Assembly (NCBI GenBank): GCA_947258565.1
Contig: CAMYJB010000004.1
Span: 34,970-98,969, forward strand
DNA length: 64,000 nt
Source: an uncultured Woeseiaceae bacterium
GTDB taxonomy: Bacteria; Pseudomonadota; Gammaproteobacteria; Steroidobacterales; Woeseiaceae
Reading direction: 5' to 3'
Both the position numbers and the translations under genes were made by a program. The notes below the pieces were generated by a model. The model was not told the origin of the DNA and did no database searches. It saw only the letters and a list, made by a program, of their open reading frames with translations. Positions 1 to 64,000 of this stretch are shown here, in pieces. Position 1 is the first letter of the stretch; each line of letters begins with the position of its first letter.

Positions 1-91
1 GGAAGACCTGGTTGAGTCCGGGCTCGTAGCCGCCGCAGGCGCTGATGGCCAGAAACGTAATGAGAATCAGTGCAGATTTTGACGGGCTCAT
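1..91 (-). CDS. Lipoprotein, N-terminal part only (runs off the window)
   Basis: Reading leftward from the ATG at 91, the first 30 residues form a short lipoprotein signal peptide: a charged start (MSPSK), a hydrophobic core and the lipobox AISAC, with the lipidated Cys at residue 19. It continues as GGYEPGLNQVF before leaving the window. The frame is open to the edge. The mature part is not visible, so no function can be given. It is divergent from the DUF4136 lipoprotein that starts at 242. Confidence 0.55.
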   Translation of the reverse strand, partial: MSPSKSALILITFLAISACGGYEPGLNQVF

Positions 92-241
92 CGACTCTGT
101 TTCACCTGCCGGGAGTTTCCTGTGTCTCAGCATCAGTATATAGTGGCGTGCCGAAAAACAGGCGCTCGACCGGCAAATGTTGTTGCTGTCGAGGCGCAAG
201 CCGGCAGGCATGTTCAGACTTGAAGCGAGTGGAGAAATCTG

Positions 242-847
242 ATGCTAATCAAAAGGTTTTACAGAATTGTAACAATCGCGAGCCTCCTTATCCTCGCGGC
301 GGGCGCCAGTGGTTGCGCCTCCGACAATATCCGCTCTGACTACGATCCGTCAGCCGATTTCAGTCAGTATTCGACGTTCAACTTCTTCCAGGATGCCGGC
401 CCGGAGAGCACGAACTACCAGAGCTTTTTCTCCAAGTACATGGTGGCTGCGATCACTCGCGAAATGGAACTGCGTGGCTATACCCTGTCGGACGACCCTG
501 ACCTGCTCGTCAACTTCAATGCCATCCTCAAGGAAAAGACCGACGTCCGCACGACGCCTGCCCCGATGCACGGGGGCTACTACGGCTACCGCGGCGGTTT
601 TTACGATCCCTGGATGGGCTACGGCTATGCGCAGGAAACGCACGTCTCCCAGTACACTGAGGGGACCTTCAATATCGATCTCGTCGATGCGCGCAAGAAG
701 AAGCTGATCTGGGAAGCTGTTGGCACCGGCCGCGTCAGTCAGAAAGACCTTGAGGAACTCGAGGACGTTGTAAACAAAGGCGTAGCCAAGTACTTCGCCA
801 AGTACCCGTTTACGGCGGGCAGCAAGGTACCCGCAACGATGAAATAG
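242..847 (+). CDS. DUF4136 family lipoprotein
   Basis: A 201-residue protein with a lipoprotein signal peptide. The lipobox is ASGC with Cys at residue 25, followed by a mature domain that starts SDYDPSADFSQYSTFNFF. The pattern 'YDP.aDFs.Y.TfnF' is the hallmark of DUF4136 proteins, which are small outer-membrane-anchored proteins of unknown function. Residues near 105-125 form a Gly/Tyr-rich loop (GGYYGYRGGFYDPWMGYGYA) and the C-terminal part resumes the fold with 'GTFNIDLVDARKKKLIWEA'. The start ATG at 242 is followed directly by the signal peptide. Its stop is only 2 bases from the convergent phospholipase D gene. Family assignment is by pattern; no enzymatic role is visible. Confidence 0.75.
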   Translation: MLIKRFYRIVTIASLLILAAGASGCASDNIRSDYDPSADFSQYSTFNFFQDAGPESTNYQSFFSKYMVAAITREMELRGYTLSDDPDLLVNFNAILKEKTDVRTTPAPMHGGYYGYRGGFYDPWMGYGYAQETHVSQYTEGTFNIDLVDARKKKLIWEAVGTGRVSQKDLEELEDVVNKGVAKYFAKYPFTAGSKVPATMK

Positions 848-849
848 GC

Positions 850-2394
850 CTAGAGCTGGCTCTTCGGGATGATTCGCGCGAACCAGGCCTTGGTTCGCTG
901 ACCCCAGGTCGTCTCGGGTTCCTTGTCGTAGATGATTTCCTCGCCGTTCTTGTAGCCGCGCCAGCGGAGCTTGCCCTCGTCACTCAGGAAGACTTCGAAT
1001 GTCTTGTCCCTGAGCGCTTCGTCGATTACCACTGAATAGAGCAGGGCCAGCTCGGGATCGCGGATGAGAACGCCGAGCTCCGTATTGAGATTGGCCGACC
1101 GCGGGTCGAAGTTGAATGAGCCGATGAAGACTTCCTTGTCGTCGACGATGAATGCCTTGGTATGCAGGGTCGCCTTGGCGCCGCTCGCATCCACAAACTC
1201 CGTGCCTGCCACGTCCGCATCCGGTCGGACCTCGTAGATCGTCACCCCCGCTTCGAGCAGCGGCTTCCTCGATGGTGCGTATCCGCCATGCACCGTGAAC
1301 TGGTTGTTGGCCGCCAGCGAATTGGTAATGATTATCACGTTGACGCCGCGCTTCTGCAGCTCCGAGAGCCCCTCAACGCCGGTCTTCATCGGCACGAAAT
1401 AGGGCGACAGGATGATCAGCTCCCTCTCGGCCGAGAGCAGCGACTCGACCAGGGGCGTCGTGATCGAATCGGCCTCTTTCGCCTTCGATTTGATGCCTTT
1501 GTCCGGCGAATCGACAACCAGCCTGTAGGTCGCCCATTCGAAGAGATTCTGGTCGCTCTCGAGATATTGCAGGAATCGCGCACGAACGGCTTCAGCGTAT
1601 TTGGAGTCGCCGACATCGTCGAGCGCCGTCGCGAGGCGATCACGCAACGCCTGCAGCGCAGTTTCCGGATCATCCAGCTCCTTGACGAAGGCCGGCGCCG
1701 GTAGCGCCGTCTCGTGATTCCAGTACGTGTCGAACATGTTGGACACGTCCTGCACGACGGGACCGATCCCGACGACGTCGAGGTCGCCGAACTTGGCATC
1801 TTCTCGCACCCCGAAGTACTCATCGGCGATGTTGCGCCCGCCGATGATCGTTATCTGGTTGTCGACGGTGAACGACTTGTTGTGCATGCGGCGATTTATT
1901 CGGCCGAAACCGGTTAGGGCGCTCTGTGCTCTTCCGGCCGCCCCACGGTGGAACGGGTTGTAAATGCGGATTTCGAAGTTCGGATGAGAGTGCAGCGCGG
2001 CCATGCCGACGTCGTAACCGGACGTGAACATGTCGTCCAGCAGGAGCCGTACCCGAACGCCGCGATCGGCCGCCTGCAGCAGGGAGTAGATAAATGCCCT
2101 GCCCACGATATCGTTCTTGATCAGGTAGTACTGCACGTCGATGCTTTTCTCGGCCTGCTTCGCGAGCAACAGGCGTGCTGCCAGCGCATCGACTCCGTCA
2201 TTCATAGGGTAAAAACCGGACTGGTCCGGCGGATGCCGCGCGACCATGGGCTCGATGCCCTCTGCCAGCTCGGTATCCGATGTGTCCGGCAGGAAATACG
2301 ACTCTGTTCGCGGATAGTCGTAGTCGATCGTCGCGCAGCCGGCGACAAACGATATTGCAAGTGCCGTGAAACAGAGTTCGACAATTTTTTTCAT
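850..2394 (-). CDS. Phospholipase D family lipoprotein, cardiolipin synthase C-like
   Basis: A 514-residue protein with two HKD phosphodiesterase motifs: HNKSFTVD (His171, Lys173, Asp178) and HTKAFIVD (His411, Lys413, Asp418), each followed by the usual G(G/S)xN segment. Two such motifs in one chain make one PLD active site. Length and layout match the ClsC (YmdC) group, which transfers phosphatidyl groups to make cardiolipin. Unlike soluble members, it starts with a lipoprotein signal (lipobox VAGC, Cys20), so it should sit on the periplasmic face of a membrane. The family is established by motif. The substrate (cardiolipin synthesis or phospholipid turnover) is inferred. It lies downstream of a palindromic repeat and stands alone. 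Confidence 0.85.
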   Translation of the reverse strand: MKKIVELCFTALAISFVAGCATIDYDYPRTESYFLPDTSDTELAEGIEPMVARHPPDQSGFYPMNDGVDALAARLLLAKQAEKSIDVQYYLIKNDIVGRAFIYSLLQAADRGVRVRLLLDDMFTSGYDVGMAALHSHPNFEIRIYNPFHRGAAGRAQSALTGFGRINRRMHNKSFTVDNQITIIGGRNIADEYFGVREDAKFGDLDVVGIGPVVQDVSNMFDTYWNHETALPAPAFVKELDDPETALQALRDRLATALDDVGDSKYAEAVRARFLQYLESDQNLFEWATYRLVVDSPDKGIKSKAKEADSITTPLVESLLSAERELIILSPYFVPMKTGVEGLSELQKRGVNVIIITNSLAANNQFTVHGGYAPSRKPLLEAGVTIYEVRPDADVAGTEFVDASGAKATLHTKAFIVDDKEVFIGSFNFDPRSANLNTELGVLIRDPELALLYSVVIDEALRDKTFEVFLSDEGKLRWRGYKNGEEIIYDKEPETTWGQRTKAWFARIIPKSQL

Positions 2395-2544
2395 TGCTAA
2401 TTACTCAATGCGAGTTTGCCGTCGAGCGCGACGACGATCGGCGCGAAGTTGCTGGACGTGGCCCGGAATGCGATGCGTCGCCAGCGCATGATTCTTAATT
2501 ATCCGCGCCGCAAAAACCCTATGCTATCAGGGGAAACCCAATTT

Positions 2545-2640
2545 GGGGACAGTGACTAAAAGTGCCAGGCGGAGAAAAGGGGACAGTGACTTAAAGTGCC
2601 AGGGACAAAAAGTCCCTGGCACTTTAAGTCACTGTCCCCT
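2545..2640. repeat. Palindromic repeat, dyad family 1, copy 1 (plus a half copy)
   Basis: Positions 2578-2606 and 2612-2640 form a perfect 29-base inverted repeat around AAAAA. The arm contains GGGGACAGTGACTTAAAGTG followed by CCAGGGAC. A single half arm with one mismatch lies just before it at 2545-2569. The same arm recurs as a dyad at 44028-44092. The element fills the gap between the Nudix gene (stop at 2649) and the phospholipase D gene (start at 2394). As RNA it would fold into a very stable hairpin on either strand. It could act as a terminator, but it has no T-run typical of one. Confidence 0.9.
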
Positions 2641-2648
2641 AATTGGAG

Positions 2649-3065
2649 CTAGGTGCCGATGATCTGCCGCGCCCAGCGCACGACCTGGCGCACGCGTGGC
2701 GAGGCAAGGTCATAGGCTTCGTCGAAGCTTACCCAACGCCACTCGTGGTGTTCGGGCTCTCCCGTATCCGGCGAGGGCCCCAGCACGACTGTCTCCTCGC
2801 CCGTGCGCGCCAGGTAATAGCGGGCCGTCTTGCCGCGGCTGTACGGGCCCGTCTCCATGTGCCGCTCGCCCCATTCGAACTCTGCAGTTGCGATGCCGGT
2901 CTCTTCGCGAAGCTCGCGAAGCGCCGCCTGGAGCGGTTCTTCTCCCTCCTCCATGAGGCCTTTCGGGAAGTCCCAGTGATGGTAGGCACGAAGCAACAGC
3001 GTGACATAGCCGTCGTCTGTGGCACGCGCCAGCACGACGCCGCAGGAGAGTTTATCCACGCTCAA
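2649..3065 (-). CDS. Nudix hydrolase, diadenosine-tetraphosphatase-like
   Basis: A 138-residue single-domain protein. Residues 36-58 match the Nudix box (G-x5-E-x7-REUxEExGU) at every position: Gly36, Glu42, Arg50-Glu51, Glu54-Glu55, Gly57. The preceding 'WDFPKG' and the start 'SCGVVLAR' are characteristic of the bis(5'-nucleosyl)-tetraphosphatase (asymmetric Ap4A hydrolase) branch. It should cleave a nucleoside diphosphate linked to another moiety, with Mg2+ bound by the Glu cluster. Its start overlaps the stop of the ybbP-like gene by four bases (ATGA), so it is translated as the last gene of that operon. The exact substrate is inferred, not proven. Confidence 0.85.
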   Translation of the reverse strand: MSVDKLSCGVVLARATDDGYVTLLLRAYHHWDFPKGLMEEGEEPLQAALRELREETGIATAEFEWGERHMETGPYSRGKTARYYLARTGEETVVLGPSPDTGEPEHHEWRWVSFDEAYDLASPRVRQVVRWARQIIGT

Positions 3066-5557
3066 ACCGGTGCTCCCCGCAGCACGTCGACGGGCGCCGA
3101 ATTAATGGCGCTGCGTGCGGCAAAGTAGCCGCTGGCGCAAACCACGAACAGCCCGGCCGCTACGCCGGCCACCCACAGCAGCGGGTTGAATGTATACGGC
3201 AGGTCGAACAGCTGGGTGGCAAGGACCGCGGCGAGGATGGATGCGCCGGCCGACGCCAGGATGCCCGCGGCTGCCCCGAGCGCGGCGAACTCTGCCATCA
3301 CGCCCGAGAACACGATACGTTTCTGCGCGCCGAGGGCCCGCAACATCGCACTCTCGAAACGGCGCTCGTCGATCGTCGACTGCACCGCCGCAAACAGTAC
3401 GGCGATCCCGGCCGCGAGCGTGAAAAAGAACACGGCCTGCACGGCCAGCGAGGCTTTCTCGATAATGCTGCGCACCTGCTGCAGGATCGAATCGAGGTCG
3501 ATCACCGAGATCGTCGGGTGTTCACGCACCAGGTCCACGAGCGCCGTTTTCTGATCGTCCTCGACGCGCATGCTGGCGATGAACGTTGCCGGGTACTCGT
3601 CGAGTGCACCCGGAGACAGCACCAGGAAGAAGTTGGGCATGAACGAATCCCAGTTGATGCGGCGCACGCTCGCGATTCTCGCCTCCAGCTGCTGGCCCGC
3701 AATCTCGAACTCCAGCACGTCGCCGATCCCGAGACCCGTCTCGAGCGCGACCTCTTCCTCGATCGACACCAGCGGTGGTCCGTCATAGCCGGGCGGCCAC
3801 CACTGACCCTCCAGCAGTTCATTGCTGGAACTCAGTTCTTCAGCCCAGGAGAGATTCTGCTCGCGATTCACGAACCATTGCGCGTCTTCCGCCGGGTACT
3901 CGCGGTCTTTCACCGACCCGCCGTTGATCAGCGTCATGCGCGCACGCACCAGCGGCGCGTAGTCCGGAGGGCTTACGCCGCGCGATTCGAAGATCTCCGT
4001 GACGGACTCCGTTTCGCTGCGCTGTATGTTGATCAGGAAATGGTTCGGCGCATCCTGGTCGAGCGTCTGCCGCCAGCCGTCGAGCAGGTCAGTGCGTACG
4101 AGTGTCAGCAACAGCAGCACCGTGAGCCCCAGCCCGAATGCGACGACCTGCACGGCGCTCGCCCGGCCGCGGCGCGCGACGTTCGCGAGCCCGTAGCGCC
4201 ACGCGACGCCGACCCCCGACCGGAAACGGCCCATGGCCGAGACCAGCCCGCGGCCTACGAGGTACAGCGCGGCGGCAATGACGATGATCCCGCCCAGGAC
4301 GATGACGAGCATCGTGGGGTCGCCCACGGAGCGATACAGGAGCGCCGCGACCGCGGCCAGCGACAGGCCCCCGACGAGAATTCGGGACGGTGCGGGGGGC
4401 ATGGCATCATGCCGCAGCACGCGCAGCGGCGGCGTGTTGCGCAGCTGGATGAGTGATGGCAGCGCGAAACCCACAAGCAGCACTATCGCGCTCCCCGAGG
4501 CGAGGACGACAGGCATGGGTCCGGGGTCTGGCAGGTCGCCGCGGATGATGTCGGCCAGAATCCACGACAGGATCTCCTCGGCAGCAAAACCGACGACGCT
4601 GCCTGCCGCCACGCCGATGAGACCCAGCGCAATAAGCTGCGCGACCGCGACCGACACCACGAAGCCCTGCGTGGCACCCAGGCTCTTCATGAGCGCCACC
4701 GTGTCCATGCGGCGGTGCGCGAAACGCCGCGCCGACATCGAAATCGCCACCGCGCTCAGCAACAGGCTGATCACGGCGGTCAGCGACAGGAAACGCTTGG
4801 CCCGATCCGCCGCCGCGTAGGCGCGCTCACTGCTTTCTTCGGCGCTGCGCAGCCGCAGCGATTGCGGCAACTCATCCTCGATCGCATCGTTGAACGCCGT
4901 CACCGCGTCTCCGTCGCCGGCGATCAGCAGTGCGTAGCGGACACGGCTGCCGACACCGATGAGTGCCGTTGCCTCCAGGTCTGCGACATTCATCAGCAGG
5001 GTCGGCGCCAGCGACGCAAAGCCGATGGACTGATCGGGGCGGTAGGTAACAACGGCGGCTATGCGCAGCTCGGCTTCTCCGACCGAGAGAATATCGCCAA
5101 CGTCTGCACCAACCCTCGCGAGCAATGCACTGTCCGCCCACACTTCGCCCGGCGCGGGAATGCCGTCCACCTCGCGCTGCTCGCTGAACAGGGCGTCGGA
5201 GATCCGCACGGCGCCCCGCAGCGGATAATCGCCCGTCACCGCGAGCAGCGAGGTCAGCGCGCTCTCGTCTCCGGCGAAGACCACCGTCGGGAACGACACC
5301 ATGTCGGCGGTACGGAGTTCGAAGTCAGCCGCCAGTTCCCGCCACGAGTCGGGGATGGGATCCTGGGAGCGCAGGCGGAGGTCGGCAGCCAATACCTCGT
5401 TGGCCTGCCGCTCGACGGCCTTGCCGATGCGGTCCGTCAGGAAACCGACCGCCGTCAGCGCGGCCACGGCGAGGATCACGGCCGACAGGAGCACGACAAC
5501 CTCGCCGGAGCGCAGCTCGCGGCCGAAACTCCGCATGGCAAACGTCAGTGCTTTCAT
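3062..5557 (-). CDS. ybbP: ABC transporter permease, FtsX-like (YbbP family)
   Basis: An 831-residue membrane protein with the layout of YbbP-type permeases: an N-terminal helix (residues about 20-40), a large periplasmic domain, a core of three helices (about 255-370), then more helices, a second periplasmic domain and a C-terminal FtsX core (about 710-825). It pairs with the ATPase encoded just upstream (4-base overlap). The ybbA-ybbP pair beside the esterase gene tesA is the conserved E. coli arrangement. These MacB-like systems are thought to work as mechanotransmitters or exporters at the cell envelope, and the cargo is unknown. The family call is firm from context and topology. Confidence 0.85.
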   Translation of the reverse strand: MKALTFAMRSFGRELRSGEVVVLLSAVILAVAALTAVGFLTDRIGKAVERQANEVLAADLRLRSQDPIPDSWRELAADFELRTADMVSFPTVVFAGDESALTSLLAVTGDYPLRGAVRISDALFSEQREVDGIPAPGEVWADSALLARVGADVGDILSVGEAELRIAAVVTYRPDQSIGFASLAPTLLMNVADLEATALIGVGSRVRYALLIAGDGDAVTAFNDAIEDELPQSLRLRSAEESSERAYAAADRAKRFLSLTAVISLLLSAVAISMSARRFAHRRMDTVALMKSLGATQGFVVSVAVAQLIALGLIGVAAGSVVGFAAEEILSWILADIIRGDLPDPGPMPVVLASGSAIVLLVGFALPSLIQLRNTPPLRVLRHDAMPPAPSRILVGGLSLAAVAALLYRSVGDPTMLVIVLGGIIVIAAALYLVGRGLVSAMGRFRSGVGVAWRYGLANVARRGRASAVQVVAFGLGLTVLLLLTLVRTDLLDGWRQTLDQDAPNHFLINIQRSETESVTEIFESRGVSPPDYAPLVRARMTLINGGSVKDREYPAEDAQWFVNREQNLSWAEELSSSNELLEGQWWPPGYDGPPLVSIEEEVALETGLGIGDVLEFEIAGQQLEARIASVRRINWDSFMPNFFLVLSPGALDEYPATFIASMRVEDDQKTALVDLVREHPTISVIDLDSILQQVRSIIEKASLAVQAVFFFTLAAGIAVLFAAVQSTIDERRFESAMLRALGAQKRIVFSGVMAEFAALGAAAGILASAGASILAAVLATQLFDLPYTFNPLLWVAGVAAGLFVVCASGYFAARSAINSAPVDVLRGAPV

Positions 5558-6258
5558 GCGGCCGCCAGGGTATCGCCAACCAGTTTCCCGGCATCGAGGC
5601 TGAGCACGCGATCGCAGCGCGCCGCGAGCGACCTGTCATGCGTGACCAGGACGAGCGTCGTCGAGGACCTGCGGTTGAGCTCGAACATGAGCTCCATGAT
5701 GGTCTCACCGGTGCGGGTATCGAGGTTACCGGTGGGCTCGTCCGCGAACAGCACGGCGGGCTCCGTGGCGAAGGCACGCGCGATCGCGACGCGCTGTTTC
5801 TCCCCGCCCGAGAGCTGCGCCGGGTAGTGGCTCCAGCGTTCGGCAAGCCCCACCCGCTCGATGATCGCGCGGGACGCCTCGCGCGCGTCCGCACCGCCTG
5901 CAAGCTCCAGCGGCAGCATCACGTTCTCAAGCGCATTCAGCGACGGCACCAGGTGAAAAGACTGGAACACGAAGCCGACGCTGTCGGCACGCACGCGTGC
6001 CCGGCCGTCCTCGTCGAGCTGGCCGAGGTTGGCACCGTTCAATACGACATAACCTTCGGTGGGAAGATCGAGCCCGGCGAGCAACGCGAGGAGCGTCGAC
6101 TTGCCCGCCCCCGAGGGCCCGACGACCGCCACGGATTCCCCCGGAGCAATCGAGAAACTAACGTCGGAAAGAATAGTCAGACTGCCCTCGGGGCTGCTAA
6201 CCTTTTTGCTGATACGGTGTGCCGCAAGAACGGCGCCATCATCTGAATCAATCGACAT
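5554..6258 (-). CDS. ybbA: ABC transporter ATP-binding protein (YbbA family)
   Basis: A 234-residue ATPase with Walker A (GPSGAGKS), the signature LSGGEKQR, Walker B (VLFADEP) and the D-loop GNLD, all of the LolD/MacB/YbbA type. It powers the adjacent YbbP permease. I chose the ATG at 6258 because it places the usual 'HRISKKV...LTILSDVSF' opening near the N-terminus. A start 13 codons upstream is open but would run deeper into tesA. With the chosen start, its ATG and that of the divergent tesA share the bases CATG (6256-6259). This leaves no untranslated spacer between the two coding regions, so each ribosome site and promoter must lie inside the other gene. Confidence 0.88.
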   Translation of the reverse strand: MSIDSDDGAVLAAHRISKKVSSPEGSLTILSDVSFSIAPGESVAVVGPSGAGKSTLLALLAGLDLPTEGYVVLNGANLGQLDEDGRARVRADSVGFVFQSFHLVPSLNALENVMLPLELAGGADAREASRAIIERVGLAERWSHYPAQLSGGEKQRVAIARAFATEPAVLFADEPTGNLDTRTGETIMELMFELNRRSSTTLVLVTHDRSLAARCDRVLSLDAGKLVGDTLAAA

Positions 6259-6874
6259 GCGTAGATTTCTGGTCCTTGTTGCTCTGCTGACGATCACCGG
6301 CGCTCATGCCGCCGACGTGCCAACCGTGCTGATATTCGGTGACAGCCTGAGCGCGGGTTACGGTATTGACGTTGACCAATCATGGGCCGCTTTGTTGCAG
6401 TCGCGGCTCCGGGAGCAAGGGTACGAACATCGGGTCATCAACGCCAGTATCAGTGGCGAAACGACGGAAGGCGGGGCTGAACGCATCGGGCCGGCGCTGG
6501 ACAATTTTTCGCCCGAGCTGATCATTCTCGAGCTCGGCGGCAACGACGGCCTGAGGGGGTTTCCGCCCGAGCGCATGCGCCGCAACCTCGAGACGATCAT
6601 CACGACCAGCAAGGCCTCGGGGGCGGAGGTCGTGCTGCTGGGAATCCGCATTCCCAGCAACTACGGGCCACGTTACACGCAGGCCTTCGAAAGCGTGTTC
6701 CGCGAGACAGCCGAGACGCTCGACGTGCCCTGGATCGAGTTCTTCATGGACGGCATCGCGCTCAACGAGGCGCTCATGCAGGCCGACGGCATTCACCCCA
6801 ACGCCCAGGCACAGCCGCTACTGCTCGATAATGCGTGGCCGATTATCAGCGAGGCACTGGGGCCGGCCGACTGA
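6257..6874 (+). CDS. tesA: Periplasmic GDSL esterase/lysophospholipase/thioesterase I
   Basis: A 205-residue SGNH hydrolase with a Sec signal peptide (residues 1-19, cut near GAHA-AD). Block I is GDSLSAGYG (catalytic Ser30), block III is GGNDG (Asn96) and block V is DGIHPN (Asp177, His180), so the catalytic set is complete. The E. coli protein acts on acyl-CoA thioesters, lysophospholipids and aryl esters in the periplasm, and a similar range is expected here. It is divergent from ybbA as in E. coli, but with directly abutting start codons. The ATG at 6257 is the only start that gives a clean signal peptide. Confidence 0.93.
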   Translation: MRRFLVLVALLTITGAHAADVPTVLIFGDSLSAGYGIDVDQSWAALLQSRLREQGYEHRVINASISGETTEGGAERIGPALDNFSPELIILELGGNDGLRGFPPERMRRNLETIITTSKASGAEVVLLGIRIPSNYGPRYTQAFESVFRETAETLDVPWIEFFMDGIALNEALMQADGIHPNAQAQPLLLDNAWPIISEALGPAD

Positions 6875-6954
6875 GCATCAGCGCAGTCGATACGCTATTC
6901 TGAATGCCTGGCCGAGCATAACGAAATCAACGGTTTCACGAGGAAGATCCACGC

Positions 6955-8616
6955 GTGGAAAAAATCTGGCTGAAGTCCTACCCGCCCGGCGTGCCCGAAC
7001 AGGTGCCGGCGCCGAAGTTCCGTTCGATCCGGGAAATGGTCGAGCACAGTTTCCAGGAGTATCCGGATAACCCGGCATACACCAACATGGGGACGACGAT
7101 CAGCTACCGGGATCTCGACGAGCTGTCGATGCAGTTCGCCTGCTACCTGCAGAAGAACCTCGACATGACGCGCGGCGAGCGCGTCGCGATCATGCTGCCG
7201 AATATCCTCCAGTACCCGGTAGCGATGTGCGGCGCTTTCCGGGCCGGGCTGGTGGTGGTCAACGTCAACCCGCTCTACACGGCCCGCGAGCTGAAACACC
7301 AGCTCTCGGATTCCGGTGCGAAGTGCGTCGTCATACTCGAAAACTTCGCCCACATCCTCGACGAAGTCATCGACGAGACCGACGTCGAGCACGTGATCAC
7401 GACCGGCGTCGGCGACCTCCTCAAATTCCCGAAGAATCTGCTGGTCAATTTCATGCTGCGTCATGTCAAGCGCGCGGTGCCCGCCTTCAAGCTCGAGGGC
7501 AGTGTCTCTTTCCGGCACGCCCTGCACGCCGGCTCGAACGAACAGCTCAGCCACGTCGAGATCGGGCTCGCCGACATCGCCTACCTGCAGTACACGGGGG
7601 GTACCACCGGCGTGTCCAAGGGCGCCATGCTCAGCCATCGCAACATGGTTTACAACGTCGAACAATCCATGCGCTGGCAGGGCGAGGCCTACGATGGCGT
7701 GGAACCGATGGTCGCCATCACGGCGCTGCCGCTGTATCACATCTTTTCGCTGCAGGGTAACTGCCTGCTGGTCATGGCGCAGGGTGGGCTGAACGTCCTG
7801 ATCACGAACCCACGCGACATGCCGGGCTTCGTCAAGGAGATATCGAAATTCAGGTTCAACCTGCTCACCGGCGTGAACACGATGTTCGCGGGGCTCCTGA
7901 ATACACCGGGATTCAACGACATCGACTTCGGCGCGCTGCGCGTCGTCGTTGGCGGCGGCATGGCCGTGCAGCCGGCCGTCGCGCGCGAGTGGGAGTCGGT
8001 CACCGGGAAACCGATCGTGCAGGGCTACGGCCTGACGGAAACGTCACCCGCGGCCGTCTGCAACACCATCGACGGTGAGTTCACCGGTTCCATCGGCTTG
8101 CCGATCCCGTCCACGGAAGCGATGATTGCCGCGGACGACGGCAACGTGTTGCCGGTCGGCGAGATCGGCGAGATCTGCCTCAAGGGTCCGCAGGTCATGG
8201 AGGGCTACTGGCAACGGCCTGCCGATACTGCCGAGGTCATGCTGCCCGGCGGGTGGCTGCGCACCGGCGACATCGGGCGCATGGACGAGAACGGCTTCAT
8301 CTATATCGAGGATCGCAAGAAAGACATGATCCTGGTGTCGGGCTTCAACGTTTACCCGAACGAGGTCGAGAATGTCGTCGTTGAAATGGACGGCATACTC
8401 GAAGCTGCGGCGATCGGCGTCGCCGACGAGAAATCCGGCGAGGTCGTCAAGATCTTCGCGGTCAGGACCAGCGACGATGTTACCGAGCAGGACGTCATCG
8501 ACTATTGCCGGGATAACCTCACCGGCTACAAGCGGCCGAAGATGGTCGAGTTTCGCAACGAGCTGCCGAAAACCAACGTTGGCAAAATCCTGCGTCGAGC
8601 GCTTCGCGATGAGTAA
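6955..8616 (+). CDS. fadD: Long-chain fatty-acid-CoA ligase
   Basis: A 553-residue acyl-activating enzyme. The AMP-binding P-loop lies at residues 213-224 (YTGGTTGVSKGA). The second ATP motif is GYGLTETSP. The FACS signature region is GGWLRTGDIGRMDENG, followed by the hinge DRKKDMILVSG, and the catalytic Lys region is PKTNVGKILRR. The N-terminus (MEKIWLKSYPPGVP) resembles E. coli FadD. Translation starts at a GTG at 6955 with AGGAAG at 6941-6946. It joins fatty acids to CoA at the inner membrane for beta-oxidation or lipid synthesis. It stands between tesA, which releases fatty acids in the periplasm, and a small exported cupin. The last 8 bases overlap that next gene. Confidence 0.93.
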   Translation: MEKIWLKSYPPGVPEQVPAPKFRSIREMVEHSFQEYPDNPAYTNMGTTISYRDLDELSMQFACYLQKNLDMTRGERVAIMLPNILQYPVAMCGAFRAGLVVVNVNPLYTARELKHQLSDSGAKCVVILENFAHILDEVIDETDVEHVITTGVGDLLKFPKNLLVNFMLRHVKRAVPAFKLEGSVSFRHALHAGSNEQLSHVEIGLADIAYLQYTGGTTGVSKGAMLSHRNMVYNVEQSMRWQGEAYDGVEPMVAITALPLYHIFSLQGNCLLVMAQGGLNVLITNPRDMPGFVKEISKFRFNLLTGVNTMFAGLLNTPGFNDIDFGALRVVVGGGMAVQPAVAREWESVTGKPIVQGYGLTETSPAAVCNTIDGEFTGSIGLPIPSTEAMIAADDGNVLPVGEIGEICLKGPQVMEGYWQRPADTAEVMLPGGWLRTGDIGRMDENGFIYIEDRKKDMILVSGFNVYPNEVENVVVEMDGILEAAAIGVADEKSGEVVKIFAVRTSDDVTEQDVIDYCRDNLTGYKRPKMVEFRNELPKTNVGKILRRALRDE

Positions 8617-8968
8617 GAAGGCGCTGCTCGTCGTCGCGCCCCTGCTACTTGCGGCGGTCCCGGCCGCGCTCGACCCGGTGCGTGTCGCGCCGCACATCTA
8701 CGAGGTTGCTTTCGAAAACGAGCGCGTGCGCGTGTTGAAGAAGATCATTCGCAACGGCGAGACACCGCCTCTGCACGCACATCCCGACAGCGTCGTCGTC
8801 TACCTGAATCCCTGCGCATGGATGGAAGACGACAGCGACGGGGAAGGACAGCGCATGCAGTCGTTCAAGTTCGGCGAACCCACCTGGGCGCCGGCGGAAA
8901 CCCACGGCGGCGTGACCGCAAACGTCGTGCAGGAATGCCACGTGGTCATCGTGGAACTGCTGGAATAG
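8609..8968 (+). CDS. Small exported cupin-fold protein
   Basis: A 119-residue protein with a Sec signal peptide (MSKKALLVVAPLLLAAVPA). It is followed by a compact beta-rich domain: 'FENERVRVLKKIIRNGETPPLHAHPDSVVVYL' and 'ETHGGVTANVVQECHVVIVEL'. The PPLHAHPDSVVVYL stretch is a one-motif cupin metal site with two His residues. It shares 8 bases with fadD (ATG at 8609, fadD stop at 8614-8616), which suggests translational coupling. Cupins of this size bind metals or small ligands. No catalytic function can be assigned. A role linked to fatty acid uptake is only a guess from the neighbour. Confidence 0.6.
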   Translation: MSKKALLVVAPLLLAAVPAALDPVRVAPHIYEVAFENERVRVLKKIIRNGETPPLHAHPDSVVVYLNPCAWMEDDSDGEGQRMQSFKFGEPTWAPAETHGGVTANVVQECHVVIVELLE

Positions 8969-8982
8969 CCGCCAACGACAAG

Positions 8983-9600
8983 TCAATCATTGCGAAGCGA
9001 GCGAACCCGGATAACTTCTTCCTGTTCGTTCAGGTCCAGGTGCTCCTCCATCGCCGCGAGGTCCTGGCGGATTTCCGGTAGCACGACGTTCTCGAGCGCC
9101 CTGACACGCCGTTCCGTGCGCCGGTATTCGCGCATCAACCGCCTGAGGTTCGCCGCTATCGCGGCGAGCGGTGCGGCGGCCTCGAGCGCGTCGCGGAACG
9201 CGGCTGCGAGACGGTGCACTTCCGGCGACGGCCTGACGGGTGCGCGCGACAGCGCGGCAGTGCCGATGTCGAAGGTTGCCTCGAGCATGACCTGGCCGAC
9301 ATAGGGACGCCCGGAGATTTCGAGGCCGGCCTCGTTCAGCGTAAAACGGGGATGCACCTGGAGACCCTCCAGTCCCTGGTCCGCCGCGGCCGCCGGGAGC
9401 AGCTTCGCTGCCTTTTCCCAGCGCGCCATGAATTCGGCGTGCGCCTCGCGCCACGCATCGCGCTGTCGCAGCAATTCCGCTGCCAGCAGGATGCGCTTTT
9501 CGTCGAGGAACTCGTAACCGTCGTTGACGAGCCGCTTCTCGTCCTGCAGCTCGAGAAATGCGCTGCGCGAGGCGGTCTGTGTCCGCGTCAGCTCAGGCAC
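8983..9600 (-). CDS. V-type ATPase central-stalk subunit D
   Basis: A 205-residue, almost fully helical protein. It opens 'TRTQTASRSAFLELQDEKRLVNDGYEFLDEKRILLAAELL', the conserved N-terminal coiled coil of V/A-type subunit D, and its C-terminal half is a second long helix ('NLRRLMREYRRTERRVRALENVVLPEI'). D turns inside the A3B3 head and passes torque to the membrane ring. Its length is normal for the family (about 200-220). It is the last gene of the operon and overlaps the end of subunit B by 8 bases. A short gap of 14 bases separates it from the convergent cupin gene. Confidence 0.92.
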   Translation of the reverse strand: MPELTRTQTASRSAFLELQDEKRLVNDGYEFLDEKRILLAAELLRQRDAWREAHAEFMARWEKAAKLLPAAAADQGLEGLQVHPRFTLNEAGLEISGRPYVGQVMLEATFDIGTAALSRAPVRPSPEVHRLAAAFRDALEAAAPLAAIAANLRRLMREYRRTERRVRALENVVLPEIRQDLAAMEEHLDLNEQEEVIRVRSLRND

Positions 9601-10984
9601 GGGCTTTCTCCGGCCTGACGTACCGGATGATCTGTTCGTTGCTGAGGCGGGTCAGTTCACTTTCGGCAAGCAGGCCGAGGATCTGCCAGCCGGCGGCCAT
9701 GCTCTCCTCGAGCGTTCGCGCCATTGCCTGGCTGATCAGCCGTTCCTCGAACGCGTCGCCGAATGCCAGGTAGTCGCGGTCGTTGTCGGACAAACCTTCC
9801 TGGCCCATGACGCTCGCCAGCACCCGCACGCGGCGAGCGTTCGCATAGGCCGCGAAAAGCTGGCTGGCGAGAGCCGGGTGGTCTGCATCGGTAAAGCCTT
9901 CGCCCGTACCGTAGTCCATCAGCCTCGAGAGGCTCGGCAGGACGTTGATCGGCGGATACACGGCGCGGCGATCAAGGTCGCGGTCGAGGACGATCTGCCC
10001 CTCCGTGATGTAGCCCGTCAGATCCGGGATCGGGTGCCCGATGTCGTCGCCGGGCAGCGTGAGTATCGGCAACTGCGTCAGCGTGCCGTCGTAGCCGTGC
10101 AGGCAGCCCGCCCGCTCGAACAGGCTCGCGAGGTCGGAGTACATGTAACCCGGAAATCCCTTGCGACCGGGGATCTCGCCGTGACTCGCGGAGACTTCGC
10201 GCAACGCCTCGCAGTAGTTGGTCATGTCGGTCATGATCACGAGCACGTGACGGCCCTCGACGAAGGCGAGGTACTCGGCGGCCGTAAGTGCGTAGCGCGG
10301 CGTCAGCAGGCGCTGCGAGCTCGACTCGTCGGCGCGATTCAGAAACATCGTCGTATGCCCGAGCGCTCCGCTCGATTCCATCGCCGCCCGAAAACCCTCG
10401 GCGACATCGTGCGAAACACCGATACCGACGAAGACCACGGCGAACTCACCGCTATCGCTGTCGCGCAGGCGGGCGCGCTGCGCGATTGCGGTAGCAAGAC
10501 GGTCATGGGGTAAGCCGCCGCCGGAAAACAGCGGCAGCTTTTGCCCGCGAACCAGGCTGTTCATCAGATCGATCGCGGTGACACCTGTCTCGATGAAGTC
10601 TCTCGGCAAGGCCCGTCGGGCCGGGTTGATGGTCATGCCGTCGATGCGCATGCGGCGCATGGCCGGTATTGGCGTGTCGCCGTCGAGCGGTTGTCCTACG
10701 CTGTCGAAGACGCGGCCGAGCATGTTGGGACCGACGTTGAAACACACCGGCTCACCCAACATCGACACGACCGTGTCTGCGACGCCGAGGCCGGCGGTAT
10801 TCTCGAGCACCTCGACGATGAGCGATTCTTCGTCGAGGGTCGCGACGCGACCCAGCCGCTTGATTCCGTCCGGGCCGATGACGTGCAGCGCCTCGTTCAG
10901 CCCGACGTCGACGCTACGTTTCAGGAACAGCAACGGGCCTTCCACGCGCTGTGCGGCATTCACGATCCTCAAGTCAGCGCGCAT
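9593..10984 (-). CDS. V-type ATPase subunit B (non-catalytic head subunit)
   Basis: A 463-residue protein of the A/V-ATPase B family. The head contains 'GRVFDSVGQPLDGD', 'NPARRALPRDFIETGVTAIDLMNSLVRGQKLPLFSGGGLPHD', 'VIMTDMTNYCEALREVSASHGEIPGRKGFPGYMYSDLA' and 'QLPILTLPGDDIGHPIPDLTGYITEGQI'. The P-loop position reads FSGGGLPHD rather than a GxxGxGKT loop, as expected for the non-catalytic subunit. It alternates with subunit A in the hexameric head. It overlaps subunit A upstream by 11 bases and subunit D downstream by 8. Length is as usual for the family. Confidence 0.95.
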   Translation of the reverse strand: MRADLRIVNAAQRVEGPLLFLKRSVDVGLNEALHVIGPDGIKRLGRVATLDEESLIVEVLENTAGLGVADTVVSMLGEPVCFNVGPNMLGRVFDSVGQPLDGDTPIPAMRRMRIDGMTINPARRALPRDFIETGVTAIDLMNSLVRGQKLPLFSGGGLPHDRLATAIAQRARLRDSDSGEFAVVFVGIGVSHDVAEGFRAAMESSGALGHTTMFLNRADESSSQRLLTPRYALTAAEYLAFVEGRHVLVIMTDMTNYCEALREVSASHGEIPGRKGFPGYMYSDLASLFERAGCLHGYDGTLTQLPILTLPGDDIGHPIPDLTGYITEGQIVLDRDLDRRAVYPPINVLPSLSRLMDYGTGEGFTDADHPALASQLFAAYANARRVRVLASVMGQEGLSDNDRDYLAFGDAFEERLISQAMARTLEESMAAGWQILGLLAESELTRLSNEQIIRYVRPEKARA

Positions 10985-12725
10985 GACTCTCCCTCCGCTC
11001 CAGCTGGTCGAATTCCTCGTCCAGCCGCGCCATCAACAAGCGGAATTGGGCGACTTTTTCCTCGGGCACCTCCTCGCTGGCTCTTTGCAGCCGGCGCAGC
11101 ACCGGCATTGCCGCGATGCGTTCGAGATCCACATCGTGTTCGAGCGCCTGCGCGGCGCGGTCGACGAAACGCAGTATCACCTGCATGAGCGCCGTCTGGC
11201 GTTCCGGGGAGCAATAGCGATCGACGGACGAGAACGCGGACTGTCGCAGGAGCGCTTCGTTGACGAGATCCGCGCTCAGCAACGTGAGCTGTTGCCGGGG
11301 CGGCAATGCATCCTTGCCGACGATGCGGGCCATGCGCTCGAGGCGTGCGCGCTGCTCGAGCAGCGTGAGGATCTGCCGGCGGTGATCCATCCAGTCGGGA
11401 TTACCGCGCGCCTGCCACCATCGCGCGAGTGCGGCGACGTCTTCGGAATACGAATTGAGCGGATGTATTGCCGGGAAGAAACGTGCCTGGGCACGATCGC
11501 GGTCCAGCGCCCAGAAACAGCGCACATAACGCTTGGTCTGGCTCGTCACCGGCTCGGAGAAGTCGCCCGCGGGTGGACTGACGGCGCCGATGATCGTCAC
11601 CGAACCCTCGTCGCCCTGCAGCGTTTCCACGTGCGCCGCCCGTTCGTAGAATTCCGCAAGGCGCGAACTCAGGTACGCGGGGAATCCCTGCTCCCCGGGC
11701 AGCTCGCCAAGCCGGCCGCTGATTTCCCTGAGCGCTTCGGCCCAGCGGGTCGTGGAGTCGGCCATCAGCGCCACGTGCAGTCCCTGGTCGCGGAAATACT
11801 CCGCCACCGTGATCCCGGTGTAGATGCTCGCTTCGCGTGCGGCAACGGGCATGTTGGAGGTGTTGGCGATAATGACCGTGCGATCGAGCAGCGGCTTGCC
11901 GCTTCGCGGATCCTCGAGCGTCGGGAACTCGTTCAGCACTTCGGCCATTTCGTTACCGCGCTCGCCGCATCCGACGTAAACGATGACATCCGCGTCGCAC
12001 CACTTGGCCAGGCTCTCCTGCAGGATCGTCTTGCCCGTGCCGAACCCGCCGGGTAATGCCGCACGGCCGCCGCGTGCCACCGGAAAGAGCGTATCCATGA
12101 TGCGCTGCCCGGTTACCAGCGGCTCGCGCGGCCGCATCCGTCTCGCCACCGGGCGCGGCCGCCGGATCGGCCAGTCGTGCCCGCCGTCGAGTTGTGTCTC
12201 GATCCCGTTATCGGCGCGCAGCACGCACAACACCTGGTCGTCCTCATAGTCGCCTTCGCCGGCGATGGAGACGATTTCACCGCCGACGCCCGGCGGCACG
12301 AGGTGTTTCCCGGCGACAACCCCGGAACCGAATTCCCCGATCAATTGACCCGGGTGCATGTGGTCGCCCTGCTTCGCCACCGGCCGGTAGCGCAGCGACA
12401 CAGGCACCGTCTCGCGCATGCCCGGCTGCACGGTGTCGCCGGGCATCGCCGCGAGTGGCCGCAGCAAACCATCAAAGATGTTTCCGAGCAGACCGGGCCG
12501 CAGGCGGATCGATAGCGGCTCGCTGCTGCTGGTCACGTGGTCGCCCGGCCGCAGTCCGGTCGTGTCTTCATACACCTGTGCCACGATGCCGCCGGTTTCG
12601 ACACGAATGACCTCACCAAGCAGGCGATTGTCACCGACGAGGATGGCGTCGCTGACGTGAAAGCGGCCGGTCGTGTGCGCGCGGAGTACGGGACCGCTCA
12701 GCCAGCTGACCGTTGCTTCAGTCAT
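10974..12725 (-). CDS. V-type ATPase catalytic subunit A
   Basis: A 583-residue catalytic subunit. The P-loop GGFGTGKT spans residues 226-233, and the catalytic Glu lies in VGCGERGNE (Glu255). Walker B and arginine-finger regions read 'GLHVALMADSTTRWAEALREISGRLGELPGEQGFPAYLSSRLAEFYERA'. The non-homologous insert typical of A subunits (residues about 115-185) is present, so this is V/A-type and not an F1 beta subunit. It hydrolyses or makes ATP with subunit B in the cytoplasmic head. Bacterial V/A-ATPases may run either way, and the sequence does not settle the direction. Confidence 0.96.
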   Translation of the reverse strand: MTEATVSWLSGPVLRAHTTGRFHVSDAILVGDNRLLGEVIRVETGGIVAQVYEDTTGLRPGDHVTSSSEPLSIRLRPGLLGNIFDGLLRPLAAMPGDTVQPGMRETVPVSLRYRPVAKQGDHMHPGQLIGEFGSGVVAGKHLVPPGVGGEIVSIAGEGDYEDDQVLCVLRADNGIETQLDGGHDWPIRRPRPVARRMRPREPLVTGQRIMDTLFPVARGGRAALPGGFGTGKTILQESLAKWCDADVIVYVGCGERGNEMAEVLNEFPTLEDPRSGKPLLDRTVIIANTSNMPVAAREASIYTGITVAEYFRDQGLHVALMADSTTRWAEALREISGRLGELPGEQGFPAYLSSRLAEFYERAAHVETLQGDEGSVTIIGAVSPPAGDFSEPVTSQTKRYVRCFWALDRDRAQARFFPAIHPLNSYSEDVAALARWWQARGNPDWMDHRRQILTLLEQRARLERMARIVGKDALPPRQQLTLLSADLVNEALLRQSAFSSVDRYCSPERQTALMQVILRFVDRAAQALEHDVDLERIAAMPVLRRLQRASEEVPEEKVAQFRLLMARLDEEFDQLERRESHAR

Positions 12726-13365
12726 CGGCGTCCTCCCGGTGCGGCATCTGCCGCTCCCAGGCCGCGAGCAGTTGCCCCTGGACCGCGGCGATATCGGCCA
12801 TCAGCCCGTCGCTCGTCGCATCGAGGCAGGCCGGGCCGAGCCGGATCCGAAGGCCGGCGGCTATGCTCGCATCCTCGCGAAGCGCGGGCTGCCCTAATCC
12901 GCGCACGGCGAACGCCCGCTCGAGCCACGTCGTGTCGTCACCGGACCAGCCGCCGGGATGCTCGACGGTCCACGCCCCCCCGGAGAACCTGTCGGCCGCC
13001 TCAGCGACTATCGTCTCGCACCAGGACCGGCGCGATGCGTCGTCGCGCCACCGCCTTTCCAGCTCGGCGCCAAGCATCGGTGATGCATCATGAAGGAACT
13101 TCCGGTAGTGCCGCTGTATCTTGCGGCGTTCGGCGGTTTCGATACGGTGGCGCGCATCCAGCAGCGCCGTCTCGCGCCGCTGCCGCTCTTCGACGACTGC
13201 CTTGTGCAGGCGCTTGCGCACCCTGTCGCGGCTCTCGGCCAGCAGTTGCTCCGCCTTGCGGTTCGCGGCGCCCTCGATCTCGCGGCAACGCCGGTCCTGC
13301 TGAACTTTCAATGCGCCAAGCATGGAGTCGACCTGCAGGTCGAGTATGCCCCGGAAGGTCTTCAT
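12718..13365 (-). CDS. V-type ATPase peripheral-stalk subunit E
   Basis: A 215-residue protein with a long charged N-terminal helix ('DRRCREIEGAANRKAEQLLAESRDRVRKRLHKAVVEERQRRETALLDARHRI'). A mixed globular C-terminal half follows. This is the layout of V-ATPase subunit E, which forms the stator together with subunit G/H. It is encoded between F and A, with overlaps of 4 and 8 bases, a normal position for a stator gene. Sequence similarity is weak, as usual for this subunit, so the call depends on layout and operon position. Confidence 0.72.
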   Translation of the reverse strand: MKTFRGILDLQVDSMLGALKVQQDRRCREIEGAANRKAEQLLAESRDRVRKRLHKAVVEERQRRETALLDARHRIETAERRKIQRHYRKFLHDASPMLGAELERRWRDDASRRSWCETIVAEAADRFSGGAWTVEHPGGWSGDDTTWLERAFAVRGLGQPALREDASIAAGLRIRLGPACLDATSDGLMADIAAVQGQLLAAWERQMPHREDADD

Positions 13366-13658
13366 TGCTCGATACCCAGAACGCGGTCGACCTCGCGAGC
13401 GAGGTCGGGTGGCGCACGCCGGTTCGCGGCGTCGGGCACGATGAGGATCAGCGGATGTGCCTGCCGCAGCGCTGCGTCGAGCCGCTCGCTATCCAGCTCT
13501 GCCGCGCAGGCAGCGGTGATGAGCAGGAGCTCGTCGTTGCCGATGGCCGCGTCGAACGCTGCTGCGGCACCGCCCGCTTCGGCGGCAGTCGCGCGCACGC
13601 CGATCAGGCGCCAGGCACTCGCCGTGATCTCGTCGCCGATGAAGGCCGGAACCGCCAC
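13362..13658 (-). CDS. V-type ATPase subunit F
   Basis: A 98-residue protein that opens 'AVPAFIGDEITASAWRLIGVRA', the signature start of V/A-ATPase subunit F ('xxFIGDexTaxgFrLaGv'). A Rossmann-like alternation follows, with 'ELLLITAACAAEL' and 'HPLILIVPDA'. F binds the end of the D shaft and modulates rotation. Length and position between K and E fit. It overlaps subunit E by 4 bases and ends 1 base from subunit K. Confidence 0.88.
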   Translation of the reverse strand: MAVPAFIGDEITASAWRLIGVRATAAEAGGAAAAFDAAIGNDELLLITAACAAELDSERLDAALRQAHPLILIVPDAANRRAPPDLAREVDRVLGIEQ

Positions 13659-13659
13659 G

Positions 13660-14007
13660 CTAGCCGATCCTGTTCAGGATGAGAATGGCGACGATCAGGC
13701 CGTAGATTGCAATGCCCTCGGCAAGTCCCACGAGGATCAGTACCCGGCCCAACAGCTCCGGCTTCTCCGCAAGCGCACCGACCGCCGCGCTACCGACGTG
13801 GGCCACCGCGTACGCAGCGCCGACGGCAGACAGTCCGGCCGCGATCGCGGCGGCCATCATCCCCCAGCTAACAACCTCCGGTGCAACGGCGACGCTTGCC
13901 TCCGCGGCAAGGGTGGTACCGCTCACCAGCAGCACCGCGGTTGCAACGACAGCGGTGAATATCGTGAGGAAAGCAGCGACAGACGCTGCAACTTTGTTAA
14001 CAGTCAT
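13660..14007 (-). CDS. V-type ATPase proteolipid subunit K (c ring)
   Basis: A 115-residue hydrophobic protein. Residues 8-36 form an extra N-terminal hydrophobic segment ending GTTLAAEA, probably a signal peptide. Then comes a single helical hairpin: helix 1 (about 47-78, small-residue rich) and helix 2 (about 88-111). The ion-carrying carboxylate is Glu97 in 'LVGLAEGIAIYGLIVA'. The residue after Glu is Gly rather than Ser or Thr, and no Gln sits in helix 1, so the known Na+-binding set is missing and protons are the more likely ion (inference). The start at 14007 has a strong ribosome site (AGGAGG). It overlaps subunit I by 4 bases. A longer open frame upstream of this start is an artefact. 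Confidence 0.9.
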   Translation of the reverse strand: MTVNKVAASVAAFLTIFTAVVATAVLLVSGTTLAAEASVAVAPEVVSWGMMAAAIAAGLSAVGAAYAVAHVGSAAVGALAEKPELLGRVLILVGLAEGIAIYGLIVAILILNRIG

Positions 14008-15845
14008 TGTTGCCTCCTGTGTTTCGGGGGCGGGGTCGTTATGAGCGGCGCCAGCGGCCGGAACGGCCGTCCCTCGGCATGCAGGAACCGGATGAAAAAC
14101 TCGAACAGCACCAGTCGCGTCGTCTGGATCGACACGACGAGCCCTTCGAGAGCGATGATCAGCGCGTTGCCGAGCAGCAGAATGATCCCGGCGACGAACA
14201 ACGGGCCCGCAGCATCCGCCAGCCCGACTACCGCCATCGACAACCCGGCGTGGGCGAGAGCAAATGCGCCGACCCGCACGAACGAGATCGTGTTGACGAT
14301 CAGCTGCAGCATCGACTCGAGGAACTCCACCGCGGCACTGCCGGCTGCCGCGAATCGACGCTCGCTCGACACGAGAGCATGGCCTGCGACGAACCACACG
14401 GCGCCGCCGAGTGCCAGCCACAGCAGCCGCGGTTCCATGATCGAGCCGAGCAAGGCGAGGTAGCAAAGCACCAGGCCGGCGCCGGTTTCCCACCAGTAGC
14501 GGCCCTTGCGCTGCCAGTACGCCTGCAGCGCGTCGAGGCACATGCCGACCAGCAGCAGGACGGCGCCACCCGCCATCGGCAGGAACAGGATGAGCACGGG
14601 CTGTTCGAGCGGGTGAATCCACAACGGCTGGATCAGGGTCTCGAGGGCGAACACGCTGCCGAATGCGAACCCGAACAGGATGCTCATCACGCCGCCGTAA
14701 ATCAGCAGTCGCAGCGGCGGGTAGCGTCGGCGCAGCATGAAACCGGCAAGCAACAGCACGGCACCATGGCCCACGTCGCCGAACATGTAGCCGAACATGA
14801 GGGGCGTCGCTATGGCGACCACGCGCGTCGGGTCCGCCTCCCCGGCTGACGGCACGCCCAGCATCTCCGTGAACAGCTCGAAGGGACGCATCCAGCGCGG
14901 ATTCTTCAGCAGCAGCGGCGCCTCGAAGCCGGGCGGCGCTGCCGTCAGCTGCACGAGCCCCTTCACACCAACTTCGGCCAGCAGCGTCTGCAATTCTTCG
15001 CCGTCCGTATCGCTGGTCCAGCCGCTGATCCACGCGAAATGCTCGGTCGCCGAGAGCTCGGGGACGCTGTTTACGTACCAGCGTACGAACAACGCGTCGG
15101 CGATCGCATCGGCAATGTCGAAGCGCTCGTGCAGCGTGCGCAGGGCCTCGCGGGCATCGTCCATTTGCCGGCGGGTTTCCGAGAGGCGTTCCCGCATCAC
15201 GGCTTCCGCCTCGGCTGCCTGTGGCGGCAGGTCCGGCGGCAAAATCAGCCTGCGCGCCCGTTGTGCGTGCAGCTGTTGCTCGAGTGCCGACATTTCGTCC
15301 GGCAACCCGACGGCCATGAGGAAGCGCTGCGCCGGCAGCGCCACGCGCTGGGTTATCACGGTACCGGGCGTGCTATCGGGCCAGTCGCCGGAGCCGAGCA
15401 GGAACAACCCGCTTTCGAGCATCGGACCGGCTTGTGAAAACTGCGCCAGGTCCGGCAGCGTTTCAGCGTCGCGCAGCATCCTGAGCAACAGTTCCTGGTC
15501 GTTGCCGCGCTCCGTAAGGCGCTCCAGGTGCTCGACAATGTCCCGAGCTTCCGTTGCCCACCGGCGCAGGCGCCCGAGCGCGTCCTGCAGCATGTCGTAG
15601 GGCTCGTCACGCTCGTCGGGTTCGTGGTGGACGGGTGCCGGCCAGTGATGCCTGTAGAGCCGTTCCAGCTCGTCGAACTCTTCCAGCAGTTCGCGACACT
15701 CGGGCATGAGCATCGGCGCTTTCGCCTCGCCGTGGCTTTGCAGCTCGACGCGCCGGGACGACGCGAGCACTTTCATCGCCTCGGCGAGGTCATCACGCAT
15801 CACCAGCAGCTCGAACCAGTTGGCGCTCGCCGGTCTCAGGCTCAT
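14004..15845 (-). CDS. V-type ATPase membrane subunit I (a subunit)
   Basis: A 613-residue protein with the two-part layout of subunit I. The cytoplasmic half (1-380) is rich in helical hairpins ('LEQQLHAQRARRLILPPDLPPQAAEAEAVMRERLSETRRQMDDA'). The membrane half opens with 'DPTRVVAIATPLMFGYMFGDVGHGAVLLLAGFML', the conserved first helix of subunit I. The C-terminal helices include 'NTISFVRVGAFALAHAGLSMAV' with the conserved Arg that faces the proteolipid carboxylate. I chose the ATG at 15845 because GGGAGG precedes it and it overlaps the previous stop as ATGA. It forms the stator side of the ion channel. Confidence 0.93.
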   Translation of the reverse strand: MSLRPASANWFELLVMRDDLAEAMKVLASSRRVELQSHGEAKAPMLMPECRELLEEFDELERLYRHHWPAPVHHEPDERDEPYDMLQDALGRLRRWATEARDIVEHLERLTERGNDQELLLRMLRDAETLPDLAQFSQAGPMLESGLFLLGSGDWPDSTPGTVITQRVALPAQRFLMAVGLPDEMSALEQQLHAQRARRLILPPDLPPQAAEAEAVMRERLSETRRQMDDAREALRTLHERFDIADAIADALFVRWYVNSVPELSATEHFAWISGWTSDTDGEELQTLLAEVGVKGLVQLTAAPPGFEAPLLLKNPRWMRPFELFTEMLGVPSAGEADPTRVVAIATPLMFGYMFGDVGHGAVLLLAGFMLRRRYPPLRLLIYGGVMSILFGFAFGSVFALETLIQPLWIHPLEQPVLILFLPMAGGAVLLLVGMCLDALQAYWQRKGRYWWETGAGLVLCYLALLGSIMEPRLLWLALGGAVWFVAGHALVSSERRFAAAGSAAVEFLESMLQLIVNTISFVRVGAFALAHAGLSMAVVGLADAAGPLFVAGIILLLGNALIIALEGLVVSIQTTRLVLFEFFIRFLHAEGRPFRPLAPLITTPPPKHRRQQ

Positions 15846-16591
15846 GCTGCGGCCTCCCTGTCGAGGTCGTTGAACAGCGCCCTCTGCAACAAGCCGTGCC
15901 GCAACCGGTACAGCTCGAGTGCGCTGAGCAACAGATGACAGACAACGGTCACCGGTTGCTCTCGATGCCAACGCAGAATTCGAACTGCCTGGTGCTCGAG
16001 GTTGCCGAGCCAGTCAGCGGCATCAGTCTCTGCGCCGCTATACCGCTCGAGCAGCGATACAAATTGCGTGAGTGCGGGGTCGCCTGCGGCGGCGTCCGGC
16101 CAGAGGCTCCGCCAGTACCGCAGCCAGGCTGGCCGGCTGGCTTCGCCGCTGCCGTCGTTTACGATGAGCGCCGGCAGCGCTTCCTGGACTGATGCCCGCC
16201 TGGTCTCGGGCTCCCCGCCCGCAAACGCTGACAGGCGTGGGTCCTCGGCCATCCACGGCAGCGGCGTACCCCCGGCAAGCAGGTGACTGAGCGCCGGCAG
16301 TTCCGCGAGCCAGGTGGTCCAGGCTACCGCGGGACGCCAGCGCGCGGGCACCCAGCGCATGGCCGTATCCACCTCCCTGTGCCATTCGCGTCTCAGGGAC
16401 CGCTCGATCACGTGCGGCGAGGTTGCCGCCGAGAAGTGTTCGACGCAGGGCGCCAGTGCCGTGCCGCGAACGAGGTGCAGGAACTGCGCCAGGCCGACGC
16501 TCGATTCCAGCAGGCTCCAGGTGTCGGGGCTCAGCCGTTCGCCATGTCGCGCCTGCGCGCGTGCCTGGGCATAGGCGAATTCAATGGGCAT
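15842..16591 (-). CDS. Probable V-type ATPase subunit C (d/AC39-like), short and divergent
   Basis: A 249-residue helical protein that opens 'MPIEFAYAQARAQARHGERLSPDTWSLLESS', which resembles the start of C/AC39 subunits ('..yayaraRar..rLl..e.l..L.....'). It sits directly before subunit I in the operon, the usual place for subunit C. Subunit C is the socket that couples the central shaft to the proteolipid ring. The protein is shorter than the usual 320-380 residues, so one repeat of the threefold helical domain may be missing. It overlaps subunit I by 4 bases and the G/H gene by 11. Position gives most of the support. Confidence 0.55.
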   Translation of the reverse strand: MPIEFAYAQARAQARHGERLSPDTWSLLESSVGLAQFLHLVRGTALAPCVEHFSAATSPHVIERSLRREWHREVDTAMRWVPARWRPAVAWTTWLAELPALSHLLAGGTPLPWMAEDPRLSAFAGGEPETRRASVQEALPALIVNDGSGEASRPAWLRYWRSLWPDAAAGDPALTQFVSLLERYSGAETDAADWLGNLEHQAVRILRWHREQPVTVVCHLLLSALELYRLRHGLLQRALFNDLDREAAA

Positions 16592-16931
16592 CGGAGGAGC
16601 CCGGGGTCGTCAGCTCGGCAGCGACGGCACGTACGGCCTCCAGCAGAATATCTTGTCCATTGTCGGGGGCGGGGTAGTCGTCACCCGTGGCGGCTTCCTG
16701 TTCCATGCGCGACACGAGTTCGCGCGTACGTCTTTCGCATGCCGCATGCAGCCGGACAATGCGTTGCTGCGTTCTTCGCACCATCGCCCGGATTCTCTTG
16801 CGGGTGGATTTCAGTGTCTCGTCTGCCCGGCTTTGGCACGCAGCAATCTGCGCCAGCGCGTCGCTCTCGGCGCTGAGAACGCGTGACATGGCCTTCTCGA
16901 CGGACATCGTGGTATCCGTCTTGGCGCTCAT
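16581..16931 (-). CDS. Probable V-type ATPase stator subunit G/H (coiled coil)
   Basis: A 116-residue protein, nearly one continuous charged helix ('LAQIAACQSRADETLKSTRKRIRAMVRRTQQRIVRLHAACERRTRELVSRME'). It is the first gene of the V-ATPase operon. This matches the peripheral stalk subunit G/H that pairs with subunit E. I prefer the ATG at 16931 (MSAKTDTTMS), although an in-frame ATG lies eight codons further in and the frame is open to 17006. Small stator helices carry little family signal, so the call is made from coiled-coil character and operon position. Confidence 0.6.
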   Translation of the reverse strand: MSAKTDTTMSVEKAMSRVLSAESDALAQIAACQSRADETLKSTRKRIRAMVRRTQQRIVRLHAACERRTRELVSRMEQEAATGDDYPAPDNGQDILLEAVRAVAAELTTPGSSDAH

Positions 16932-17066
16932 GAGTTCATTCTCGGAGCGCCGGCACCGGCCGGCCATACGTACTACTACTGAGCGCAATGCGGTACGCCG
17001 GACCATGGGGGCAATTCCCGAACTGCGATCGCGCCTCGAGAAGCGCTCCTACGGGCGATGCAGCGC

Positions 17067-17159
17067 GGGCAGGTGGTCGGGTGTTTATCGACCGAAGTAA
17101 AGCGCAGCTGCGCGCAGCGCAGCGAGCCATGAGGGAGAGAAGCACCCGGGCACCTGTCC
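17067..17159 (+). repeat. Long-hairpin intergenic repeat, copy A
   Basis: An outer stem is formed by 17067-17083 (GGGCAGGTGGTCGGGTG) and 17143-17159 (CACCCGGGCACCTGTCC), pairing at 14 of 17 positions. Inside, the conserved left end TTTATCGACCGAAGTAAAGC starts at 17084, and the conserved right end GAGCCATGAGGGAGAGAA is near 17124-17141. A GC-rich hairpin (CTGCGCGCAG type) lies between them. The same ends occur near 21461-21585, 30847-30905 and, reversed, 37821-37840. The element lies between hemE (stop at 17212) and the start of the V-ATPase operon (16931). A degenerate REP-like half palindrome (GCCTCGAGAAGCGCTCCTAC) adjoins it at 17030-17050. Confidence 0.85.
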
Positions 17160-17211
17160 TATCCGCCCAGCCACCTCGAGCACGGCTGTGATCGCGCTTC
17201 CGATAGCGCGC

Positions 17212-18276
17212 CTACTGGTGGTACCGGGGGCTCAGTTCGTGGACGGCGTCCACCAGCACGCCGAGATGCTCGGGGTCGATGTCGGGCGTTATGCCGTGGC
17301 CGAGGTTGAACACGTGTCCCGGCCCCTTGCCGTAGCTGGCCAGGGCGTCCGCCACCGCCTGCCGTATGACCTCCGGCGACTCGCGCAGCGTCGCGGGGTC
17401 TACATTGCCCTGCAGGGCAACCTTGTCCTCGACATAGGCACGCGCCGTCTTCAGGTCGGTCGTCCAGTCGACGCCCAGGGCGTCGCAGCCCGTGCCGACC
17501 ATGTCGGCCAGCATCTCGCCCGCCCCCTTGGTGAACAGGATGACCGGGATGCGCTGGCCGTCCTTCTCGCGCGTCAGGCCGTCGACGATCTGCTGCATGC
17601 TCGCCAGCGAAAAGCGCCGGTAGTCGTCGCGCGGCAACGCGGCGCCCCAGGTGTCGAAAATCTGTATGGCCTGGGCACCGGCCTCGATCTGCGCGTTGAG
17701 ATAGTCGGTCGTCATCCTTGCGACTTTCCCGAGCAGTTCTTCCAGCGCGGCGGGGTCTTCCTTCGCGAGACCTTTGATGATTGCGAACTCACGGCTCGAC
17801 CCGCCCTCGACCATGTAGGTGCCGACGGTCCAGGGGCTGCCGGAAAACCCGATCAAGGGCACTGCCCCGTCCAGCTCACGGCGGATCGTGCGGACCGCGT
17901 CGAACACGTAGCCAAGGGACGAGTTGACGTCCGGAACCGGCAGCTTGCGGATGTCCGCGGCGGTCCGTACCGGGCGATCGAACTTCGGTCCCTCGCCCGC
18001 CGCAAAACGGAGCCCGAGGCCCATCGCGTCCGGGACCGTCAGGATGTCGGAAAACAGGATCGCGGCATCGAGCCTGTAGCGCCTGAGCGGCTGCATCGTC
18101 ACTTCGCAGGCGAGCTCCGGGTTGCGGCAGAGGCTCATGAAATCACCCGCCTCGGCTCGCGTCGCACGGTACTCGGGCAGGTATCGCCCGGCCTGGCGCA
18201 TGATCCAGACCGGCGTGCGCGGCACCGGCTGGCGCAGCAGGGCGCGAATCAGGAGATCGTTCTTGAGCTTGGTCAT
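17212..18276 (-). CDS. hemE: Uroporphyrinogen decarboxylase
   Basis: A 354-residue enzyme. It starts '[37 protein letters not shown]', the HemE signature ([16 protein letters not shown]), and ends '[24 protein letters not shown]', the conserved C-terminal motif. It removes four carboxyl groups from uroporphyrinogen III to give coproporphyrinogen III, in the cytoplasm, for haem synthesis. The ATG at 18276 is chosen because it overlaps the pyrF stop as ATGA and gives the usual 354-residue length. The frame is open for 85 more codons upstream, inside pyrF. The next haem-linked gene in the window is hemW at 32.9 kb. Confidence 0.97.
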
Positions 18277-18986
18277 GCGAAATGTGCCTCGATGGATGCC
18301 TGTATGGATTCCGCGGCTTCGCGCGGACTGGCCGCATCGCGGATGGGACGGCCGACGACGATATGGTCGGCGCCGCTGGAAAATGCAGTCTCGACGGTAA
18401 CCACGCGCTTCTGGTCGCCTGCCGGCTTGTTGTCGACCGGGCGAATACCGGGCGTCACGACGACGAGCTTCTCGTCGACGAATTCCCGCAGCCGCGGCAC
18501 CTCGAGACCGGAGGAAATGACCCCGTCGCAACCGGCTTCCAGCGCACGCCTGGCGCGGGACAACACGAGGTCGCCGACGTCGCAGTCGAACCCCAGGTCG
18601 TCCAGGTCGCCGCGGTCGAGACTCGTCAGCACCGTGACAGCGAGAACCTTCAGCGTGTCGCCCTTGTTCTCGGCAGCTGCCTCCATGATGGACTGGTTGC
18701 CATGCACGGTCACGAAGCTCGCGCCCCGGTCCTGCAGCTGTCTGACCGCGGAGCCGACCGTTGCCGGGATATCGAAGAACTTGAGATCGCAGAACACCTT
18801 CCTCTCGCGGGCGAGCATCCAGTCGAGCAATTCGAAGTAACCGCCGCTCATCATCAGCTCCAGGCCGAGCTTGTAGAAGGTGACCGCGTCGCCGAGCTTT
18901 TCTGCCAGCGCCCTCGCTGCATCACAGTCGGGGACGTCCATGGCGAATATCAGCCGGTCTCTGCAGGGTATGTCTTTCGGGGCCAC
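18273..18986 (-). CDS. pyrF: Orotidine 5'-phosphate decarboxylase
   Basis: A 237-residue TIM-barrel enzyme. The catalytic motif reads [14 protein letters not shown] (Asp67, Lys69, Asp72). Substrate loop and phosphate-binding regions follow ('[19 protein letters not shown]', '[12 protein letters not shown]'). It decarboxylates OMP to UMP, the last step of pyrimidine synthesis. Length and family are typical. It overlaps hemE by 4 bases, so the two are co-transcribed. The start at 18986 precedes '[20 protein letters not shown]', where the LIFAMDVPD strand is the usual beginning of the barrel. Confidence 0.96.
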
Positions 18987-19020
18987 GTGAGGATCCAGGT
19001 TTGTTTGCCGGCCGCGAATT

Positions 19021-20151
19021 CTAACCCGAGATGCGCTCGTGTTCAGCGAAAGCGTAGCGGTCCGTCATGCCCGCGATGTAGTCCGCCACGACGCGCGCCC
19101 TGGCGGCCTCGTCGCCGTGCCCGGCAGCAGCGGCGAACTCTGAGGGCATGCGGTCAACATCCGTCATGAAGGTTTCGAAGAGATCCCGCAGGACGGTCTG
19201 CACCTTGCGCGTCATTTCCAGTTTCTGTTCATGGCTGTAGAGATGCCGATGGAGAAACTGCTTCAGCAGCCGGTGCTGCTCGCCGATTTCTGCGGAGAAG
19301 CCGACGAGTGGCCTGCCGGCGGCACGAACGTCGTCGATCGATTCGGGCCCGGTCTCCTCGAGATTGCGCTTCGTCGTCTCGATGAGATCGGTGACGACGG
19401 TATTGATCATGCGGCGGATGATCTCGTAGATCAGCCGCCGGTCCTCGAGTCCCGGATAGCGCCGGGTAACCTCTCGGTACTGCGATTCGAACAGCGGCTG
19501 CTCCCGAAGCTGTTCGAGGCTGATGAGCCCCGCGCGATAGCCGTCGTCGACGTCGTGATTGTTGTAGGCAACAGCATCACAGATGTCTGCCAGCTGTGCC
19601 TCCAGGCCCGGCTGGGTGCGGTTCAGGAAGCGCTCGCCGACGTCGCCAAGCGCCCTCGCGTTGTTCTTCGAACAGTGCTTGAGAATGCCCTCGCGCGTTT
19701 CGAACATCAGGTTGAGCCCCGGAAAATCGGCATACTTCGCCTCGAGTTCGTCGACCACGCGCAGGGACTGCAGGTTGTGCTCGAAGCCACCGTAGTCGCG
19801 CATGCAGCGGTTGAGCGTGTCCTGCCCCGCGTGGCCAAACGGCGTGTGGCCGAGATCGTGCGCGAGGCAGATGGCCTCGGTCAGTGGTTCGTTGAGGTGC
19901 AGGGCAACCGCCACCGAGCGACCGATCTGGGCGACCTCGAGCGAATGCGTCAGGCGTGTCCGATACAGGTCGCCCTCGTGATTCACGAATACCTGGGTCT
20001 TGTAGACGAGCCGCCGGAAGGCCGTGGAATGGATGATGCGATCGCGGTCGCGCTGGTACTGGCCGCGGTAAACGGCATCCGGCTCGCTGTAACGCCGGCC
20101 TCTCGATCGTGACTCCGTTGCAGCACAGGGCGCGAGCGGCGCTGGATGCAT
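19021..20151 (-). CDS. dgt: Deoxyguanosinetriphosphate triphosphohydrolase-like protein (HD domain)
   Basis: A 376-residue HD-superfamily enzyme. Metal ligands appear as 'RTRLTHSLEVAQIGR' (His69) and 'CLAHDLGHTPFGHAG' (His98-Asp99), and a further Asp lies in 'DICDAVAYNNHDVDDGY'. The N-terminal 'YRGQYQRDRDRIIHSTAFRRLVYKTQV' is diagnostic of dGTPase-like proteins. Such enzymes cleave dNTPs to the deoxynucleoside and triphosphate, and the class-2 members (this length) act on several dNTPs. The last base of aroB is the first base of this gene (shared 20151), so expression is coupled. The substrate preference is not readable from sequence. Confidence 0.9.
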   Translation of the reverse strand: MHPAPLAPCAATESRSRGRRYSEPDAVYRGQYQRDRDRIIHSTAFRRLVYKTQVFVNHEGDLYRTRLTHSLEVAQIGRSVAVALHLNEPLTEAICLAHDLGHTPFGHAGQDTLNRCMRDYGGFEHNLQSLRVVDELEAKYADFPGLNLMFETREGILKHCSKNNARALGDVGERFLNRTQPGLEAQLADICDAVAYNNHDVDDGYRAGLISLEQLREQPLFESQYREVTRRYPGLEDRRLIYEIIRRMINTVVTDLIETTKRNLEETGPESIDDVRAAGRPLVGFSAEIGEQHRLLKQFLHRHLYSHEQKLEMTRKVQTVLRDLFETFMTDVDRMPSEFAAAAGHGDEAARARVVADYIAGMTDRYAFAEHERISG

Positions 20152-21221
20152 CAGATGGCGGCCTCCAAAACCTCGTCCAGCCGCTGCGCATCGTAGTCAC
20201 TCGTAACGATGGCGTCGCCGAGCGCACGCAGCAGCACGAAACGCAATTGCTTCTGCCGTACCTTCTTGTCCATGCCCATGGCCGCCAGCAGGTCGCTCGC
20301 CGCAATAGCCGGCGGCCGGGTGGGCAGCCCGGCACGCTCGAGCAGTTTCCCGATGCGCCCTTCACCGGCCTCGTCACCCCCGCTCAGCTGCGCGGCCATC
20401 ATCATGCCGGCTGCAACCGCCTCGCCATGCAGCCACTCGCCGTACCCCTGACAGCGCTCGATTGCGTGACCGAATGTATGACCGAAATTCAGGATCGCGC
20501 GGCGGCCGCCCTCGCGCTCGTCCTCGGCAACGATCGCCGCCTTGAGCTCGCAGGAACGCTGTATCGCAGCGCCCAGCGCTTCCGCGTCGCGTGCGATCAG
20601 TGCTTCGATGTTGTCTTCGAGCCAGGCAAAAAAGTCCGCGTCGATGATGGCGCCGTACTTGATCACTTCGGCGAGCCCGGCCTTGAGTTCGCGATCGGGG
20701 AGCGTCTTCAGCGTAGCCGTATCGATCAGGACCGCCTGCGGCTGATGGAACGCGCCAATCAGGTTCTTGCCCGACGCATGATTGACGCCGGTCTTGCCAC
20801 CGACGGAACTATCAACCTGGGCAAGCAAGGTCGTTGGCACCTGTATGAAATCGACGCCGCGCATGTAGCAGGCCGCCGCAAAGCCTGTAATATCCCCCAC
20901 GACACCACCACCCAGTGCGACAAGTGTCGTGTCACGGTTGGCGCCTCCCTCGACCAGCGTGTCGAGAATGTCTTCGACCGTTTCCAGGGTTTTGTATGCT
21001 TCACCATCGGGCAGGCTGATTGCCCGCACCTGTTTCCCCGGGAGATCCGCCAGGAGCGCATCGAGATAGAGTGGCTCCATGGTCTCGTTGGTCACGACGA
21101 GACAGTCCGGGCCGCTGACGTGAGCGGAAAGATCGAAGCCACCACCGAGCAGGCCGCTGCCAATAATGATGGGATAGCTGCGCTCGCCGAGGTCGACGGT
21201 TATCGATCGCAAATCAGACAT
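20151..21221 (-). CDS. aroB: 3-dehydroquinate synthase
   Basis: A 356-residue NAD- and metal-dependent enzyme of the shikimate pathway, which turns DAHP into 3-dehydroquinate. The NAD site is '[20 protein letters not shown]', followed by '[24 protein letters not shown]'. The metal-ligand His residues occur in '[10 protein letters not shown]' and '[11 protein letters not shown]'. The length is standard. In this window it is separated from aroK by a repeat-filled gap of about 450 bases, whereas the two genes are usually adjacent. It overlaps the dGTPase-like gene by one base. Confidence 0.97.
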
Positions 21222-21360
21222 GGTGGCCGTAGATTACAACATCCCGGACTGCCGCAGCGTTCTCACACACCCCCCAGTCAAAAAAGACCTGCGCCGTCGA
21301 TCCGACCCGGCAGCGCCACCGCGTCGCGGCTCACGCGTCAGCGAAAGGAGCCCGGTCTGC

Positions 21361-21601
21361 GGTGTTTGTCTCCGGGCTGCTCGCTACACTCGCTTTAGGC
21401 CTCGTCGACAAACACCCCGAACCGGGCTCCCGTGGCCTCGACGATACGAGCAGGCGCACCGGGGTGTTTCTCGACCGAAGTAAAGCGCAGCGCAGCGACA
21501 AATTCGCCGGGAGCGTATTTGGACGCGCTTGCGCGCCCGAAGGGCCAGCGACAGGACGTCGCTGGTCAACCATGAGGGAGAGAAATTCCCCAGGCGCCTG
21601 C
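21361..21601 (+). repeat. Long-hairpin intergenic repeat, copy B, with an inverted partial copy
   Basis: The full copy spans 21450-21601. The outer arms are GCAGGCGC and GCGCCTGC, the left end is TTTCTCGACCGAAGTAAAGC near 21467, and the right end is CAACCATGAGGGAGAGAAA near 21568-21586. The interior holds CCAGCGACAGGACGTCGCTGG, an 8-base stem. Just upstream, 21361-21370 (GGTGTTTGTC) and 21407-21416 (GACAAACACC) form a perfect inverted repeat whose right half is a reversed copy of the element's own left end. The 455-base gap between aroB and aroK is almost entirely this material. I see no gene in it. Confidence 0.82.
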
Positions 21602-21676
21602 CCCGGGTGTCGATCCGCAGTCAGCCGCGACGCGGTGGCGTGGGATGTTGCGATGCTGCGGCGAGCGCGGCGGGGG

Positions 21677-22186
21677 TCAGAGGCGGTCGAGGATCTCGTT
21701 GGCGACGGCGCGCACCTTGCGCCCGTCGGTATCGACGGTCAGGTCTGCAATCTCCCGGTATAGCGGTTCGCGGCTCGCCATCAGCGATTCCAGCACGACG
21801 CGGGGATCGTCGTTTTCGAGCAAGGGTCGCTCGCGCCCCCTGCGCGTTCGCGACAGCTGCTGGTCGACGCTGGTATGCAGGTAGATAACGAAACCGCGCG
21901 CACCGAGATGGCTGCGATTCTGCGGATCCATGATGGCGCCACCGCCGGTCGCGAGAACGACCCCGTCCCTGCTGGAAAGATCGTCGATGACCCTGGCTTC
22001 GCGCTTGCGAAAGCCGGCTTCGCCCTCTTTCTCGAAAATGAAGGGGATATCGACGCCGGTACGCGATTCGATCTCCTCGTCGCTGTCGACGAATTCGAGA
22101 TGCAGCAATCGAGCCAGCTGCCGCCCGACGGCGGACTTGCCGGCCCCCATCGGGCCGACGAGAAACAGATTTTGCGGATGTCTCAC
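21677..22186 (-). CDS. aroK: Shikimate kinase
   Basis: A 169-residue P-loop kinase with Walker A (GPMGAGKS), the shikimate-binding DSDEEIE and a following Arg-rich region ('[10 protein letters not shown]'), 'LATGGGAI' and the lid 'RRGRERPLL'. It phosphorylates shikimate at the 3-OH. I chose the GTG at 22186, which gives '[12 protein letters not shown]', the usual distance to the P-loop. The longer frame begins at a TTG at 22210 that lies inside the T-run of the pilQ terminator, so it is unlikely to be used. It follows pilQ in the same direction, a conserved neighbourhood, but a terminator stands between them. Confidence 0.93.
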
Positions 22187-22208
22187 GTTTGTCTCGCGGC
22201 GATAACTC

Positions 22209-22236
22209 AAAAGAGAAAGCCAACCCGAAGGTTGGC
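22209..22236 (-). terminator. Intrinsic terminator after pilQ
   Basis: Read leftward, the stem GCCAACC pairs with GGTTGGC around a TTCG tetraloop (22219-22236) and is followed by TTTCTCTTTT. This is a classic rho-independent terminator 28 bases after the pilQ stop. It separates pilMNOPQ from aroK, so aroK needs read-through or its own promoter. Confidence 0.85.
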
Positions 22237-22263
22237 TCTCAGCGCTCTACTCTAATTTGTCAC

Positions 22264-24450
22264 CTAGTAGATTGTCGAGCCTTCCTCGAGAATGCGCGGC
22301 GTCACGAATATGAGCAATTCGGACTTGTTGTTCCTGACCGACTTATTGCGGAACAGTACGCCGACAGCAGGAATATCGCCAAGGAACGGGACCTTGCTGA
22401 TCGTCTCGGTACGCTCGGTCTCGTAGATACCGCCGAGCACGACCGTCTGCCCGTCCTCGACCAGGACTTGCGTCTCCACCGCACGGGTGTCGATACTCGG
22501 CACAGTGCCGCCGAGGCCGCCCGTCGAGATTATCTGGCCGACATTGTCCTTGTGGACGCGCAGATCCATGATGATGTTGTTATCCGGCGTGATCTGCGGC
22601 GTTACTTCGAGACTCAGCACGGCTTTCTTGAACTGCACCGTCGTCGCGCCGGAGGACGCAGACTGCTGGTACGGAATCTCGACACCCTGCTCGATGCGGG
22701 CTTCTTTCTGGTTGGCGGTAATTACGCGTGGCGTCGAAACGATCTCACCCCGCCCTTCCGCTTCCAGTGCCGTCAACTCGAGATCGACGAGGTAATCCCT
22801 CTCGAGCACGGCCAGCGAGAACCGGCCCGCCGCTTCGGCGATCGGCACGTTCACGTTGTAACGGTCCGTCAGGATCGGCAGTTCGACCGGCGTAATCTGG
22901 CCGCTGGTGCCGAGATTATCGATGATCGAGTTGACCATCGTATCGGTACCGGTGCCCGTGCCGGATATTACCGCGGCGCCGTCGGTACCGTTCTCACGGT
23001 ATGCCGTAAGGCCGAGGCGCACGCCGAGGTCGCGGCTGAAGTCGTCATTGACGACCACGATCCTCGACTCGATCAGGACCTGCTTGATCGGCACGTCGAG
23101 CGCCCGGACCATGCGCCGTACATCCTCCAGCCGCTCCGCCGTGTCCTGCACGAGCAAGGTATTGGTGCGGTCGTCCACAGCGATACTGCCTCGATCGGAC
23201 ATCAGGCTGCTGCCGCCTTCCGCGCCGATGAGTGCGGCAAGGTCCGATGCCTTGGCATAATTAACCTGCAGGAACTCGGAGTACATCGGCTCGAGTTCGC
23301 TTATTGCGGCCCTGGCTTCGAGGTCAGCAGTCTCGCGCGCTGCAATTTCCTCTGCCGGCGCGACGATGATGACATTGCCATTCTGGCGCATGTCCAGGCC
23401 CTTGGTCGTCATGACGATATCGAGAGCCTGGTCCCAGGGCACATTGCGCAGGCGCAACGTAACATTGCCCTGTACCGTATCCGAAACGACGATGTTCCGG
23501 CCGGAAGTCTCTGCCAGCAGCTGCAATACGGCGCGTGTCTCGATGTCCTGGAAGTTCAGCGTGAGGCGCTGACCCTCGTATTCCTTGGATTCCGAGTACA
23601 GGCTCGAGGCTTCCTCGATCTCGTCCGGGACCGGGTTGATTTCGATCGAGAATTCGTTATCCGACTGGTACGCGAGCTGGTCATACTTGCCCTCGGCAGA
23701 GATCACGATACGGGTGTCGAGGTTGGTCTTCAGCGTATCGACGGTCGACACCGGCGTCGCAAAGTCCATGACATCCAGGCGGCGCATCAACTCCGCGGGT
23801 AGCGAAGTGTCCTTGAAGATCGCGACGACGCGGGCGCCTTCCTGGCGAATATCTACCGGCGTACCCGGGTCGGTCAGGCTGACGATCACGCGGCCACCGC
23901 CATCCCGTGTGCGGCGGAAATCGACGTTGCTAATGGCTCGGCTGCCGGCAGCGGCATAAGACGGTGCGCCGGACGAGGACGATGGGCTGCTGGCGAACTG
24001 GGTAGAGCCAGCGTCGTAATCGTCACCGTCGCCAAGCGTGACGATAACCATGTTACCGCTGGCCTTGGCCTCGTATGGAACCATGAGGTCGAGATTCAAA
24101 ACGACTCGCGTTCGGCCGTTTGCCTCAGCGGTCAGGATCGTATCGAGAGGCCCCTGGTTTACGTCGCGGCGGCGCTGGCTGAGGCCGAGGCTCGTGCCAG
24201 GCAGATCCAGCGCGATGCGCGCGGGGTTCTCGATCGTGAACGCCAGCGGCTCCGGCGCCCTGTCGGTCATGATCAGTTTGAGTTCGATACGCTGTCCGGA
24301 CAGGCTTTGTACCTGAATGTCCTGCAGACGGTTGCCTTCCTGCGCGCTGGCAGTCGTGCCCGCCAAAATCACAAACAACGCCTGTACCAGTGCGACCGCT
24401 TGCAGGGTCAAACGCCGGCGGCCGATCATCGGTTTCAGTTTGAGCATCAT
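22264..24450 (-). CDS. pilQ: Type IV pilus secretin
   Basis: A 728-residue outer-membrane secretin. A signal peptide ends near 'TTASAQ', followed by two AMIN-type domains ('LQDIQVQSLSGQRIELKLIMTD', 'ISNVDFRRTRDGGGRVIVSLTDPG'), N0/N1 domains ('LTLNFQDIETRAVLQLLAETSGRNIVVSD') and the secretin core. The core ends 'TVPSIDTRAVETQVLVEDGQTVVLGGIYETE' and 'FLGDIPAVGVLFRNKSVRNNKSELLIFVTPRIL'. It forms the gated pore for the pilus. I chose the ATG at 24450, preceded by GGGAG, rather than the GTG seven codons upstream. It ends the pilMNOPQ operon just before a terminator. Confidence 0.95.
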   Translation of the reverse strand: MMLKLKPMIGRRRLTLQAVALVQALFVILAGTTASAQEGNRLQDIQVQSLSGQRIELKLIMTDRAPEPLAFTIENPARIALDLPGTSLGLSQRRRDVNQGPLDTILTAEANGRTRVVLNLDLMVPYEAKASGNMVIVTLGDGDDYDAGSTQFASSPSSSSGAPSYAAAGSRAISNVDFRRTRDGGGRVIVSLTDPGTPVDIRQEGARVVAIFKDTSLPAELMRRLDVMDFATPVSTVDTLKTNLDTRIVISAEGKYDQLAYQSDNEFSIEINPVPDEIEEASSLYSESKEYEGQRLTLNFQDIETRAVLQLLAETSGRNIVVSDTVQGNVTLRLRNVPWDQALDIVMTTKGLDMRQNGNVIIVAPAEEIAARETADLEARAAISELEPMYSEFLQVNYAKASDLAALIGAEGGSSLMSDRGSIAVDDRTNTLLVQDTAERLEDVRRMVRALDVPIKQVLIESRIVVVNDDFSRDLGVRLGLTAYRENGTDGAAVISGTGTGTDTMVNSIIDNLGTSGQITPVELPILTDRYNVNVPIAEAAGRFSLAVLERDYLVDLELTALEAEGRGEIVSTPRVITANQKEARIEQGVEIPYQQSASSGATTVQFKKAVLSLEVTPQITPDNNIIMDLRVHKDNVGQIISTGGLGGTVPSIDTRAVETQVLVEDGQTVVLGGIYETERTETISKVPFLGDIPAVGVLFRNKSVRNNKSELLIFVTPRILEEGSTIY

Positions 24451-24478
24451 TCCAATTACTCCCAGTTCCACTCAGGCA

Positions 24479-25006
24479 TCAGTCTGAAAGACCGATAGCG
24501 GCGTCTCGTTCTATGTAGCCACCGATTCCGTCAGAAATAATTTCAACCAGAACGATTTCCGATTCCGTGATTTCGGTAATGCGGCCGTCGTTCTGTCCCA
24601 TGTAATTGCCAGGTATGACGCGGTGGATCAGGCCATCAGAGGTCTGTACCAGGCCGTAGACTGTTTCGTTGATATCGAGCGTCCCCACCATCCGCAGGGT
24701 ATCGAGCGGGAAGCTCTCGAGAAACTCGGCGGGTCGCTCGGGGTCCGGGCTCGTACCGCCTGCCGCCGGGCCGGCAGCCTGTGGCCTGTCAGGCACGAAC
24801 GGCGAACGCAGCCCCTCCGCATCAGCGACGTAGGTGAACACCTCATACGGCGTGATCTCGGGCAACGGTTCGATCCGGCCACCGGGGCGCGCCTTCACCT
24901 CGTTGATGTAGCTGTCGAGGTCGTCCATATCTCCACCGCAGGCCGCGAGGCCCGCAGCAGCGACGACGAGTAACAGTCCCTTGCGTAGCGTGAGAGAAGC
25001 AATCAT
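24479..25006 (-). CDS. pilP: Type IV pilus assembly lipoprotein PilP
   Basis: A 175-residue inner-membrane lipoprotein with lipobox LAAC (GLLLVVAAAGLAACGG). The linker 'DLDSYINEVKARPGGRIEPLPEITPYEVFTY' is the PilP hallmark, and the beta-domain includes 'MVGTLDINETVYGLVQTSDGLIHRVIPGNYMGQNDGRI'. PilP joins the PilN/PilO dimer to the PilQ secretin across the periplasm. It overlaps pilO by 4 bases and is followed by pilQ. Confidence 0.94.
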   Translation of the reverse strand: MIASLTLRKGLLLVVAAAGLAACGGDMDDLDSYINEVKARPGGRIEPLPEITPYEVFTYVADAEGLRSPFVPDRPQAAGPAAGGTSPDPERPAEFLESFPLDTLRMVGTLDINETVYGLVQTSDGLIHRVIPGNYMGQNDGRITEITESEIVLVEIISDGIGGYIERDAAIGLSD

Positions 25007-25605
25007 CGCGAGCCCGCCTCCTCAATGTATCGGTATGTCTTGGCGGTAACCTCGAGACTCAGGCTGTCGTACGAGCCTTGCCTTTCGGAGGTGATGTTGA
25101 TGTCGTGCAGGGTTACGATTCGAGGCAACGCCGCTATGCCGCTGACGAAATTCGCCAGCTCGTGGTAACCGCCGGAGAGCTGAATCTTGATCGGCTTCTC
25201 GGCATAGAAGTCCTTGGGTATCTCCGCCTGCGGCTGGAACAGTTTTTCCTGCAGGCCCGCGGCGAGTCCGGTCTGCGAAATATCGACAATCAGGCTGGGT
25301 ATCTCGGTCTCACCTGGAAGCTGCCGCAGCATCGTGCCGAAAGACTGCTCGATCTGCGTGAGTTGAGCTTTGTAGGCGTCGAAATTCGCCGCTTTGCGCT
25401 GCTTGTTCTCGAACGTTACGCGCAGCTCCTGCTCCTCGGCCTGGGCACGTTTCAGCACCGGCGCCTTGTCCTTCACGATCGTAAACCAGATGCCGGCAAA
25501 GGCAACGGCAACGAAGACCAGGGCGATGACCGCCGCCCGGAAGACAAGCGGCCAGCGGCCGATATCGTTGACGTCGAGACTCTGGAGTTCTTCGATGAGA
25601 TTCAT
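25003..25605 (-). CDS. pilO: Type IV pilus alignment protein PilO
   Basis: A 200-residue bitopic protein. It has a short cytoplasmic start ('MNLIEELQSLDVNDIGRWP'), one membrane helix (residues about 22-43), a coiled coil ('LKRAQAEEQELRVTFENKQRKAANFDAYKAQLTQIEQSF') and a ferredoxin-like periplasmic domain ('PIKIQLSGGYHELANFVSGIAALPRIVTLHDINI'). This matches PilO, which pairs with PilN in the inner-membrane alignment complex. Overlaps of 4 bases on both sides show tight coupling with pilN and pilP. Confidence 0.94.
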   Translation of the reverse strand: MNLIEELQSLDVNDIGRWPLVFRAAVIALVFVAVAFAGIWFTIVKDKAPVLKRAQAEEQELRVTFENKQRKAANFDAYKAQLTQIEQSFGTMLRQLPGETEIPSLIVDISQTGLAAGLQEKLFQPQAEIPKDFYAEKPIKIQLSGGYHELANFVSGIAALPRIVTLHDINITSERQGSYDSLSLEVTAKTYRYIEEAGSR

Positions 25606-26168
25606 ACGTCTTCCTCCGCGTCCTCGCCGCTACGGCGTTGCTTGAGATAAACGATGAACTCGGCCTGCCGGGAAGAACCCGCGGTCGTCGTCTCCACTCG
25701 CTCGACCTCCGGGTCCGCCAGCCATCCCGACGCATCGATCTGCCGCATCAGCGCGGACACGCGCGTACTCGACTGTGCGACGCCGCGAACCTCGATGCGT
25801 GAGCCGGATTGCCTGATGCCCGTCAGGTAAACGCCTTCGGGGAGCTGCCGGGTCAGTTCGTCGAACAGGTGCACGACCTCCGGGCGGCTCTTCTGCAGCT
25901 GGTCGATGATCTCCATGCGCGCAAGCAGGCGTTCCTTCTGCCGCTCGAGCGCATCGATGTCCTCGATGCTCCGCTGCAGCTCGTTGATTTCTTCCGTGAG
26001 GCGCGCATTGCGGCGCTCCTGTCCCGAAATCATCTGCGAGTACGCCAGCATGGTCAGCATGATGACGGCGATCGCAGCCAGCACCGCGCCACCCATTGCC
26101 AGGCCGAAGTCGCGTTGGCGTCTCTTGCGTTCTTCCTCGCGCCAGGGGAGTAGATTAATCCGTGGCAT
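25602..26168 (-). CDS. pilN: Type IV pilus assembly protein PilN
   Basis: A 188-residue bitopic protein that opens 'MPRINLLPWREEERKRRQRDF'. The INLLPWR motif binds a groove of PilM. One membrane helix (about residues 24-44) and a coiled coil ('RLTEEINELQRSIEDIDALERQKERL') follow, then a ferredoxin-like periplasmic domain. It shares one base (26168) with pilM and four with pilO. Confidence 0.95.
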   Translation of the reverse strand: MPRINLLPWREEERKRRQRDFGLAMGGAVLAAIAVIMLTMLAYSQMISGQERRNARLTEEINELQRSIEDIDALERQKERLLARMEIIDQLQKSRPEVVHLFDELTRQLPEGVYLTGIRQSGSRIEVRGVAQSSTRVSALMRQIDASGWLADPEVERVETTTAGSSRQAEFIVYLKQRRSGEDAEEDV

Positions 26169-27229
26169 CAGTCAAAGCTCCTCAATGCAAGCCCGCAAGC
26201 GGTAAGCAGTGCAGTCGCGTCCTTGTGAACGCCCTGCGACTTGGCTTTGGACGAGATCTTCATCTGGCCGAGCGGGTCGCCGACTTCCGTCGGTATGCCG
26301 ACACGACTCGATATCACGTCGGCAATCCCCGGGATATTCGCGCAGCCGCCGCACACAACGATCATGTCCGGCTGTTCGCGCCCGCCACCCGATGCGAGAT
26401 AGAACTGCAGGGAACGGCTGACCTGTTGTGTCATGTCGTCGATAAACGGTTCGAGAACCTCGGGCTGGTAGTTACTCGGCAGCCCGCCCTGCTTCTTGGC
26501 GCGCCCGGCGTCTTCCATCGACAGCCCGTAGGTGCGCATGATTTCCTCGGTGAGCTGCTGGCCACCGAAGTTGAAGTCGCGCGTGTAGATAACCTTAAGG
26601 TCCTCGAGCACCGAAAATGTCGTGCTGCTCGCGCCGATATCAACGACGGCGACGGAATGTCCCATGCCACCATCGGGAAGCTGGTGACTCAGCAACTGAC
26701 ATGCGTTCTCGAGCGCAAACGCCTCGACGTCAACGATCTCTGCCGACAGACCCGCCGCGTTGACGGCGGCCTGCCGCTGTTCGACGTTCTCGGTGCGCGT
26801 AGCAACGAGCAACACGTCCATTAGTTCGGGATCTTTGTCGTTGGGGCCGACGATCTCGTAATCGAAGCTGACCTCTTCCATCGGGAAGGGTATGTACTGG
26901 TCTGCCTGGATTTCCACCTGGCCCTCGAGATCCCGCGCGGAGAGTCCTGACGACATCTGGATGACTTTGGTAATCGCCGCATCGCCGCTGATCGCCACCG
27001 CAACATCCGTCGCTTTGGCGCCTGCGCGTTTTACCGCACGGCGGATAGCTTCGCCGACAGCCTTGGCGTCGACGATCGCTTTTTCGCTGACGGAGCTGGG
27101 CGGTGTGGGCTCGGCCGAATACGACTCGACGCGATAGCGCTTGCCGCTCTGCGACAGCTCTATCAGCTTGACCGACGACGTCGTTATATCGAGGCCCAAC
27201 AGGGGTTGAGTTTTCTTGCCGAAAAGCAC
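26168..27229 (-). CDS. pilM: Type IV pilus actin-like ATPase PilM
   Basis: A 353-residue cytoplasmic protein with an actin-like fold. The phosphate 1 motif is 'LLGLDITTSSVKLIEL', the second phosphate loop is 'VAVVDIGASSTTFSVL' and the adenosine motif is 'IVVCGGCANIPGIADVI'. It binds the PilN N-terminus and links the pilus platform to cytoplasmic factors. Translation starts at a GTG at 27229 preceded by AAGGGA with good spacing. It is the first gene of the pilMNOPQ operon and is divergent from mrcA, as in many Gammaproteobacteria. Confidence 0.95.
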   Translation of the reverse strand: MLFGKKTQPLLGLDITTSSVKLIELSQSGKRYRVESYSAEPTPPSSVSEKAIVDAKAVGEAIRRAVKRAGAKATDVAVAISGDAAITKVIQMSSGLSARDLEGQVEIQADQYIPFPMEEVSFDYEIVGPNDKDPELMDVLLVATRTENVEQRQAAVNAAGLSAEIVDVEAFALENACQLLSHQLPDGGMGHSVAVVDIGASSTTFSVLEDLKVIYTRDFNFGGQQLTEEIMRTYGLSMEDAGRAKKQGGLPSNYQPEVLEPFIDDMTQQVSRSLQFYLASGGGREQPDMIVVCGGCANIPGIADVISSRVGIPTEVGDPLGQMKISSKAKSQGVHKDATALLTACGLALRSFD

Positions 27230-27610
27230 GTGTTTTCCCTTCTAAGTCGGTAAGTTGCGAGTCAAAAGTAGTAAGGACCTGAGCAAATCGATTTAACTAT
27301 ATATCAACAAAATGTTAAATAAAACGTGACTTTGTTCACGATCCCGGGAACGTATGTTACTGACGCCATGGAAGCTATTCCGTGAACTGGTCGTGATGTG
27401 GGCCTCGCGGCCCCCCAGATCGACGCAGGCATTGCAGCTTGCGCCCCTCGCTGGCTATTATCGGCCGCGGCAAAACAGCCCCGCTTGGGCGTTTGCCCGC
27501 AAAATGCCACATAAACAGCACCGGTCGGACACCAGACTACCCGCAAGCTCATGCAGGCCGCGGCACGTTTTTCCGCGCCGTAATGCCAGTTACGCTTGAG
27601 TCGAGCACAT
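27230..27610. promoter_or_regulatory. Divergent control region between pilM and mrcA
   Basis: These 381 bases separate two divergent start codons. The pilM-proximal part (about 27240-27350) is strikingly AT-rich for this genome ('ATTTAACTATATATCAACAAAATG') and is the likely promoter of the pil operon. No -35/-10 pair can be chosen with confidence. The mrcA-proximal half is GC-rich and carries nothing I recognise. A short open frame on the minus strand (27304-27552) has no family features and is not called. Confidence 0.5.
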
Positions 27611-30196
27611 ATGCGAAAGCCGAGGAAGCAAGCCGTTCACAGGTCTCATCGAGGACTCTGGCGCACCCTGATCGTCATCGCCGGGCTCGGCATGATCACG
27701 ACGATTGCGGGCGTTGCGGGTGTCATCGGCGCATATTATTTTGTCGCCCCCGGCCTGCCGGCTGCGCAGAACATCCGTGACATCCCGCTGCAGATCCCGC
27801 TGCGCATATTCAGCCGCGACGGATACCTTATAGAAGAGATCGGGCAGCGGCGGCGCATACTGGTTGAATACGGGGACGTTCCACCGCACGTCGTCAATGC
27901 GTTCATCGCCGCGGAAGACCAGCGGTTCTTCGCGCACCCCGGCATCGATTACCGCGGAATCTTGCGCGCGCTGTCCCAGCTGGTTGTGACCGGCGACGTC
28001 GCGAGCGGCGGCAGCACGCTTACGCAACAACTCGCGCGCAGCTACTTCCTGTCCCTGGAACAGACGGCCGAACGCAAGTTCAAGGAAGCCTCGCTCGCCG
28101 TCCGGATCGAACAGGAATTCACGAAGGAACAGATCATGGAGCTGTTCCTCAACAAGATGTTCTTCGGCCAACGCGCGTATGGCGTTGCCGCCGCGGCACA
28201 AGTTTACTTCAACAAGCCGCTCGCGAGCATCGATATTGCAGAAGCCGCCACACTTGCAGGTGTGCTGCCGGCGCCGTCCCGCTACAACCCGGTGCGCAGC
28301 CCGGTTAACGCCAAGCGGCGCCGCGGCTACGTCCTCGGGCGCATGCTGACGCTCGGCTTCATTTCGCGGCAAGCGTATGAAGAGGCGATGGCGATACCGG
28401 TCGAGTCACGTCTGTACGGCGCCGCAGTTGAGCTCAACGCCCCCTATGTCGCAGAGATGGTGCGGCGAGAAATGCTGTCCCGTTACGGCGAGGAGACCTA
28501 CACCGCCGGTTTCCAGGTCGTCACGTCGCTCGATTCGCGGCTGCAGAAAGCAGCGAACTACGCTCTCAGGAACGGGCTGCTCGAATTCACGCGCCGCCGC
28601 GGCTATCGCGGCCCGATCACGACGATCGAACTGCCGCCGGAGCTGCCGGGACTCGAAATCGCGGAGTGGCCCGTCGAAACACTCGAAATCCTCGATCAGT
28701 ACGCGCCCGGCGGCTTGTCGGTCGCGCTCGTCACAAAGGTCAACGCGAACAACAGCGCCGAAATCGTATTTCGCGACGGCACCGCGGCAACGGTCCCCTG
28801 GCGCGGGATCAGCTGGGCCAAGGCGTTCATCGATCGGGAGACGACCGGCCCTGCGCCCGAGACTGCGGCCGACGTGCTCACCGCGGGTGACGTCATTTAC
28901 GTCATGCCCACAAGCGCCGGTTTCTGGGCCCTCGCCCAGGTCCCCGAGGCACAGGGCGCACTCGTTTCCGTCGATCCCGACGACGGCGCGATCAACAGCC
29001 TGGCCGGGGGCTTCGATTTCGCGACCTCCAAGTTCAACCGGGCCACGCAGGCGTTCCGTCAGCCCGGCTCTTCGTTCAAGCCATTCATTTATTCGGCCGC
29101 GCTGGAGCAAGGCAATACGCCGGCTACCGTCGTGCTCGACGCACCGGTCGTGATCACCTCGTCCGAACTCGAGGCGGTCTGGCGACCGATCAATTACAGC
29201 GGTCGCTTCTACGGCCCGACGCGCATGCGCGAAGCGCTGGTGCGATCGATGAACCTCGTGTCGGTGCGCCTGCTGCTGTTCGAGACCGGCATTGGCAATG
29301 CCGTGCGCCACATTGCGAAATTCGGCTTCAACGACGCCGCATTGCCCCGCAACGGTTCTCTGGCGCTCGGCGGCGGCAGCGCGACGCCGCTCGACATGGC
29401 GCAGGGCTACGCGACGATCGCCAACGGTGGCTATGGCGTCAAACCGTACGTCATCGACGCCATCTATGCGGCCGACGGTTCCACCTTGTATCGCGCAGAC
29501 CCGGCTGTCGTCTGCGAACCCTGCCTGGCGGAACCTGCAGACATCTACACGGCCGATCCCATGGAAGAATTGACGCTGGAAGAAATGGCGGATATCGCGC
29601 TCTCGTACCGGCCGGATGCGAGCACGGCCCCGGAACTGTTCGCCGATATCAATGCCGCGCCGGTAGCGGTGCCGAAACAGAACGCGTTCCTCATCCAGGA
29701 CATGATGCGTGACGTCATTCGCCGCGGAACCGGCCGCCGCGCGCTCGTGCTGGGCCGGCGCGACCTTTCCGGCAAGACGGGGACCTCGAACGATCGTCGT
29801 GACGCCTGGTTCGGCGGCTTCAATGGCGACCTCGCGGCAATCGTGTGGATCGGTTACGACGACGACCTGCCTTTGGGGCCCGGCGAAGAAGGCTCGCGCA
29901 CCGCATTGCCCGTGTGGATCGAATTCATGCGTGAGGCGTTACGTGGAGTCCCGGAAAACCAGATGCCGATGCCGCAGGGCATCGTTTCCGTCCTCATAGA
30001 CCGTGAGACCGGCTGTCCGGCTCGCGCCGGGCAGAACAACGTCACCTTCGAAGTATTCCGTGAGGAGCACGTGCCGGAATGCGAGACCGTCGAGGAACTG
30101 CCGGACATCTTCAACGATACAACCGGCGTCGGGGACGAGACGGTTGAGGACGACGGCGGCGAGGAACCCGAAGAGCCCGAAGAATCGCTTTTTTGA
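27611..30196 (+). CDS. mrcA: Penicillin-binding protein 1A (bifunctional peptidoglycan synthase)
   Basis: An 861-residue class A PBP. It has a short cytoplasmic tail, one membrane helix (about residues 18-45) and a glycosyltransferase domain with 'AAEDQRFFAHPGIDYRG' (catalytic Glu102) and 'GGSTLTQQLAR'. After an OB-like insert comes a transpeptidase domain with SxxK at 487-490 (SSFK), SxN in 'VRSMNLVSVRLL' and KTG in 'LSGKTGTSNDRRD'. It polymerises glycan strands and cross-links them in the periplasm. The tail is acidic ('EEPEEPEESLF'). I chose the ATG at 27611 over a TTG five codons upstream. The next gene starts 3 bases after the stop. Confidence 0.96.
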   Translation: MRKPRKQAVHRSHRGLWRTLIVIAGLGMITTIAGVAGVIGAYYFVAPGLPAAQNIRDIPLQIPLRIFSRDGYLIEEIGQRRRILVEYGDVPPHVVNAFIAAEDQRFFAHPGIDYRGILRALSQLVVTGDVASGGSTLTQQLARSYFLSLEQTAERKFKEASLAVRIEQEFTKEQIMELFLNKMFFGQRAYGVAAAAQVYFNKPLASIDIAEAATLAGVLPAPSRYNPVRSPVNAKRRRGYVLGRMLTLGFISRQAYEEAMAIPVESRLYGAAVELNAPYVAEMVRREMLSRYGEETYTAGFQVVTSLDSRLQKAANYALRNGLLEFTRRRGYRGPITTIELPPELPGLEIAEWPVETLEILDQYAPGGLSVALVTKVNANNSAEIVFRDGTAATVPWRGISWAKAFIDRETTGPAPETAADVLTAGDVIYVMPTSAGFWALAQVPEAQGALVSVDPDDGAINSLAGGFDFATSKFNRATQAFRQPGSSFKPFIYSAALEQGNTPATVVLDAPVVITSSELEAVWRPINYSGRFYGPTRMREALVRSMNLVSVRLLLFETGIGNAVRHIAKFGFNDAALPRNGSLALGGGSATPLDMAQGYATIANGGYGVKPYVIDAIYAADGSTLYRADPAVVCEPCLAEPADIYTADPMEELTLEEMADIALSYRPDASTAPELFADINAAPVAVPKQNAFLIQDMMRDVIRRGTGRRALVLGRRDLSGKTGTSNDRRDAWFGGFNGDLAAIVWIGYDDDLPLGPGEEGSRTALPVWIEFMREALRGVPENQMPMPQGIVSVLIDRETGCPARAGQNNVTFEVFREEHVPECETVEELPDIFNDTTGVGDETVEDDGGEEPEEPEESLF

Positions 30197-30199
30197 TCA

Positions 30200-30808
30200 A
30201 TGGCCAGGAAAAGAAAGAGCAACGGAAACGAGCGTGCGCGCATGATGGTTGCGCAGGAAACCGCGCGCATCATCGTCAACCAGGGCATTCGCGACTTCGG
30301 CCTTGCGAAGAAGAAGGCGGCCGAACGTCTCGGTCTCAGGGGTCGCGGGTCGCTCCCCGGTAACGCCGAAATCGAGCAGGCAGTGAGCGAGCATCTGCAG
30401 CTCTTCGCCGGCGACTCGCACCCCGACCTGCTGAACACCATGCGTCAGGCGGCGCTGTCGGCGATGAAGTTGTTATCGCGGTTCACGCCGCGCCTCGTTG
30501 GTCCGGTTCTGAACGGCACTGCCGACGCAAACTCGGCCGTGAATCTGCACGTATTCGCCGACAGCGCGGAATCGGTCGCGCATACCCTCGACCGGAACGG
30601 CCTGAGTTACAAGCCCTACGAGCGGCGTCTCAAGAGCCGGCGCGACCGCCTCGAGACCTATGCCGGGTTCGAATTCCATCACGGCGAGGCATCGGTTCAG
30701 GCGACAGTGTTCCCGGTCGACGGCATTCGCCAGGCGCCGATCAGCCCTGTCGACGGCAAACCCATGCGGCGCGCCGACGAGAAAGCAGTGCGGGAGTTAC
30801 TGCAATAA
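30200..30808 (+). CDS. Conserved hypothetical protein, possible degenerate nucleotidyltransferase fold
   Basis: A 202-residue soluble protein. The N-terminal third is basic and helical ('MVAQETARIIVNQGIRDFGLAKKKAAERLGLRGRGSLP'). A middle block reads 'PRLVGPVLNGTADANSAVNLHVFADSAESVAHTLDRNGLSYK', whose G-x-A-x-x-x-S-x-x-x-L-H spacing recalls the strand and metal-site region of nucleotidyltransferases, though the usual two Asp residues are not evident. The end is 'FPVDGIRQAPISPVDGKPMRRADEKAVRELL'. The gap to mrcA is only 3 bases, so the two are co-transcribed. I do not recognise a named family with certainty, and no function is assigned. Confidence 0.55.
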   Translation: MARKRKSNGNERARMMVAQETARIIVNQGIRDFGLAKKKAAERLGLRGRGSLPGNAEIEQAVSEHLQLFAGDSHPDLLNTMRQAALSAMKLLSRFTPRLVGPVLNGTADANSAVNLHVFADSAESVAHTLDRNGLSYKPYERRLKSRRDRLETYAGFEFHHGEASVQATVFPVDGIRQAPISPVDGKPMRRADEKAVRELLQ

Positions 30809-30828
30809 CTTAGGAACAGCAAACCACA

Positions 30829-30922
30829 ACCAGGCGCCGCGGGACGTTTATCGACCGAAGTAAAGCGCAGCCGTGCGAAGCACGGCGAGCCATGAGAGAG
30901 AGAAATGGCCCTGGCGCCTGGT
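30829..30922 (+). repeat. Long-hairpin intergenic repeat, copy C (shortest complete copy)
   Basis: Perfect 10-base outer arms ACCAGGCGCC (30829-30838) and GGCGCCTGGT (30913-30922) flank the conserved left end GTTTATCGACCGAAGTAAAG (from 30847) and the right end GAGCCATGAGAGAGAGAAA (to 30905). The centre is a GCCGTGC-GAA-GCACGGC hairpin. It fills the gap between the hypothetical gene (stop 30808) and the convergent gltA (stop 30929), so a bidirectional terminator role is possible. Confidence 0.88.
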
Positions 30923-30928
30923 CTGGCG

Positions 30929-32224
30929 TCAGCGTTTCTCCAACGGGACGTAATCCCGCTCCGCGGCACCGACATACAGCTGCCGCGGCCGCGCGATCTT
31001 CTGGTTCGGATCGGAGATCATCTCGCGCCAGTGTGACACCCAGCCGACCGAACGGCCGAGAGCGAACATGACGGTAAACATCGACGTCGGTATGCCGAGC
31101 GCCTTGTAGATGATGCCCGAGTAGAAGTCGACGTTCGGGTACAGATTCTTCTCTATGAAGTAGTCGTCCTTGAGCGCAAGTTCCTCGAGCTTGAGTGCCA
31201 GCTCGAAAAGCGGCGTCTCATTATTATTCGGCAACGAATTGAGCACCTTGTGCGCCATCTCGCGAATGATCGTGGCGCGTGGATCGAAGTTCTTGTAGAC
31301 GCGGTGGCCGAAGCCCATGAGACGGAACGGATCGTCCTTGTCTTTGGCCTTCGCGAGGTACTTGTCGATCTGGCTCACATCGCCAATCTCGTCGAGCATC
31401 CTGAGCACGGCTTCGTTGGCACCGCCATGAGCCGGGCCCCACAGTGCCGAGATACCGGCGGCAATCGCCGAGTACGGGTTGGCGCCGGAGCTTCCGGCCA
31501 TGCGGACCGTCGACGTCGAACAGTTCTGTTCGTGGTCCGCGTGGAGAATGAACAACAGGTCGAGCGCCTCGGCCTGGATCGGGTCCGTCTCATACCGCTC
31601 CGCCGGCACGGAGAACATCATCTGCAGGAAATTCTCCGTGTAGTTGAGGCCATTCTTCGGGTACATGAACGGCTGGCCGATACTCAACTTGTACGCGGCT
31701 GCCGCAATCGTCGGCAGCTTGGCGACGATCCGGTGCGCGAAAATATCGCGGTGCTCCGGGTTATGTACATCCGTAGTGTCGTGATAGTAAGCGGACATCG
31801 AGCCGACAACGGCCGACAGCATTGCCATGGGATGGGCGTTGTAGCGGAAGCCCTTGAAGAAGTTGAGCATGCCTTCGTTGAGCATGGTGTGCGTGCGAAT
31901 CGTCGTATCGAATTCCTCGAGTTCGCTCGCCGTCGGCAGCTCACCGTTGAGCAGCAGGTAACAGACCTCGATGAAATTCGAATGTTCGGCAAGCTGCTCG
32001 ACGGGGTATCCGCGGTACATCAGGATGCCCTTCTCACCATCGATGAAGGTTATGTCAGATGCGCAGCTCCCTGTCGCAATGAAACCGGGGTCGTAGGTAA
32101 ACACGCCCTGGTTATTGTACAACCTGCCAATATCAACGACGTCGGGGCCCGTAGTGCCCTTGTGGACAGGCAGTTCCAGTTCGTGACCGTCGGGGGTGAT
32201 CAGTCGATAGGCTTCCTCGGTCAT
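30929..32224 (-). CDS. gltA: Citrate synthase, type II
   Basis: A 431-residue enzyme of the NADH-sensitive Gram-negative type. An N-terminal domain ('[33 protein letters not shown]', '[57 protein letters not shown]') precedes the catalytic core. Active-site regions include '[48 protein letters not shown]' and '[18 protein letters not shown]'. It condenses acetyl-CoA and oxaloacetate to citrate. It is a single-gene unit facing the hypothetical gene across repeat copy C. Length and sequence are typical. Confidence 0.97.
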
Positions 32225-32364
32225 GGTTATCCTTTTCTAATGTCGGCCGTGATAGAAATCGGCCCACAAGGATACCAAAGCCCGGGTCTGCGCAACCTAG
32301 GGATTAACCGTATGTCTAATGCCTGAGGGCAGGGTCGGGGTTGCCCCCGGAATCGCCAGGCGGC

Positions 32365-32568
32365 TTAGCTCATGCCGTACTTGCGGCGGAACTTGTCAAC
32401 GCGGCCGCCGGTATCGACGATCTTCTGCTTGCCCGTGTAGAAAGGATGACAGGAAGAGCAGACCTCGATCAGGAGATCTTCGCCGAGCGTCGAACGCGTC
32501 GTGAATTCGTTGCCGCAACTGCAGGTGACCTTGATGTCCGCGTAGTTGGGATGGATATCGGCTTTCAT
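32365..32568 (-). CDS. rpmE: Ribosomal protein L31, zinc-binding form
   Basis: A 67-residue protein that opens '[27 protein letters not shown]', the usual L31 start. Cys16, Cys18, Cys37 and Cys40 form the zinc site (TCSCGN and VCSSCHPF), so this is the C+ form, which can be replaced by a Cys-less paralogue under zinc limitation. I chose the ATG at 32568; the frame is open 9 codons further but lacks similarity there. A promoter candidate lies 40-68 bases upstream. Confidence 0.96.
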
Positions 32569-32607
32569 GGCGGAATGTCTCTTCGCTGCCGTCAAAATGG
32601 GCCGCGT

Positions 32608-32636
32608 AGGATATAGCTAAGTGAGGGCCGCCGCAA
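32608..32636 (-). promoter_or_regulatory. Candidate sigma-70 promoter of rpmE
   Basis: Reading leftward, TTGCGG (32636-32631) and TATCCT (32613-32608) are separated by exactly 17 bases, and the -10 box lies 40 bases before the rpmE ATG. Each box matches the consensus at four of six positions. This is a pattern-based call without experimental support. Confidence 0.45.
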
Positions 32637-32669
32637 GTACCCGCCCGATGCCGGGTCTGGCGCGCCACA

Positions 32670-32692
32670 TTATCCACAGAAGCTGTGGATAA
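32670..32692. promoter_or_regulatory. Perfect inverted pair of DnaA boxes next to an AT-rich tract
   Basis: TTATCCACA (32670-32678) and TGTGGATAA (32684-32692) are two consensus DnaA boxes facing each other. Together they form a palindrome with 10-base arms and a 3-base centre (TTATCCACAG-AAG-CTGTGGATAA). A weaker match, TGTGGAACA, follows at 32696-32704. About 60 bases further on lies an AT-rich tract (about 32745-32815). The rest of the 345-base gap between rpmE and hemW (32569-32913) shows only the rpmE promoter candidate and nothing else I recognise. Confidence 0.7.
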
Positions 32693-32913
32693 ACCTGTGG
32701 AACAAATTTGAACGAGTGCCCTAAGGTGCGGATTTTCAAAGCCGCTTGTCAATATGACTATTTTATGTCCATTTTGATAAGCTTTTTTAAATCAATATCT
32801 TACTGTCCTTTCTCGACGCTCGGAATGAATTTGAGTGCCTCTGACACTGAAAATATAGGGGTGCACGAAGCGATGTGCATAAATTGATCGGGCCGGGTGC
32901 GTGCCCGGCTCCC

Positions 32914-34071
32914 TCAGTCGGGCAGAAAATGGGCCTGCAGGTCGTTGAGAAACTGCTGTCCCTTCGGCGTCGGCCGCCAGCGACCACCGTCTCCGCCGGC
33001 GATCAGGCCCCGTTTCGCGAGTGGCGCGAGGCGCTCCCGCAACGCAGGCAGCGGCAGCCGGGTCCTCGCCACGAATAGCTGCTCATCGAAGCCGTCGACC
33101 AGCCGCAACGCGTTGAGCATGAATTCGAACAACAGGTCGGTGTCGCTGAGCCGCTCCGTCGCGGCCTGTTCCACGCCGCTTTCGATCCGCTTCATGTATT
33201 GCAGCGGGTTAGCGGACTTGCGGTAGCGGACGACCCCCGCCGGCGTCGAGAGCTTGCCGTGCGCCCCGGCGCCAACGGCCAGGTAATCGCCGAAGGACCA
33301 GTAATTCAGGTTGTGCCTGCAACGGCGACGGTCCCGGGCGAAGGCAGAGACCTCATAGCGCTCGAAGCCGAGTTCGGCAAGCCTTGCCTCCCCGGCCTGC
33401 TGGATCGCAATCGCCAGCTCCTCGTCCGGCAGGTCCTGCGGCGGGCGCGCGTGGAAGACGGTATTCGGCTCCAGCGTCAGCTGGTACCAGGACAGGTGTG
33501 CGGGCCGCAACGAGGCTGCCGCGTCAATATCAGAAAGCGCGGCCGCGACGTCCTGGCCGGGCAGCGCATACATAAGATCGATATTTACGTTGTCGAATCC
33601 GGCATCCGCGGCCTCGCGCACCGTCAGGGCGATGTCGTCGACGCCGTGGATGCGACCCAGGGTTGCAAGCCTGGCGGCGTCGAATGACTGCGCGCCGATC
33701 GACAGGCGATTTACGCCGGCCTCGCGATAGCCGCGGAGGTCGTCGTGTTCCAGACCACCCGGATTCGCCTCCATCGTGACTTCGATATCGTCCGCCCACG
33801 CCAGATGCGACCGCGATGCGTCCAGCAGCCGCGCGATCTCGTCCGCACGAAAGAGGCTGGGTGTGCCGCCGCCGAGGAAGATGCTGACCAGTCGCCGTTC
33901 ATCGGCCCTTTCCGCTTCCGACTCCAGGTCCCTGCAGAGCGCGTCGAGATAACGGCGGCGCGTCGCATCGTCTCCACCCGGGTAGGAATTAAAGTCGCAA
34001 TAGGGGCACTTCTGCACGCACCACGGCAGGTGTACATACAGCGACAGCGGTGGCTTTGCCATCCTAGGCAT
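32914..34071 (-). CDS. hemW: Radical SAM haem chaperone HemW
   Basis: A 385-residue radical SAM protein. The cluster motif CVQKCPYC (Cys18, Cys22, Cys25) has the C-x3-C-x2-C spacing and is preceded by 'LYVHLPWC'. 'FLGGGTPSLF', 'EANPGG' and 'NRLSIGAQSF' follow the HemN/HemW pattern. The N-terminal extension of true HemN, with its upstream Cys ligand arrangement, is absent, so it is the HemW haem-transfer protein rather than the oxygen-independent coproporphyrinogen oxidase. I chose the ATG at 34071, which overlaps rdgB by 8 bases; another ATG three codons later is possible. It lies downstream of rdgB and rph, a common gammaproteobacterial order. Confidence 0.9.
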   Translation of the reverse strand: MPRMAKPPLSLYVHLPWCVQKCPYCDFNSYPGGDDATRRRYLDALCRDLESEAERADERRLVSIFLGGGTPSLFRADEIARLLDASRSHLAWADDIEVTMEANPGGLEHDDLRGYREAGVNRLSIGAQSFDAARLATLGRIHGVDDIALTVREAADAGFDNVNIDLMYALPGQDVAAALSDIDAAASLRPAHLSWYQLTLEPNTVFHARPPQDLPDEELAIAIQQAGEARLAELGFERYEVSAFARDRRRCRHNLNYWSFGDYLAVGAGAHGKLSTPAGVVRYRKSANPLQYMKRIESGVEQAATERLSDTDLLFEFMLNALRLVDGFDEQLFVARTRLPLPALRERLAPLAKRGLIAGGDGGRWRPTPKGQQFLNDLQAHFLPD

Positions 34072-34669
34072 AGTGCTGACGCAGCATGTCGACAAGCGCC
34101 GCAAGCGCCTTGCCGCGGTGACTGCGGGCGTTCTTCAGTTCCGGACCGAGCTCGGCCGCGGTTCTGCCGCACTCGGGATCGAAGAATACGGGGTCGTAGC
34201 CGAATCCTCCGGTGCCGCGCCGCCGCTCCAGGATCCTGCCTGCCCAGTGGCCCTCGGCGACCAGTGACGTCGTATCGTCTGCGGATACGAACACGGCACA
34301 GCACTGGAATGCGGCCGTGCGCTTCTCGCCGGGGACGTTCTGCAATGCGCGCAGTAATTTATCGATATTGCTCTCGTCGGTCGCGTCGGCTCCGGAGTAG
34401 CGCGCCGAGTGAACGCCGGGCCGGCCATCGAGCGCATCGACGACGAGACCCGAGTCGTCCGCAATCGCGGGCAGGCCGGTCATCATCGAAGCATGCCGCG
34501 CCTTGATCAGCGCATTCTCGACGAAACTTGCGCCAGTCTCATCCGCATCGCTGACACCGAACTCGCTTTGCGGCACGACTTCCACGTCGAAATCGCCGAG
34601 GATGCTCTGAATTTCCCGAACCTTGCCCGGGTTGCCCGTGGCAAGCACGATCTTTTCGGGCATCGGCAT
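34064..34669 (-). CDS. rdgB: XTP/dITP pyrophosphatase (house-cleaning NTPase)
   Basis: A 201-residue enzyme of the Ham1/RdgB family: 'KIVLATGNPGKVREIQSIL' at the start, then 'ETGASFVENALIKARHASMMTGLPAIADDSGLVVDALDGRPGVHSARYSG' and 'GTGGFGYDPVFFDPE'. All are family landmarks for binding non-canonical purine triphosphates and Mg2+. It removes ITP, dITP and XTP from the nucleotide pool. Four bases separate it from rph upstream and it overlaps hemW downstream, so the three form one operon. Confidence 0.96.
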   Translation of the reverse strand: MPMPEKIVLATGNPGKVREIQSILGDFDVEVVPQSEFGVSDADETGASFVENALIKARHASMMTGLPAIADDSGLVVDALDGRPGVHSARYSGADATDESNIDKLLRALQNVPGEKRTAAFQCCAVFVSADDTTSLVAEGHWAGRILERRRGTGGFGYDPVFFDPECGRTAAELGPELKNARSHRGKALAALVDMLRQHYA

Positions 34670-34673
34670 GCTG

Positions 34674-35399
34674 TCAGCCGCCGGCGCCGATCAGCGCTTC
34701 GTCCTGCGCGGCGATGATGTGCTCTACGCCCATCTTCGCGAGACCGAGCATCTCCGCCAGCTCGTCGTCGCTGAACGCGTGACCCTCGGCCGTGCCCTGT
34801 ATCTCGATAAAGCGGCCCGCTTCATTCATGACGATGTTCATGTCGGTCTCGGCCTCGGAGTCCTCGTCGTAGTCGAGGTCGAGCACCGGGATACCGCGAT
34901 AGACACCGACGGATACCGCGGCGACGCGCCCGTGCAGCGGGTTCTTCTTGACGGCTCTCGCAGCGGCCAGCCGATGCATCGCCAGCGCCAGCGCGACGTA
35001 GCCACCGCTGATGGCCGCGGTACGCGTGCCCCCGTCGGCCTGGATGACGTCGCAATCCAGGGTCACCATGCGTTCGCCGAGTGCCTCGAGATCGGTTACG
35101 GCACGCAGCGAACGGCCGATCAGGCGGGCAATTTCCTGGGTCCTGCCACTTTGCTTGCCGCGGGCAGCCTCGCGCGCCGAGCGTGTATGCGTCGAGCGGG
35201 GCAACATGCCGTATTCGCCCGTTACCCAGCCCCTGTTCTTGCCGCGCATCCACATGGGTACGCGATCTTCGATGCTTGCCGTGCACAGCACACGCGTATC
35301 ACCGAATTCTGCCAGTACGCTACCCTCCGCGTGCCGGGTGAAATCGGGCGTAAAACATACTCGACGAATCTCGTTCGGCTGCCGGCCGCTCGGGCGCAT
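34674..35399 (-). CDS. rph: Ribonuclease PH
   Basis: A 241-residue phosphorolytic exoribonuclease that trims tRNA 3' ends. It opens '[45 protein letters not shown]', and '[43 protein letters not shown]' holds the phosphate-binding Arg and the catalytic Asp region. Length is full, unlike the truncated gene of some E. coli K-12 strains. It stands upstream of rdgB and 30 bases downstream of the PP2C gene in the same direction. Confidence 0.97.
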
Positions 35400-35429
35400 T
35401 ATCGCTCTCCGCTCTTTAGGTCTTCGGTA

Positions 35430-36176
35430 TCAGTCGCTCAGCCACCGCAGCGCGGCGCCGGTCGTATTGTCACTGTAGGGCGAGTTTACGTTCAACGCCT
35501 TGATGCTGAGCGCTTTAAGGTTTTCGCCGAGATTGTTTTCTCCGGGTGCGGCAATCCCGGCAACGTCGTCATCGCTCAGGCCGGACCAGAGTCCGTCGGT
35601 ACAGGCAAGCAGCACGTCGCCCGGCTGCAGACTGTTCTTGTTGGTAATCGACATGTCCGGCACCGGGGCATCACCACCGATACAGCATTCCACGAAATTG
35701 CGCATCGGGTGATCCTGTGCTTCCTCTTCGGTGATGGCGCCTTCCTGGATCAACACCTCGACGTGGCTGTGGTCTCGCGAACGGTCAAGTACCTGCTGGT
35801 CCCGAACCTGGTAAATACGGCTATCTCCGATGTGCGCCCAGTATGCCCCTCCCTCCTGCACCAGACATACGGCGCAGGTCGCGCGGGGCCGGAAGTCCAC
35901 TGCCACTTCGCTGCCGAGGGCCACGACTGCGTCGTGCGCCCGAGCGAGCGCCGTGTAGAGAAACCCATGCGGATCGAACACCGGCAGCGTCGAGGACATG
36001 AACATGTCCTGTACGATCTTCAGGCCGGTTTCGGCGGCACGGGCGCCGTCGGAGTGCCCCCCCATGCCGTCGAAAACCAGCATGATTGCAGCCTCATCCG
36101 CAACGATGACGGCAGCACGATCCTGGTTGTCCTGCCTGTCGCCGAGTGCGGAAACTTTTGCGTATTCGACCTGCAT
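35430..36176 (-). CDS. PP2C-family serine/threonine phosphatase
   Basis: A 248-residue PPM phosphatase. The metal-binding residues appear in 'GDRQDNQDRAAVI' (Asp19), 'MLVFDGMGGHSDG' (Asp36-Gly37), 'LLACTDGLWSGLSDDDV' and 'SDNTTGAALRW' near the end. Arg13 near the N-terminus provides the phosphate contact. It should dephosphorylate phospho-Ser/Thr proteins with Mn2+ or Mg2+. Many homologues sit beside a serine/threonine kinase or a type VI secretion locus; neither is present here, so the partner kinase lies elsewhere. It is divergent from yicC. Confidence 0.9.
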   Translation of the reverse strand: MQVEYAKVSALGDRQDNQDRAAVIVADEAAIMLVFDGMGGHSDGARAAETGLKIVQDMFMSSTLPVFDPHGFLYTALARAHDAVVALGSEVAVDFRPRATCAVCLVQEGGAYWAHIGDSRIYQVRDQQVLDRSRDHSHVEVLIQEGAITEEEAQDHPMRNFVECCIGGDAPVPDMSITNKNSLQPGDVLLACTDGLWSGLSDDDVAGIAAPGENNLGENLKALSIKALNVNSPYSDNTTGAALRWLSD

Positions 36177-36301
36177 AGTGGGGTGCGCTTAGAATGTTCG
36201 GCTGCCGAGACGTACCACGGTCCCGCGTAATGGGGCGGAAGTATGCCCGCTCTTCTTCTCAGAAAACGTGATCAATACGTCACAACCGGAGACAGTTGCC
36301 A

Positions 36302-37168
36302 ATGTTACACAGTATGACAGGCTTTGCGCGTGAATCCGCCGACGCGGAAATCGGCGCACTAACCTGGGAAATACGCGCGGTGAACCATCGTTATCTCGAC
36401 GTGCAGTTCAAACTCCCGGACGAAATGCGTGCCCACGAGCAGGCTTTCCGGCAGGCGGTCGCCGCGAAGGTGAATCGCGGCAAAGTCGAATGTTCATTGC
36501 ATTTTCGCCGCGCGTTCGACCGCCAGGCAGAACTGCAAATCAACAAGGAACTCGTCGAGCTGATCGGCAAGCGCATCAAGCAAATGTCCGCGGCGCTGCC
36601 GGCAACCGGCGCGGTCAATCCGTTCGACGTATTGCGCTGGCCGGGCGTCGTCGAACAGGCGGGACTCGAAGCGGAGCCACTGTTCGCGGCGGCCCTGCCG
36701 TTGCTCGAAAAAACGCTCACAGCAATCCGCTCCATGCGCGCAAGCGAGGGTGCCCGCATAGCCGAAATGCTCGAATCCCGCTGCGCCGACATCGCTGCCC
36801 TGTCCAAATCGGTACGGGCACGCATGCCCGAAGTCCTCGAAGCGGTGCGCGCGAAACAGCGCGAGCGCATCGACAAGCTCGACATCGACGCCGATCCCGC
36901 CAGGCTCGAAACGGAACTCGCGCTGATCGCCCAGAAACTCGACGTGGACGAGGAACTCGACCGGCTCGACAGTCACCTCATCGAGATACGTGACATCGTG
37001 ACACGCGACGAACCCGTGGGCCGGCGTCTCGACTTCCTGATGCAGGAACTGAACCGTGAAGCAAACACGCTCGCGTCGAAATCCAATGACACGGAGACGA
37101 CGCGGGCATCCGTCGAATTGAAAGTATTGATCGAGCAGATGCGCGAACAGATACAGAACGTCGAATAA
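36302..37168 (+). CDS. yicC: YicC family endoribonuclease
   Basis: A 288-residue protein that opens 'MLHSMTGFARESADAEIGALTWEIRAVNHRYLDVQFKLPDEMR', the conserved YicC N-terminal domain. It ends with the DUF1732 region ('EPVGRRLDFLMQELNREANTLASKSNDTETTRASVELKVLIEQMREQIQN'). YicC proteins have been shown to cut RNA as ring-shaped endoribonucleases and to affect small-RNA turnover. The ATG at 36302 has GGAG ten bases upstream. An upstream TTG two codons earlier is less likely. It is followed by gmk after 8 bases. Confidence 0.92.
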   Translation: MLHSMTGFARESADAEIGALTWEIRAVNHRYLDVQFKLPDEMRAHEQAFRQAVAAKVNRGKVECSLHFRRAFDRQAELQINKELVELIGKRIKQMSAALPATGAVNPFDVLRWPGVVEQAGLEAEPLFAAALPLLEKTLTAIRSMRASEGARIAEMLESRCADIAALSKSVRARMPEVLEAVRAKQRERIDKLDIDADPARLETELALIAQKLDVDEELDRLDSHLIEIRDIVTRDEPVGRRLDFLMQELNREANTLASKSNDTETTRASVELKVLIEQMREQIQNVE

Positions 37169-37176
37169 GCTGCAAC

Positions 37177-37797
37177 ATGTCCATCACACCTGCCCGATTA
37201 TTCGTTATCGCCGCACCGTCCGGCGCCGGCAAGACGACACTCGTAAAAGCGCTGACGACACGCAACCCCGATCTCCGGTTTTCGATTTCTTACACGACAC
37301 GGCCGAAGCGCCGCAACGAGGCGCACACCGTCGACTACCTGTTCGTCGACAAGGATGAATTCGATCGGCTTCGCGCCGGGGGCGCGTTACTCGAATCGGC
37401 AGAAGTGTTCGACAATTCTTACGGAACCAGCCGCGAGCAGGTCGAGAAGCATCTGGACGACGGACATCATGTGATCCTCGAGATCGACTGGCAGGGTGCC
37501 CGGCAGGTGCGCGCCGCGATGCCCGACTGCGTTACCGTGTTCATCCTGCCGCCGTCACGGGAGGAACTGGAACGGCGGCTGCGCAGCCGCGGAACCGACA
37601 CGGACGCCGTGATCGAGCGGCGATTGCGCGATGCACTCTCCGACATGTCGCACTGGGACGAGTTCGACCACGTGATATTCAACGACGACCTCGACCAGGC
37701 CGTGGCGGACCTCGAGGCCGTTCTGGCCGGGCGCGGCGAGGCGAACGCGACGACCCATCCCGACGTTCGCGAGGCCGTCGACAAATTGCTCCGCTAG
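37177..37797 (+). CDS. gmk: Guanylate kinase
   Basis: A 206-residue kinase with a P-loop at residues 14-21 (PSGAGKTT after IAA), the GMP-binding segment 'RFSISYTTRPKRRNEAHTVDYLFVDKDEFDRL' and 'ILEIDWQGARQVR', the family signature. It converts GMP to GDP with ATP. Position between yicC and rpoZ is the standard order. Its GDP product feeds the GTP pool from which SpoT, encoded next, makes (p)ppGpp. Confidence 0.97.
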   Translation: MSITPARLFVIAAPSGAGKTTLVKALTTRNPDLRFSISYTTRPKRRNEAHTVDYLFVDKDEFDRLRAGGALLESAEVFDNSYGTSREQVEKHLDDGHHVILEIDWQGARQVRAAMPDCVTVFILPPSREELERRLRSRGTDTDAVIERRLRDALSDMSHWDEFDHVIFNDDLDQAVADLEAVLAGRGEANATTHPDVREAVDKLLR

Positions 37798-37820
37798 ACT
37801 CTCAGGCCACTCGCATTCCT

Positions 37821-37902
37821 TTTCTCGTCATGGTTGACCAGCGACGTCCTGTCGCAGGCCCTCCGGGCGCGCAAGCGCGTTCGTCGCGGTTCGAGAACCG
37901 CT
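37821..37902 (-). repeat. Long-hairpin repeat, copy D (truncated, reversed), plus a REP-type palindrome
   Basis: On the minus strand, 37879-37821 reads as the right half of copy B: CGCGCTTGCGCGCCC, then GCGACAGGACGTCGCTGGTC, then AACCATGACGAGAAA. The left end (CGACCGAAGTAAAG) is missing. Immediately beyond lies CGGTTCGAGAACCG (37887-37900), a perfect palindrome also present at 53330-53343. The 256-base gap between gmk and rpoZ holds this element, an AT-rich stretch (GATAACTTTTGGTTATAAC, near 37936-37954) that may be the rpoZ promoter, and nothing else recognised. Confidence 0.78.
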
Positions 37903-38053
37903 GCTACAGCACGATAGGGCGACCCGCAGAATCGATAACTTTTGGTTATAACGGCTGGATATCGCGCCGCCCCTTGCGCTACGCTGCGCGGCCTCGTTTG
38001 AATCAATGCGTTCGGTGGCCATTGCCGCCGAATATGAGAAGGGAACCCCATAA

Positions 38054-38338
38054 ATGGCCAGAATTACCGTCGAAGACTGCCTCGAAAACATCGACAACAT
38101 CTTCGAGATGGTGCTCGTTGCCGCCAAGCGGGCGCGGCGCATAGCGCATGGCGCCGACCCCATGGTCGAACTCGAGAACGACAAGCCGACGGTTATCGCG
38201 CTGCGCGAAATCGCGGACGGTCACGTAACGCCGGCTATCCTCGACGAGATCGACCAGCCGCCGGCAGACGACCTGCTGCAGTCCTCCGACGCGGGCGACG
38301 ACATACTTCCGGTTCGCGGTATTTCGATCGGCGACTGA
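38054..38338 (+). CDS. rpoZ: RNA polymerase omega subunit
   Basis: A 94-residue protein starting '[33 protein letters not shown]', with '[18 protein letters not shown]' following. These are the conserved contacts of omega with the beta-prime subunit. It supports RNA polymerase assembly and, in E. coli, forms part of a ppGpp-binding site. That matches its place directly before spoT, 37 bases apart. Confidence 0.97.
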
Positions 38339-38344
38339 CGCTCT

Positions 38345-38364
38345 ACCCGCGGCTTTTCGCGGGT
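38345..38364 (+). terminator. Hairpin between rpoZ and spoT, possible attenuator
   Basis: ACCCGCG (38345-38351) pairs with CGCGGGT (38358-38364) around GCTTTT. There is no T-run after the stem, so complete termination is unlikely. The stem ends 11 bases before the spoT ATG and would compete with its ribosome-binding region (no clear Shine-Dalgarno is seen elsewhere), so it may limit spoT translation. Confidence 0.45.
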
Positions 38365-38375
38365 ATGATTGGCGT

Positions 38376-40532
38376 ATGGACTACGCCGCCACCATATTGG
38401 CCAAGCTGCCGGGCGCGTCGAAGCGCGACCATGGCATGCGGCATCTCGTGGACACGCTGCAGACGTATTTGCCACAGGAGCAGATCGATACGGTCGTGCG
38501 CGCCTACGAGTTCGGCGCGGCGGCGCACGAAGGACAGACCCGCAAAACCGGTGAACCGTACATTTCCCACCCGGTCGCCGTCGCGCAGTCGCTGGCCGAG
38601 ATGTACCTCGATTCCGAGGCCATCATGGCGGCGATACTGCACGATACCGTCGAAGACACCGACGCCACCCTCGAACAGATAGAACAAGCCTTCGGTCATG
38701 AAGTGGCGCTCCTGGTCGACGGCGTCAGCAAGCTCGATCAAATTCAGTTTCGCTCGCGCGCCGAGGCGCAGGCGGAGAGCTTTCGCAAGATGATGCTGGC
38801 GATGATCGAAGACATTCGGGTCATCCTCGTGAAGCTCGCCGACCGCCTGCACAACATGCAGACGCTCGATGCCATGCCGGCCAGCAAGCGCAAGCGCATC
38901 GCGCGCGAGACGCTCGACATCTATGCGCCCATCGCAAACCGGCTGGGCATCAACCGCTTCAAGGTCGAGCTGGAGGATCTGGGTTTCCGCAACCTGTACC
39001 CGCTGCGCTACCGGGTGTTCGAACGGGCACTGAAGAAAAGCAAGGGCAGCCAGCGCCAGATCGTCAAGCGCATTTCCGACGAACTGATCAAGACACTTGA
39101 AGCGGAGGGCATCCACGGCGAGGTCAACGGCCGGGAGAAGCATCTCTACAGCATCTACAAGAAGATGGCCGAGAAGAAACGCATGCTCTCGGACATCGTC
39201 GACGTCTACGGCTTCCGGATCATCGTGGATGACGTCAGTACCTGTTACAAAGTGCTTGGACTGGTACACGGCCTTTACAAGCCGGTCCCCGGGCGCTTCA
39301 AGGATTACATCGCCATCCCGCGTCTCAACGGATACCAGTCGTTGCATACGACCCTGTTCGGCCCCAAGGGCCTGCCGCTGGAGGTCCAGATTCGCACTCG
39401 GCAGATGGACCGCGTGGCCGAAGCAGGCGTCGCATCGCACTGGCAGTACAAGGCGGAAGACAAGGAGGATGCGACACCGCAACGCCGCGCGCGACAGTGG
39501 CTCGCCAATCTCGCTGAGCTGCAGAAGTCGGGCACCTCGGAAGAGTTCCTGGAAAGCGTCAAGGTCGACCTGTTCCCCGACAAAATCTACGTGTTCACGC
39601 CCAAGGGCGACATCATGCCGTTGCCCAAGGGTTCGACCACGGTCGACTTCGCCTACGCGGTGCACACCGATGTCGGCAACCGCTGCGTGGCGGCCAAGGT
39701 TGATCGCGGTCTCGTGCCGCTGCGCACCGAACTGCACAACGGCGAGACGGTGGAGGTCGTGACGAGTCGCGGCGCGAAACCGAACCCCAACTGGCTTACC
39801 TTCGTCCGCACCGCCAAGGCCAGGACGGCGATTCGCAATCACATGAAGAAGATGCGCTCGGCCGAGTCGATCGATCTCGGCAAGCGCCTGTTGGACCGGG
39901 CGCTGAAGGATCTCGACTCGTCGCTGCGCAAAGTCGGCAAGGTCCGCATGAAAGCGGCCCTCGAAGAACTGGGCCTGAACAACACCGCCGAGCTGTTCGA
40001 ACAGCTCGGCCTGGGCGAGCGGCTGGCGCCGCTCACTGCACGGATGCTGCTCGGCATAGACGAGGAAGGCCGCACTGAGCCGAGCCACGCCAGCCTGACG
40101 ATCGCCGGTACCGAGGGCATGGTGGTGAGCTACGCAAAATGCTGCTATCCGATACCGGGCGACGACATCATGGGCTACCTGAGCTCCGGTCGCGGCGTCG
40201 TGGTCCACCGCAACACCTGCGGCAACCTCTCGAACTTCCGCAAGCACTCGGAAAAATGGATCGCCTGCAGCTGGGAGAAGGACATCGATCGCGAGTTCGC
40301 GAGCCAGATAAAGGTCGAGACGATCAACAAGCCGGGTGTGCTTGCCGAAGTGGCGGCCACGATCGGCGACTCGGGTTCCAACATCGAGCAGGTCGAAGTC
40401 ATAGGCCGGCACGATGATTGTTCGGTCCTCTCTTTCCTCATCAAGGTTAAGGATCGAAAGCATCTTGCACGCATCCTGCGTGACGTACGCAACATGCATA
40501 ACGTCGTGCGCGTTGCCAGGGACTGCGCCTGA
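38376..40532 (+). CDS. spoT: Bifunctional (p)ppGpp synthetase/hydrolase SpoT
   Basis: A 718-residue RelA/SpoT protein. The hydrolase domain has intact metal residues: His51, His65 and '[10 protein letters not shown]' (His89-Asp90, Glu93-Asp94). The synthetase domain includes '[52 protein letters not shown]' and '[10 protein letters not shown]'. The TGS domain ('[34 protein letters not shown]'), a helical/zinc-finger region with '[16 protein letters not shown]' and a C-terminal ACT domain complete it. The intact HD site indicates a real hydrolase, as in SpoT rather than RelA. It sets alarmone levels under starvation. Confidence 0.97.
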
Positions 40533-40551
40533 CCAAAGACGAAGAGCACTC

Positions 40552-40944
40552 ATGAGCAAAGCAGCGATTCACACAAATACCGCGCCAGCAGCAATTGGTA
40601 CCTACTCCCAGGCGATCGAAGCGAACGGTCTCGTGTTCCTGTCCGGCCAGATTCCCCTCGATCCCGCAACGATGGAGGTCGTCGACGGTGACTTCGAGGC
40701 CCGCGCCAGGCGGGTATTCGACAACCTCGCCGCAGTTGCAGTGGCGGCGGGCGGGACGCTCGACGATGTCGTCAAGCTGACGGTGTTCCTGACCGACCTC
40801 GGCAATTTCGCGACGGTGAATGCCGTCATGGAAGATTACTTCCACAAGCCGTTCCCGGCGCGCGCGGCCGTCGGCGTCGCGTCGCTGCCCAAGGGAGTCG
40901 ACGTCGAGGCGGACGCAATCCTTGCCTTGAACCCCCCGTTGTAG
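40552..40944 (+). CDS. ridA: RidA family enamine/imine deaminase
   Basis: A 130-residue YjgF/RidA protein: '[36 protein letters not shown]' and '[25 protein letters not shown]...[24 protein letters not shown]'. The Arg in FPARAAV and the C-terminal Glu (VEADAI) are the residues that bind the imine carboxylate. It hydrolyses reactive 2-aminoacrylate-type intermediates made by PLP enzymes. The ATG at 40552 follows spoT by 19 bases, which is the common gammaproteobacterial order spoT-ridA-recG. Confidence 0.95.
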
Positions 40945-40981
40945 GGCTGAAGAGGCGAGGCGACGAAGTGCCACTGCCAAG

Positions 40982-43060
40982 GTGACATCCGCGCTCGATG
41001 CACCGCTGACCACGCTCGCCGGCGTGGGGCCGGCGCTTGCAAAGAAACTCGAACGGCTGAACCTGCACCGCGTCGAGGACCTCCTGTTCCTGCTGCCGCT
41101 GCGTTACGAAGACCGCACGCAGCTGGTAAAGCTCGGCGCGCTCGTGCCGGGGGAGCGCTGCCTGGTGACGGGCGAGGTGCTGCTGGCAGAGATCGCGTAT
41201 CGCGGCCGCCGCAACCTCCTGGTCCGCATCGGTGACGGCAGCGGCCAGCTCACCCTGCGGTTTTTCCATTTTTCGCGCAGCCAGCAGGCGCAGTTTCAGG
41301 CGGGCGCGCGAGTCACCTGTTTCGGCGAGGTGCGCAAAGGTCGCGCGGGCTTCGAAATGATCCACCCCGAATACCGACTGTTGCGCGCCGGCCAGGATCC
41401 GGCCGTCGACGACTCGCTCACGCCGATCTACCCGGCGACCGAGGGCGTCCAGCAGGGACGGCTGCGTAATCTCACCGGACAGGCCCTGAATGGCATGCGG
41501 CGCACACCGCCGCAGGAGCTGCTGCCCGATGCAATACGCCGGGAGCTGGCGATGCCCTCCCTGGCCGCGGCGATTCAGTACCTGCACCGGCCGCCGCCCG
41601 ACGCGGACGTCGCGCTGATGGTGGCGGGCCGCCACCCTTGCCAGCAGCGCCTCGCCTTCGAAGAGCTGCTCGCCCACTACCTCAGTCTCAAGAACCTTCG
41701 GGCACTCGCCGACACCGAATCCGCGCCGGCGCTCAGCGGTGGACAGGGACAGGTCGACGCGTTCATCGACACGCTGCCGTTTCGCCTGACGGGCGCCCAA
41801 CAGCGCGTTACGGAAGAAATCCTCGGCGACATGGGGGCGCCCCATCCGATGATGCGCCTGATTCAGGGCGACGTAGGGTCGGGCAAGACCGTCGTTGCCG
41901 CAATCGCCTGCCTCAAGGCAGTGGCATGCGGCGTGCAGACGGCGATCATGGCGCCGACCGAGTTGCTCGCCGAGCAACACTGGCGCAGCTTCTCCGACTG
42001 GTTCCAGCCGATCGGCCTCGAACCGGCGTGGCTAGCCGGCAGCCAGAAGGCGGCGGCGCGCCGCGAAGCGCTCGCGTCGATCGCCGACGGCCATGCGCCG
42101 CTGGTCGTCGGCACGCATGCGCTGTTCCAGGAGGGCGTCAGCTTTCACAAGTTGGGGCTCGTCGTTATCGATGAGCAACATCGTTTCGGCGTGCATCAGC
42201 GCATGGCGCTGAGAGAGAAAGGTAGCGGCGACGACGGCTATCCTCACCAGCTCGTCATGACGGCGACCCCGATCCCCCGCACGCTGGCGATGGCCGCGTA
42301 CGCCGATCTCGACGTTTCCATCATCGACGAGCTGCCCCCCGGTCGGCAGCCCGTCAAGACAGTCGCCATCCCCGAAACGCGCCGCGACGAAATCATCGAG
42401 CGAGTGCGGGCTGCGTGTGAAACCGGGCAACAGGCTTACTGGGTGTGTCCGCTGATCGAGGAATCGGAGGTGCTCGACTACGAGGCAGCGGAAGCCAGTT
42501 ACGAGATGCTCACCGCCGCGCTGCCGGAACTGCGCGTCGGCCTCGTGCACGGCCGGATGCGTCCCGCGGAGAAAGAGCGCGGCATGCGCGCATTCAAGGA
42601 AGGCCTGATCCAGCTGCTGGTGGCAACGACGGTGATCGAGGTCGGCGTGGACGTGCCGAATGCAAGCCTCATGATCATCGAGAATGCCGAGCGCATGGGA
42701 TTGTCGCAGCTGCACCAGCTGCGCGGCAGGGTCGGCCGCGGGGCAGCGCAAAGTCACTGCGTGCTGGTGTATAAGCCGCCGCTCGGTGCGGCCGCGAAGA
42801 CGCGCCTGGCCGTGCTGCGCGATACCAACGACGGTTTCGTCGTCGCGCAGCGCGACCTCGAGCTGCGCGGCCCCGGGGAGCTGCTGGGCACGCGCCAGAC
42901 CGGCCTGCCCGACTATCGCATCGCGAACCTCATCCGCGACGCCGAACTGATGCCCAAGGTCCAGCTCGTTGCGGAACGAATCACGCGTGATGCGCCGGCA
43001 GAAAGCGCGGCAATCATACGCCGCTGGCTGGGTGACGCCGGGCGCTACGGCAAGGTCTAG
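40982..43060 (+). CDS. recG: ATP-dependent DNA helicase RecG
   Basis: A 692-residue superfamily 2 helicase. The N-terminal wedge/OB domain ('RYEDRTQLVKLGALVPGERCLVTGEVL') binds branched DNA. The motor has Walker A (GDVGSGKTVVA), the DEQH box ('VVIDEQHRFGVHQR'), motif III (MTATPIPRTL) and a C-terminal motor with 'QLHQLRGRVGRG'. It remodels stalled replication forks and Holliday junctions. Translation appears to start at a GTG at 40982 ('MTSALDAPLTTLAGVGPALAKKL'). A clear ribosome site is not obvious. It follows ridA by 37 bases. Confidence 0.96.
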   Translation: MTSALDAPLTTLAGVGPALAKKLERLNLHRVEDLLFLLPLRYEDRTQLVKLGALVPGERCLVTGEVLLAEIAYRGRRNLLVRIGDGSGQLTLRFFHFSRSQQAQFQAGARVTCFGEVRKGRAGFEMIHPEYRLLRAGQDPAVDDSLTPIYPATEGVQQGRLRNLTGQALNGMRRTPPQELLPDAIRRELAMPSLAAAIQYLHRPPPDADVALMVAGRHPCQQRLAFEELLAHYLSLKNLRALADTESAPALSGGQGQVDAFIDTLPFRLTGAQQRVTEEILGDMGAPHPMMRLIQGDVGSGKTVVAAIACLKAVACGVQTAIMAPTELLAEQHWRSFSDWFQPIGLEPAWLAGSQKAAARREALASIADGHAPLVVGTHALFQEGVSFHKLGLVVIDEQHRFGVHQRMALREKGSGDDGYPHQLVMTATPIPRTLAMAAYADLDVSIIDELPPGRQPVKTVAIPETRRDEIIERVRAACETGQQAYWVCPLIEESEVLDYEAAEASYEMLTAALPELRVGLVHGRMRPAEKERGMRAFKEGLIQLLVATTVIEVGVDVPNASLMIIENAERMGLSQLHQLRGRVGRGAAQSHCVLVYKPPLGAAAKTRLAVLRDTNDGFVVAQRDLELRGPGELLGTRQTGLPDYRIANLIRDAELMPKVQLVAERITRDAPAESAAIIRRWLGDAGRYGKV

Positions 43061-43124
43061 AGGCGACCTCGACATTGCCCGTGGCCGCTATATGCTGCAC
43101 CCCGCTTCTGGTAACCTCGCCGCG

Positions 43125-44018
43125 ATGAAATTCCTGGTCGGCAATTTCGCTCCCGATATCGTTTCCCAGCTGCGCAACTACGCCAAGCTGATGCGCCTGG
43201 ACAGGCCCATCGGCATCTGGCTGCTGCTCTGGCCGACCCTGTGGGCGCTGTGGCTTGCCGGCGAAGGCCATCCGGACCCCGGCCTGTTCGTCGTGTTCGT
43301 GCTCGGCGTCGTCGTCATGCGGTCCGCCGGCTGCGTGCTCAACGACTACGTCGACCGCAACATCGACCCCTACGTCGAGCGCACGCGCACCCGGCCGATC
43401 GCGTCGGGTGCGGTGTTGCCGATGGAGGCGTTGACGCTGTTTGCGGCGCTTGGCTTTATCGCCGTCGGCCTCGCCTCCATGCTGAACCGGCCCGCACAGT
43501 TGCTCGCCGTCGTCGCGGCAGCGTTGACGATCGCTTACCCGTTTTTCAAACGCTTCGTGTCGATACCGCAGTTCATCCTCGGTGCAGCATTCGGCTGGGC
43601 AGCGCCCATGGCGTTCGCTGCGCACACGGGGGGCACGCCGCAGCTGGCCTGGCTGGTATTCGGCGCCACGCTCATATGGGCCGTCATCTACGACACCTTC
43701 TACGCGATGGTCGACCGGGAAGACGACCGCAAGGTCGGCGTCAAGTCGACCGCCCTCCTGTTCGGCGACATGGACCTGTTCGTGATCGCGGGTCTGCAGC
43801 TGGTCATGATCATCGCCCTGGTGCTCATCGGCATGCGCGCCGAACTCGGGCTCTGGTATTTCGGCTCGGTCGCCATCTCAGCGGGCCTGATGCTGTACCA
43901 CCTGTGGCTGGCGCGCAATCGCCAGCCCGCCGGTTGCTTCGCAGCATTCCTGCACAACCGCCACATAGGCATGCTGATATTCATCGGCATCGTGCTGCAC
44001 TACGCGTTCAACCCGTAG
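43125..44018 (+). CDS. ubiA: 4-hydroxybenzoate polyprenyltransferase
   Basis: A 297-residue integral membrane prenyltransferase. The two Asp-rich Mg-diphosphate motifs are 'NDYVDRNIDPYVERTRTRP' and 'YDTFYAMVDREDD'. About eight to nine membrane helices are visible, and the start region 'LRNYAKLMRLDRPIGIWLLLWPTLWALW' is typical of UbiA. It attaches the polyprenyl chain to 4-hydroxybenzoate for ubiquinone, the pool into which the formate dehydrogenase of this window probably delivers electrons. The ATG at 43125 is chosen because it starts just before the conserved region; longer frames overlap recG. Confidence 0.95.
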   Translation: MKFLVGNFAPDIVSQLRNYAKLMRLDRPIGIWLLLWPTLWALWLAGEGHPDPGLFVVFVLGVVVMRSAGCVLNDYVDRNIDPYVERTRTRPIASGAVLPMEALTLFAALGFIAVGLASMLNRPAQLLAVVAAALTIAYPFFKRFVSIPQFILGAAFGWAAPMAFAAHTGGTPQLAWLVFGATLIWAVIYDTFYAMVDREDDRKVGVKSTALLFGDMDLFVIAGLQLVMIIALVLIGMRAELGLWYFGSVAISAGLMLYHLWLARNRQPAGCFAAFLHNRHIGMLIFIGIVLHYAFNP

Positions 44019-44027
44019 CGCCAATCA

Positions 44028-44092
44028 GAAAGGGGACAGTGACTTTAAGTGCCAGGCGTCCCGTCTGGCACTTAAAGTCACTGTCCCCTTTC
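44028..44092. repeat. Palindromic repeat, dyad family 1, copy 2
   Basis: A perfect 28-base inverted repeat: 44028-44055 and 44065-44092, loop GCGTCCCGT. The arm core GGGGACAGTGACTTTAAGTG continues CCAG and differs from the 2.6 kb copy by one base. It lies exactly between the convergent ubiA (stop at 44018) and moaA (stop at 44094). The arm ends in A-rich/T-rich edges (GAAAGGGG / CCCCTTTC), so it could terminate transcription from both sides. Confidence 0.92.
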
Positions 44093-44093
44093 T

Positions 44094-45125
44094 TCAGCCG
44101 CCGATGTAATACATTTCCGGTTTGTGGATCTCGCGCCCGCGGCGCAGCAACTCGGCGCGTTGTTCGCTGTAGCGGTCCGCTCGTCTCGTCCACGCGCGAT
44201 GAATGATGCTGAACAGCTCTTCGTCGCTGGCGCCGTCCCGCAGCGGCTGCCGCAGGTCGGTACCGGCGGTGGCGAACAGGCAGGTAAACAACTGGCCGTC
44301 GGACGACAGTCGCGCCCGATGACAGCTGCCGCAGAACGGCTCGCTAACCGACGATATGAAGCCGATCTCGCCCTTGCCGTCTTCGTACAGGTAGCGCGTG
44401 GCCACTTCGCCATCGTAGTTACTGCGCTCCGCGCGCAGCGGCCAGCGTTCGCCGATGCGTGCCCGCAGTTCCGCGGACGGCACGGTATCGGACTCCTGCC
44501 AGTGGTTGATGTTGCCAACGTCCATGTACTCGATCATGCGCACGATGACGCCGCTGCCGCGGAATCGCTCGAGCAATCGCAGCACACTCTCGTCGTTGAC
44601 GCCGCGCTGCACGACCGCGTTGAGCTTGATCGGCGTGAGATCAGCCTCCAGCGCGGCATCGATGCCATCGAGGATACGGCCCAGACCGCCGCGTCCCCCG
44701 CTCATTTGCTCGAACACCTTCTCGTCCAGTGAATCGAGACTGACCGTTACGCGATCCAGCCCTGCAGCCTTGAGCCCCGCGGCATGCTGCCCCAGCAGGA
44801 TGCCGTTGGTCGTCAATGCGATCTCCTCGATGTTCGGCAGGGCACGAAGATCGCCGATGAGATCGCCGAGCGCCGGCCGCAGCAGAGGCTCTCCACCGGT
44901 GATACGCAGCTTGCGCACGCCAGCCGCGGTAAACAGGCTGGCGAGACGCACGATCTCGGCAAAATTCAGACGTTCCTTCGTCTTCAGGAACTGGAAATCA
45001 CGGTGATACTTTTCTTCCGGCATGCAGTAGGTGCAGCGGAAGTTACAGCGATCCGTAACGGAAATCCGCAGGTCACGCAGACTGCGACTCATCCGGTCGA
45101 GCAAATGATTCTCCGCCACGCGCAT
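44094..45125 (-). CDS. moaA: GTP 3',8-cyclase (molybdopterin step 1)
   Basis: A 343-residue radical SAM enzyme. The N-terminal cluster motif is CNFRCTYC (Cys27, Cys31, Cys34). The C-terminal cluster region is 'CGSCHRARLSSDGQLFTCLF', and the chain ends with the functional double Gly (YYIGG). It starts pterin synthesis from GTP together with MoaC. MoaC is not in this window. I chose the ATG at 45125, which has GGAG nine bases upstream. A GTG at 45164 would overlap the preceding gene. It is the last gene of the ten-gene tup-moa operon. Confidence 0.96.
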   Translation of the reverse strand: MRVAENHLLDRMSRSLRDLRISVTDRCNFRCTYCMPEEKYHRDFQFLKTKERLNFAEIVRLASLFTAAGVRKLRITGGEPLLRPALGDLIGDLRALPNIEEIALTTNGILLGQHAAGLKAAGLDRVTVSLDSLDEKVFEQMSGGRGGLGRILDGIDAALEADLTPIKLNAVVQRGVNDESVLRLLERFRGSGVIVRMIEYMDVGNINHWQESDTVPSAELRARIGERWPLRAERSNYDGEVATRYLYEDGKGEIGFISSVSEPFCGSCHRARLSSDGQLFTCLFATAGTDLRQPLRDGASDEELFSIIHRAWTRRADRYSEQRAELLRRGREIHKPEMYYIGG

Positions 45126-45156
45126 ACCCGGATTCTCCAATGCTTTGCCGCCCCGT

Positions 45157-45435
45157 TCAGCCACCCGCTACCGCCGGGATGATACTGACTACGTCACCGT
45201 CGTTTAACGGCGTATCGAGCCCGGAGAACGACCTGACGTTCTCCGACCCGACGAAAACATTTACGTACGGCCGCAGTTCGCCCTCGCCGACGACGATGCG
45301 CTGCAGGAAGCCGGGGTGGCGCGCACCGATCTGCTCAAGTGCCGCGCCTACCGTGTCGGCCTCGGCATCGAGCACAGGCGCATCTTCAACGAAGGGTCGA
45401 AGCGGCGTAGGTATGCGTACGGTTATGTTGCTCAT
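45157..45435 (-). CDS. Ubiquitin-fold sulfur carrier, CysO/SAMP1-like (MoaD/ThiS family)
   Basis: A 92-residue beta-grasp protein ending in the activatable double Gly (IIPAVAGG). The opening 'ITVRIPTPLRPFVEDAPV' and the close 'DGDVVSIIPAVAGG' resemble actinobacterial CysO and archaeal SAMP1 more than classical E. coli MoaD, which is shorter and has a different N-terminus. Such proteins are adenylated by an E1-like enzyme and then carry sulfur or become attached to lysines. No E1 (MoeB) or MoaE gene is visible nearby. The ATG at 45435 overlaps yqeC by 4 bases. It may replace MoaD in cofactor sulfuration or serve another pathway; the sequence does not decide. Confidence 0.8.
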   Translation of the reverse strand: MSNITVRIPTPLRPFVEDAPVLDAEADTVGAALEQIGARHPGFLQRIVVGEGELRPYVNVFVGSENVRSFSGLDTPLNDGDVVSIIPAVAGG

Positions 45436-46184
45436 CCGGTCACCACGGCGACGACCGGCCCCTCGGGCCGTCGCAGACAACAAAGCACCACGCGATCGAA
45501 GCGTGATGTCAGCGCAAGTGCCGCAATGGCCGCGGCTCGCGCCCGTTTTTCTTGATCCTCATTGTCGACCATGTTTATTACCGGCGCAACACGCGCATCG
45601 CCTGTGCACTGCAGCGAACCGTGCTCGCTCGCGAGCAGCCGTCCCACCGCGCGGGGCGTCAGCGTCTCTCCGGGCGTGACGCCCGTGACCCTTGCAACCA
45701 TCTCGACCCGGTGTGCCACCCGCTCGCCCAGCGGTTCCCCGATCGCGCGTGCCGAAACGACCGGGATCACGATATCGGCCCCCGGCACGACCATCGGCTC
45801 GTCTGCGGAAGGCGCCTTGATCCAGCGCATCCTTGCCCCGTCGGCCTTGACGAAGGTCGCAGCAAAGCCGCCGGCATCGTGAATGGCCCGGATGGTTGCG
45901 GATGACACTCCTGCATGCCGGCCCGGCTTGCTCGACGGGCACGCATAGGCGACGGAACGAGTGGGATCGCCGGCCAGCACGCGGTCCTGCAGATTTGCAT
46001 CTTCATGGATGAGCTGGTCGACCGCGAGATTGGCGGGAAACTCGGTCGTATGCACCGTCGCGGTCAGCGCCACGCGTGCGTGGTGCTCGCGCACGAGCCG
46101 GTAGAGGACCGACTTCTTGCCGCCAGCGCCCACGGCGCAGACGATACCTTCGCGAGCCTCGAGCACGTCGATCAGGGCCGTCAT
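45432..46184 (-). CDS. yqeC: YqeC-type P-loop protein, putative selenium/molybdenum cofactor factor
   Basis: A 250-residue protein with an N-terminal phosphate-binding loop 'AVGAGGKKSVLYRLVREH' followed by 'VALTATVHTTEFP'. This is the layout of YqeC, annotated as a putative selenium-dependent molybdenum hydroxylase factor. 'FVKADGARMRWIKAPSADEPMVVPGADIVIPVVSARAIGEPL' is the conserved middle part. YqeC's biochemical role is unproven. Its presence is notable because the formate dehydrogenase here uses Cys, not Sec, and no selenium gene is in the window. Overlaps of 4 bases on each side couple it to the ubiquitin-fold and propeller genes. The frame continues 43 codons upstream of the chosen ATG. 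Confidence 0.78.
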   Translation of the reverse strand: MTALIDVLEAREGIVCAVGAGGKKSVLYRLVREHHARVALTATVHTTEFPANLAVDQLIHEDANLQDRVLAGDPTRSVAYACPSSKPGRHAGVSSATIRAIHDAGGFAATFVKADGARMRWIKAPSADEPMVVPGADIVIPVVSARAIGEPLGERVAHRVEMVARVTGVTPGETLTPRAVGRLLASEHGSLQCTGDARVAPVINMVDNEDQEKRARAAAIAALALTSRFDRVVLCCLRRPEGPVVAVVTG

Positions 46185-47248
46185 CCGGACGCGCCCTTTA
46201 TCGCCTTCACGCTCAGCACGCGCGGCAGGTAACTCGCAAGCTCCTCCCAGCTGTCGCCGGCATTCGTGCTCGCGAACAGCTGCCCACCGGAAGTCCCGAA
46301 GTAGACCCCGCACGGGTCACGGGAATCGATGTCCATCGCTTCCCTGAGCACCGTGATGTAGACGTGCTCCGTGGGCAGGCCCGCACTGGCCGACTCCCAG
46401 GTGAGCCCGCCATCGTGGCTGCGGTAAACCCGCAGCTTGCCGTCCACGGGCGCACGCAGGTGCGAACCGGATTCGGGAATCTGGAAAACGGTGTCCGGGT
46501 CGTTGGGGTCGACCACGATGCCGTAGCCGAAATCGCTGGGTAGTCCCGCGGTAATCTCCGTCCAGCTGCGGCCGCCATCGTCGCTCCTGTAGGTGCCGTT
46601 GTAGCACTGCCGGTAGAGCCGCGCCGGCAGCCGTGGGTGCATGATGACACGGTGCACGTTGTGGCCGGTTTCGGGGTAGGGCTCCGGCAGATTCTCGGCG
46701 CGCACCCCCGCATTCGCGGGACGCCAGGTCTCGCCGCCGTCTTCACTACGGTAAACGCCGCCGGCCGAGACGGCCGCGACGATGTTGTCGGGTTGCCGGG
46801 AATCCACGTAAATCGAATGCACCGCAAAACAGCCCTTCGACGGCTCCCAGGTCGCGCGGGTCGGGTGCTCGTTGAGGCCGGCGACCGGCCGCCAGCTCCT
46901 GCCGTCGTCGTCGCTGCGGAACAGCCCCGCGGGGTCGATGCCCGCAAACAGGGCGTCCCCGGCAAGCGCCAGGTACCAGACAGCTTTGGTCGCACCGCGG
47001 CCGCTCGACGACGGATACTCCGGCGCCACCTCGAGCGACGTCCACGATGCCCCGTGGTCCTCGCTCCTGAATATGTGTGCGCCCCAGATCGTGTGCGACG
47101 TCGCGGCGAACAGTCTGCCGTCCGGCGCTTCCAGGGTGTGCAGCACGGAGTAACCGGCGAGATGCGGCCCATCGATGCGCCACTCCCGGTCTGCAGAATC
47201 CCTGCGGACGCGAAACAACCCCTTCGCCGTCCCGACCAGAAGCATCAT
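46181..47248 (-). CDS. Six-Asp-box beta-propeller protein (BNR/sialidase-like repeats)
   Basis: A 355-residue protein with six Asp-box motifs (S-x-D/N-x-G-x-x-W): SEDHGASW, SDDDGRSW, SEDGGETW, SDDGGRSW, SHDGGLTW and STNAGDSW. They are spread over the whole chain, which predicts a beta-propeller. It opens 'MMLLVGTAKGLFRVRRD' without a signal peptide, so it should be cytoplasmic. The sialidase catalytic residues are not evident, so it should not be read as a sialidase. It shares 4 bases with yqeC and lies 26 bases after moaB, so it is embedded in the cofactor operon. A scaffold or chaperone role is inference only. Confidence 0.8.
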   Translation of the reverse strand: MMLLVGTAKGLFRVRRDSADREWRIDGPHLAGYSVLHTLEAPDGRLFAATSHTIWGAHIFRSEDHGASWTSLEVAPEYPSSSGRGATKAVWYLALAGDALFAGIDPAGLFRSDDDGRSWRPVAGLNEHPTRATWEPSKGCFAVHSIYVDSRQPDNIVAAVSAGGVYRSEDGGETWRPANAGVRAENLPEPYPETGHNVHRVIMHPRLPARLYRQCYNGTYRSDDGGRSWTEITAGLPSDFGYGIVVDPNDPDTVFQIPESGSHLRAPVDGKLRVYRSHDGGLTWESASAGLPTEHVYITVLREAMDIDSRDPCGVYFGTSGGQLFASTNAGDSWEELASYLPRVLSVKAIKGASG

Positions 47249-47274
47249 CGCATCGGCGTCGCTCGTTCGGCCGG

Positions 47275-47805
47275 TCACGTCTCGAGCAGTCGCGGCATCA
47301 GTTCGGCAAGATTGCAGGGCCGCGTACGGATGTCGAGCTGCGCATTGATCAGCTCGTCCCAGGCCGTGGCGCAGGCGCCCGTGGACCCTGGCACACAAAA
47401 CACGTAGGTCCCGTTTGCCACCCCGGCAAACGCGCGAGACTGTATCGTCGAGGTCCTGATCTGCTCGAACGAGATCGCGCGGAAGGTCTCGCCGAAGCCG
47501 TCGATGCTCTTGTCCAGCAGCGGACTCACCGCCTCGGGTGTGCCGTCACGGCCCGTGACCCCGGTGCCGCCTGTCGTAATGACGACGTCGACGTCAGCGT
47601 CGGCGATCCAGCCGGCCACGACGGCGCGAATCGTGTAGACCTCGTCGGGCACGATCCGCTTTTCGGCGAGCGCGTGACCGGCATCAGCGAGCCTGCCGGC
47701 AAGCAGCTTGCCGGACTTGTCGGTCTCTTCCGTGCGACTGTCGGACACCGTCAGTACCGCGATGTTCAGCGCGACGAATTCGCGCTCTTTCGATTTCTTG
47801 CTCAT
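47275..47805 (-). CDS. moaB: Molybdopterin adenylyltransferase family protein MoaB
   Basis: A 176-residue MoaB/MogA-fold protein: 'LNIAVLTVSDSRTEETDKSGKLLAGRLADAGH', 'VVITTGGTGVTGRDGTPEAV' and 'GSTGACATAWDELINAQLDIRTRPCNLAEL'. The TGGTG loop binds the pterin phosphate. In organisms with tungsto-enzymes, MoaB adenylates the pterin before metal insertion by MoeA. That would fit the tungstate-type importer in the same operon (inference). It lies between moeA and the propeller gene. Confidence 0.94.
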   Translation of the reverse strand: MSKKSKEREFVALNIAVLTVSDSRTEETDKSGKLLAGRLADAGHALAEKRIVPDEVYTIRAVVAGWIADADVDVVITTGGTGVTGRDGTPEAVSPLLDKSIDGFGETFRAISFEQIRTSTIQSRAFAGVANGTYVFCVPGSTGACATAWDELINAQLDIRTRPCNLAELMPRLLET

Positions 47806-47842
47806 AGGGGGCTCGTTGTTAATGTTTTTTGCAGTGAGCCGC

Positions 47843-49108
47843 TCAGACGAATGCGGCGAACGGCTGTACTGTCACCTGGTCACCCTCGGAGACGGGACCC
47901 GAATCTTCCGGCAACACGATAAAGCAATTGGCGGCGGCCATCGAACTCAACACGCCGGATCCCTGGTGACCCGTTTTGTGCACGATAAGCCGGCCGTCGT
48001 CGGAACGCGATAGCACGCCGCGCTGGAACTCGCGGCGCCCCGGCTTCTTGCGAAGGGCCGAGCTGGATACGGCGCGCATCATCAACGGCGGTCCGGGATC
48101 CGGCATCCCTGCAAGGGCCTGCAGCGCCGGCTGCACGAGCTGGTAGAACGTCGCCATCACCGAGTTGGGATTGCCCGGCAGACCGAAGAACAGCGCGTCG
48201 CCGATGCGGCCGAATGCCAGTGGCCGCCCTGGTTTCATCGCCACCTTCCAGAACCCCACGGTGCCGGTGCGTTCCAGCGTCTCGGCGACGTAGTCCGCGT
48301 CCCCGACGGAGACGCCACCCGACGTCACGATTGCATCGGCTTCGGCGGCGGCCTTTGCGAACGCCTGCGCGACCGCGTCGCGGTCGTCGCGGATGACACC
48401 CATGTCGAGCGCGTCGACACCGAGGCGCGTCAGCATGCTGAAGATCGTGTAGCGGTTGCTGTCGTAAATCTGGCCCTCGCCGAGCGGTTCACCGACGCTT
48501 CTGAGCTCATCACCCGTGGAGAAGAATGCCACGCGCGGTCGGCGCCGGACGCTGACCTCGCCGACACCGAGCGATCCGAGGATGCCGATTTCTGCCGGCA
48601 TCAGGTGGGTCCCGGCGCTCAGCGCAACGCTGCCGGCGGCAATATCCTCACCGGCCTGGCGCACGTGCTGACCCGCTTTTTCCCCGGCGCCGACAATCGC
48701 CGTATCGCCATCGCGCGTGACGTTTTCCTGCATCACGACGGTGTCCGCGCCCACGGGCATCGGCGCGCCGGTCATGATGCGGACACACTGCCCTGGTACC
48801 ACCTCCCCGGCAAACGGGCGCCCTGCCGCGGACGTGCCGATCACGGTCAGGCGTGTCTCGCCGGCAGCCGGCAGGTCGGCGCCAATGAACGCATAACCAT
48901 CCATGGCGGAGTTGGTGTGCGACGGCACGTTGATTTTCGACACGACGTCGTCGGCAAGGAGCCGGCCCAGCGCGCTGCGCACCGCAAGCGTCTCGCAGCC
49001 CGCGACCGGTTTTACCGCTGCGAGGATGCGGCTCAAGGCTTCGCTGAGTTTCAGTGCCGGACCGTCATGGCCGTCGGCGCAACAGTCGGTATTGGTCTTG
49101 CTGCTCAT
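47843..49108 (-). CDS. moeA: Molybdopterin molybdenumtransferase
   Basis: A 421-residue MoeA: 'PSHTNSAMDGYAF', 'GEVVPGQCVRIMTGAPMPVGADTVVMQE', 'VAFFSTGDELRSVGEPLGEGQIYDSNRYTI', 'DAIVTSGGVSVGDADYV' and 'FGLPGNPNSVMATFYQLV'. All are standard MoeA landmarks across its four domains. It inserts the metal oxyanion into adenylated molybdopterin. It is 18 bases downstream of mobA and 37 upstream of moaB. Confidence 0.96.
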   Translation of the reverse strand: MSSKTNTDCCADGHDGPALKLSEALSRILAAVKPVAGCETLAVRSALGRLLADDVVSKINVPSHTNSAMDGYAFIGADLPAAGETRLTVIGTSAAGRPFAGEVVPGQCVRIMTGAPMPVGADTVVMQENVTRDGDTAIVGAGEKAGQHVRQAGEDIAAGSVALSAGTHLMPAEIGILGSLGVGEVSVRRRPRVAFFSTGDELRSVGEPLGEGQIYDSNRYTIFSMLTRLGVDALDMGVIRDDRDAVAQAFAKAAAEADAIVTSGGVSVGDADYVAETLERTGTVGFWKVAMKPGRPLAFGRIGDALFFGLPGNPNSVMATFYQLVQPALQALAGMPDPGPPLMMRAVSSSALRKKPGRREFQRGVLSRSDDGRLIVHKTGHQGSGVLSSMAAANCFIVLPEDSGPVSEGDQVTVQPFAAFV

Positions 49109-49126
49109 ATCCCGCTTTTTGTTTGC

Positions 49127-49735
49127 TCAGGACCGGGCACGTTTCGCGAGCGCATCTTCGAGCGCGCGCCTGTCGTCCGGTGCATTGATGTTGGCGAACC
49201 ACTCCGCCACATCGCTGAAATCCACCGTCTCGTAACCGTGCCGGGCGTACCAACGATCGATCTTACGCTCCCCGGCATCGAGATAACCAGCCAGGTCGTC
49301 CAGCAAATCGCAGGACAGCAAGGCGAACACCGGCTGCAACCGGCCGCCATCGTGAGCGGCCGCTACGGGCGCCCCCGATGTCGCCACCGCTGCAAGTAGT
49401 CGCTGCACGAGTTCGCCACCGATCAGCGGCGAGTCGCAGGGCACGACCGCGATGTACGGCGTGCGTGCTGCGCGCATGCCGCTGGCCATGCCCGCCAACG
49501 GACCGCGGAAGTCACTATCGCCGTCATCGACAACGGGGCAACCGTATTCACCGTAGCGCTCATGGTTACGATTCGCGTTGACCAGCACGTCCGCCACCTG
49601 CGGGCGCAGCGCATCGATCACCCAGGCGATCATGGGTCGGCCATTGATGGGCACCAGCCCCTTGTCCACGCCGCCCATGCGTGTTGCCCTGCCGCCGGCG
49701 AGTATGACGCCCGTGACCTGATCGCGAACTCTCAC
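49127..49735 (-). CDS. mobA: Molybdenum cofactor guanylyltransferase
   Basis: A 202-residue nucleotidyltransferase. The GTP-binding signature is LAGGRATRMGGVDKGL (Gly14-Gly15, Arg19, Lys25), followed by 'GPLAGMASGMRAA' and 'VVPCDSPLIGGELVQRL'. It adds GMP to the cofactor to make the bis-MGD form that formate dehydrogenases use, so it links this operon directly to the fdh genes. I chose the GTG at 49735; the frame is open upstream, but that stretch overlaps tupA and lacks similarity. Confidence 0.92.
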   Translation of the reverse strand: MRVRDQVTGVILAGGRATRMGGVDKGLVPINGRPMIAWVIDALRPQVADVLVNANRNHERYGEYGCPVVDDGDSDFRGPLAGMASGMRAARTPYIAVVPCDSPLIGGELVQRLLAAVATSGAPVAAAHDGGRLQPVFALLSCDLLDDLAGYLDAGERKIDRWYARHGYETVDFSDVAEWFANINAPDDRRALEDALAKRARS

Positions 49736-49751
49736 ATTCGTCGGCTTCAAG

Positions 49752-50612
49752 CTAGTGCCCGTCCGCGGCCCCGGCTTGCGGAACGGCATCCGGGAAAAAC
49801 AGCTGCTGCCCTGCCACGCGGTAGGCGGCAATTGCCGCCTGACCCTTTCTGGAGGTAAGCCAGTCGACGAACGCCTGTGCTTCGTTCGCGTGAATGTGCG
49901 GATGGCGCTCCGGATTCACGACGATGGCTGCGTAAGGATTGTGCAGGCGCGTGTCGCCTTCGACGAGAATCTCGAGATCACCCTTGTTGCCGAAACTGAC
50001 CCAGCTTGCACGATCCGTCAGCGCGTAGCCGTCCATGGCACTCGCCGTATTGAGCGTCGCGCCCATGCCCGAGCCGGACTCGCGGTACCAGCCGCCGCTC
50101 GCAGGGCGCGGATCGAAACCGGATGACTGCCAGAGCTCCAGTTCTTTCTTGTGCGTGCCGCTGTCGTCGCCGCGAGACAGGAACACGTGCTCACCGCTGC
50201 CGATGCGCCGCAGCGCTGAAGTGACGTCGTTCATACCGCGTATCCCGGCGGGATCGCTGCCCGGGCCGACGAGAACAAAATCGTTGTGCATGACGGGATG
50301 GCGGGCGATCCCGAGGCCCGCCGCAACGAATTCGCGCTCGGAGGCTTCGTGGTGCACCAGCAACAGGTCTGCATCACCGTTGGTAGCGATCCGGATCGCC
50401 TGCCCGGTTCCGACCGCGACGACCTGGACCCCGATGCCGGTCTGCGCCGTAAACTGCGGCAGCAGCCATTCGAGGAGACCCGAGTTCTGCGTGGACGTCG
50501 TGGACGCGATCGTGATCGAGCGTGATTCGCCATTTACGGCACCCGCGATCATCACGGCGCCCAGGGCGAACGCCAACAGCAAACGGCCGAAGCCGCTGGA
50601 GCCCGTCGCCAT
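49752..50612 (-). CDS. tupA: Tungstate/molybdate-binding periplasmic protein (TupA-like)
   Basis: A 286-residue exported binding protein. It has a Sec signal peptide (residues about 1-29). The mature start contains 'TIASTTSTQNSGLLEWLLPQF', the TupA oxyanion-binding motif (TTST-x-(N/D)-SG, residues 38-45). Further contacts appear in 'GDADLLLVHHEASEREF' and 'FLSRGDDSGTHKKEL'. TupA proteins known so far prefer tungstate with high affinity. Binding of molybdate cannot be excluded from sequence. It is the third gene of the operon after tupB and tupC. Confidence 0.9.
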   Translation of the reverse strand: MATGSSGFGRLLLAFALGAVMIAGAVNGESRSITIASTTSTQNSGLLEWLLPQFTAQTGIGVQVVAVGTGQAIRIATNGDADLLLVHHEASEREFVAAGLGIARHPVMHNDFVLVGPGSDPAGIRGMNDVTSALRRIGSGEHVFLSRGDDSGTHKKELELWQSSGFDPRPASGGWYRESGSGMGATLNTASAMDGYALTDRASWVSFGNKGDLEILVEGDTRLHNPYAAIVVNPERHPHIHANEAQAFVDWLTSRKGQAAIAAYRVAGQQLFFPDAVPQAGAADGH

Positions 50613-50664
50613 GTCGGTTCTTATCGTCAAGGTGCGCTTCCCGCGGTTCAAAGCGTGGGCGGGC

Positions 50665-51441
50665 CTAACCGGGCAGCTCGCCGGCCAGGAAGCCGGCCGC
50701 CACCGGGTCTTTCGGTGCCGCAAAAAATTCCGCCGCCGGCGCGTGTTCGAGGAGGCGCCCGTCGTTGAGGAACATCACGTCCGCGGCAAGGCGCCGTGCC
50801 TGCGCAATATCGTGCGTGGTCATCAGAATCTTGGTGCCGGCGGCACCGATAACGCCGATCAGTTCTTCGACCCCCCGTACGGCTGCCGGGTCGAGATTCG
50901 TCGTGGGCTCGTCCAGCAGCAACACTTTCGGCCTGAGCACCAAAGCACGGGCAATGGCCAGTCTCTGCTGCTGGCCGCCCGACAGCGTGCGGGCGGCACG
51001 CGCACCGAGACCCGCGAGGCCCGCCCGCTCCAGGGCGGCATCCACGAGCGCCGGCCGTTCGCTGCGCGCTACGCCCTTGACGCTCAGCACGTGCAGCAGG
51101 TTGCCCTTCACCGTACGCCGCAACAGCACCGGGTGTTGCGACGCCATCGCCTGCTGCTCGCGCGCCTGTGAAACCGAAAGCTCACCCCAGCGGATCTCCC
51201 CGCCCGTCGGTTCGAGGAGGCCGTGACACAGGCGCAACATGACGCTCTTGCCGGCGCCATTCGGGCCGAGTATGACGGTCCGGCCGGACGACCCGATCCA
51301 GAACGACACATCCTTGATGATGCGCCGGCCGTTGATTCCGAACGTCAAGCCGCGCGCCACCAGTGGCAGCAGTGGGTGCTCGTCAGGCCGGTCCGGCGGC
51401 ATTCGCCCCGGCTCCTCGGTTTTGGGCGCTTCATCAGCCAT
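50665..51441 (-). CDS. tupC: Tungstate ABC transporter ATP-binding protein (TupC-like)
   Basis: A 258-residue ATPase with Walker A (GPNGAGKS), the signature LSGGQQQR, Walker B (VLLLDEP) and 'TTNLDP'. The switch His is in MTTHD. It energises the adjacent TupB permease, whose stop it overlaps by 8 bases. ModC-type C-terminal oxyanion-sensing domains are absent, which separates it from the molybdate importer ModC. The Tup assignment depends on the adjacent TupA and TupB genes. Confidence 0.88.
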   Translation of the reverse strand: MADEAPKTEEPGRMPPDRPDEHPLLPLVARGLTFGINGRRIIKDVSFWIGSSGRTVILGPNGAGKSVMLRLCHGLLEPTGGEIRWGELSVSQAREQQAMASQHPVLLRRTVKGNLLHVLSVKGVARSERPALVDAALERAGLAGLGARAARTLSGGQQQRLAIARALVLRPKVLLLDEPTTNLDPAAVRGVEELIGVIGAAGTKILMTTHDIAQARRLAADVMFLNDGRLLEHAPAAEFFAAPKDPVAAGFLAGELPG

Positions 51442-52138
51442 AGCGCTGTCTCGCCGCATCGGAAATCACGAGGGCGGTTGCGTTAACGCCGAGCGCCAGG
51501 GTCACGAGAATCAGGCCGAGACCGAGTGCGAGCGCGAGGTTGCCCTTGCTCGTCTCCAGGGCGATCGTGGTCGTCATCACGCGCGTGGCGTGCTGGATGT
51601 TGCCGCCCACGATGATGACCGCGCCGACTTCGGCAATGGCCCTGCCGAAGCCGGCCATGATCGCCGTCAACAATCGAAAACGTCCGTCCCAGAGCAGCGT
51701 CGCCACGCTCTGTATCGGCGTGCAGCCCAGCGAACGCAGGTGCTCGTCGTATTCTTCGTGCAGATCGGCAATCGTCTGCCGCGACAGCGCCGCGATGATC
51801 GGCAGAACAATAATGCTCTGGGCAATGACCATCGCGGTGGGAGTAAACAAGAGCCCCATCGGCCCCAGCGGCCCGGCGCGGGACAGCAGGAGGTAAACCA
51901 TGAGACCGACGACCACGGGCGGCAGGCCCATCAGCGCATTGAGCAGGATTACGACAGCACGCCGGCCCGGGAAATGTTGCAGCGCAATGAGGGCACCAAG
52001 CGGCAGCGCGACGACCGACGCAATCGCGACCGCGCTCAGGCTTACCCGCAGTGACAGCAAGACGATCTCCACGATAGCGGCGTCGAACGTCACGATCATC
52101 GATAAGGCTGCGCCAATGGCAGACGAAAACTCGTTCAT
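51434..52138 (-). CDS. tupB: Tungstate ABC transporter permease (TupB-like)
   Basis: A 234-residue inner-membrane permease with about five helices. 'LSLRVSLSAVAIASVVALPLGALIAL' and the coupling region 'ALMGLPPVVVGLMVYLLLSRAGPLG' carry the EAA-type loop of TupB/ModB permeases. The motif 'GRAIAEVGAVIIVGGNI' is typical of TupB. It is the first gene of the leftward ten-gene operon and is divergent from the eroded regulator across 227 bases. Confidence 0.9.
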   Translation of the reverse strand: MNEFSSAIGAALSMIVTFDAAIVEIVLLSLRVSLSAVAIASVVALPLGALIALQHFPGRRAVVILLNALMGLPPVVVGLMVYLLLSRAGPLGPMGLLFTPTAMVIAQSIIVLPIIAALSRQTIADLHEEYDEHLRSLGCTPIQSVATLLWDGRFRLLTAIMAGFGRAIAEVGAVIIVGGNIQHATRVMTTTIALETSKGNLALALGLGLILVTLALGVNATALVISDAARQRYG

Positions 52139-52279
52139 CCTCAGAATTCGGCCACGTTTCTCGCGACCACCCCCATTGCATTGGTCATCCGCCCCTGTGC
52201 CCGTTCCGGTTGGAATGCTGGCCGGACGGTAAATGCCATTCTTTCAGATGCCCCGGCGCGACGCCAGCAACAGATAGTC

Positions 52280-52294
52280 GCACGGTCACCGTGC
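52280..52294. promoter_or_regulatory. Palindrome in the tupB/regulator divergent region, candidate operator
   Basis: GCACGGT-C-ACCGTGC is a 15-base dyad with perfect 7-base arms, lying between the divergent tupB (start 52138) and the regulator gene (start 52366). Further out, GTCGC and GCGAC also face each other (52277 and 52299 regions). Nothing else in 52139-52365 is recognisable. A metal-responsive operator is a reasonable guess, without direct evidence. Confidence 0.4.
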
Positions 52295-52365
52295 CCTTGC
52301 GACAATTTGACCCATAGCATAGGCTCTGGAGGAACTTTCCACCGCACGCGTCAGCCGGAGAATTC

Positions 52366-53067
52366 GTGTCCCAATCCACGTCGATTCTTCTCCTCGGTGA
52401 CGGATCCGAGGTGTCCCGCCTGCACCGGAGGCTGGCGAGGCATTTTCTGACGGTGGAATGCGCGCGGACGATCGACGAATCGCGCGAACTGGCGCAGCGC
52501 TGCCGCTTTCACGTCGTGGTGGTCGCCGATCCGCAGGAGCCGTGGCAGGTGCTGCAACAGGCACTCGCAGACTGTGACGACCTGCCGCCCGACACCCTGT
52601 TCATCGCCGACAGGTCCGCGGCCGAGGCTGCGGTCGAGGCGCTGCGCGGAGGCGCGGCGGACGTGTTGCTGCGCCCGTTCTCGACCGAGGACCTCGTTGC
52701 GGCAGTGAACGCGGTTTGCGGCGAACTGCAGCGGGCGCAGGCCGGTAACAACGAGCCCGGTGACGGACCCCGGGCGTTGATCGGGAGCATATCGCCGCTC
52801 GATGCGACGATGCTTGTCGAGGGCGAGGCAGGCACGGGCATGACGCGGGACGAAATCCCGGCGGCGGTGGACGCACAGCCGGGCAGCACCCGGCGACGCC
52901 CCGGGATTCCCGGTTATCCGCTAGACTGGACCCTCGAACGGGTAAAACGCCATCACATGGCCCGGGTTCTCGCAGCGAGCGACGGCAACAAGTCGGCTGC
53001 GGCGCGGCGCCTGGACATCTCGCGCAAGACACTAGACCGCAAACTCGGGGCCCAGGGCCGCGAGTAA
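52366..53067 (+). CDS. Eroded NtrC-family regulator (receiver-like, P-loop relic, Fis-type HTH)
   Basis: A 233-residue protein built as a shortened NtrC. Residues about 6-120 look like a receiver: possible phospho-acceptor Asp55 in VVVADPQEP, and 'LRGGAADVLLRPFSTEDL' where the usual Lys is Arg103. Residues 138-165 (ALIGSISPLDATMLVEGEAGTGM) match the start of a sigma-54 AAA+ domain, but the Walker Lys is Met (GEAGTGM instead of GESGTGK) and the following 200 or so residues are absent. Residues 188-229 (LERVKRHHMARVLAASDGNK onward) are a complete Fis-type helix-turn-helix. It can bind DNA but cannot activate sigma-54 by ATP hydrolysis. Start GTG at 52366 after CGGAG. Confidence 0.8.
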   Translation: MSQSTSILLLGDGSEVSRLHRRLARHFLTVECARTIDESRELAQRCRFHVVVVADPQEPWQVLQQALADCDDLPPDTLFIADRSAAEAAVEALRGGAADVLLRPFSTEDLVAAVNAVCGELQRAQAGNNEPGDGPRALIGSISPLDATMLVEGEAGTGMTRDEIPAAVDAQPGSTRRRPGIPGYPLDWTLERVKRHHMARVLAASDGNKSAAARRLDISRKTLDRKLGAQGRE

Positions 53068-53082
53068 AGGAGTTTTTCGACC

Positions 53083-53301
53083 ATGAGCACCATCGATGAA
53101 GATCGCCTGAACGTCTCGATTCGCAAGTTTCTCAAGGCGGTAGGCATAACGTCGCAGCGCGAGATCGAAAAGGCCGTTCGCGACGCCGCCGGGTCGGGTT
53201 CACTGCCGGACTCGGGCAAGCTGCAGGCCAAGATGACCCTCACCATCCCGGAACTGGGGCTGGAGCACGTCATCGATCACGAGATCGACACGGGTCAGTA
53301 G
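53083..53301 (+). CDS. DUF6494 family small protein
   Basis: A 72-residue acidic protein: 'DRLNVSIRKFLKAVGITSQREIEKAVRDAAGSGSL', then 'LQAKMTLTIPELGLEHVIDHEI'. The pattern matches DUF6494, small proteins often found near formate dehydrogenase and molybdenum genes. There is no signal peptide and no metal motif. It is 15 bases after the eroded regulator and in the same direction, so the two are likely co-expressed. Its stop codon is part of the REP-like repeat that follows. Confidence 0.72.
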   Translation: MSTIDEDRLNVSIRKFLKAVGITSQREIEKAVRDAAGSGSLPDSGKLQAKMTLTIPELGLEHVIDHEIDTGQ

Positions 53302-53394
53302 GAGCGCGCGTCTGCGCGCGAACCGATCACGGTTCGAGAACCGCTCCGACGGATCGTCGTTCATCCCGCAGGAGCGGGCCTTGGCCCACGAACC
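53299..53394. repeat. REP-like tandem elements around a shared palindrome
   Basis: Two related units, 53299-53324 (TAGGAGCGCGCG onward) and 53369-53394 (CAGGAGCGGGCC onward), each end in CGAACC and fold into a GC hairpin. Between them lies CGGTTCGAGAACCG (53330-53343), which also occurs at 37887-37900. The 'AGGAGCGsGCC..GGCCCrCGAA' form resembles REP sequences of pseudomonads and relatives. They occupy the space between the DUF6494 gene and the convergent HTH regulator. Confidence 0.8.
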
Positions 53395-53417
53395 GTCTGC
53401 CGGCGCCCGCGCACTCG

Positions 53418-54353
53418 TCAGTCTGTGCCGGTCCAGACCAGGTTGCCCAGCTCGGACAGGTCGTAGCCGCCCAGCATGTTTGCCTGCCGTCGGCACTCGT
53501 CACCGCGAAGATAGTCCAGGAGCCGCTGAAACAGCCGGCGGAAGAATATGCCGCGGTGCAGGGCCAGGTCGAATGCCTCCCAGCCGATGGGCACGAAGTC
53601 GAGACCGAATTCGTTGGCAACGGCTCGGACCCCCGGACCCACTTCGGCCTGCCCCATCGCGACCAGCGACGCCGCCTCGCGCTCCGTGCTCGCGCGGCCG
53701 GTAATTCGCCGGTCGGCCGGATCCAGCTCCTCGCGCGAGATGAGTTCGCGCAGAAAACGCTGTGAGCCGGCACCTTCCTGGCGCTCGAACCAGCGGACCC
53801 CGTGCTGGAACAACCCTTCGAATCCCATTTCGGCCGACCACAGGCCCGGTGCCACCAGCAAGCCCTGCTCACGTCGGAACAGCCGCACCAGCGCCCAGTC
53901 GCCAGCCTGTACGAATTGCCGGATCAGTGCGGGATGGCGCTGGTAGGACTCGTCGGCCGGACCCCAGTGAATACCGCACACATCCGCGCGGCGGCGCGCC
54001 AGCAACATCAGGCCGAGCTGGCTGCCCGTCGCGGCATAGCTCATCAGCGCCTTCGACTGCAGGGCAGTGGCAACGTGCGTTACGGCACGAAACAGCAGCG
54101 GATCGTCGCTGCCCGCGATCACAATGCGGTCGGTCAGCAAGCCGCCGTGGCTCGACTCGAGCAACCACTGGTCCACGAGGTCGCGAGGGAACAGCCACTT
54201 GCCGGTAAGTTTCGTCGCCGGGATCTTGCCCTCGCGTACCAGCGCGTAGATCTTCTTCTCGTTCACCTGCAGGTAGGCGGCCACCTGCTTCACCGTCATG
54301 AAGCGCGGCTGTTCCCCGCCGTTCGCTTCGTTGTCTGCTTTCCCGGAAGTCAA
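53418..54353 (-). CDS. Helix-turn-helix regulator with a periplasmic-binding-like sensor domain
   Basis: A 311-residue cytoplasmic protein. Residues 19-65 are an excisionase/MerR-like HTH ('MTVKQVAAYLQVNEKKIYAL', 'LTGKWLFPRDLVDQWL'). Residues about 75-305 form a PBP_like domain ('DRIVIAGSDDPLLFRAVTHVATAL', 'GSQLGLMLLARRRADVCGIHWG', 'FGLDFVPIGWEAFDLALHRGIFF') of the type that senses oxyanions or small ligands. It is divergent from the fdh operon, only 39 bases from its first gene, and so is the most likely direct regulator of that operon. A molybdate or tungstate ligand would fit the context, but is not shown. Confidence 0.82.
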   Translation of the reverse strand: MTSGKADNEANGGEQPRFMTVKQVAAYLQVNEKKIYALVREGKIPATKLTGKWLFPRDLVDQWLLESSHGGLLTDRIVIAGSDDPLLFRAVTHVATALQSKALMSYAATGSQLGLMLLARRRADVCGIHWGPADESYQRHPALIRQFVQAGDWALVRLFRREQGLLVAPGLWSAEMGFEGLFQHGVRWFERQEGAGSQRFLRELISREELDPADRRITGRASTEREAASLVAMGQAEVGPGVRAVANEFGLDFVPIGWEAFDLALHRGIFFRRLFQRLLDYLRGDECRRQANMLGGYDLSELGNLVWTGTD

Positions 54354-54392
54354 ATCATACTCACTCGCGTCATTGCGCTAATATTGGCAGAC

Positions 54393-54872
54393 ATGAGCCA
54401 GCCAGATCGACACACTGTAGCCGTAATCATGGAGCGTAAACAGGTCAGGCGCGGACGTTGGTCCGTGCCGAGCTGGCGCGCAGTCTCCGTCGTTGCGGGC
54501 GAGCATGTCGTCGGCAAGAGCAGCGGCCGCAGCCCGATTTACGAGCGCGATGACGAGGCACAGTACCTCTGGTCCGGCCTCCCCTTGCTGTTGTATCGCG
54601 ACCTGGCGGAAGAGTATTGGTACAACCTGACCGGCGACAACCCGTCGTTGTTCGTCATCTGCCACGAGACGCCCGACGGTGAACTCACGCCGTTCCGGGT
54701 CACTGCCGATCACGATTCGGCGACGGTCTGCCTCGAGAGCGACGACCAGGTGTTCGCGGTGCCGGTGCCGCCCGAGATCTACCAGCACCTGGAGAAGTTC
54801 GTCGTGACGCACTTCGTGCCGCAGGAACGCAAGAAGCGCAAGCGCAAGAACTGGTCGGAGACCCCGGGCTGA
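54393..54872 (+). CDS. DUF3305 domain protein, formate dehydrogenase-associated
   Basis: A 159-residue soluble protein starting 'MSQPDRHTVAVIMERKQVRRGRWSVPSWRAVSVV'. 'LPLLLYRDLAEEYWYNLTGDNPSLFVICHE' and 'VPVPPEIYQHLEKFVVTHFVPQERKKRKR' follow. This is the DUF3305 pattern, found next to DUF3306 in fdh operons of many Proteobacteria. The function is unknown; the strict linkage suggests a maturation role. ATG at 54393 is chosen; longer frames run antisense through the regulator. It is the first gene of the fdh operon and shares one base with the next. Confidence 0.82.
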   Translation: MSQPDRHTVAVIMERKQVRRGRWSVPSWRAVSVVAGEHVVGKSSGRSPIYERDDEAQYLWSGLPLLLYRDLAEEYWYNLTGDNPSLFVICHETPDGELTPFRVTADHDSATVCLESDDQVFAVPVPPEIYQHLEKFVVTHFVPQERKKRKRKNWSETPG

Positions 54873-55459
54873 TGGCCGAAAACCGACATAGCGATCAGGA
54901 GGGTTTCCTGACGCGCTGGTCGCGCCGCAAGGCCCTGTCGCGCAGCGGCGAGGAATTGCCGGAGCCCATTGAGGATGTGGACGAGGAGCGGCCGGAAGCG
55001 GTCGCGTCCGTGCAGGAATCTGCGCCGGATGTTGAAGAGCCGGCGCCGGAGCATCCTGGCGACGATGCCCGCGCCCCGGCGGACGCGGCGCCGGAACTGC
55101 CGCCACTTGAGTCGCTGGACGAGAATTCGGATTACAGTGCGTTTCTCGGTGACGGCGTACCGGCCGACATGAAGCAGAAAGCGCTGCGCAAGCTGTTCCA
55201 CAGCCCCAAGTTCAATATCCGCGACGGCCTCGATGACTACGACTGGGACTTCACCAATCCCGAGCCGCTGGGCGATATCATCACGGCCGAGATGCGCTAC
55301 CGCGTGGAGCGCGAACTCGAGCGGCTGGCGGGTCTCGACGACGAGGAGGAGAAACCGGAAGATTCGCCCACCGTGGCCGCGGTCGACGCCGGAGAGCGCG
55401 ACGAGCCCGACAACGAGTCTGACCGCGAGGCCGACGATGACCAACCTGAACCTTCCTGA
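54872..55459 (+). CDS. DUF3306 domain protein, formate dehydrogenase-associated
   Basis: A 195-residue acidic protein. The start 'GFLTRWSRRKAL' and the central 'LPPLESLDENSDYSAFLGDGVPADMKQKALRKLFHSPKFNIRDGLDDYDWDF' are the DUF3306 signature. The rest is low-complexity, rich in Glu, Asp and Pro, and likely disordered. It always travels with DUF3305 near formate dehydrogenases, so a maturation or assembly role is inferred. It overlaps the ferredoxin gene by 23 bases. Confidence 0.85.
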   Translation: MAENRHSDQEGFLTRWSRRKALSRSGEELPEPIEDVDEERPEAVASVQESAPDVEEPAPEHPGDDARAPADAAPELPPLESLDENSDYSAFLGDGVPADMKQKALRKLFHSPKFNIRDGLDDYDWDFTNPEPLGDIITAEMRYRVERELERLAGLDDEEEKPEDSPTVAAVDAGERDEPDNESDREADDDQPEPS

Positions 55460-57107
55460 CAGCACCGCAAGCGGCCGGGCGCGAGCCGAGGCTCTCGACC
55501 TCCGCCATCGGCCGGAAGTGGCGTCCACCTCAATTGTCAGCTTCCTGTCCCACGGCCGCGTTCTTATCGTCGGCGAGGAAACGCAGGCGCTGGCGGCTGC
55601 CGGCCGCCTCGGCGAGGGACTCGTTGCGACGCTGTTTTGTCCGGCTGATTCGCGGCCGGCCACAGCGACGGTCGATGGCCTGACCGTCGTCCGCGGCGGC
55701 ACGCCCGAGCTTTCGGGAAGCCTTGGTAGTTACACCCTGAGCCTTGCAGCTTCAGAAGACGACGTTGAGTCACCGGCGGTCGCGATGCTCACGCAGGCCC
55801 GTTTCGACCTCGTGCTCGACCTGACCGACCCGCCGCTGCTGCAGCAAGAGGCCTTGCCGCCCGGCTACTACGCGCCGCGCGACGACGCAGACGCGCTGGA
55901 CAGCGCCATAACCGAATTACCGGAGATGCGCGGCGAGTTCGAGAAACCCAAGTATTTCAATCTCGACCCCGAGATCTGTGCGCACGGCCGCAGGGGCATC
56001 CGCGGCTGCACTCGCTGCCTCGATGTCTGTCCGGCCTGGGCGATAACCTCGGCCGGCGAACACGTGACGGTGGATCCGAACCTGTGCCAGGGCTTCGGCA
56101 GCTGTGCGTCCGTCTGCCCGACCGGTGCCATTACGTATGCGTTTCCGAGCACCGGCGACCTGCTCGGCTACGTGCGCACCGTTCTGGTCAGCTACCGCGA
56201 TTCCGGCGGGGCGGATCCGTTGCTCGTGTTCTTCGACAGCGCATCGGCGGGCGCGATTGCGGACGGACTCGGCGCCGCGTTGCCGGAAAACGCGCTGCCG
56301 GTCCAGCTGGAAGAGGTCGGGTCCATCGGCATGGATGCGTGGCTGACCTGCCTCGCCTACGGCGCCCGCCGCGTGCTGATCCTCACGGGACGCGATACGC
56401 CGCAGAGCATCCGCGACGTGCTGGAACGCCAGATTGGCTACACCTCGCCGATCCTGGAGGGTATGGGTTACCCCGGCGCTGCCATAGAGGCAGTGGATTC
56501 CGGTGACGTCGGCACGGTAACGGCTGCCGCGAACCCGGACCAGTCGATCAGCCTGGAAAGCCCCGCCCGCTTCGCGCCGCCCCCGGAAAAACGCCTGCTG
56601 CTGCGCACGGCGATCAACTACCTGCTGGAGCACGCCCCGAGCCACAGGAAGGTTGCGGCATTGCCTGCGGGCGCACCGTTCGGCCGGGTCAAGGTCGATG
56701 CGGCCGCGTGCACGCTGTGCATGAGCTGCGTCGCGGTCTGCCCGACCTCAGCGCTGCGCGAAGGGCAGGGACTGCCGCAGCTGAATTTCGTCGAGCGCTC
56801 CTGCATCCAGTGCGGATCGTGTGAAAAAGCCTGTCCGGAGGACGCTGTCTCGCTCGAGACCCGCTTCCTGTACGACGACAAGGAACGCGGCGCCCAGCGC
56901 CTGCTGCACGAGGAGCAGCCGCTGTGCTGCATTTCCTGCGGCAAGCCGTTCGCCACGCGGTCGATGCTCAGGGTCATGGCGAAAAAGCTCGAGGACCACT
57001 GGATGTTCCAGAGCGACGCCGACCGGCGACGCCTGGAGATGTGCGAAGACTGCCGGGTCAAGGACCTGATGCGCGCACAACAGGGTGGCGGACCGGGGCC
57101 TGTCTGA
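55437..57107 (+). CDS. Large multi-cluster ferredoxin of the fdh operon
   Basis: A 556-residue cytoplasmic iron-sulfur protein. An N-terminal Rossmann-like part (about 35-135, 'GRVLIVGEETQALAAAGRLGEG') precedes two ferredoxin modules. Module 1 uses Cys181, 191, 194, 198 and Cys217, 223, 227 with CP ends. Module 2 uses Cys425, 428, 431, 435 and Cys456, 459, 462, 466 with perfect CxxCxxCxxxCP spacing. A C-terminal CxxC pair set (Cys498/501, Cys536/539) looks like a zinc or further cluster site. The protein recurs in fdh operons, and an electron-transfer or cofactor-maturation role is likely but unproven. It overlaps DUF3306 by 23 bases. Confidence 0.85.
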   Translation: MTNLNLPDSTASGRARAEALDLRHRPEVASTSIVSFLSHGRVLIVGEETQALAAAGRLGEGLVATLFCPADSRPATATVDGLTVVRGGTPELSGSLGSYTLSLAASEDDVESPAVAMLTQARFDLVLDLTDPPLLQQEALPPGYYAPRDDADALDSAITELPEMRGEFEKPKYFNLDPEICAHGRRGIRGCTRCLDVCPAWAITSAGEHVTVDPNLCQGFGSCASVCPTGAITYAFPSTGDLLGYVRTVLVSYRDSGGADPLLVFFDSASAGAIADGLGAALPENALPVQLEEVGSIGMDAWLTCLAYGARRVLILTGRDTPQSIRDVLERQIGYTSPILEGMGYPGAAIEAVDSGDVGTVTAAANPDQSISLESPARFAPPPEKRLLLRTAINYLLEHAPSHRKVAALPAGAPFGRVKVDAAACTLCMSCVAVCPTSALREGQGLPQLNFVERSCIQCGSCEKACPEDAVSLETRFLYDDKERGAQRLLHEEQPLCCISCGKPFATRSMLRVMAKKLEDHWMFQSDADRRRLEMCEDCRVKDLMRAQQGGGPGPV

Positions 57108-57301
57108 GCCTGCGTATCGTCGACAGACAACACGGTGACGGTCGACCGGGCACGGATGGGACAAAATGTCGCTCTGTGCTGTCTTCACGCTAAATAGTTC
57201 TGACTATTTGTCCCTTAACAGTGATTTATTGTCAGTGGCGGCCGCCCTCCTATTTGACTAAACTTAGGTGAAATAACTGGGGGATTAGCGGGCTCGGATA
57301 C
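57108..57301. promoter_or_regulatory. Internal control region between the ferredoxin and TorD genes
   Basis: A 194-base gap inside the fdh gene cluster. It holds a perfect AT-rich hairpin AAATAGT-TCTG-ACTATTT (57192-57209), then a TTGTCA (57230-57235) with TATTTG 16 bases on, which is a weak -35/-10 pair. The gap is AT-rich compared with its surroundings, and no good ribosome site precedes the TorD ATG. A second promoter for the catalytic genes probably lies here, separating them from the upstream maturation genes. Confidence 0.4.
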
Positions 57302-57979
57302 ATGACCGAAGCACCTGCATTACACGACGCAACCGCCGCTGCCGGCATCTCGTCTTTGGAGCCGGAAGACCGGCTCCGAGCCGATACTTACCGGGTTCTC
57401 GGCCGGCTGCTTGCGGCGCCGCCGGATGCGGAAACCCTGGACCTGTTTGCAACCGCTCCCGTCAGCAACGAAGACAACCTCCTCGCCGTCGCCTGGCGGA
57501 TGCTGGCGATGTCCGCCGAACGCGCGACGCCGGGCGAGGTAGCGGACGAATACCAGACCTTGTTCATCGGCCTCGGCCGCGGCGAACTCGTGCCGTTCGG
57601 CTCCTGGTACCTCACGGGGTTCCTGATGGAACAGCCGCTCGCCCGGCTCCGCACCGACATGCAAAAGCTCGGCTTCGAGCGCCAGGATGACGTCGCCGAG
57701 CCCGAGGATCATGCTGCGGCGCTCTGCGAAATCATGGCGTTGCTTGCAGAAGATACCGGCCCCGGCAGTCTCGAGGTGCAGGCCGCGTTTTTCGAAACCC
57801 ACATCGGAACCTGGATGACGCGCTTATTCCGCGACATGCAGGAGGCTTCCTCGGCGCGCTTTTACCGCGCCGTTGGCCAGCTTGGAGAGCAATTTATTAA
57901 TACGGACCAGCGTTACCTGGAAATGGTGGAACGATCGGACGCCACACCGGGCGAGCCGGTCCGCCCCGGTATTTCATAA
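57302..57979 (+). CDS. TorD/DmsD-type molecular chaperone for the formate dehydrogenase
   Basis: A 225-residue all-helical protein. 'RADTYRVLGRLLAAPPDAETLDLF' opens the TorD/NarJ fold. The motif 'EVADEYQTLFIGLGRGELVPFGSWYLTGFLMEQPLARLRTDMQKLGF' is the family core (E-Y-x-x-L-F-x-G and P-x-x-S-x-Y). Such redox-enzyme chaperones hold the Tat signal peptide of the apo-enzyme until the pterin cofactor is inserted. It is encoded immediately before the two Tat-signal proteins of this operon. Confidence 0.88.
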   Translation: MTEAPALHDATAAAGISSLEPEDRLRADTYRVLGRLLAAPPDAETLDLFATAPVSNEDNLLAVAWRMLAMSAERATPGEVADEYQTLFIGLGRGELVPFGSWYLTGFLMEQPLARLRTDMQKLGFERQDDVAEPEDHAAALCEIMALLAEDTGPGSLEVQAAFFETHIGTWMTRLFRDMQEASSARFYRAVGQLGEQFINTDQRYLEMVERSDATPGEPVRPGIS

Positions 57980-58016
57980 AGCGCCGGCTATTCGGCGCCG
58001 TAATGGGAGATAGGAG

Positions 58017-58226
58017 ATGAGTCGTAAATCGAGTTCGTACACCGCTGATCGGCGTACATTTCTCAAGAAGCTGGCTGCGGCGGGGGGCGCAACGGCAGCG
58101 GTCGCGATGTCCGGCCGTGCGGCCGTCGCCTCACCGGAGCAGGCCACCGCGCCCGGGCCGGCCAAACAAAAGGGTTACCACGAAACCCCCCACATTCGTA
58201 GCTATTACCGTTCTGCCCGCCTGTAA
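58017..58226 (+). CDS. Small Tat-signal protein of the formate dehydrogenase operon
   Basis: A 69-residue protein with a twin-arginine signal (Arg12-Arg13 in DRRTFLKKLAAAGGATAA). A very short tail follows, ending 'KGYHETPHIRSYYRSARL', where YHETxHIRxYY is conserved among proteins at this position in fdh operons. After signal cleavage near AVAS only about 30 residues would remain. It may be a small periplasmic subunit of the enzyme or an export helper. GAGATAGGAG lies just before the ATG (58007-58016). Confidence 0.78.
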   Translation: MSRKSSSYTADRRTFLKKLAAAGGATAAVAMSGRAAVASPEQATAPGPAKQKGYHETPHIRSYYRSARL

Positions 58227-58280
58227 CCGGCTGCTGAACCGGACTACAGCGCAACAGAAACCAACCTTGGGAGATTAGCG

Positions 58281-61193
58281 ATGAAGCTGATCAAGAAGCG
58301 AGACCTCACCGCCACCGAATCGGCCAGTGTATCGAGCGGCGTGCTCGGTTCCACCGTGGATCGCCGCGCCTTCCTGCGCCGCGCGGGCCTGGGCCTCGGT
58401 GGTACCGCCGTGGCGGCGACACTGCCCACGACGATGATCCGGCGCGCCGAAGCCGCGCGCGACGTCGACCCGAACGCCAAGACGGAAGTCCGCAAGTCGG
58501 TCTGCACCCACTGCTCGGTGGGCTGCGGCGTCGTTGCGGAAGTTCAGAACGGCGTCTGGACCGGACAGGAACCGGATTTCGATTCACCGTTCAACATGGG
58601 CGGCCACTGCGCCAAGGGCGCCTCGGTGCGCGAGCACGGCCACGGTGAACGCCGGCTGAAATACCCGATGAAGCTCACCGGCGGCAAGTGGACCAAGGTC
58701 TCCTGGGATCAGGCCGTCGACGAGATCGGCGACAAGGTGCTCGACATTCGCAAGCGCTCCGGCCCGGACTCCGTCTACTGGCTCGGCTCGGCCAAGTTCA
58801 ACAACGAGCAGGCCTACCTGTTCCGCAAGTTCGCAGCGCTGTGGGGCACGAACAACGTCGATCACCAGGCCCGCATCTGCCATTCGACGACGGTCGCCGG
58901 CGTAGCCAACACCTGGGGCTACGGCGCGATGACCAACTCCTACAACGACATGCACAACTGCAAGGCGATGTTCTTCATCGGCAGTAATGCCGCGGAAGCA
59001 CACCCGGTCGCGATGCAGCACGTGCTGCGCGGCAAGGAGAACGGCGCGAAGATGATCGTGGTCGACCCACGCTTCACGCGCACCGCCGCACATGCCGACC
59101 AGTTCCTGCGTATCCGCCCGGGCAGCGACGTGCCGATCATCTGGGGCATCCTGTGGCACGTTTTCGAAAACGGCTGGGAGGACAAGGAATACATCCGCCA
59201 GCGCGTTTACGGCATGGACGAGATCCGCGCCGAGGTTGCCAAGTGGACGCCGGATGTCGTCGAGAACGTCACGGGCGTTCCGGAAGAACAGGTGAAGCTG
59301 GCCGCGAAGACCATGGCCGAAAACAGGCCCGGCACGATCGTCTGGTGCATGGGCGGCACCCAGCACACGATCGGCAACAACAACACGCGCGCCTACTGCG
59401 CCATGCAGCTTGCACTCGGCAACGTGGGCGTGTCGGGTGGCGGCGCCAACATCTTCCGCGGTCACGACAACGTGCAGGGCGCCACGGACCTCGGCATCCT
59501 CTCGCACACGCTGCCGGGCTACTACGGCCTGTCGGACGGTGCCTGGAAGCACTGGTCACGCGTCTGGGGCCTGGACCACGACTGGGTCGTATCCCGCTTC
59601 GACACCGGCTACATGGACACGGCGGGCGACGTCGAGGAAGGCGAGGCGCCGGTACCGTTCGCGAACCCGATGAACTCGGCCGGCATGCCGGTCTCTCGCT
59701 GGATCGACGGCGTACTCGAAGACAGCCGCCTGATCGACCAGCGTGACCAGCTCAAGGCGATGTTCTTCTGGGGTCACGCACCGAACAGCCAGACCCGCGG
59801 TCCGGAGATGAAGAAGGCGCTCGAGACGCTCGAGCTCGTCGTCGTCGTCGACCCGTACCCGACACACACGGCGGTCCTGCCCGACCGGCAAGAAGGCATG
59901 TACCTGCTGCCCGCGGCGACGCAGTTCGAGACCTACGGCTCGGTCACCGCATCCAACCGCTCGCTGCAGTGGCGCGAAACGGTTATCGACCCGCTGTTCG
60001 AGGCGCTTCCCGACCATACGATCATGTACAAGCTGGCGAAGAAGCTCGAGTTCTCGGACCAGCTGTTCAAGAACATCAAGGTCGAGAACGACGAACCGTT
60101 GATCGAAGACATCCTCCGCGAGATCAACGCTGGAATGTGGACGATCGGCTACACGGGCCAGAGCCCGGAAAGGCTCAAGCTCCACATGGAAAACAAGCAC
60201 ACGTTCAACACGACGACCCTGAAAGCCGAAGGCGGGCCGTGTGACGGAGACTACTACGGACTGCCGTGGCCATCCTGGGGTACGCCGGACATGAAACACC
60301 CCGGCACCCCGGTGCTGTATGACACCAGCAAGCATGTGGCCGAGGGCGGGCTCAACTTCCGCGCCCGCTTCGGTGTCGAACGCAACGGCGTAAACCTCCT
60401 CGCCGAGGACTCTTACAGCAAGGGCGCCGAGATCCAGGACGGCTATCCGGAATTCACGGCGGATATGCTCAAGCAGCTCGGCTGGTGGGACGAATTGACC
60501 GCCGAGGAGAAGGCGGCTGCCGAAGGCAAGAACTGGAAGACCGACCTCTCGGGTGGCATCCAGCGCGTCGCGATCAAGCACGGTTGCGCGCCGTTCGGCA
60601 ACGCCAAGGCGCGGACGGTCGTCTGGACCTTCCCGGATCCGGTACCGATTCATCGCGAACCGCTGTACACGTCGCGGCGCGACCTCGTCGAGAAATACCC
60701 GACCTACGAGGACCGCAAGAGCCACTACCGCCTGCCGACGCGTTACGCATCGATCCAGGCCAAGGACTACTCGAAGGACTTCCCGCTCATTCACACCAGC
60801 GGGCGGCTCGTCGAGTACGAGGGCGGCGGCGAAGAGAGCCGCTCGAATCCGTGGCTTGCCGAACTCCAGCAGGACATGTTCGCCGAGATCAACCCCGCCG
60901 ACGCCAATAACGCCGGCGTGCGCGACGGCCAGTGGATGTGGCTGGAAAGCCCCGAGGGCGCGAAGATAAAGATCAAGGCCATGGTGACACCGAGAGTCGC
61001 CCGCGGCGTGGTCTTTACGCCGTTCCACTTCGGTGGCTGGTACCAGGGCAAGGACCTGTTGGACAAGTATCCGGAGGGCGCCGCACCGTATGTGCGCGGC
61101 GAAGCGGCCAACACCGCGTTCACCTACGGGTATGACTCCGTTACGCAGATGCAGGAAACGAAAGCATCTCTCTGCAAGATCAGCGCAGCTTAG
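58281..61193 (+). CDS. fdhA: Formate dehydrogenase catalytic alpha subunit (Cys type, Tat-exported)
   Basis: A 970-residue bis-MGD oxidoreductase. It has a Tat signal (Arg28-Arg29 in DRRAFLRRAG), a [4Fe-4S] site (Cys75, Cys78, Cys82, Cys110) and the metal ligand Cys200 in ARICHSTTVAG, followed by the conserved His201. The codon at 58878 is TGC, so Sec is not used. The C-terminal cofactor domain ends 'FTPFHFGGWYQG...YVRGEAANTAFTYGYDSVT'. It oxidises formate to CO2 in the periplasm with Mo or W in the active site. GGGAG stands seven to eight bases upstream of the ATG. It is co-encoded with FdhB and FdhC. Confidence 0.97.
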   Translation: MKLIKKRDLTATESASVSSGVLGSTVDRRAFLRRAGLGLGGTAVAATLPTTMIRRAEAARDVDPNAKTEVRKSVCTHCSVGCGVVAEVQNGVWTGQEPDFDSPFNMGGHCAKGASVREHGHGERRLKYPMKLTGGKWTKVSWDQAVDEIGDKVLDIRKRSGPDSVYWLGSAKFNNEQAYLFRKFAALWGTNNVDHQARICHSTTVAGVANTWGYGAMTNSYNDMHNCKAMFFIGSNAAEAHPVAMQHVLRGKENGAKMIVVDPRFTRTAAHADQFLRIRPGSDVPIIWGILWHVFENGWEDKEYIRQRVYGMDEIRAEVAKWTPDVVENVTGVPEEQVKLAAKTMAENRPGTIVWCMGGTQHTIGNNNTRAYCAMQLALGNVGVSGGGANIFRGHDNVQGATDLGILSHTLPGYYGLSDGAWKHWSRVWGLDHDWVVSRFDTGYMDTAGDVEEGEAPVPFANPMNSAGMPVSRWIDGVLEDSRLIDQRDQLKAMFFWGHAPNSQTRGPEMKKALETLELVVVVDPYPTHTAVLPDRQEGMYLLPAATQFETYGSVTASNRSLQWRETVIDPLFEALPDHTIMYKLAKKLEFSDQLFKNIKVENDEPLIEDILREINAGMWTIGYTGQSPERLKLHMENKHTFNTTTLKAEGGPCDGDYYGLPWPSWGTPDMKHPGTPVLYDTSKHVAEGGLNFRARFGVERNGVNLLAEDSYSKGAEIQDGYPEFTADMLKQLGWWDELTAEEKAAAEGKNWKTDLSGGIQRVAIKHGCAPFGNAKARTVVWTFPDPVPIHREPLYTSRRDLVEKYPTYEDRKSHYRLPTRYASIQAKDYSKDFPLIHTSGRLVEYEGGGEESRSNPWLAELQQDMFAEINPADANNAGVRDGQWMWLESPEGAKIKIKAMVTPRVARGVVFTPFHFGGWYQGKDLLDKYPEGAAPYVRGEAANTAFTYGYDSVTQMQETKASLCKISAA

Positions 61194-61204
61194 GAGACTC
61201 GAAC

Positions 61205-61795
61205 ATGGCACGTATGAAATTTCTTTGTGACGCCGAGCGCTGCATCGAGTGCAACGGTTGTGTAACGGCCTGCAAGAACGAGCACGAGGTCCCCTGGGGC
61301 GTAAACCGGCGCCGCGTCGTGACCCTCGATGACGGCGTTCCCGGCGAGAAATCGGTATCGGTTGCGTGCATGCACTGTACCGATGCGCCCTGCGCCGCCG
61401 TCTGCCCGGTCGACTGTTTTTACACGACCGACGACGGCATCGTCCTGCACGACAAGGACCTCTGCATCGGTTGCGGCTACTGCTTCTACGCCTGCCCGTT
61501 CGGGGCGCCGCAGTTCCCGCAACAGGAGGCCTTTGGCGTTCGCGGCAAGATGGACAAGTGCACGTTCTGCGCGGGTGGTCCCGAGGACAACAGCTCAGCC
61601 GCCGAACTCGAGAAGTACGGCCGCAACCGTGTTGCCGAGGGCAAGCTGCCGCTGTGCGCCGAGATGTGCAGCACGAAGGCCCTGCTTGCCGGCGACGGCG
61701 ATATGGTCGCAGACATCTACCGCGAGCGGATCACGAAACGTGGCGGGCGCCCCGAGACCTGGGGTTGGGAGACCGCCTACAAGGGTGACGCCTGA
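61205..61795 (+). CDS. fdhB: Formate dehydrogenase iron-sulfur beta subunit
   Basis: A 196-residue protein with four [4Fe-4S] sites: CIECNGCVTAC (Cys13, 16, 19, 23), CMHCTDAPCAAVCP, CIGCGYCFYACPFGAP and the final set CTFCAGG with CAEMC. It passes electrons from FdhA to the membrane cytochrome. There is no membrane anchor of the FdnH kind at its C-terminus ('GGRPETWGWETAYKGDA'). There is no Tat signal of its own, so it must be exported bound to FdhA. Start at 61205 follows FdhA by 11 bases. Confidence 0.96.
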   Translation: MARMKFLCDAERCIECNGCVTACKNEHEVPWGVNRRRVVTLDDGVPGEKSVSVACMHCTDAPCAAVCPVDCFYTTDDGIVLHDKDLCIGCGYCFYACPFGAPQFPQQEAFGVRGKMDKCTFCAGGPEDNSSAAELEKYGRNRVAEGKLPLCAEMCSTKALLAGDGDMVADIYRERITKRGGRPETWGWETAYKGDA

Positions 61796-61823
61796 TAGAG
61801 CAGACGTTGCTGGGACAAGAATA

Positions 61824-62045
61824 GTGACAACAGTCGAGAATAAGGGGCAGCGCCCGCTGGCAATGGCGCTCGCCCTTGCTGTCATGTCGATAAGCTTGAC
61901 CGCCTGTGCAGAACGGGCGGAGGTTACCTTGCACGAACCGGGTGTCTACAAGGGTAGTGTGGATCCGCTGCTGGCACAGCAGCAGAATCCGGAACAGATC
62001 CAGACACTGCAGGATCGATTTGCCAAGGGGCAGTCGGACCGGTAG
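61824..62045 (+). CDS. Small lipoprotein of the formate dehydrogenase operon
   Basis: A 73-residue lipoprotein read from a GTG at 61824: 'VENKGQRPLAMALALAVMSISLTACAERAEV', lipobox LTAC with Cys28, then 'TLHEPGVYKGSVDPLLAQQQNPEQIQTLQDRF'. The GTG start gives a charged n-region before the hydrophobic core; an ATG 13 codons later would lose it. The motif 'EPGxYKGxxDPLL' is distinctive. It lies between fdhB and fdhC, so it is probably an accessory of the membrane-bound enzyme. Function unknown. Confidence 0.72.
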   Translation: MTTVENKGQRPLAMALALAVMSISLTACAERAEVTLHEPGVYKGSVDPLLAQQQNPEQIQTLQDRFAKGQSDR

Positions 62046-62117
62046 TCAGGCCGGCCCGGAGAAGCGAATGGACGCCGCGGCCCGACAGGGGTCGCGGCGC
62101 AAACAGGAGCCTGGTCA

Positions 62118-63185
62118 ATGCGCGAACAAAAAACTAGCAAACAACGGGGCCGCCGTAAGGCTATCCTCGTTACTGTCGCAGTGTCGCTGATGGTTTCCAT
62201 GGCACTGCCGCTGACGGGGTACATCGCCCACGAAACCGGCCTGATACATACGGCTCAGGCGCAGGAGTCGGACGAGGAGGCCGTCAACCCGCGCGCCGAG
62301 TACTGGCGCGCCGTACGCGGTGGCACCGAGGGCTACTCCGCCGTATCGGGCCAGGAGACCGGCGTGCTGATCCAGAACGGCGGCCAGAACTGGCGCGCGG
62401 TTCGCAACGGCCCGGTGTCTTTCTATGGCGGCTCGCTGATCATCGCCGTGCTCCTCGTGCTTGCAGCAAAGCATATCGTCAGGGGCCGGGACAAACTCGA
62501 GTCGCGCACCGGCCGCACCATAACGCGCTGGTCGGCCTTCGAGCGTGTGATGCACTGGTACGTCGCGATCTCTTTTATCATCCTGGCGATCACCGGCCTG
62601 AGCCTGATCTTCGGACGGGCCGTATTGATACCGATCATGGGTAAGGAAGGTTTCGCGGCCTGGGCGGCACTGGCAAAACCCGTTCACGATTATCTTGCGC
62701 TGCCGTTTGCTGCAGGCCTCACCCTGCTGATGCTGATGTGGATAGGCAAGAATGTTCCGAAGAGCTACGACTTCCAGTGGCTGAAGTCCCTGGGAGGTGC
62801 CATCGGTGAAGGCCATCCGCCGGCCGGTTTCTTCAACGCCGGTGAAAAGGTCTTTTACTGGTTGATCTTCGTGGGCGGGGTCGCAATGACGCTCTCGGGT
62901 GTCTACCTGCTGTTCCCGAACCTCGAAACCGTTCGCGAGTCGATGCAGTTCTGGCACATCGTGCACTCGTCCTCCGGGCTGTTCCTGATCGCCGTCGCGC
63001 TGGGTCACATCTACCTCGGCAGCATCGGCACCGAAGGCGTGCTCGAGGGCATGGTGAGTGGCGAGATCGATGAAGGCTTTGCCAGGCAGCACCACAGCCT
63101 CTGGTACGAAGAGGTCAAGGGCGGCGCCGCACCCGCCGCGGAAGGCGAGGCAGCACAGGGCACGTCGAGTGCCGCTACGACCTGA
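62118..63185 (+). CDS. fdhC: Formate dehydrogenase cytochrome b gamma subunit
   Basis: A 355-residue membrane protein. An N-terminal helix (about 14-35), a periplasmic stretch and a second helix (about 104-121) precede the four-helix di-haem cytochrome b core (147-166, 189-209, 246-266, 283-303). Likely haem ligands are His146 (ERVMHWY), His190 (KPVHDY), His280/283 (FWHIVHSSSG) and His297 (ALGHIYLG). It takes electrons from FdhB and reduces quinone in the inner membrane. The N-terminal extension of about 100 residues is longer than in E. coli FdnI. It is the last gene before the operon terminator. Confidence 0.93.
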   Translation: MREQKTSKQRGRRKAILVTVAVSLMVSMALPLTGYIAHETGLIHTAQAQESDEEAVNPRAEYWRAVRGGTEGYSAVSGQETGVLIQNGGQNWRAVRNGPVSFYGGSLIIAVLLVLAAKHIVRGRDKLESRTGRTITRWSAFERVMHWYVAISFIILAITGLSLIFGRAVLIPIMGKEGFAAWAALAKPVHDYLALPFAAGLTLLMLMWIGKNVPKSYDFQWLKSLGGAIGEGHPPAGFFNAGEKVFYWLIFVGGVAMTLSGVYLLFPNLETVRESMQFWHIVHSSSGLFLIAVALGHIYLGSIGTEGVLEGMVSGEIDEGFARQHHSLWYEEVKGGAAPAAEGEAAQGTSSAATT

Positions 63186-63214
63186 GCCGCATCGGGCCAT
63201 ATTACCGCTGATAC

Positions 63215-63242
63215 ACCGGCCGGCATTTGCCGGCCGGTTTTT
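63215..63242 (+). terminator. Strong intrinsic terminator of the formate dehydrogenase operon
   Basis: A perfect 11-base stem ACCGGCCGGCA / TGCCGGCCGGT (63215-63238) with a minimal loop is followed by TTTTT (63238-63242). It stands 30 bases after the fdhC stop and marks the end of the operon. The ankyrin-repeat gene begins at or inside its T-run, so that gene depends on read-through or a weak internal start. Confidence 0.92.
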
Positions 63243-63894
63243 GCTTGTGCTGCTGGTCTTCGGCCTGCCATTCGCCGCCGCCGGGAATCCGTTGCTGCAG
63301 GGCGAAGAAACCGAAAGCAAGACCCCTCTCATGTCTGCGGCGCGGCAGGGCGATGCCGCGGCCGTCGCACGGCTGATCTCGGCCGGTGACGACGTCAACG
63401 TCAGTAATGACGGCGGCGCGACGGCGCTGATGTTCGCGGCGCTCAGCGGCGACCCGAAGGTGACGAGCCTGCTGGTGAGGGCGGGCGCTCGCACGGACAG
63501 CAAGGCCAAGCTCGGCTGGACGGCCCTGGCACTGGCTGCCGTCAAGGGGTACACGGAGGTGGCCGAGGTGTTGCTCGACGCCGGGGCGGACCAGGGAGCT
63601 CGCGATACCTACGGATGGACGCCTTTGATGCGCGCCGTCGACAGGCGCCGCCGCGAATTTGTGCGCTTGTTGCTCGAGAGTCCCGGCGCCAATCTTGACG
63701 TGCGCCAGGAAGATGGTGCAACCGCTCTGCACATTGCCGCTGCGGGCGGGGATCTCGAGATCGTCCGGCTCCTCGTGTCTCACGGAGCAGACCGCGCTTC
63801 GGAGGATCGGAACGGCAATACCGCCGCGACAATCGCAAGGTCGGCAGGGCACGCCGATATAGCAGCGTACCTCGACGGGATCGACGAGTCCTAG
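63241..63894 (+). CDS. Exported ankyrin-repeat protein
   Basis: About 217 residues (start uncertain). A hydrophobic leader 'FLLVLLVFGLPFAAAG' suggests Sec export. Then come five to six ankyrin repeats with the TPLMxAAxxGxxxxVxxLLxxGA pattern: 'TPLMSAARQGDAAAVARLISAGDDV', 'TALMFAALSGD', 'TALALAAVKGYTEVAEVLLDAGAD', 'TPLMRAVDRRRREFVRLLL', 'TALHIAAAGGDLEIVRLLVSHGAD' and a final 'TAATIARSAGHADIAAYL'. It should bind proteins in the periplasm. No ATG precedes the leader outside fdhC; TTG at 63241 and GTG at 63247 are candidates, and a rare upstream CTG at 63208 would add 'HRPAFAGR'. Confidence 0.7.
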   Translation: MLVLLVFGLPFAAAGNPLLQGEETESKTPLMSAARQGDAAAVARLISAGDDVNVSNDGGATALMFAALSGDPKVTSLLVRAGARTDSKAKLGWTALALAAVKGYTEVAEVLLDAGADQGARDTYGWTPLMRAVDRRRREFVRLLLESPGANLDVRQEDGATALHIAAAGGDLEIVRLLVSHGADRASEDRNGNTAATIARSAGHADIAAYLDGIDES

Positions 63895-64000
63895 CAGGCG
63901 CCGGTGCGCGAATACTCGCTCATCGGCCAGACGGTGGTTACCCTCCTCGCCGGTCGGCGTATGTCGTCCCGCTTGTGCGCGAGGGCAACCTGGAAGCCGA
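63895..64000. other. Window end, no gene called
   Basis: The last 106 bases are open in more than one frame on each strand. A minus-strand frame ends with a stop near 63893 ('VWPMSEYSRTGAC') and a plus-strand GTG at 63904 opens 'REYSLIGQTVVTLLAG'. Neither can be judged without the neighbouring sequence. Confidence 0.3.

Follow-up and report, generated by a model that had tools for sequence, protein, structure and literature searches.

Formate dehydrogenases (FDHs) without the sulfido ligand are typically inactive (PMC12140954); the ligand is usually supplied to the Mo/W-bisMGD cofactor by FdhD, and a 2023 review (PMC10609526) carries the caveat that some FDH-expressing organisms are without fdhD. 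Tungsten was considered as the cause of such a loss and set aside, because the W-FDH of M. extorquens requires fdhD (PMC13197769), so that the metal alone does not explain it. Operons in which a ThiS/MoaD protein is combined with an E1-rhodanese and a JAB protein, divided into classes 4a–4e, have been described and their function predicted to be sulfur transfer (Iyer, Burroughs and Aravind 2006, PMC1779556). Finally, deletion of yqeC in C. difficile is recorded in PMC11448449 as producing no obvious phenotype.

The window, i.e., the whole stretch of 64,000 nucleotides analysed here, belongs to a genome that is 99.69% complete and has FDH, and in which a search with the FdhD model (TIGR00129) returned no match. 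Between moaB and moaA it contains three minus-strand genes encoding a propeller, a YqeC protein and a ubiquitin-fold carrier; both junctions, propeller/yqeC and yqeC/carrier, are 4-base ATGA overlaps. The coordinates, overlaps and location given for this trio in the initial annotation were confirmed, and the three families named there were all matched (ThiS PF02597; YqeC PF19842 and TIGR03172; Asp-box propeller). The features are as follows.

44094–45125, minus: moaA, immediately downstream of the trio (TIGR02666 371.8 bits, cut-off 284.05); probable start the ATG at 45125, from its start context, a GTG at 45164 being also in frame
45157–45435, minus: CysO/SAMP1-like ubiquitin-fold carrier, 92 aa (translation; ThiS PF02597 58.4 bits)
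45432–46184, minus: YqeC, P-loop protein, 250 aa (TIGR03172 143.8 bits)
46181–47248, minus: Asp-box beta-propeller, 355 aa (phmmer and Foldseek match to 3b7f; Asp-boxes; strand pattern)
47275–47805, minus: moaB, immediately upstream of the trio (TIGR02667 264.4 bits, cut-off 222.4)
47843–49108, minus: moeA (NF007960 576.7 bits, cut-off 440)
49127–49831, minus: mobA ORF, true start not fixed (TIGR02665 233.7 bits, cut-off 151.85)
49752–50723, minus: tupA-like tungstate uptake gene (TupA model 223.9 bits, below cut-off 400)
50665–51459, minus: tupC-like tungstate uptake gene, ABC ATPase
51434–52138, minus: tupB-like tungstate uptake gene (TupB model 155.5 bits, below cut-off 320)
53418–54353, minus: HTH_17 and PBP_like regulator (PF12728 58 bits, PF12727 156.4 bits), possibly oxyanion-responsive
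53802–54872, plus: DUF3305-type ORF, FDH accessory (labelled from the name of model NF011058; below best-model cut-offs)
55233–57107, plus: 4Fe-4S protein, FDH accessory (NCBIfam, below best-model cut-offs)
57302–57979, plus: TorD/DmsD-like chaperone, FDH accessory (NCBIfam, below best-model cut-offs)
58017–58226, plus: FDH Tat-target peptide (TIGR02811 61.6 bits, cut-off 48.45)
58281–61193, plus: FdhA (TIGR01591 480.2 bits, below cut-off 666.25)
61205–61795, plus: FDH3-type beta subunit (NF038355 347.8 bits, cut-off 240)
62118–63185, plus: FDH gamma subunit (TIGR01583 168.2 bits, cut-off 115.85)

FdhA has a cysteine in the segment ARICHSTTVAG, which we take to be the relevant site from its motif. 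No riboswitch was matched by Rfam at gathering scores between 43 and 64 kb of the window.

The conservation of this arrangement was assessed in the loci fetched for the best 80 of 85 relatives of the propeller. YqeC adjoins the propeller in 60 of these 80 loci, a carrier lies within 2.5 kb of it in 48, and all three occur together in 45, Mo/W-cofactor genes surrounding 44 of the latter and FDH genes lying within 8 kb in 30; an E1 is found in 22 of the 45 trio loci and a JAMM protease in 15, while 15 of the 80 loci have propeller and YqeC with no recognised carrier. The co-occurrence of the three families in other genomes, which the initial annotation had put forward as a check, is supported by these counts. 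The propeller/yqeC overlap of 4 bases recurs in 39 of 60 relatives and that between yqeC and carrier in 13 of 32, a recurrence that makes it more than chance. Carrier–propeller pairs lacking YqeC are frequent in the class sample (adjacent ThiS-like ORFs in 26 of 32 cases judged by eye, 19 when labelled by phmmer alone) and occur also in five genomes that are FDH3-positive and FdhD-bearing (G014, G055, G085, G160 and G196).

The distribution of FdhD was then determined in 50 module genomes, which correspond to 50 of the 80 loci: the 48 with a carrier and, in addition, L156 and L108. FDH3-beta is present at E ≤ 1e-60 in 40 of the 50, in 39 of these over the cut-off, and ten have none at that threshold. 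FdhD exceeds its cut-off in four of the 50, three FDH-bearing genomes being among those that have it; hence 37 of the 40 FDH3-beta-bearing genomes are without over-cut-off FdhD, a count that includes G322, whose locus (L156) has no carrier found, and that becomes 36 of 40 if the 20-bit fragment with a stop in G277, the fifth of five matches at E ≤ 0.001, is accepted as FdhD. In the control, FDH3-beta was over cut-off in 30 of 258 class genomes, 23 of which have an FdhD match counted at E ≤ 0.001, many of these matches being below the curated cut-off (22 at 112 bits or more, one, in G107, at 75); among the FDH3-bearing class genomes without YqeC, FdhD is found in 20 of 23. The difference between module genomes and YqeC-less controls corresponds to a Fisher p of 1.9e-10, or 1.0e-9 with the 20-bit fragment counted, values that ignore kinship, the module genomes belonging for the most part to related Gammaproteobacteria and being predominantly MAGs, and the class control not being kinship-matched. 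The trio is known in two of the 30 FDH3-positive class genomes, G000 (that of the window) and G155, in which module and FDH occupy separate contigs and FdhD is missing. Five other FDH-bearing class genomes are FdhD-less: G093 and G214 possess a YqeC with neither propeller nor carrier beside it, and G123, G177 and G211 have no YqeC over cut-off. Two of the last three are poor assemblies (G123, 470 contigs; G211, 86% complete), G177 (99%) not being one.

Since most of the module genomes searched are without FdhD, the gene set may replace it. That the trio lies at the heart of a sulfur relay dedicated to the maturation of FDH and standing in for FdhD is the reading we favor, tentatively and with the balance just short of even. 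The conserved linkage, the distribution of FdhD, the carrier–E1 fusions and the proximity of yqeC to fdhD in three class genomes count in its favor; the ten module genomes without FDH3-beta at the threshold used, the three with both FDH and FdhD, the five further FdhD-less class genomes, the pairs in which carrier or YqeC is missing, the E1 position not shared by relatives and the C. difficile deletion count against it. The three proteins themselves are not FdhD, each matching another family.

The carrier ends in IIPAVAGG and thereby combines the ThiS fold with the C-terminal GG typical of the sulfur carriers activated by an E1; the domain ends in VAGG in 47 of the 48 carriers among the best 80 of 85 propeller relatives, and in IAGG in one. 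It scores 53.9 bits with the moaD_arch model (cut-off 49.5), narrowly misses the SAMP1 model NF041918 (57.4 bits, cut-off 60) and reaches only 16.3 bits with the MoaD equivalog model (cut-off 66.15), its best PDB sequence match being CysO of M. tuberculosis (3dwg, E 6.2e-17, 43% identity). In a tree which, the sequences being short, is weak, a clade of 51 sequences (support 0.876) holds 49 module carriers and leaves five MoaDs outside. On model scores and tree together we reject a classical MoaD, as the initial annotation had done; the same annotation would have been contradicted by a carrier lying inside MoaD, with a MoaE partner elsewhere in the genome, and by missing linkage in other genomes, and instead the carrier lies outside and the linkage is conserved.

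Could the carrier nevertheless be a second MoaD, specific for W or FDH, that feeds a MoaE-type molybdopterin synthase for dithiolene formation, the loss of FdhD being unrelated? Its setting among moaA, moaB, moeA and mobA would suit this role, as would four loci (L131, L134, L147 and L148) in which moaA and moaE are adjacent with no ThiS-like GG-ending ORF within 600 bases. However, 48 of the 50 module genomes, those of these four loci included, contain at least two ThiS-family matches (E ≤ 0.001), and the window's genome already has a moaC-moaD-moaE cluster elsewhere (MoaD 64.1 bits, just under the NCBIfam cut-off of 66.15; MoaE 82.1 bits, under the cut-off of 175). Furthermore, L123 and L142 hold MoaD and carrier in a single locus, the clade of the module carriers is separate from the MoaDs, and YqeC, the propeller and the loss of FdhD would be left unexplained. 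We regard this alternative as unlikely.

A ThiF+rhodanese E1 (ThiF 266.3 bits, rhodanese 52.1 bits) is encoded at G000:C4:99695–100852, corresponding to window positions 64726–65883, i.e., 0.7 kb past the window edge. The statement that neither MoaE nor E1 is nearby thus holds inside the window and fails beyond it, with MoaE elsewhere in the genome and the E1 just over the border. The idea that an E1 is regularly kept behind the FDH island had to be dropped: the flanks of FDH in 12 relatives, some of them short, gave no strong E1 and a single ThiF-like ORF (159 bits, L242), so that the position of the E1 beside the window's FDH, not being shared, is not taken as evidence. The E1 partner for which a search had been proposed is found, on the other hand, in the relatives themselves, where nine loci among the best 80 of 85 have the carrier fused to a rhodanese-E1 (domains confirmed by Pfam in L103). 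A JAMM protease stands beside all nine fusions, as against six of 39 unfused carriers in the same sample, an arrangement that links the carrier with activation by an E1 by way of a di-glycine end set free.

The same components could serve protein tagging, with the carrier conjugated, like SAMP1, to FDH or to a maturation factor and removed by the JAMM; the closeness to SAMP1, the presence or fusion of an E1 and the fact that the JAMM of L103 comes closest to desampylase (112.5 bits, cut-off 130) agree with it. Yet a JAMM was detected in no more than 15 of the 45 trio loci, the window's genome offers only a sub-cut-off match, and the E1s examined (L035, L042 and L103) bear a sulfurtransferase rhodanese domain; we consider tagging rather unlikely. 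Synthesis of cysteine or another thio-metabolite by a CysO-like protein that shares the operon has in its favor the PDB match cited above, a Tsukamurella CysO-like gene that sits with an M67 peptidase and a cysteine synthase, and a PALP/cysteine-synthase-like ORF in L136 (the same place as L042), which is encoded on the opposite strand at a distance of about 6 kb. That ORF is, however, the only one in the 80 loci, phmmer with two cysteine synthases having matched nothing else there; the dedicated synthase and JAMM of a CysO-CysM-Mec+ system do not as a rule accompany the carrier, whose neighbors are mostly Mo/W and FDH genes, and we consider this possibility very remote.

The propeller carries the six Asp-box motifs previously noticed, starting at residues 62, 112, 168, 222, 277 and 327, and no signal peptide was seen in it by eye. 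Its structural model (pLDDT 90) would correct the six blades of the initial annotation to seven, the seventh apparently closed between the C and N termini. With its Asp-boxes and its match to 3b7f (phmmer E 3.6e-72; Foldseek E 9.4e-36, TM 0.90, 39% identity) it belongs with the Asp-box propellers of the BNR glycosyl hydrolase/sialidase type; with the F510_1955 model it scores 83 bits (cut-off 175). No ORF in L001–L069 or L077–L156 matched both carrier and propeller, as a natural fusion of the two would.

YqeC matches PF19842 (98.6 bits) and lies well over the cut-off (73.05) of the equivalog model TIGR03172. Its model (pLDDT 97.0) predicts a SIMIBI G-protein-like fold, the Foldseek matches in the PDB being MeaB (8dpb, E 8.2e-5) and HypB (4lps, E 3.3e-3) with TM 0.43–0.45. 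The gene is a direct neighbor of fdhD in G209 and in G085, which belong to one family, and in G121 the two lie about 1.1 kb apart; in L222 yqeC is found near a Mo-hydroxylase-like cluster, read by eye apart from its MocA label. The name of TIGR03172, "selenium cofactor biosynthesis", is what recommends selenation of the cofactor, another suggestion of the initial annotation; this is disfavored because SelD, an element of the maturation system of selenium-dependent Mo hydroxylases, has no match over cut-off in the window's genome (best 69.7 bits, cut-off 125), and selenation is hardly to be credited.

Propeller and YqeC might also constitute a general module for handling the Mo/W cofactor or FDH, a chaperone and proofreading switch in which the carrier has no role in sulfur transfer and FdhD was lost by lineage. 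The propeller–YqeC loci with no recognised carrier, the YqeC of L222 and the disregard of kinship in the counts all speak for this. Against it, the VAGG/IAGG end is kept in 48 carriers, nine of which are fused to E1, and FdhD absence recurs in four records whose titles do not mark them as MAGs (Thioalkalivibrio sp. XN8, Methylonatrum kenyense, Wenzhouxiangella limi and Spiribacter salilacus). We judge such a module unlikely.

Among the joint functions initially listed, dedicated sulfuration best fits the absence of FdhD, and its chemistry can be outlined as follows. The rhodanese-bearing E1 would adenylate the C-terminal GG of the carrier and convert it to a thiocarboxylate, the JAMM protease freeing the GG end in the carrier–E1 fusions; the propeller would dock the charged tail, YqeC, as a SIMIBI-type nucleotide switch, would hold or gate the Mo/W-bisMGD cofactor, and the sulfur would pass from the carrier to the terminal sulfido position before insertion of the cofactor into FDH. 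What is observed is the anatomy of the genes, their conserved linkage, the fusion of carrier and E1 beside JAMM, and a window genome that has neither FdhD nor SelD; the thiocarboxylate chemistry, the cofactor as acceptor and the parts assigned to JAMM, propeller and YqeC are what we infer. That the ligand is installed in precisely this manner, FdhD being replaced by an unrelated mechanism, is a possibility that we hold somewhat doubtful. The module is nonetheless a concrete, testable candidate for FDH organisms without fdhD. If correct, the sulfur relay would connect ubiquitin-like sulfur carriers with the sulfuration of metals and suggest that YqeC has a function beyond selenium. It would also point to a candidate partner of the 3b7f family of propellers, for which a structure is solved, and yield components with which W/Mo FDHs that reduce CO2 could be produced in new hosts.

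In the open-licence literature no paper was found that joins a MoaD/ThiS carrier with a sialidase or beta-propeller, or FDH, FdhD, MoaD and rhodanese with one another, and the words propeller, BNR, sialidase and glycosyl hydrolase do not occur in the main text of PMC1779556. The window protein is of the same propeller family as 3b7f, the Ralstonia eutropha "BNR glycosyl hydrolase" (reut_b4987), from which it differs in its conserved carrier neighbor. The YqeC of the window shares TIGR03172 with that of the clusters for selenium-dependent Mo hydroxylases (Haft and Self 2008, PMC2276186; PMC11448449) and, unlike it, adjoins FDH genes in a genome without SelD. The carrier resembles CysO of M. tuberculosis (3dwg) and of Amycolatopsis (4n6e, 40% identity) in fold and AVAGG end, but its neighbors are a propeller and YqeC rather than a cysteine synthase. 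The AOR-linked MoaD clusters for the tungsten cofactor (PMC1779556) are similar in that a cluster related to W holds an additional MoaD-like gene, whereas here the enzyme is FDH and the carrier is CysO-like and accompanied by YqeC and propeller; likewise, the ThiS/MoaD operons of the same paper have in common with the module the carrier, the rhodanese-bearing E1 and, in some relatives, the JAMM, while the module additionally includes YqeC and a beta-propeller and is located in Mo/W-cofactor and FDH islands. With FdhD (TIGR00129; PMC10609526) the module would share the job, provision of the sulfido ligand to the Mo/W-bisMGD of FDH, and it would do so with proteins none of which matches the FdhD family.

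The trio lies within a minus-strand gene order that reads tupB-tupC-tupA-mobA-moeA-moaB-propeller-yqeC-carrier-moaA in the window, and the overlaps reported for it by the initial annotation are borne out, two ATGA junctions joining propeller, YqeC and carrier. The features concerned are:

46181-47248, minus strand: propeller
45432-46184, minus strand: YqeC
45157-45435, minus strand: carrier, 92 residues, ThiS fold, ending in AVAGG
53.8-63.2 kb, plus strand: operon for an FDH3-type formate dehydrogenase (FDH) that also encodes a TorD-like chaperone, a Tat-target peptide and accessory proteins

The PDB chain closest to the carrier by sequence is M. tuberculosis CysO, and with profile models the carrier scores just under the SAMP1 cut-off and far under that of MoaD. 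FdhA has a cysteine where the metal ligand is expected. Elsewhere on the minus strand (9593-15971) are V/A-type ATPase genes, with A/B-type subunits and a 116 kDa-type subunit recognized by Pfam.

The linkage proposed for the three families extends beyond the window's genome. The propeller has a match in 56 of 274 gammaproteobacterial genomes, and of the 32 best-scoring places outside the window (E<=2.3e-31), examined with their flanks, 26 have a ThiS-like ORF ending in GG next to the propeller or, in two cases, after yqeC (by eye; 19 by phmmer), so that the carrier-propeller pairing is broad, YqeC being added in one subfamily. A wider scan, with one genome per species, yielded 85 propeller relatives, of which 80 were kept; YqeC is adjacent in 60 of these loci, a carrier lies within 2.5 kb in 48, and both accompany the propeller in 45. 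The fetched flanks of these 45 trio loci contain molybdenum cofactor (Moco) genes in 44, FDH genes in 30, a ThiF-type E1 in 22 and a JAMM metalloprotease gene in 15, all lower bounds because the flanks span at most 8 kb and are often ended by a contig edge. A CysO-like cysteine synthesis sharing the operon is an unlikely rival explanation, a cysteine-synthase-like neighbour being found in only 1 of the 80 loci. An HTH_17 + PBP_like protein, a candidate oxyanion-responsive regulator encoded opposite the FDH accessory genes of the window (53418-54353), has a relative in 15 of the 80.

The remaining 35 loci comprise 15 with YqeC and no recognised carrier, 3 with a carrier and no YqeC and 17 with neither, the last having a Moco gene nearby in 12 cases and Gemmatimonadota-type record titles in 16. 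Twelve propeller-YqeC pairs lacking a recognised carrier (L083, L086, L087, L096, L105, L109-L113, L152, L155) occur in varied contexts. At twelve loci devoid of YqeC and recognised carrier (L121, L122, L124-L127, L132, L135, L138, L140, L149, L151), nearly all titled Gemmatimonadota, a MoeA-like gene is found just upstream of the propeller, which reads as a different Mo-linked propeller arrangement. What may be a signalling version of the pair is L044:857-3249 (G164:C44), where the propeller is fused to a protein kinase domain (PF00069, 174.3 bits) and a carrier comes immediately after. On the Pseudomonas aeruginosa plasmid pZYPA1927 (L075:4699-6095) a "MoaD/ThiS family protein" is annotated beside an "exo-alpha-sialidase"; this is probably the same carrier-propeller pair under a misleading name.

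The window's genome (3.48 Mb, 53 contigs, 99.69% complete) matches ThiF twice, once with a protein that also bears a rhodanese domain and once with a MoeB-like protein that lacks it. The earlier statement that neither E1 nor MoaE is nearby thus holds inside the window but not beyond it, since the ThiF+rhodanese E1 lies 0.7 kb past its end and a moaC-moaD-moaE cluster is found elsewhere; in the FDH flanks of 12 relatives no strong E1 is seen at this position, which counts against the proposed replacement of FdhD (below). The MoaD of that cluster is the only ThiS-family match besides the carrier, and at least two such matches occur in 48 of the 50 genomes of module loci that were searched. This argues against the main rival, namely that the carrier is a W/FDH-specific MPT-synthase carrier, which would also leave YqeC, the propeller and the loss of FdhD unexplained. 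The suggested selenation of the cofactor is disfavoured, no SelD over cut-off being found by profile search of the window's genome.

At nine loci (L094, L097-L101, L103, L106, L153) the E1 contains the carrier as its own N-terminal domain, with a linker after VAGG; in L103, the sole fusion checked, Pfam confirmed ThiS, Rhodanese and ThiF domains. The carrier domain ends in VAGG in 47 of 48 cases and in IAGG in one, and most unfused carriers end at that GG, L095 having one more residue and L102 and L104 short extensions. A JAMM gene stands beside all nine fusions vs 6 of the 39 other carrier loci; most simply read, JAMM releases the fusions' GG end, which fits a carrier acting through an activated C-terminus. 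Protein tagging by the carrier is a less probable alternative, since JAMM was found in only one third of trio loci; the window's genome has a sub-cut-off JAMM match only.

FdhD takes sulfur from IscS and hands it on to the Mo-bisPGD of FDH (PMC10609526). Profile search gave zero FdhD matches in the window's genome, and FdhD is over cut-off in 4 of the 50 module genomes. The FDH marker FDH3-beta is present (E<=1e-60) in 40 of these, FdhD being over cut-off in 3 (G289, G299, G306) and not in 37. Among 258 genomes of the class sample, FDH3-beta is over cut-off in 30, of which 23 have an FdhD match and seven do not (G000, the window's own, G093, G123, G155, G177, G211, G214). YqeC is over cut-off in seven of the 30, FdhD being absent from G000, G093, G155 and G214 and present in G085, G140 and G209, and FdhD occurs in 20 of the 23 lacking YqeC. 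By Fisher's test the module set and the YqeC-free set differ with p=1.9e-10 (1.0e-9 if a weak FdhD fragment in G277 is counted), and YqeC is associated with FdhD absence in the class sample alone with p=0.03, kinship being ignored throughout. FDH3-beta without an FdhD match is also seen in records not titled MAG (Thioalkalivibrio sp. XN8, Methylonatrum kenyense, Wenzhouxiangella limi, Spiribacter salilacus); Aquisalimonas lutea, likewise not titled MAG, has both. The association is more than synteny, because in G155, which lacks FdhD, module and FDH operon are on separate contigs. Furthermore, yqeC adjoins fdhD directly in G209 (L219) and G085 (L220), of one family, and in G121 (L221) the two are ~1.1 kb apart on opposite strands, all three genomes keeping FdhD; this is a further hint that YqeC belongs to the sulfuration step. 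Against replacement of FdhD by the module counts the fact that FDH3-beta was not seen in 10 of the 50 module genomes at E<=1e-60. In G093 and G214, which have FDH3-beta and YqeC and lack FdhD, propeller and carrier were not found beside YqeC. The carrier-propeller pair alone is not an FdhD replacement, since without YqeC it coexists with FdhD in FDH3-positive genomes (G014, G055, G085, G160, G196).

If the module does replace FdhD, the E1-rhodanese would charge the carrier, the propeller would dock the charged carrier, YqeC would gate the cofactor and the sulfur would end up as the sulfido ligand. The YqeC model (pLDDT 97) has its nearest matches, modest at TM 0.43-0.45, among SIMIBI G proteins gating cofactor or metal delivery, including MeaB and HypB. 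The propeller model (pLDDT 90) matches 3b7f with TM 0.90, and among its further hits are Asp-box propellers whose structures contain a bound peptide (a D1 peptide in YCF48, a C-terminal fragment of thermolysin in DAIP, neurotensin in sortilin), which makes it plausible that the propeller binds the carrier's tail; its conserved polar residues include H144, H199, Q214, R265 and R302. Because sulfide can sulfurate FDH chemically in vitro (PMC12140954), sulfide donation by a protein makes chemical sense.

Operons for E1/ThiS/JAB sulfur transfer have been known since 2006 (PMC1779556), and YqeC figures as a selenium-linked factor in PMC2276186. Among open-licence papers no published description was found of the trio with propeller and FdhD-less FDH. 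The trio is placed with the E1/carrier sulfur-transfer systems, the combination of propeller and FdhD-less FDH being the new part; its proposed job in FDH is that of FdhD, although it does not belong to the FdhD family.
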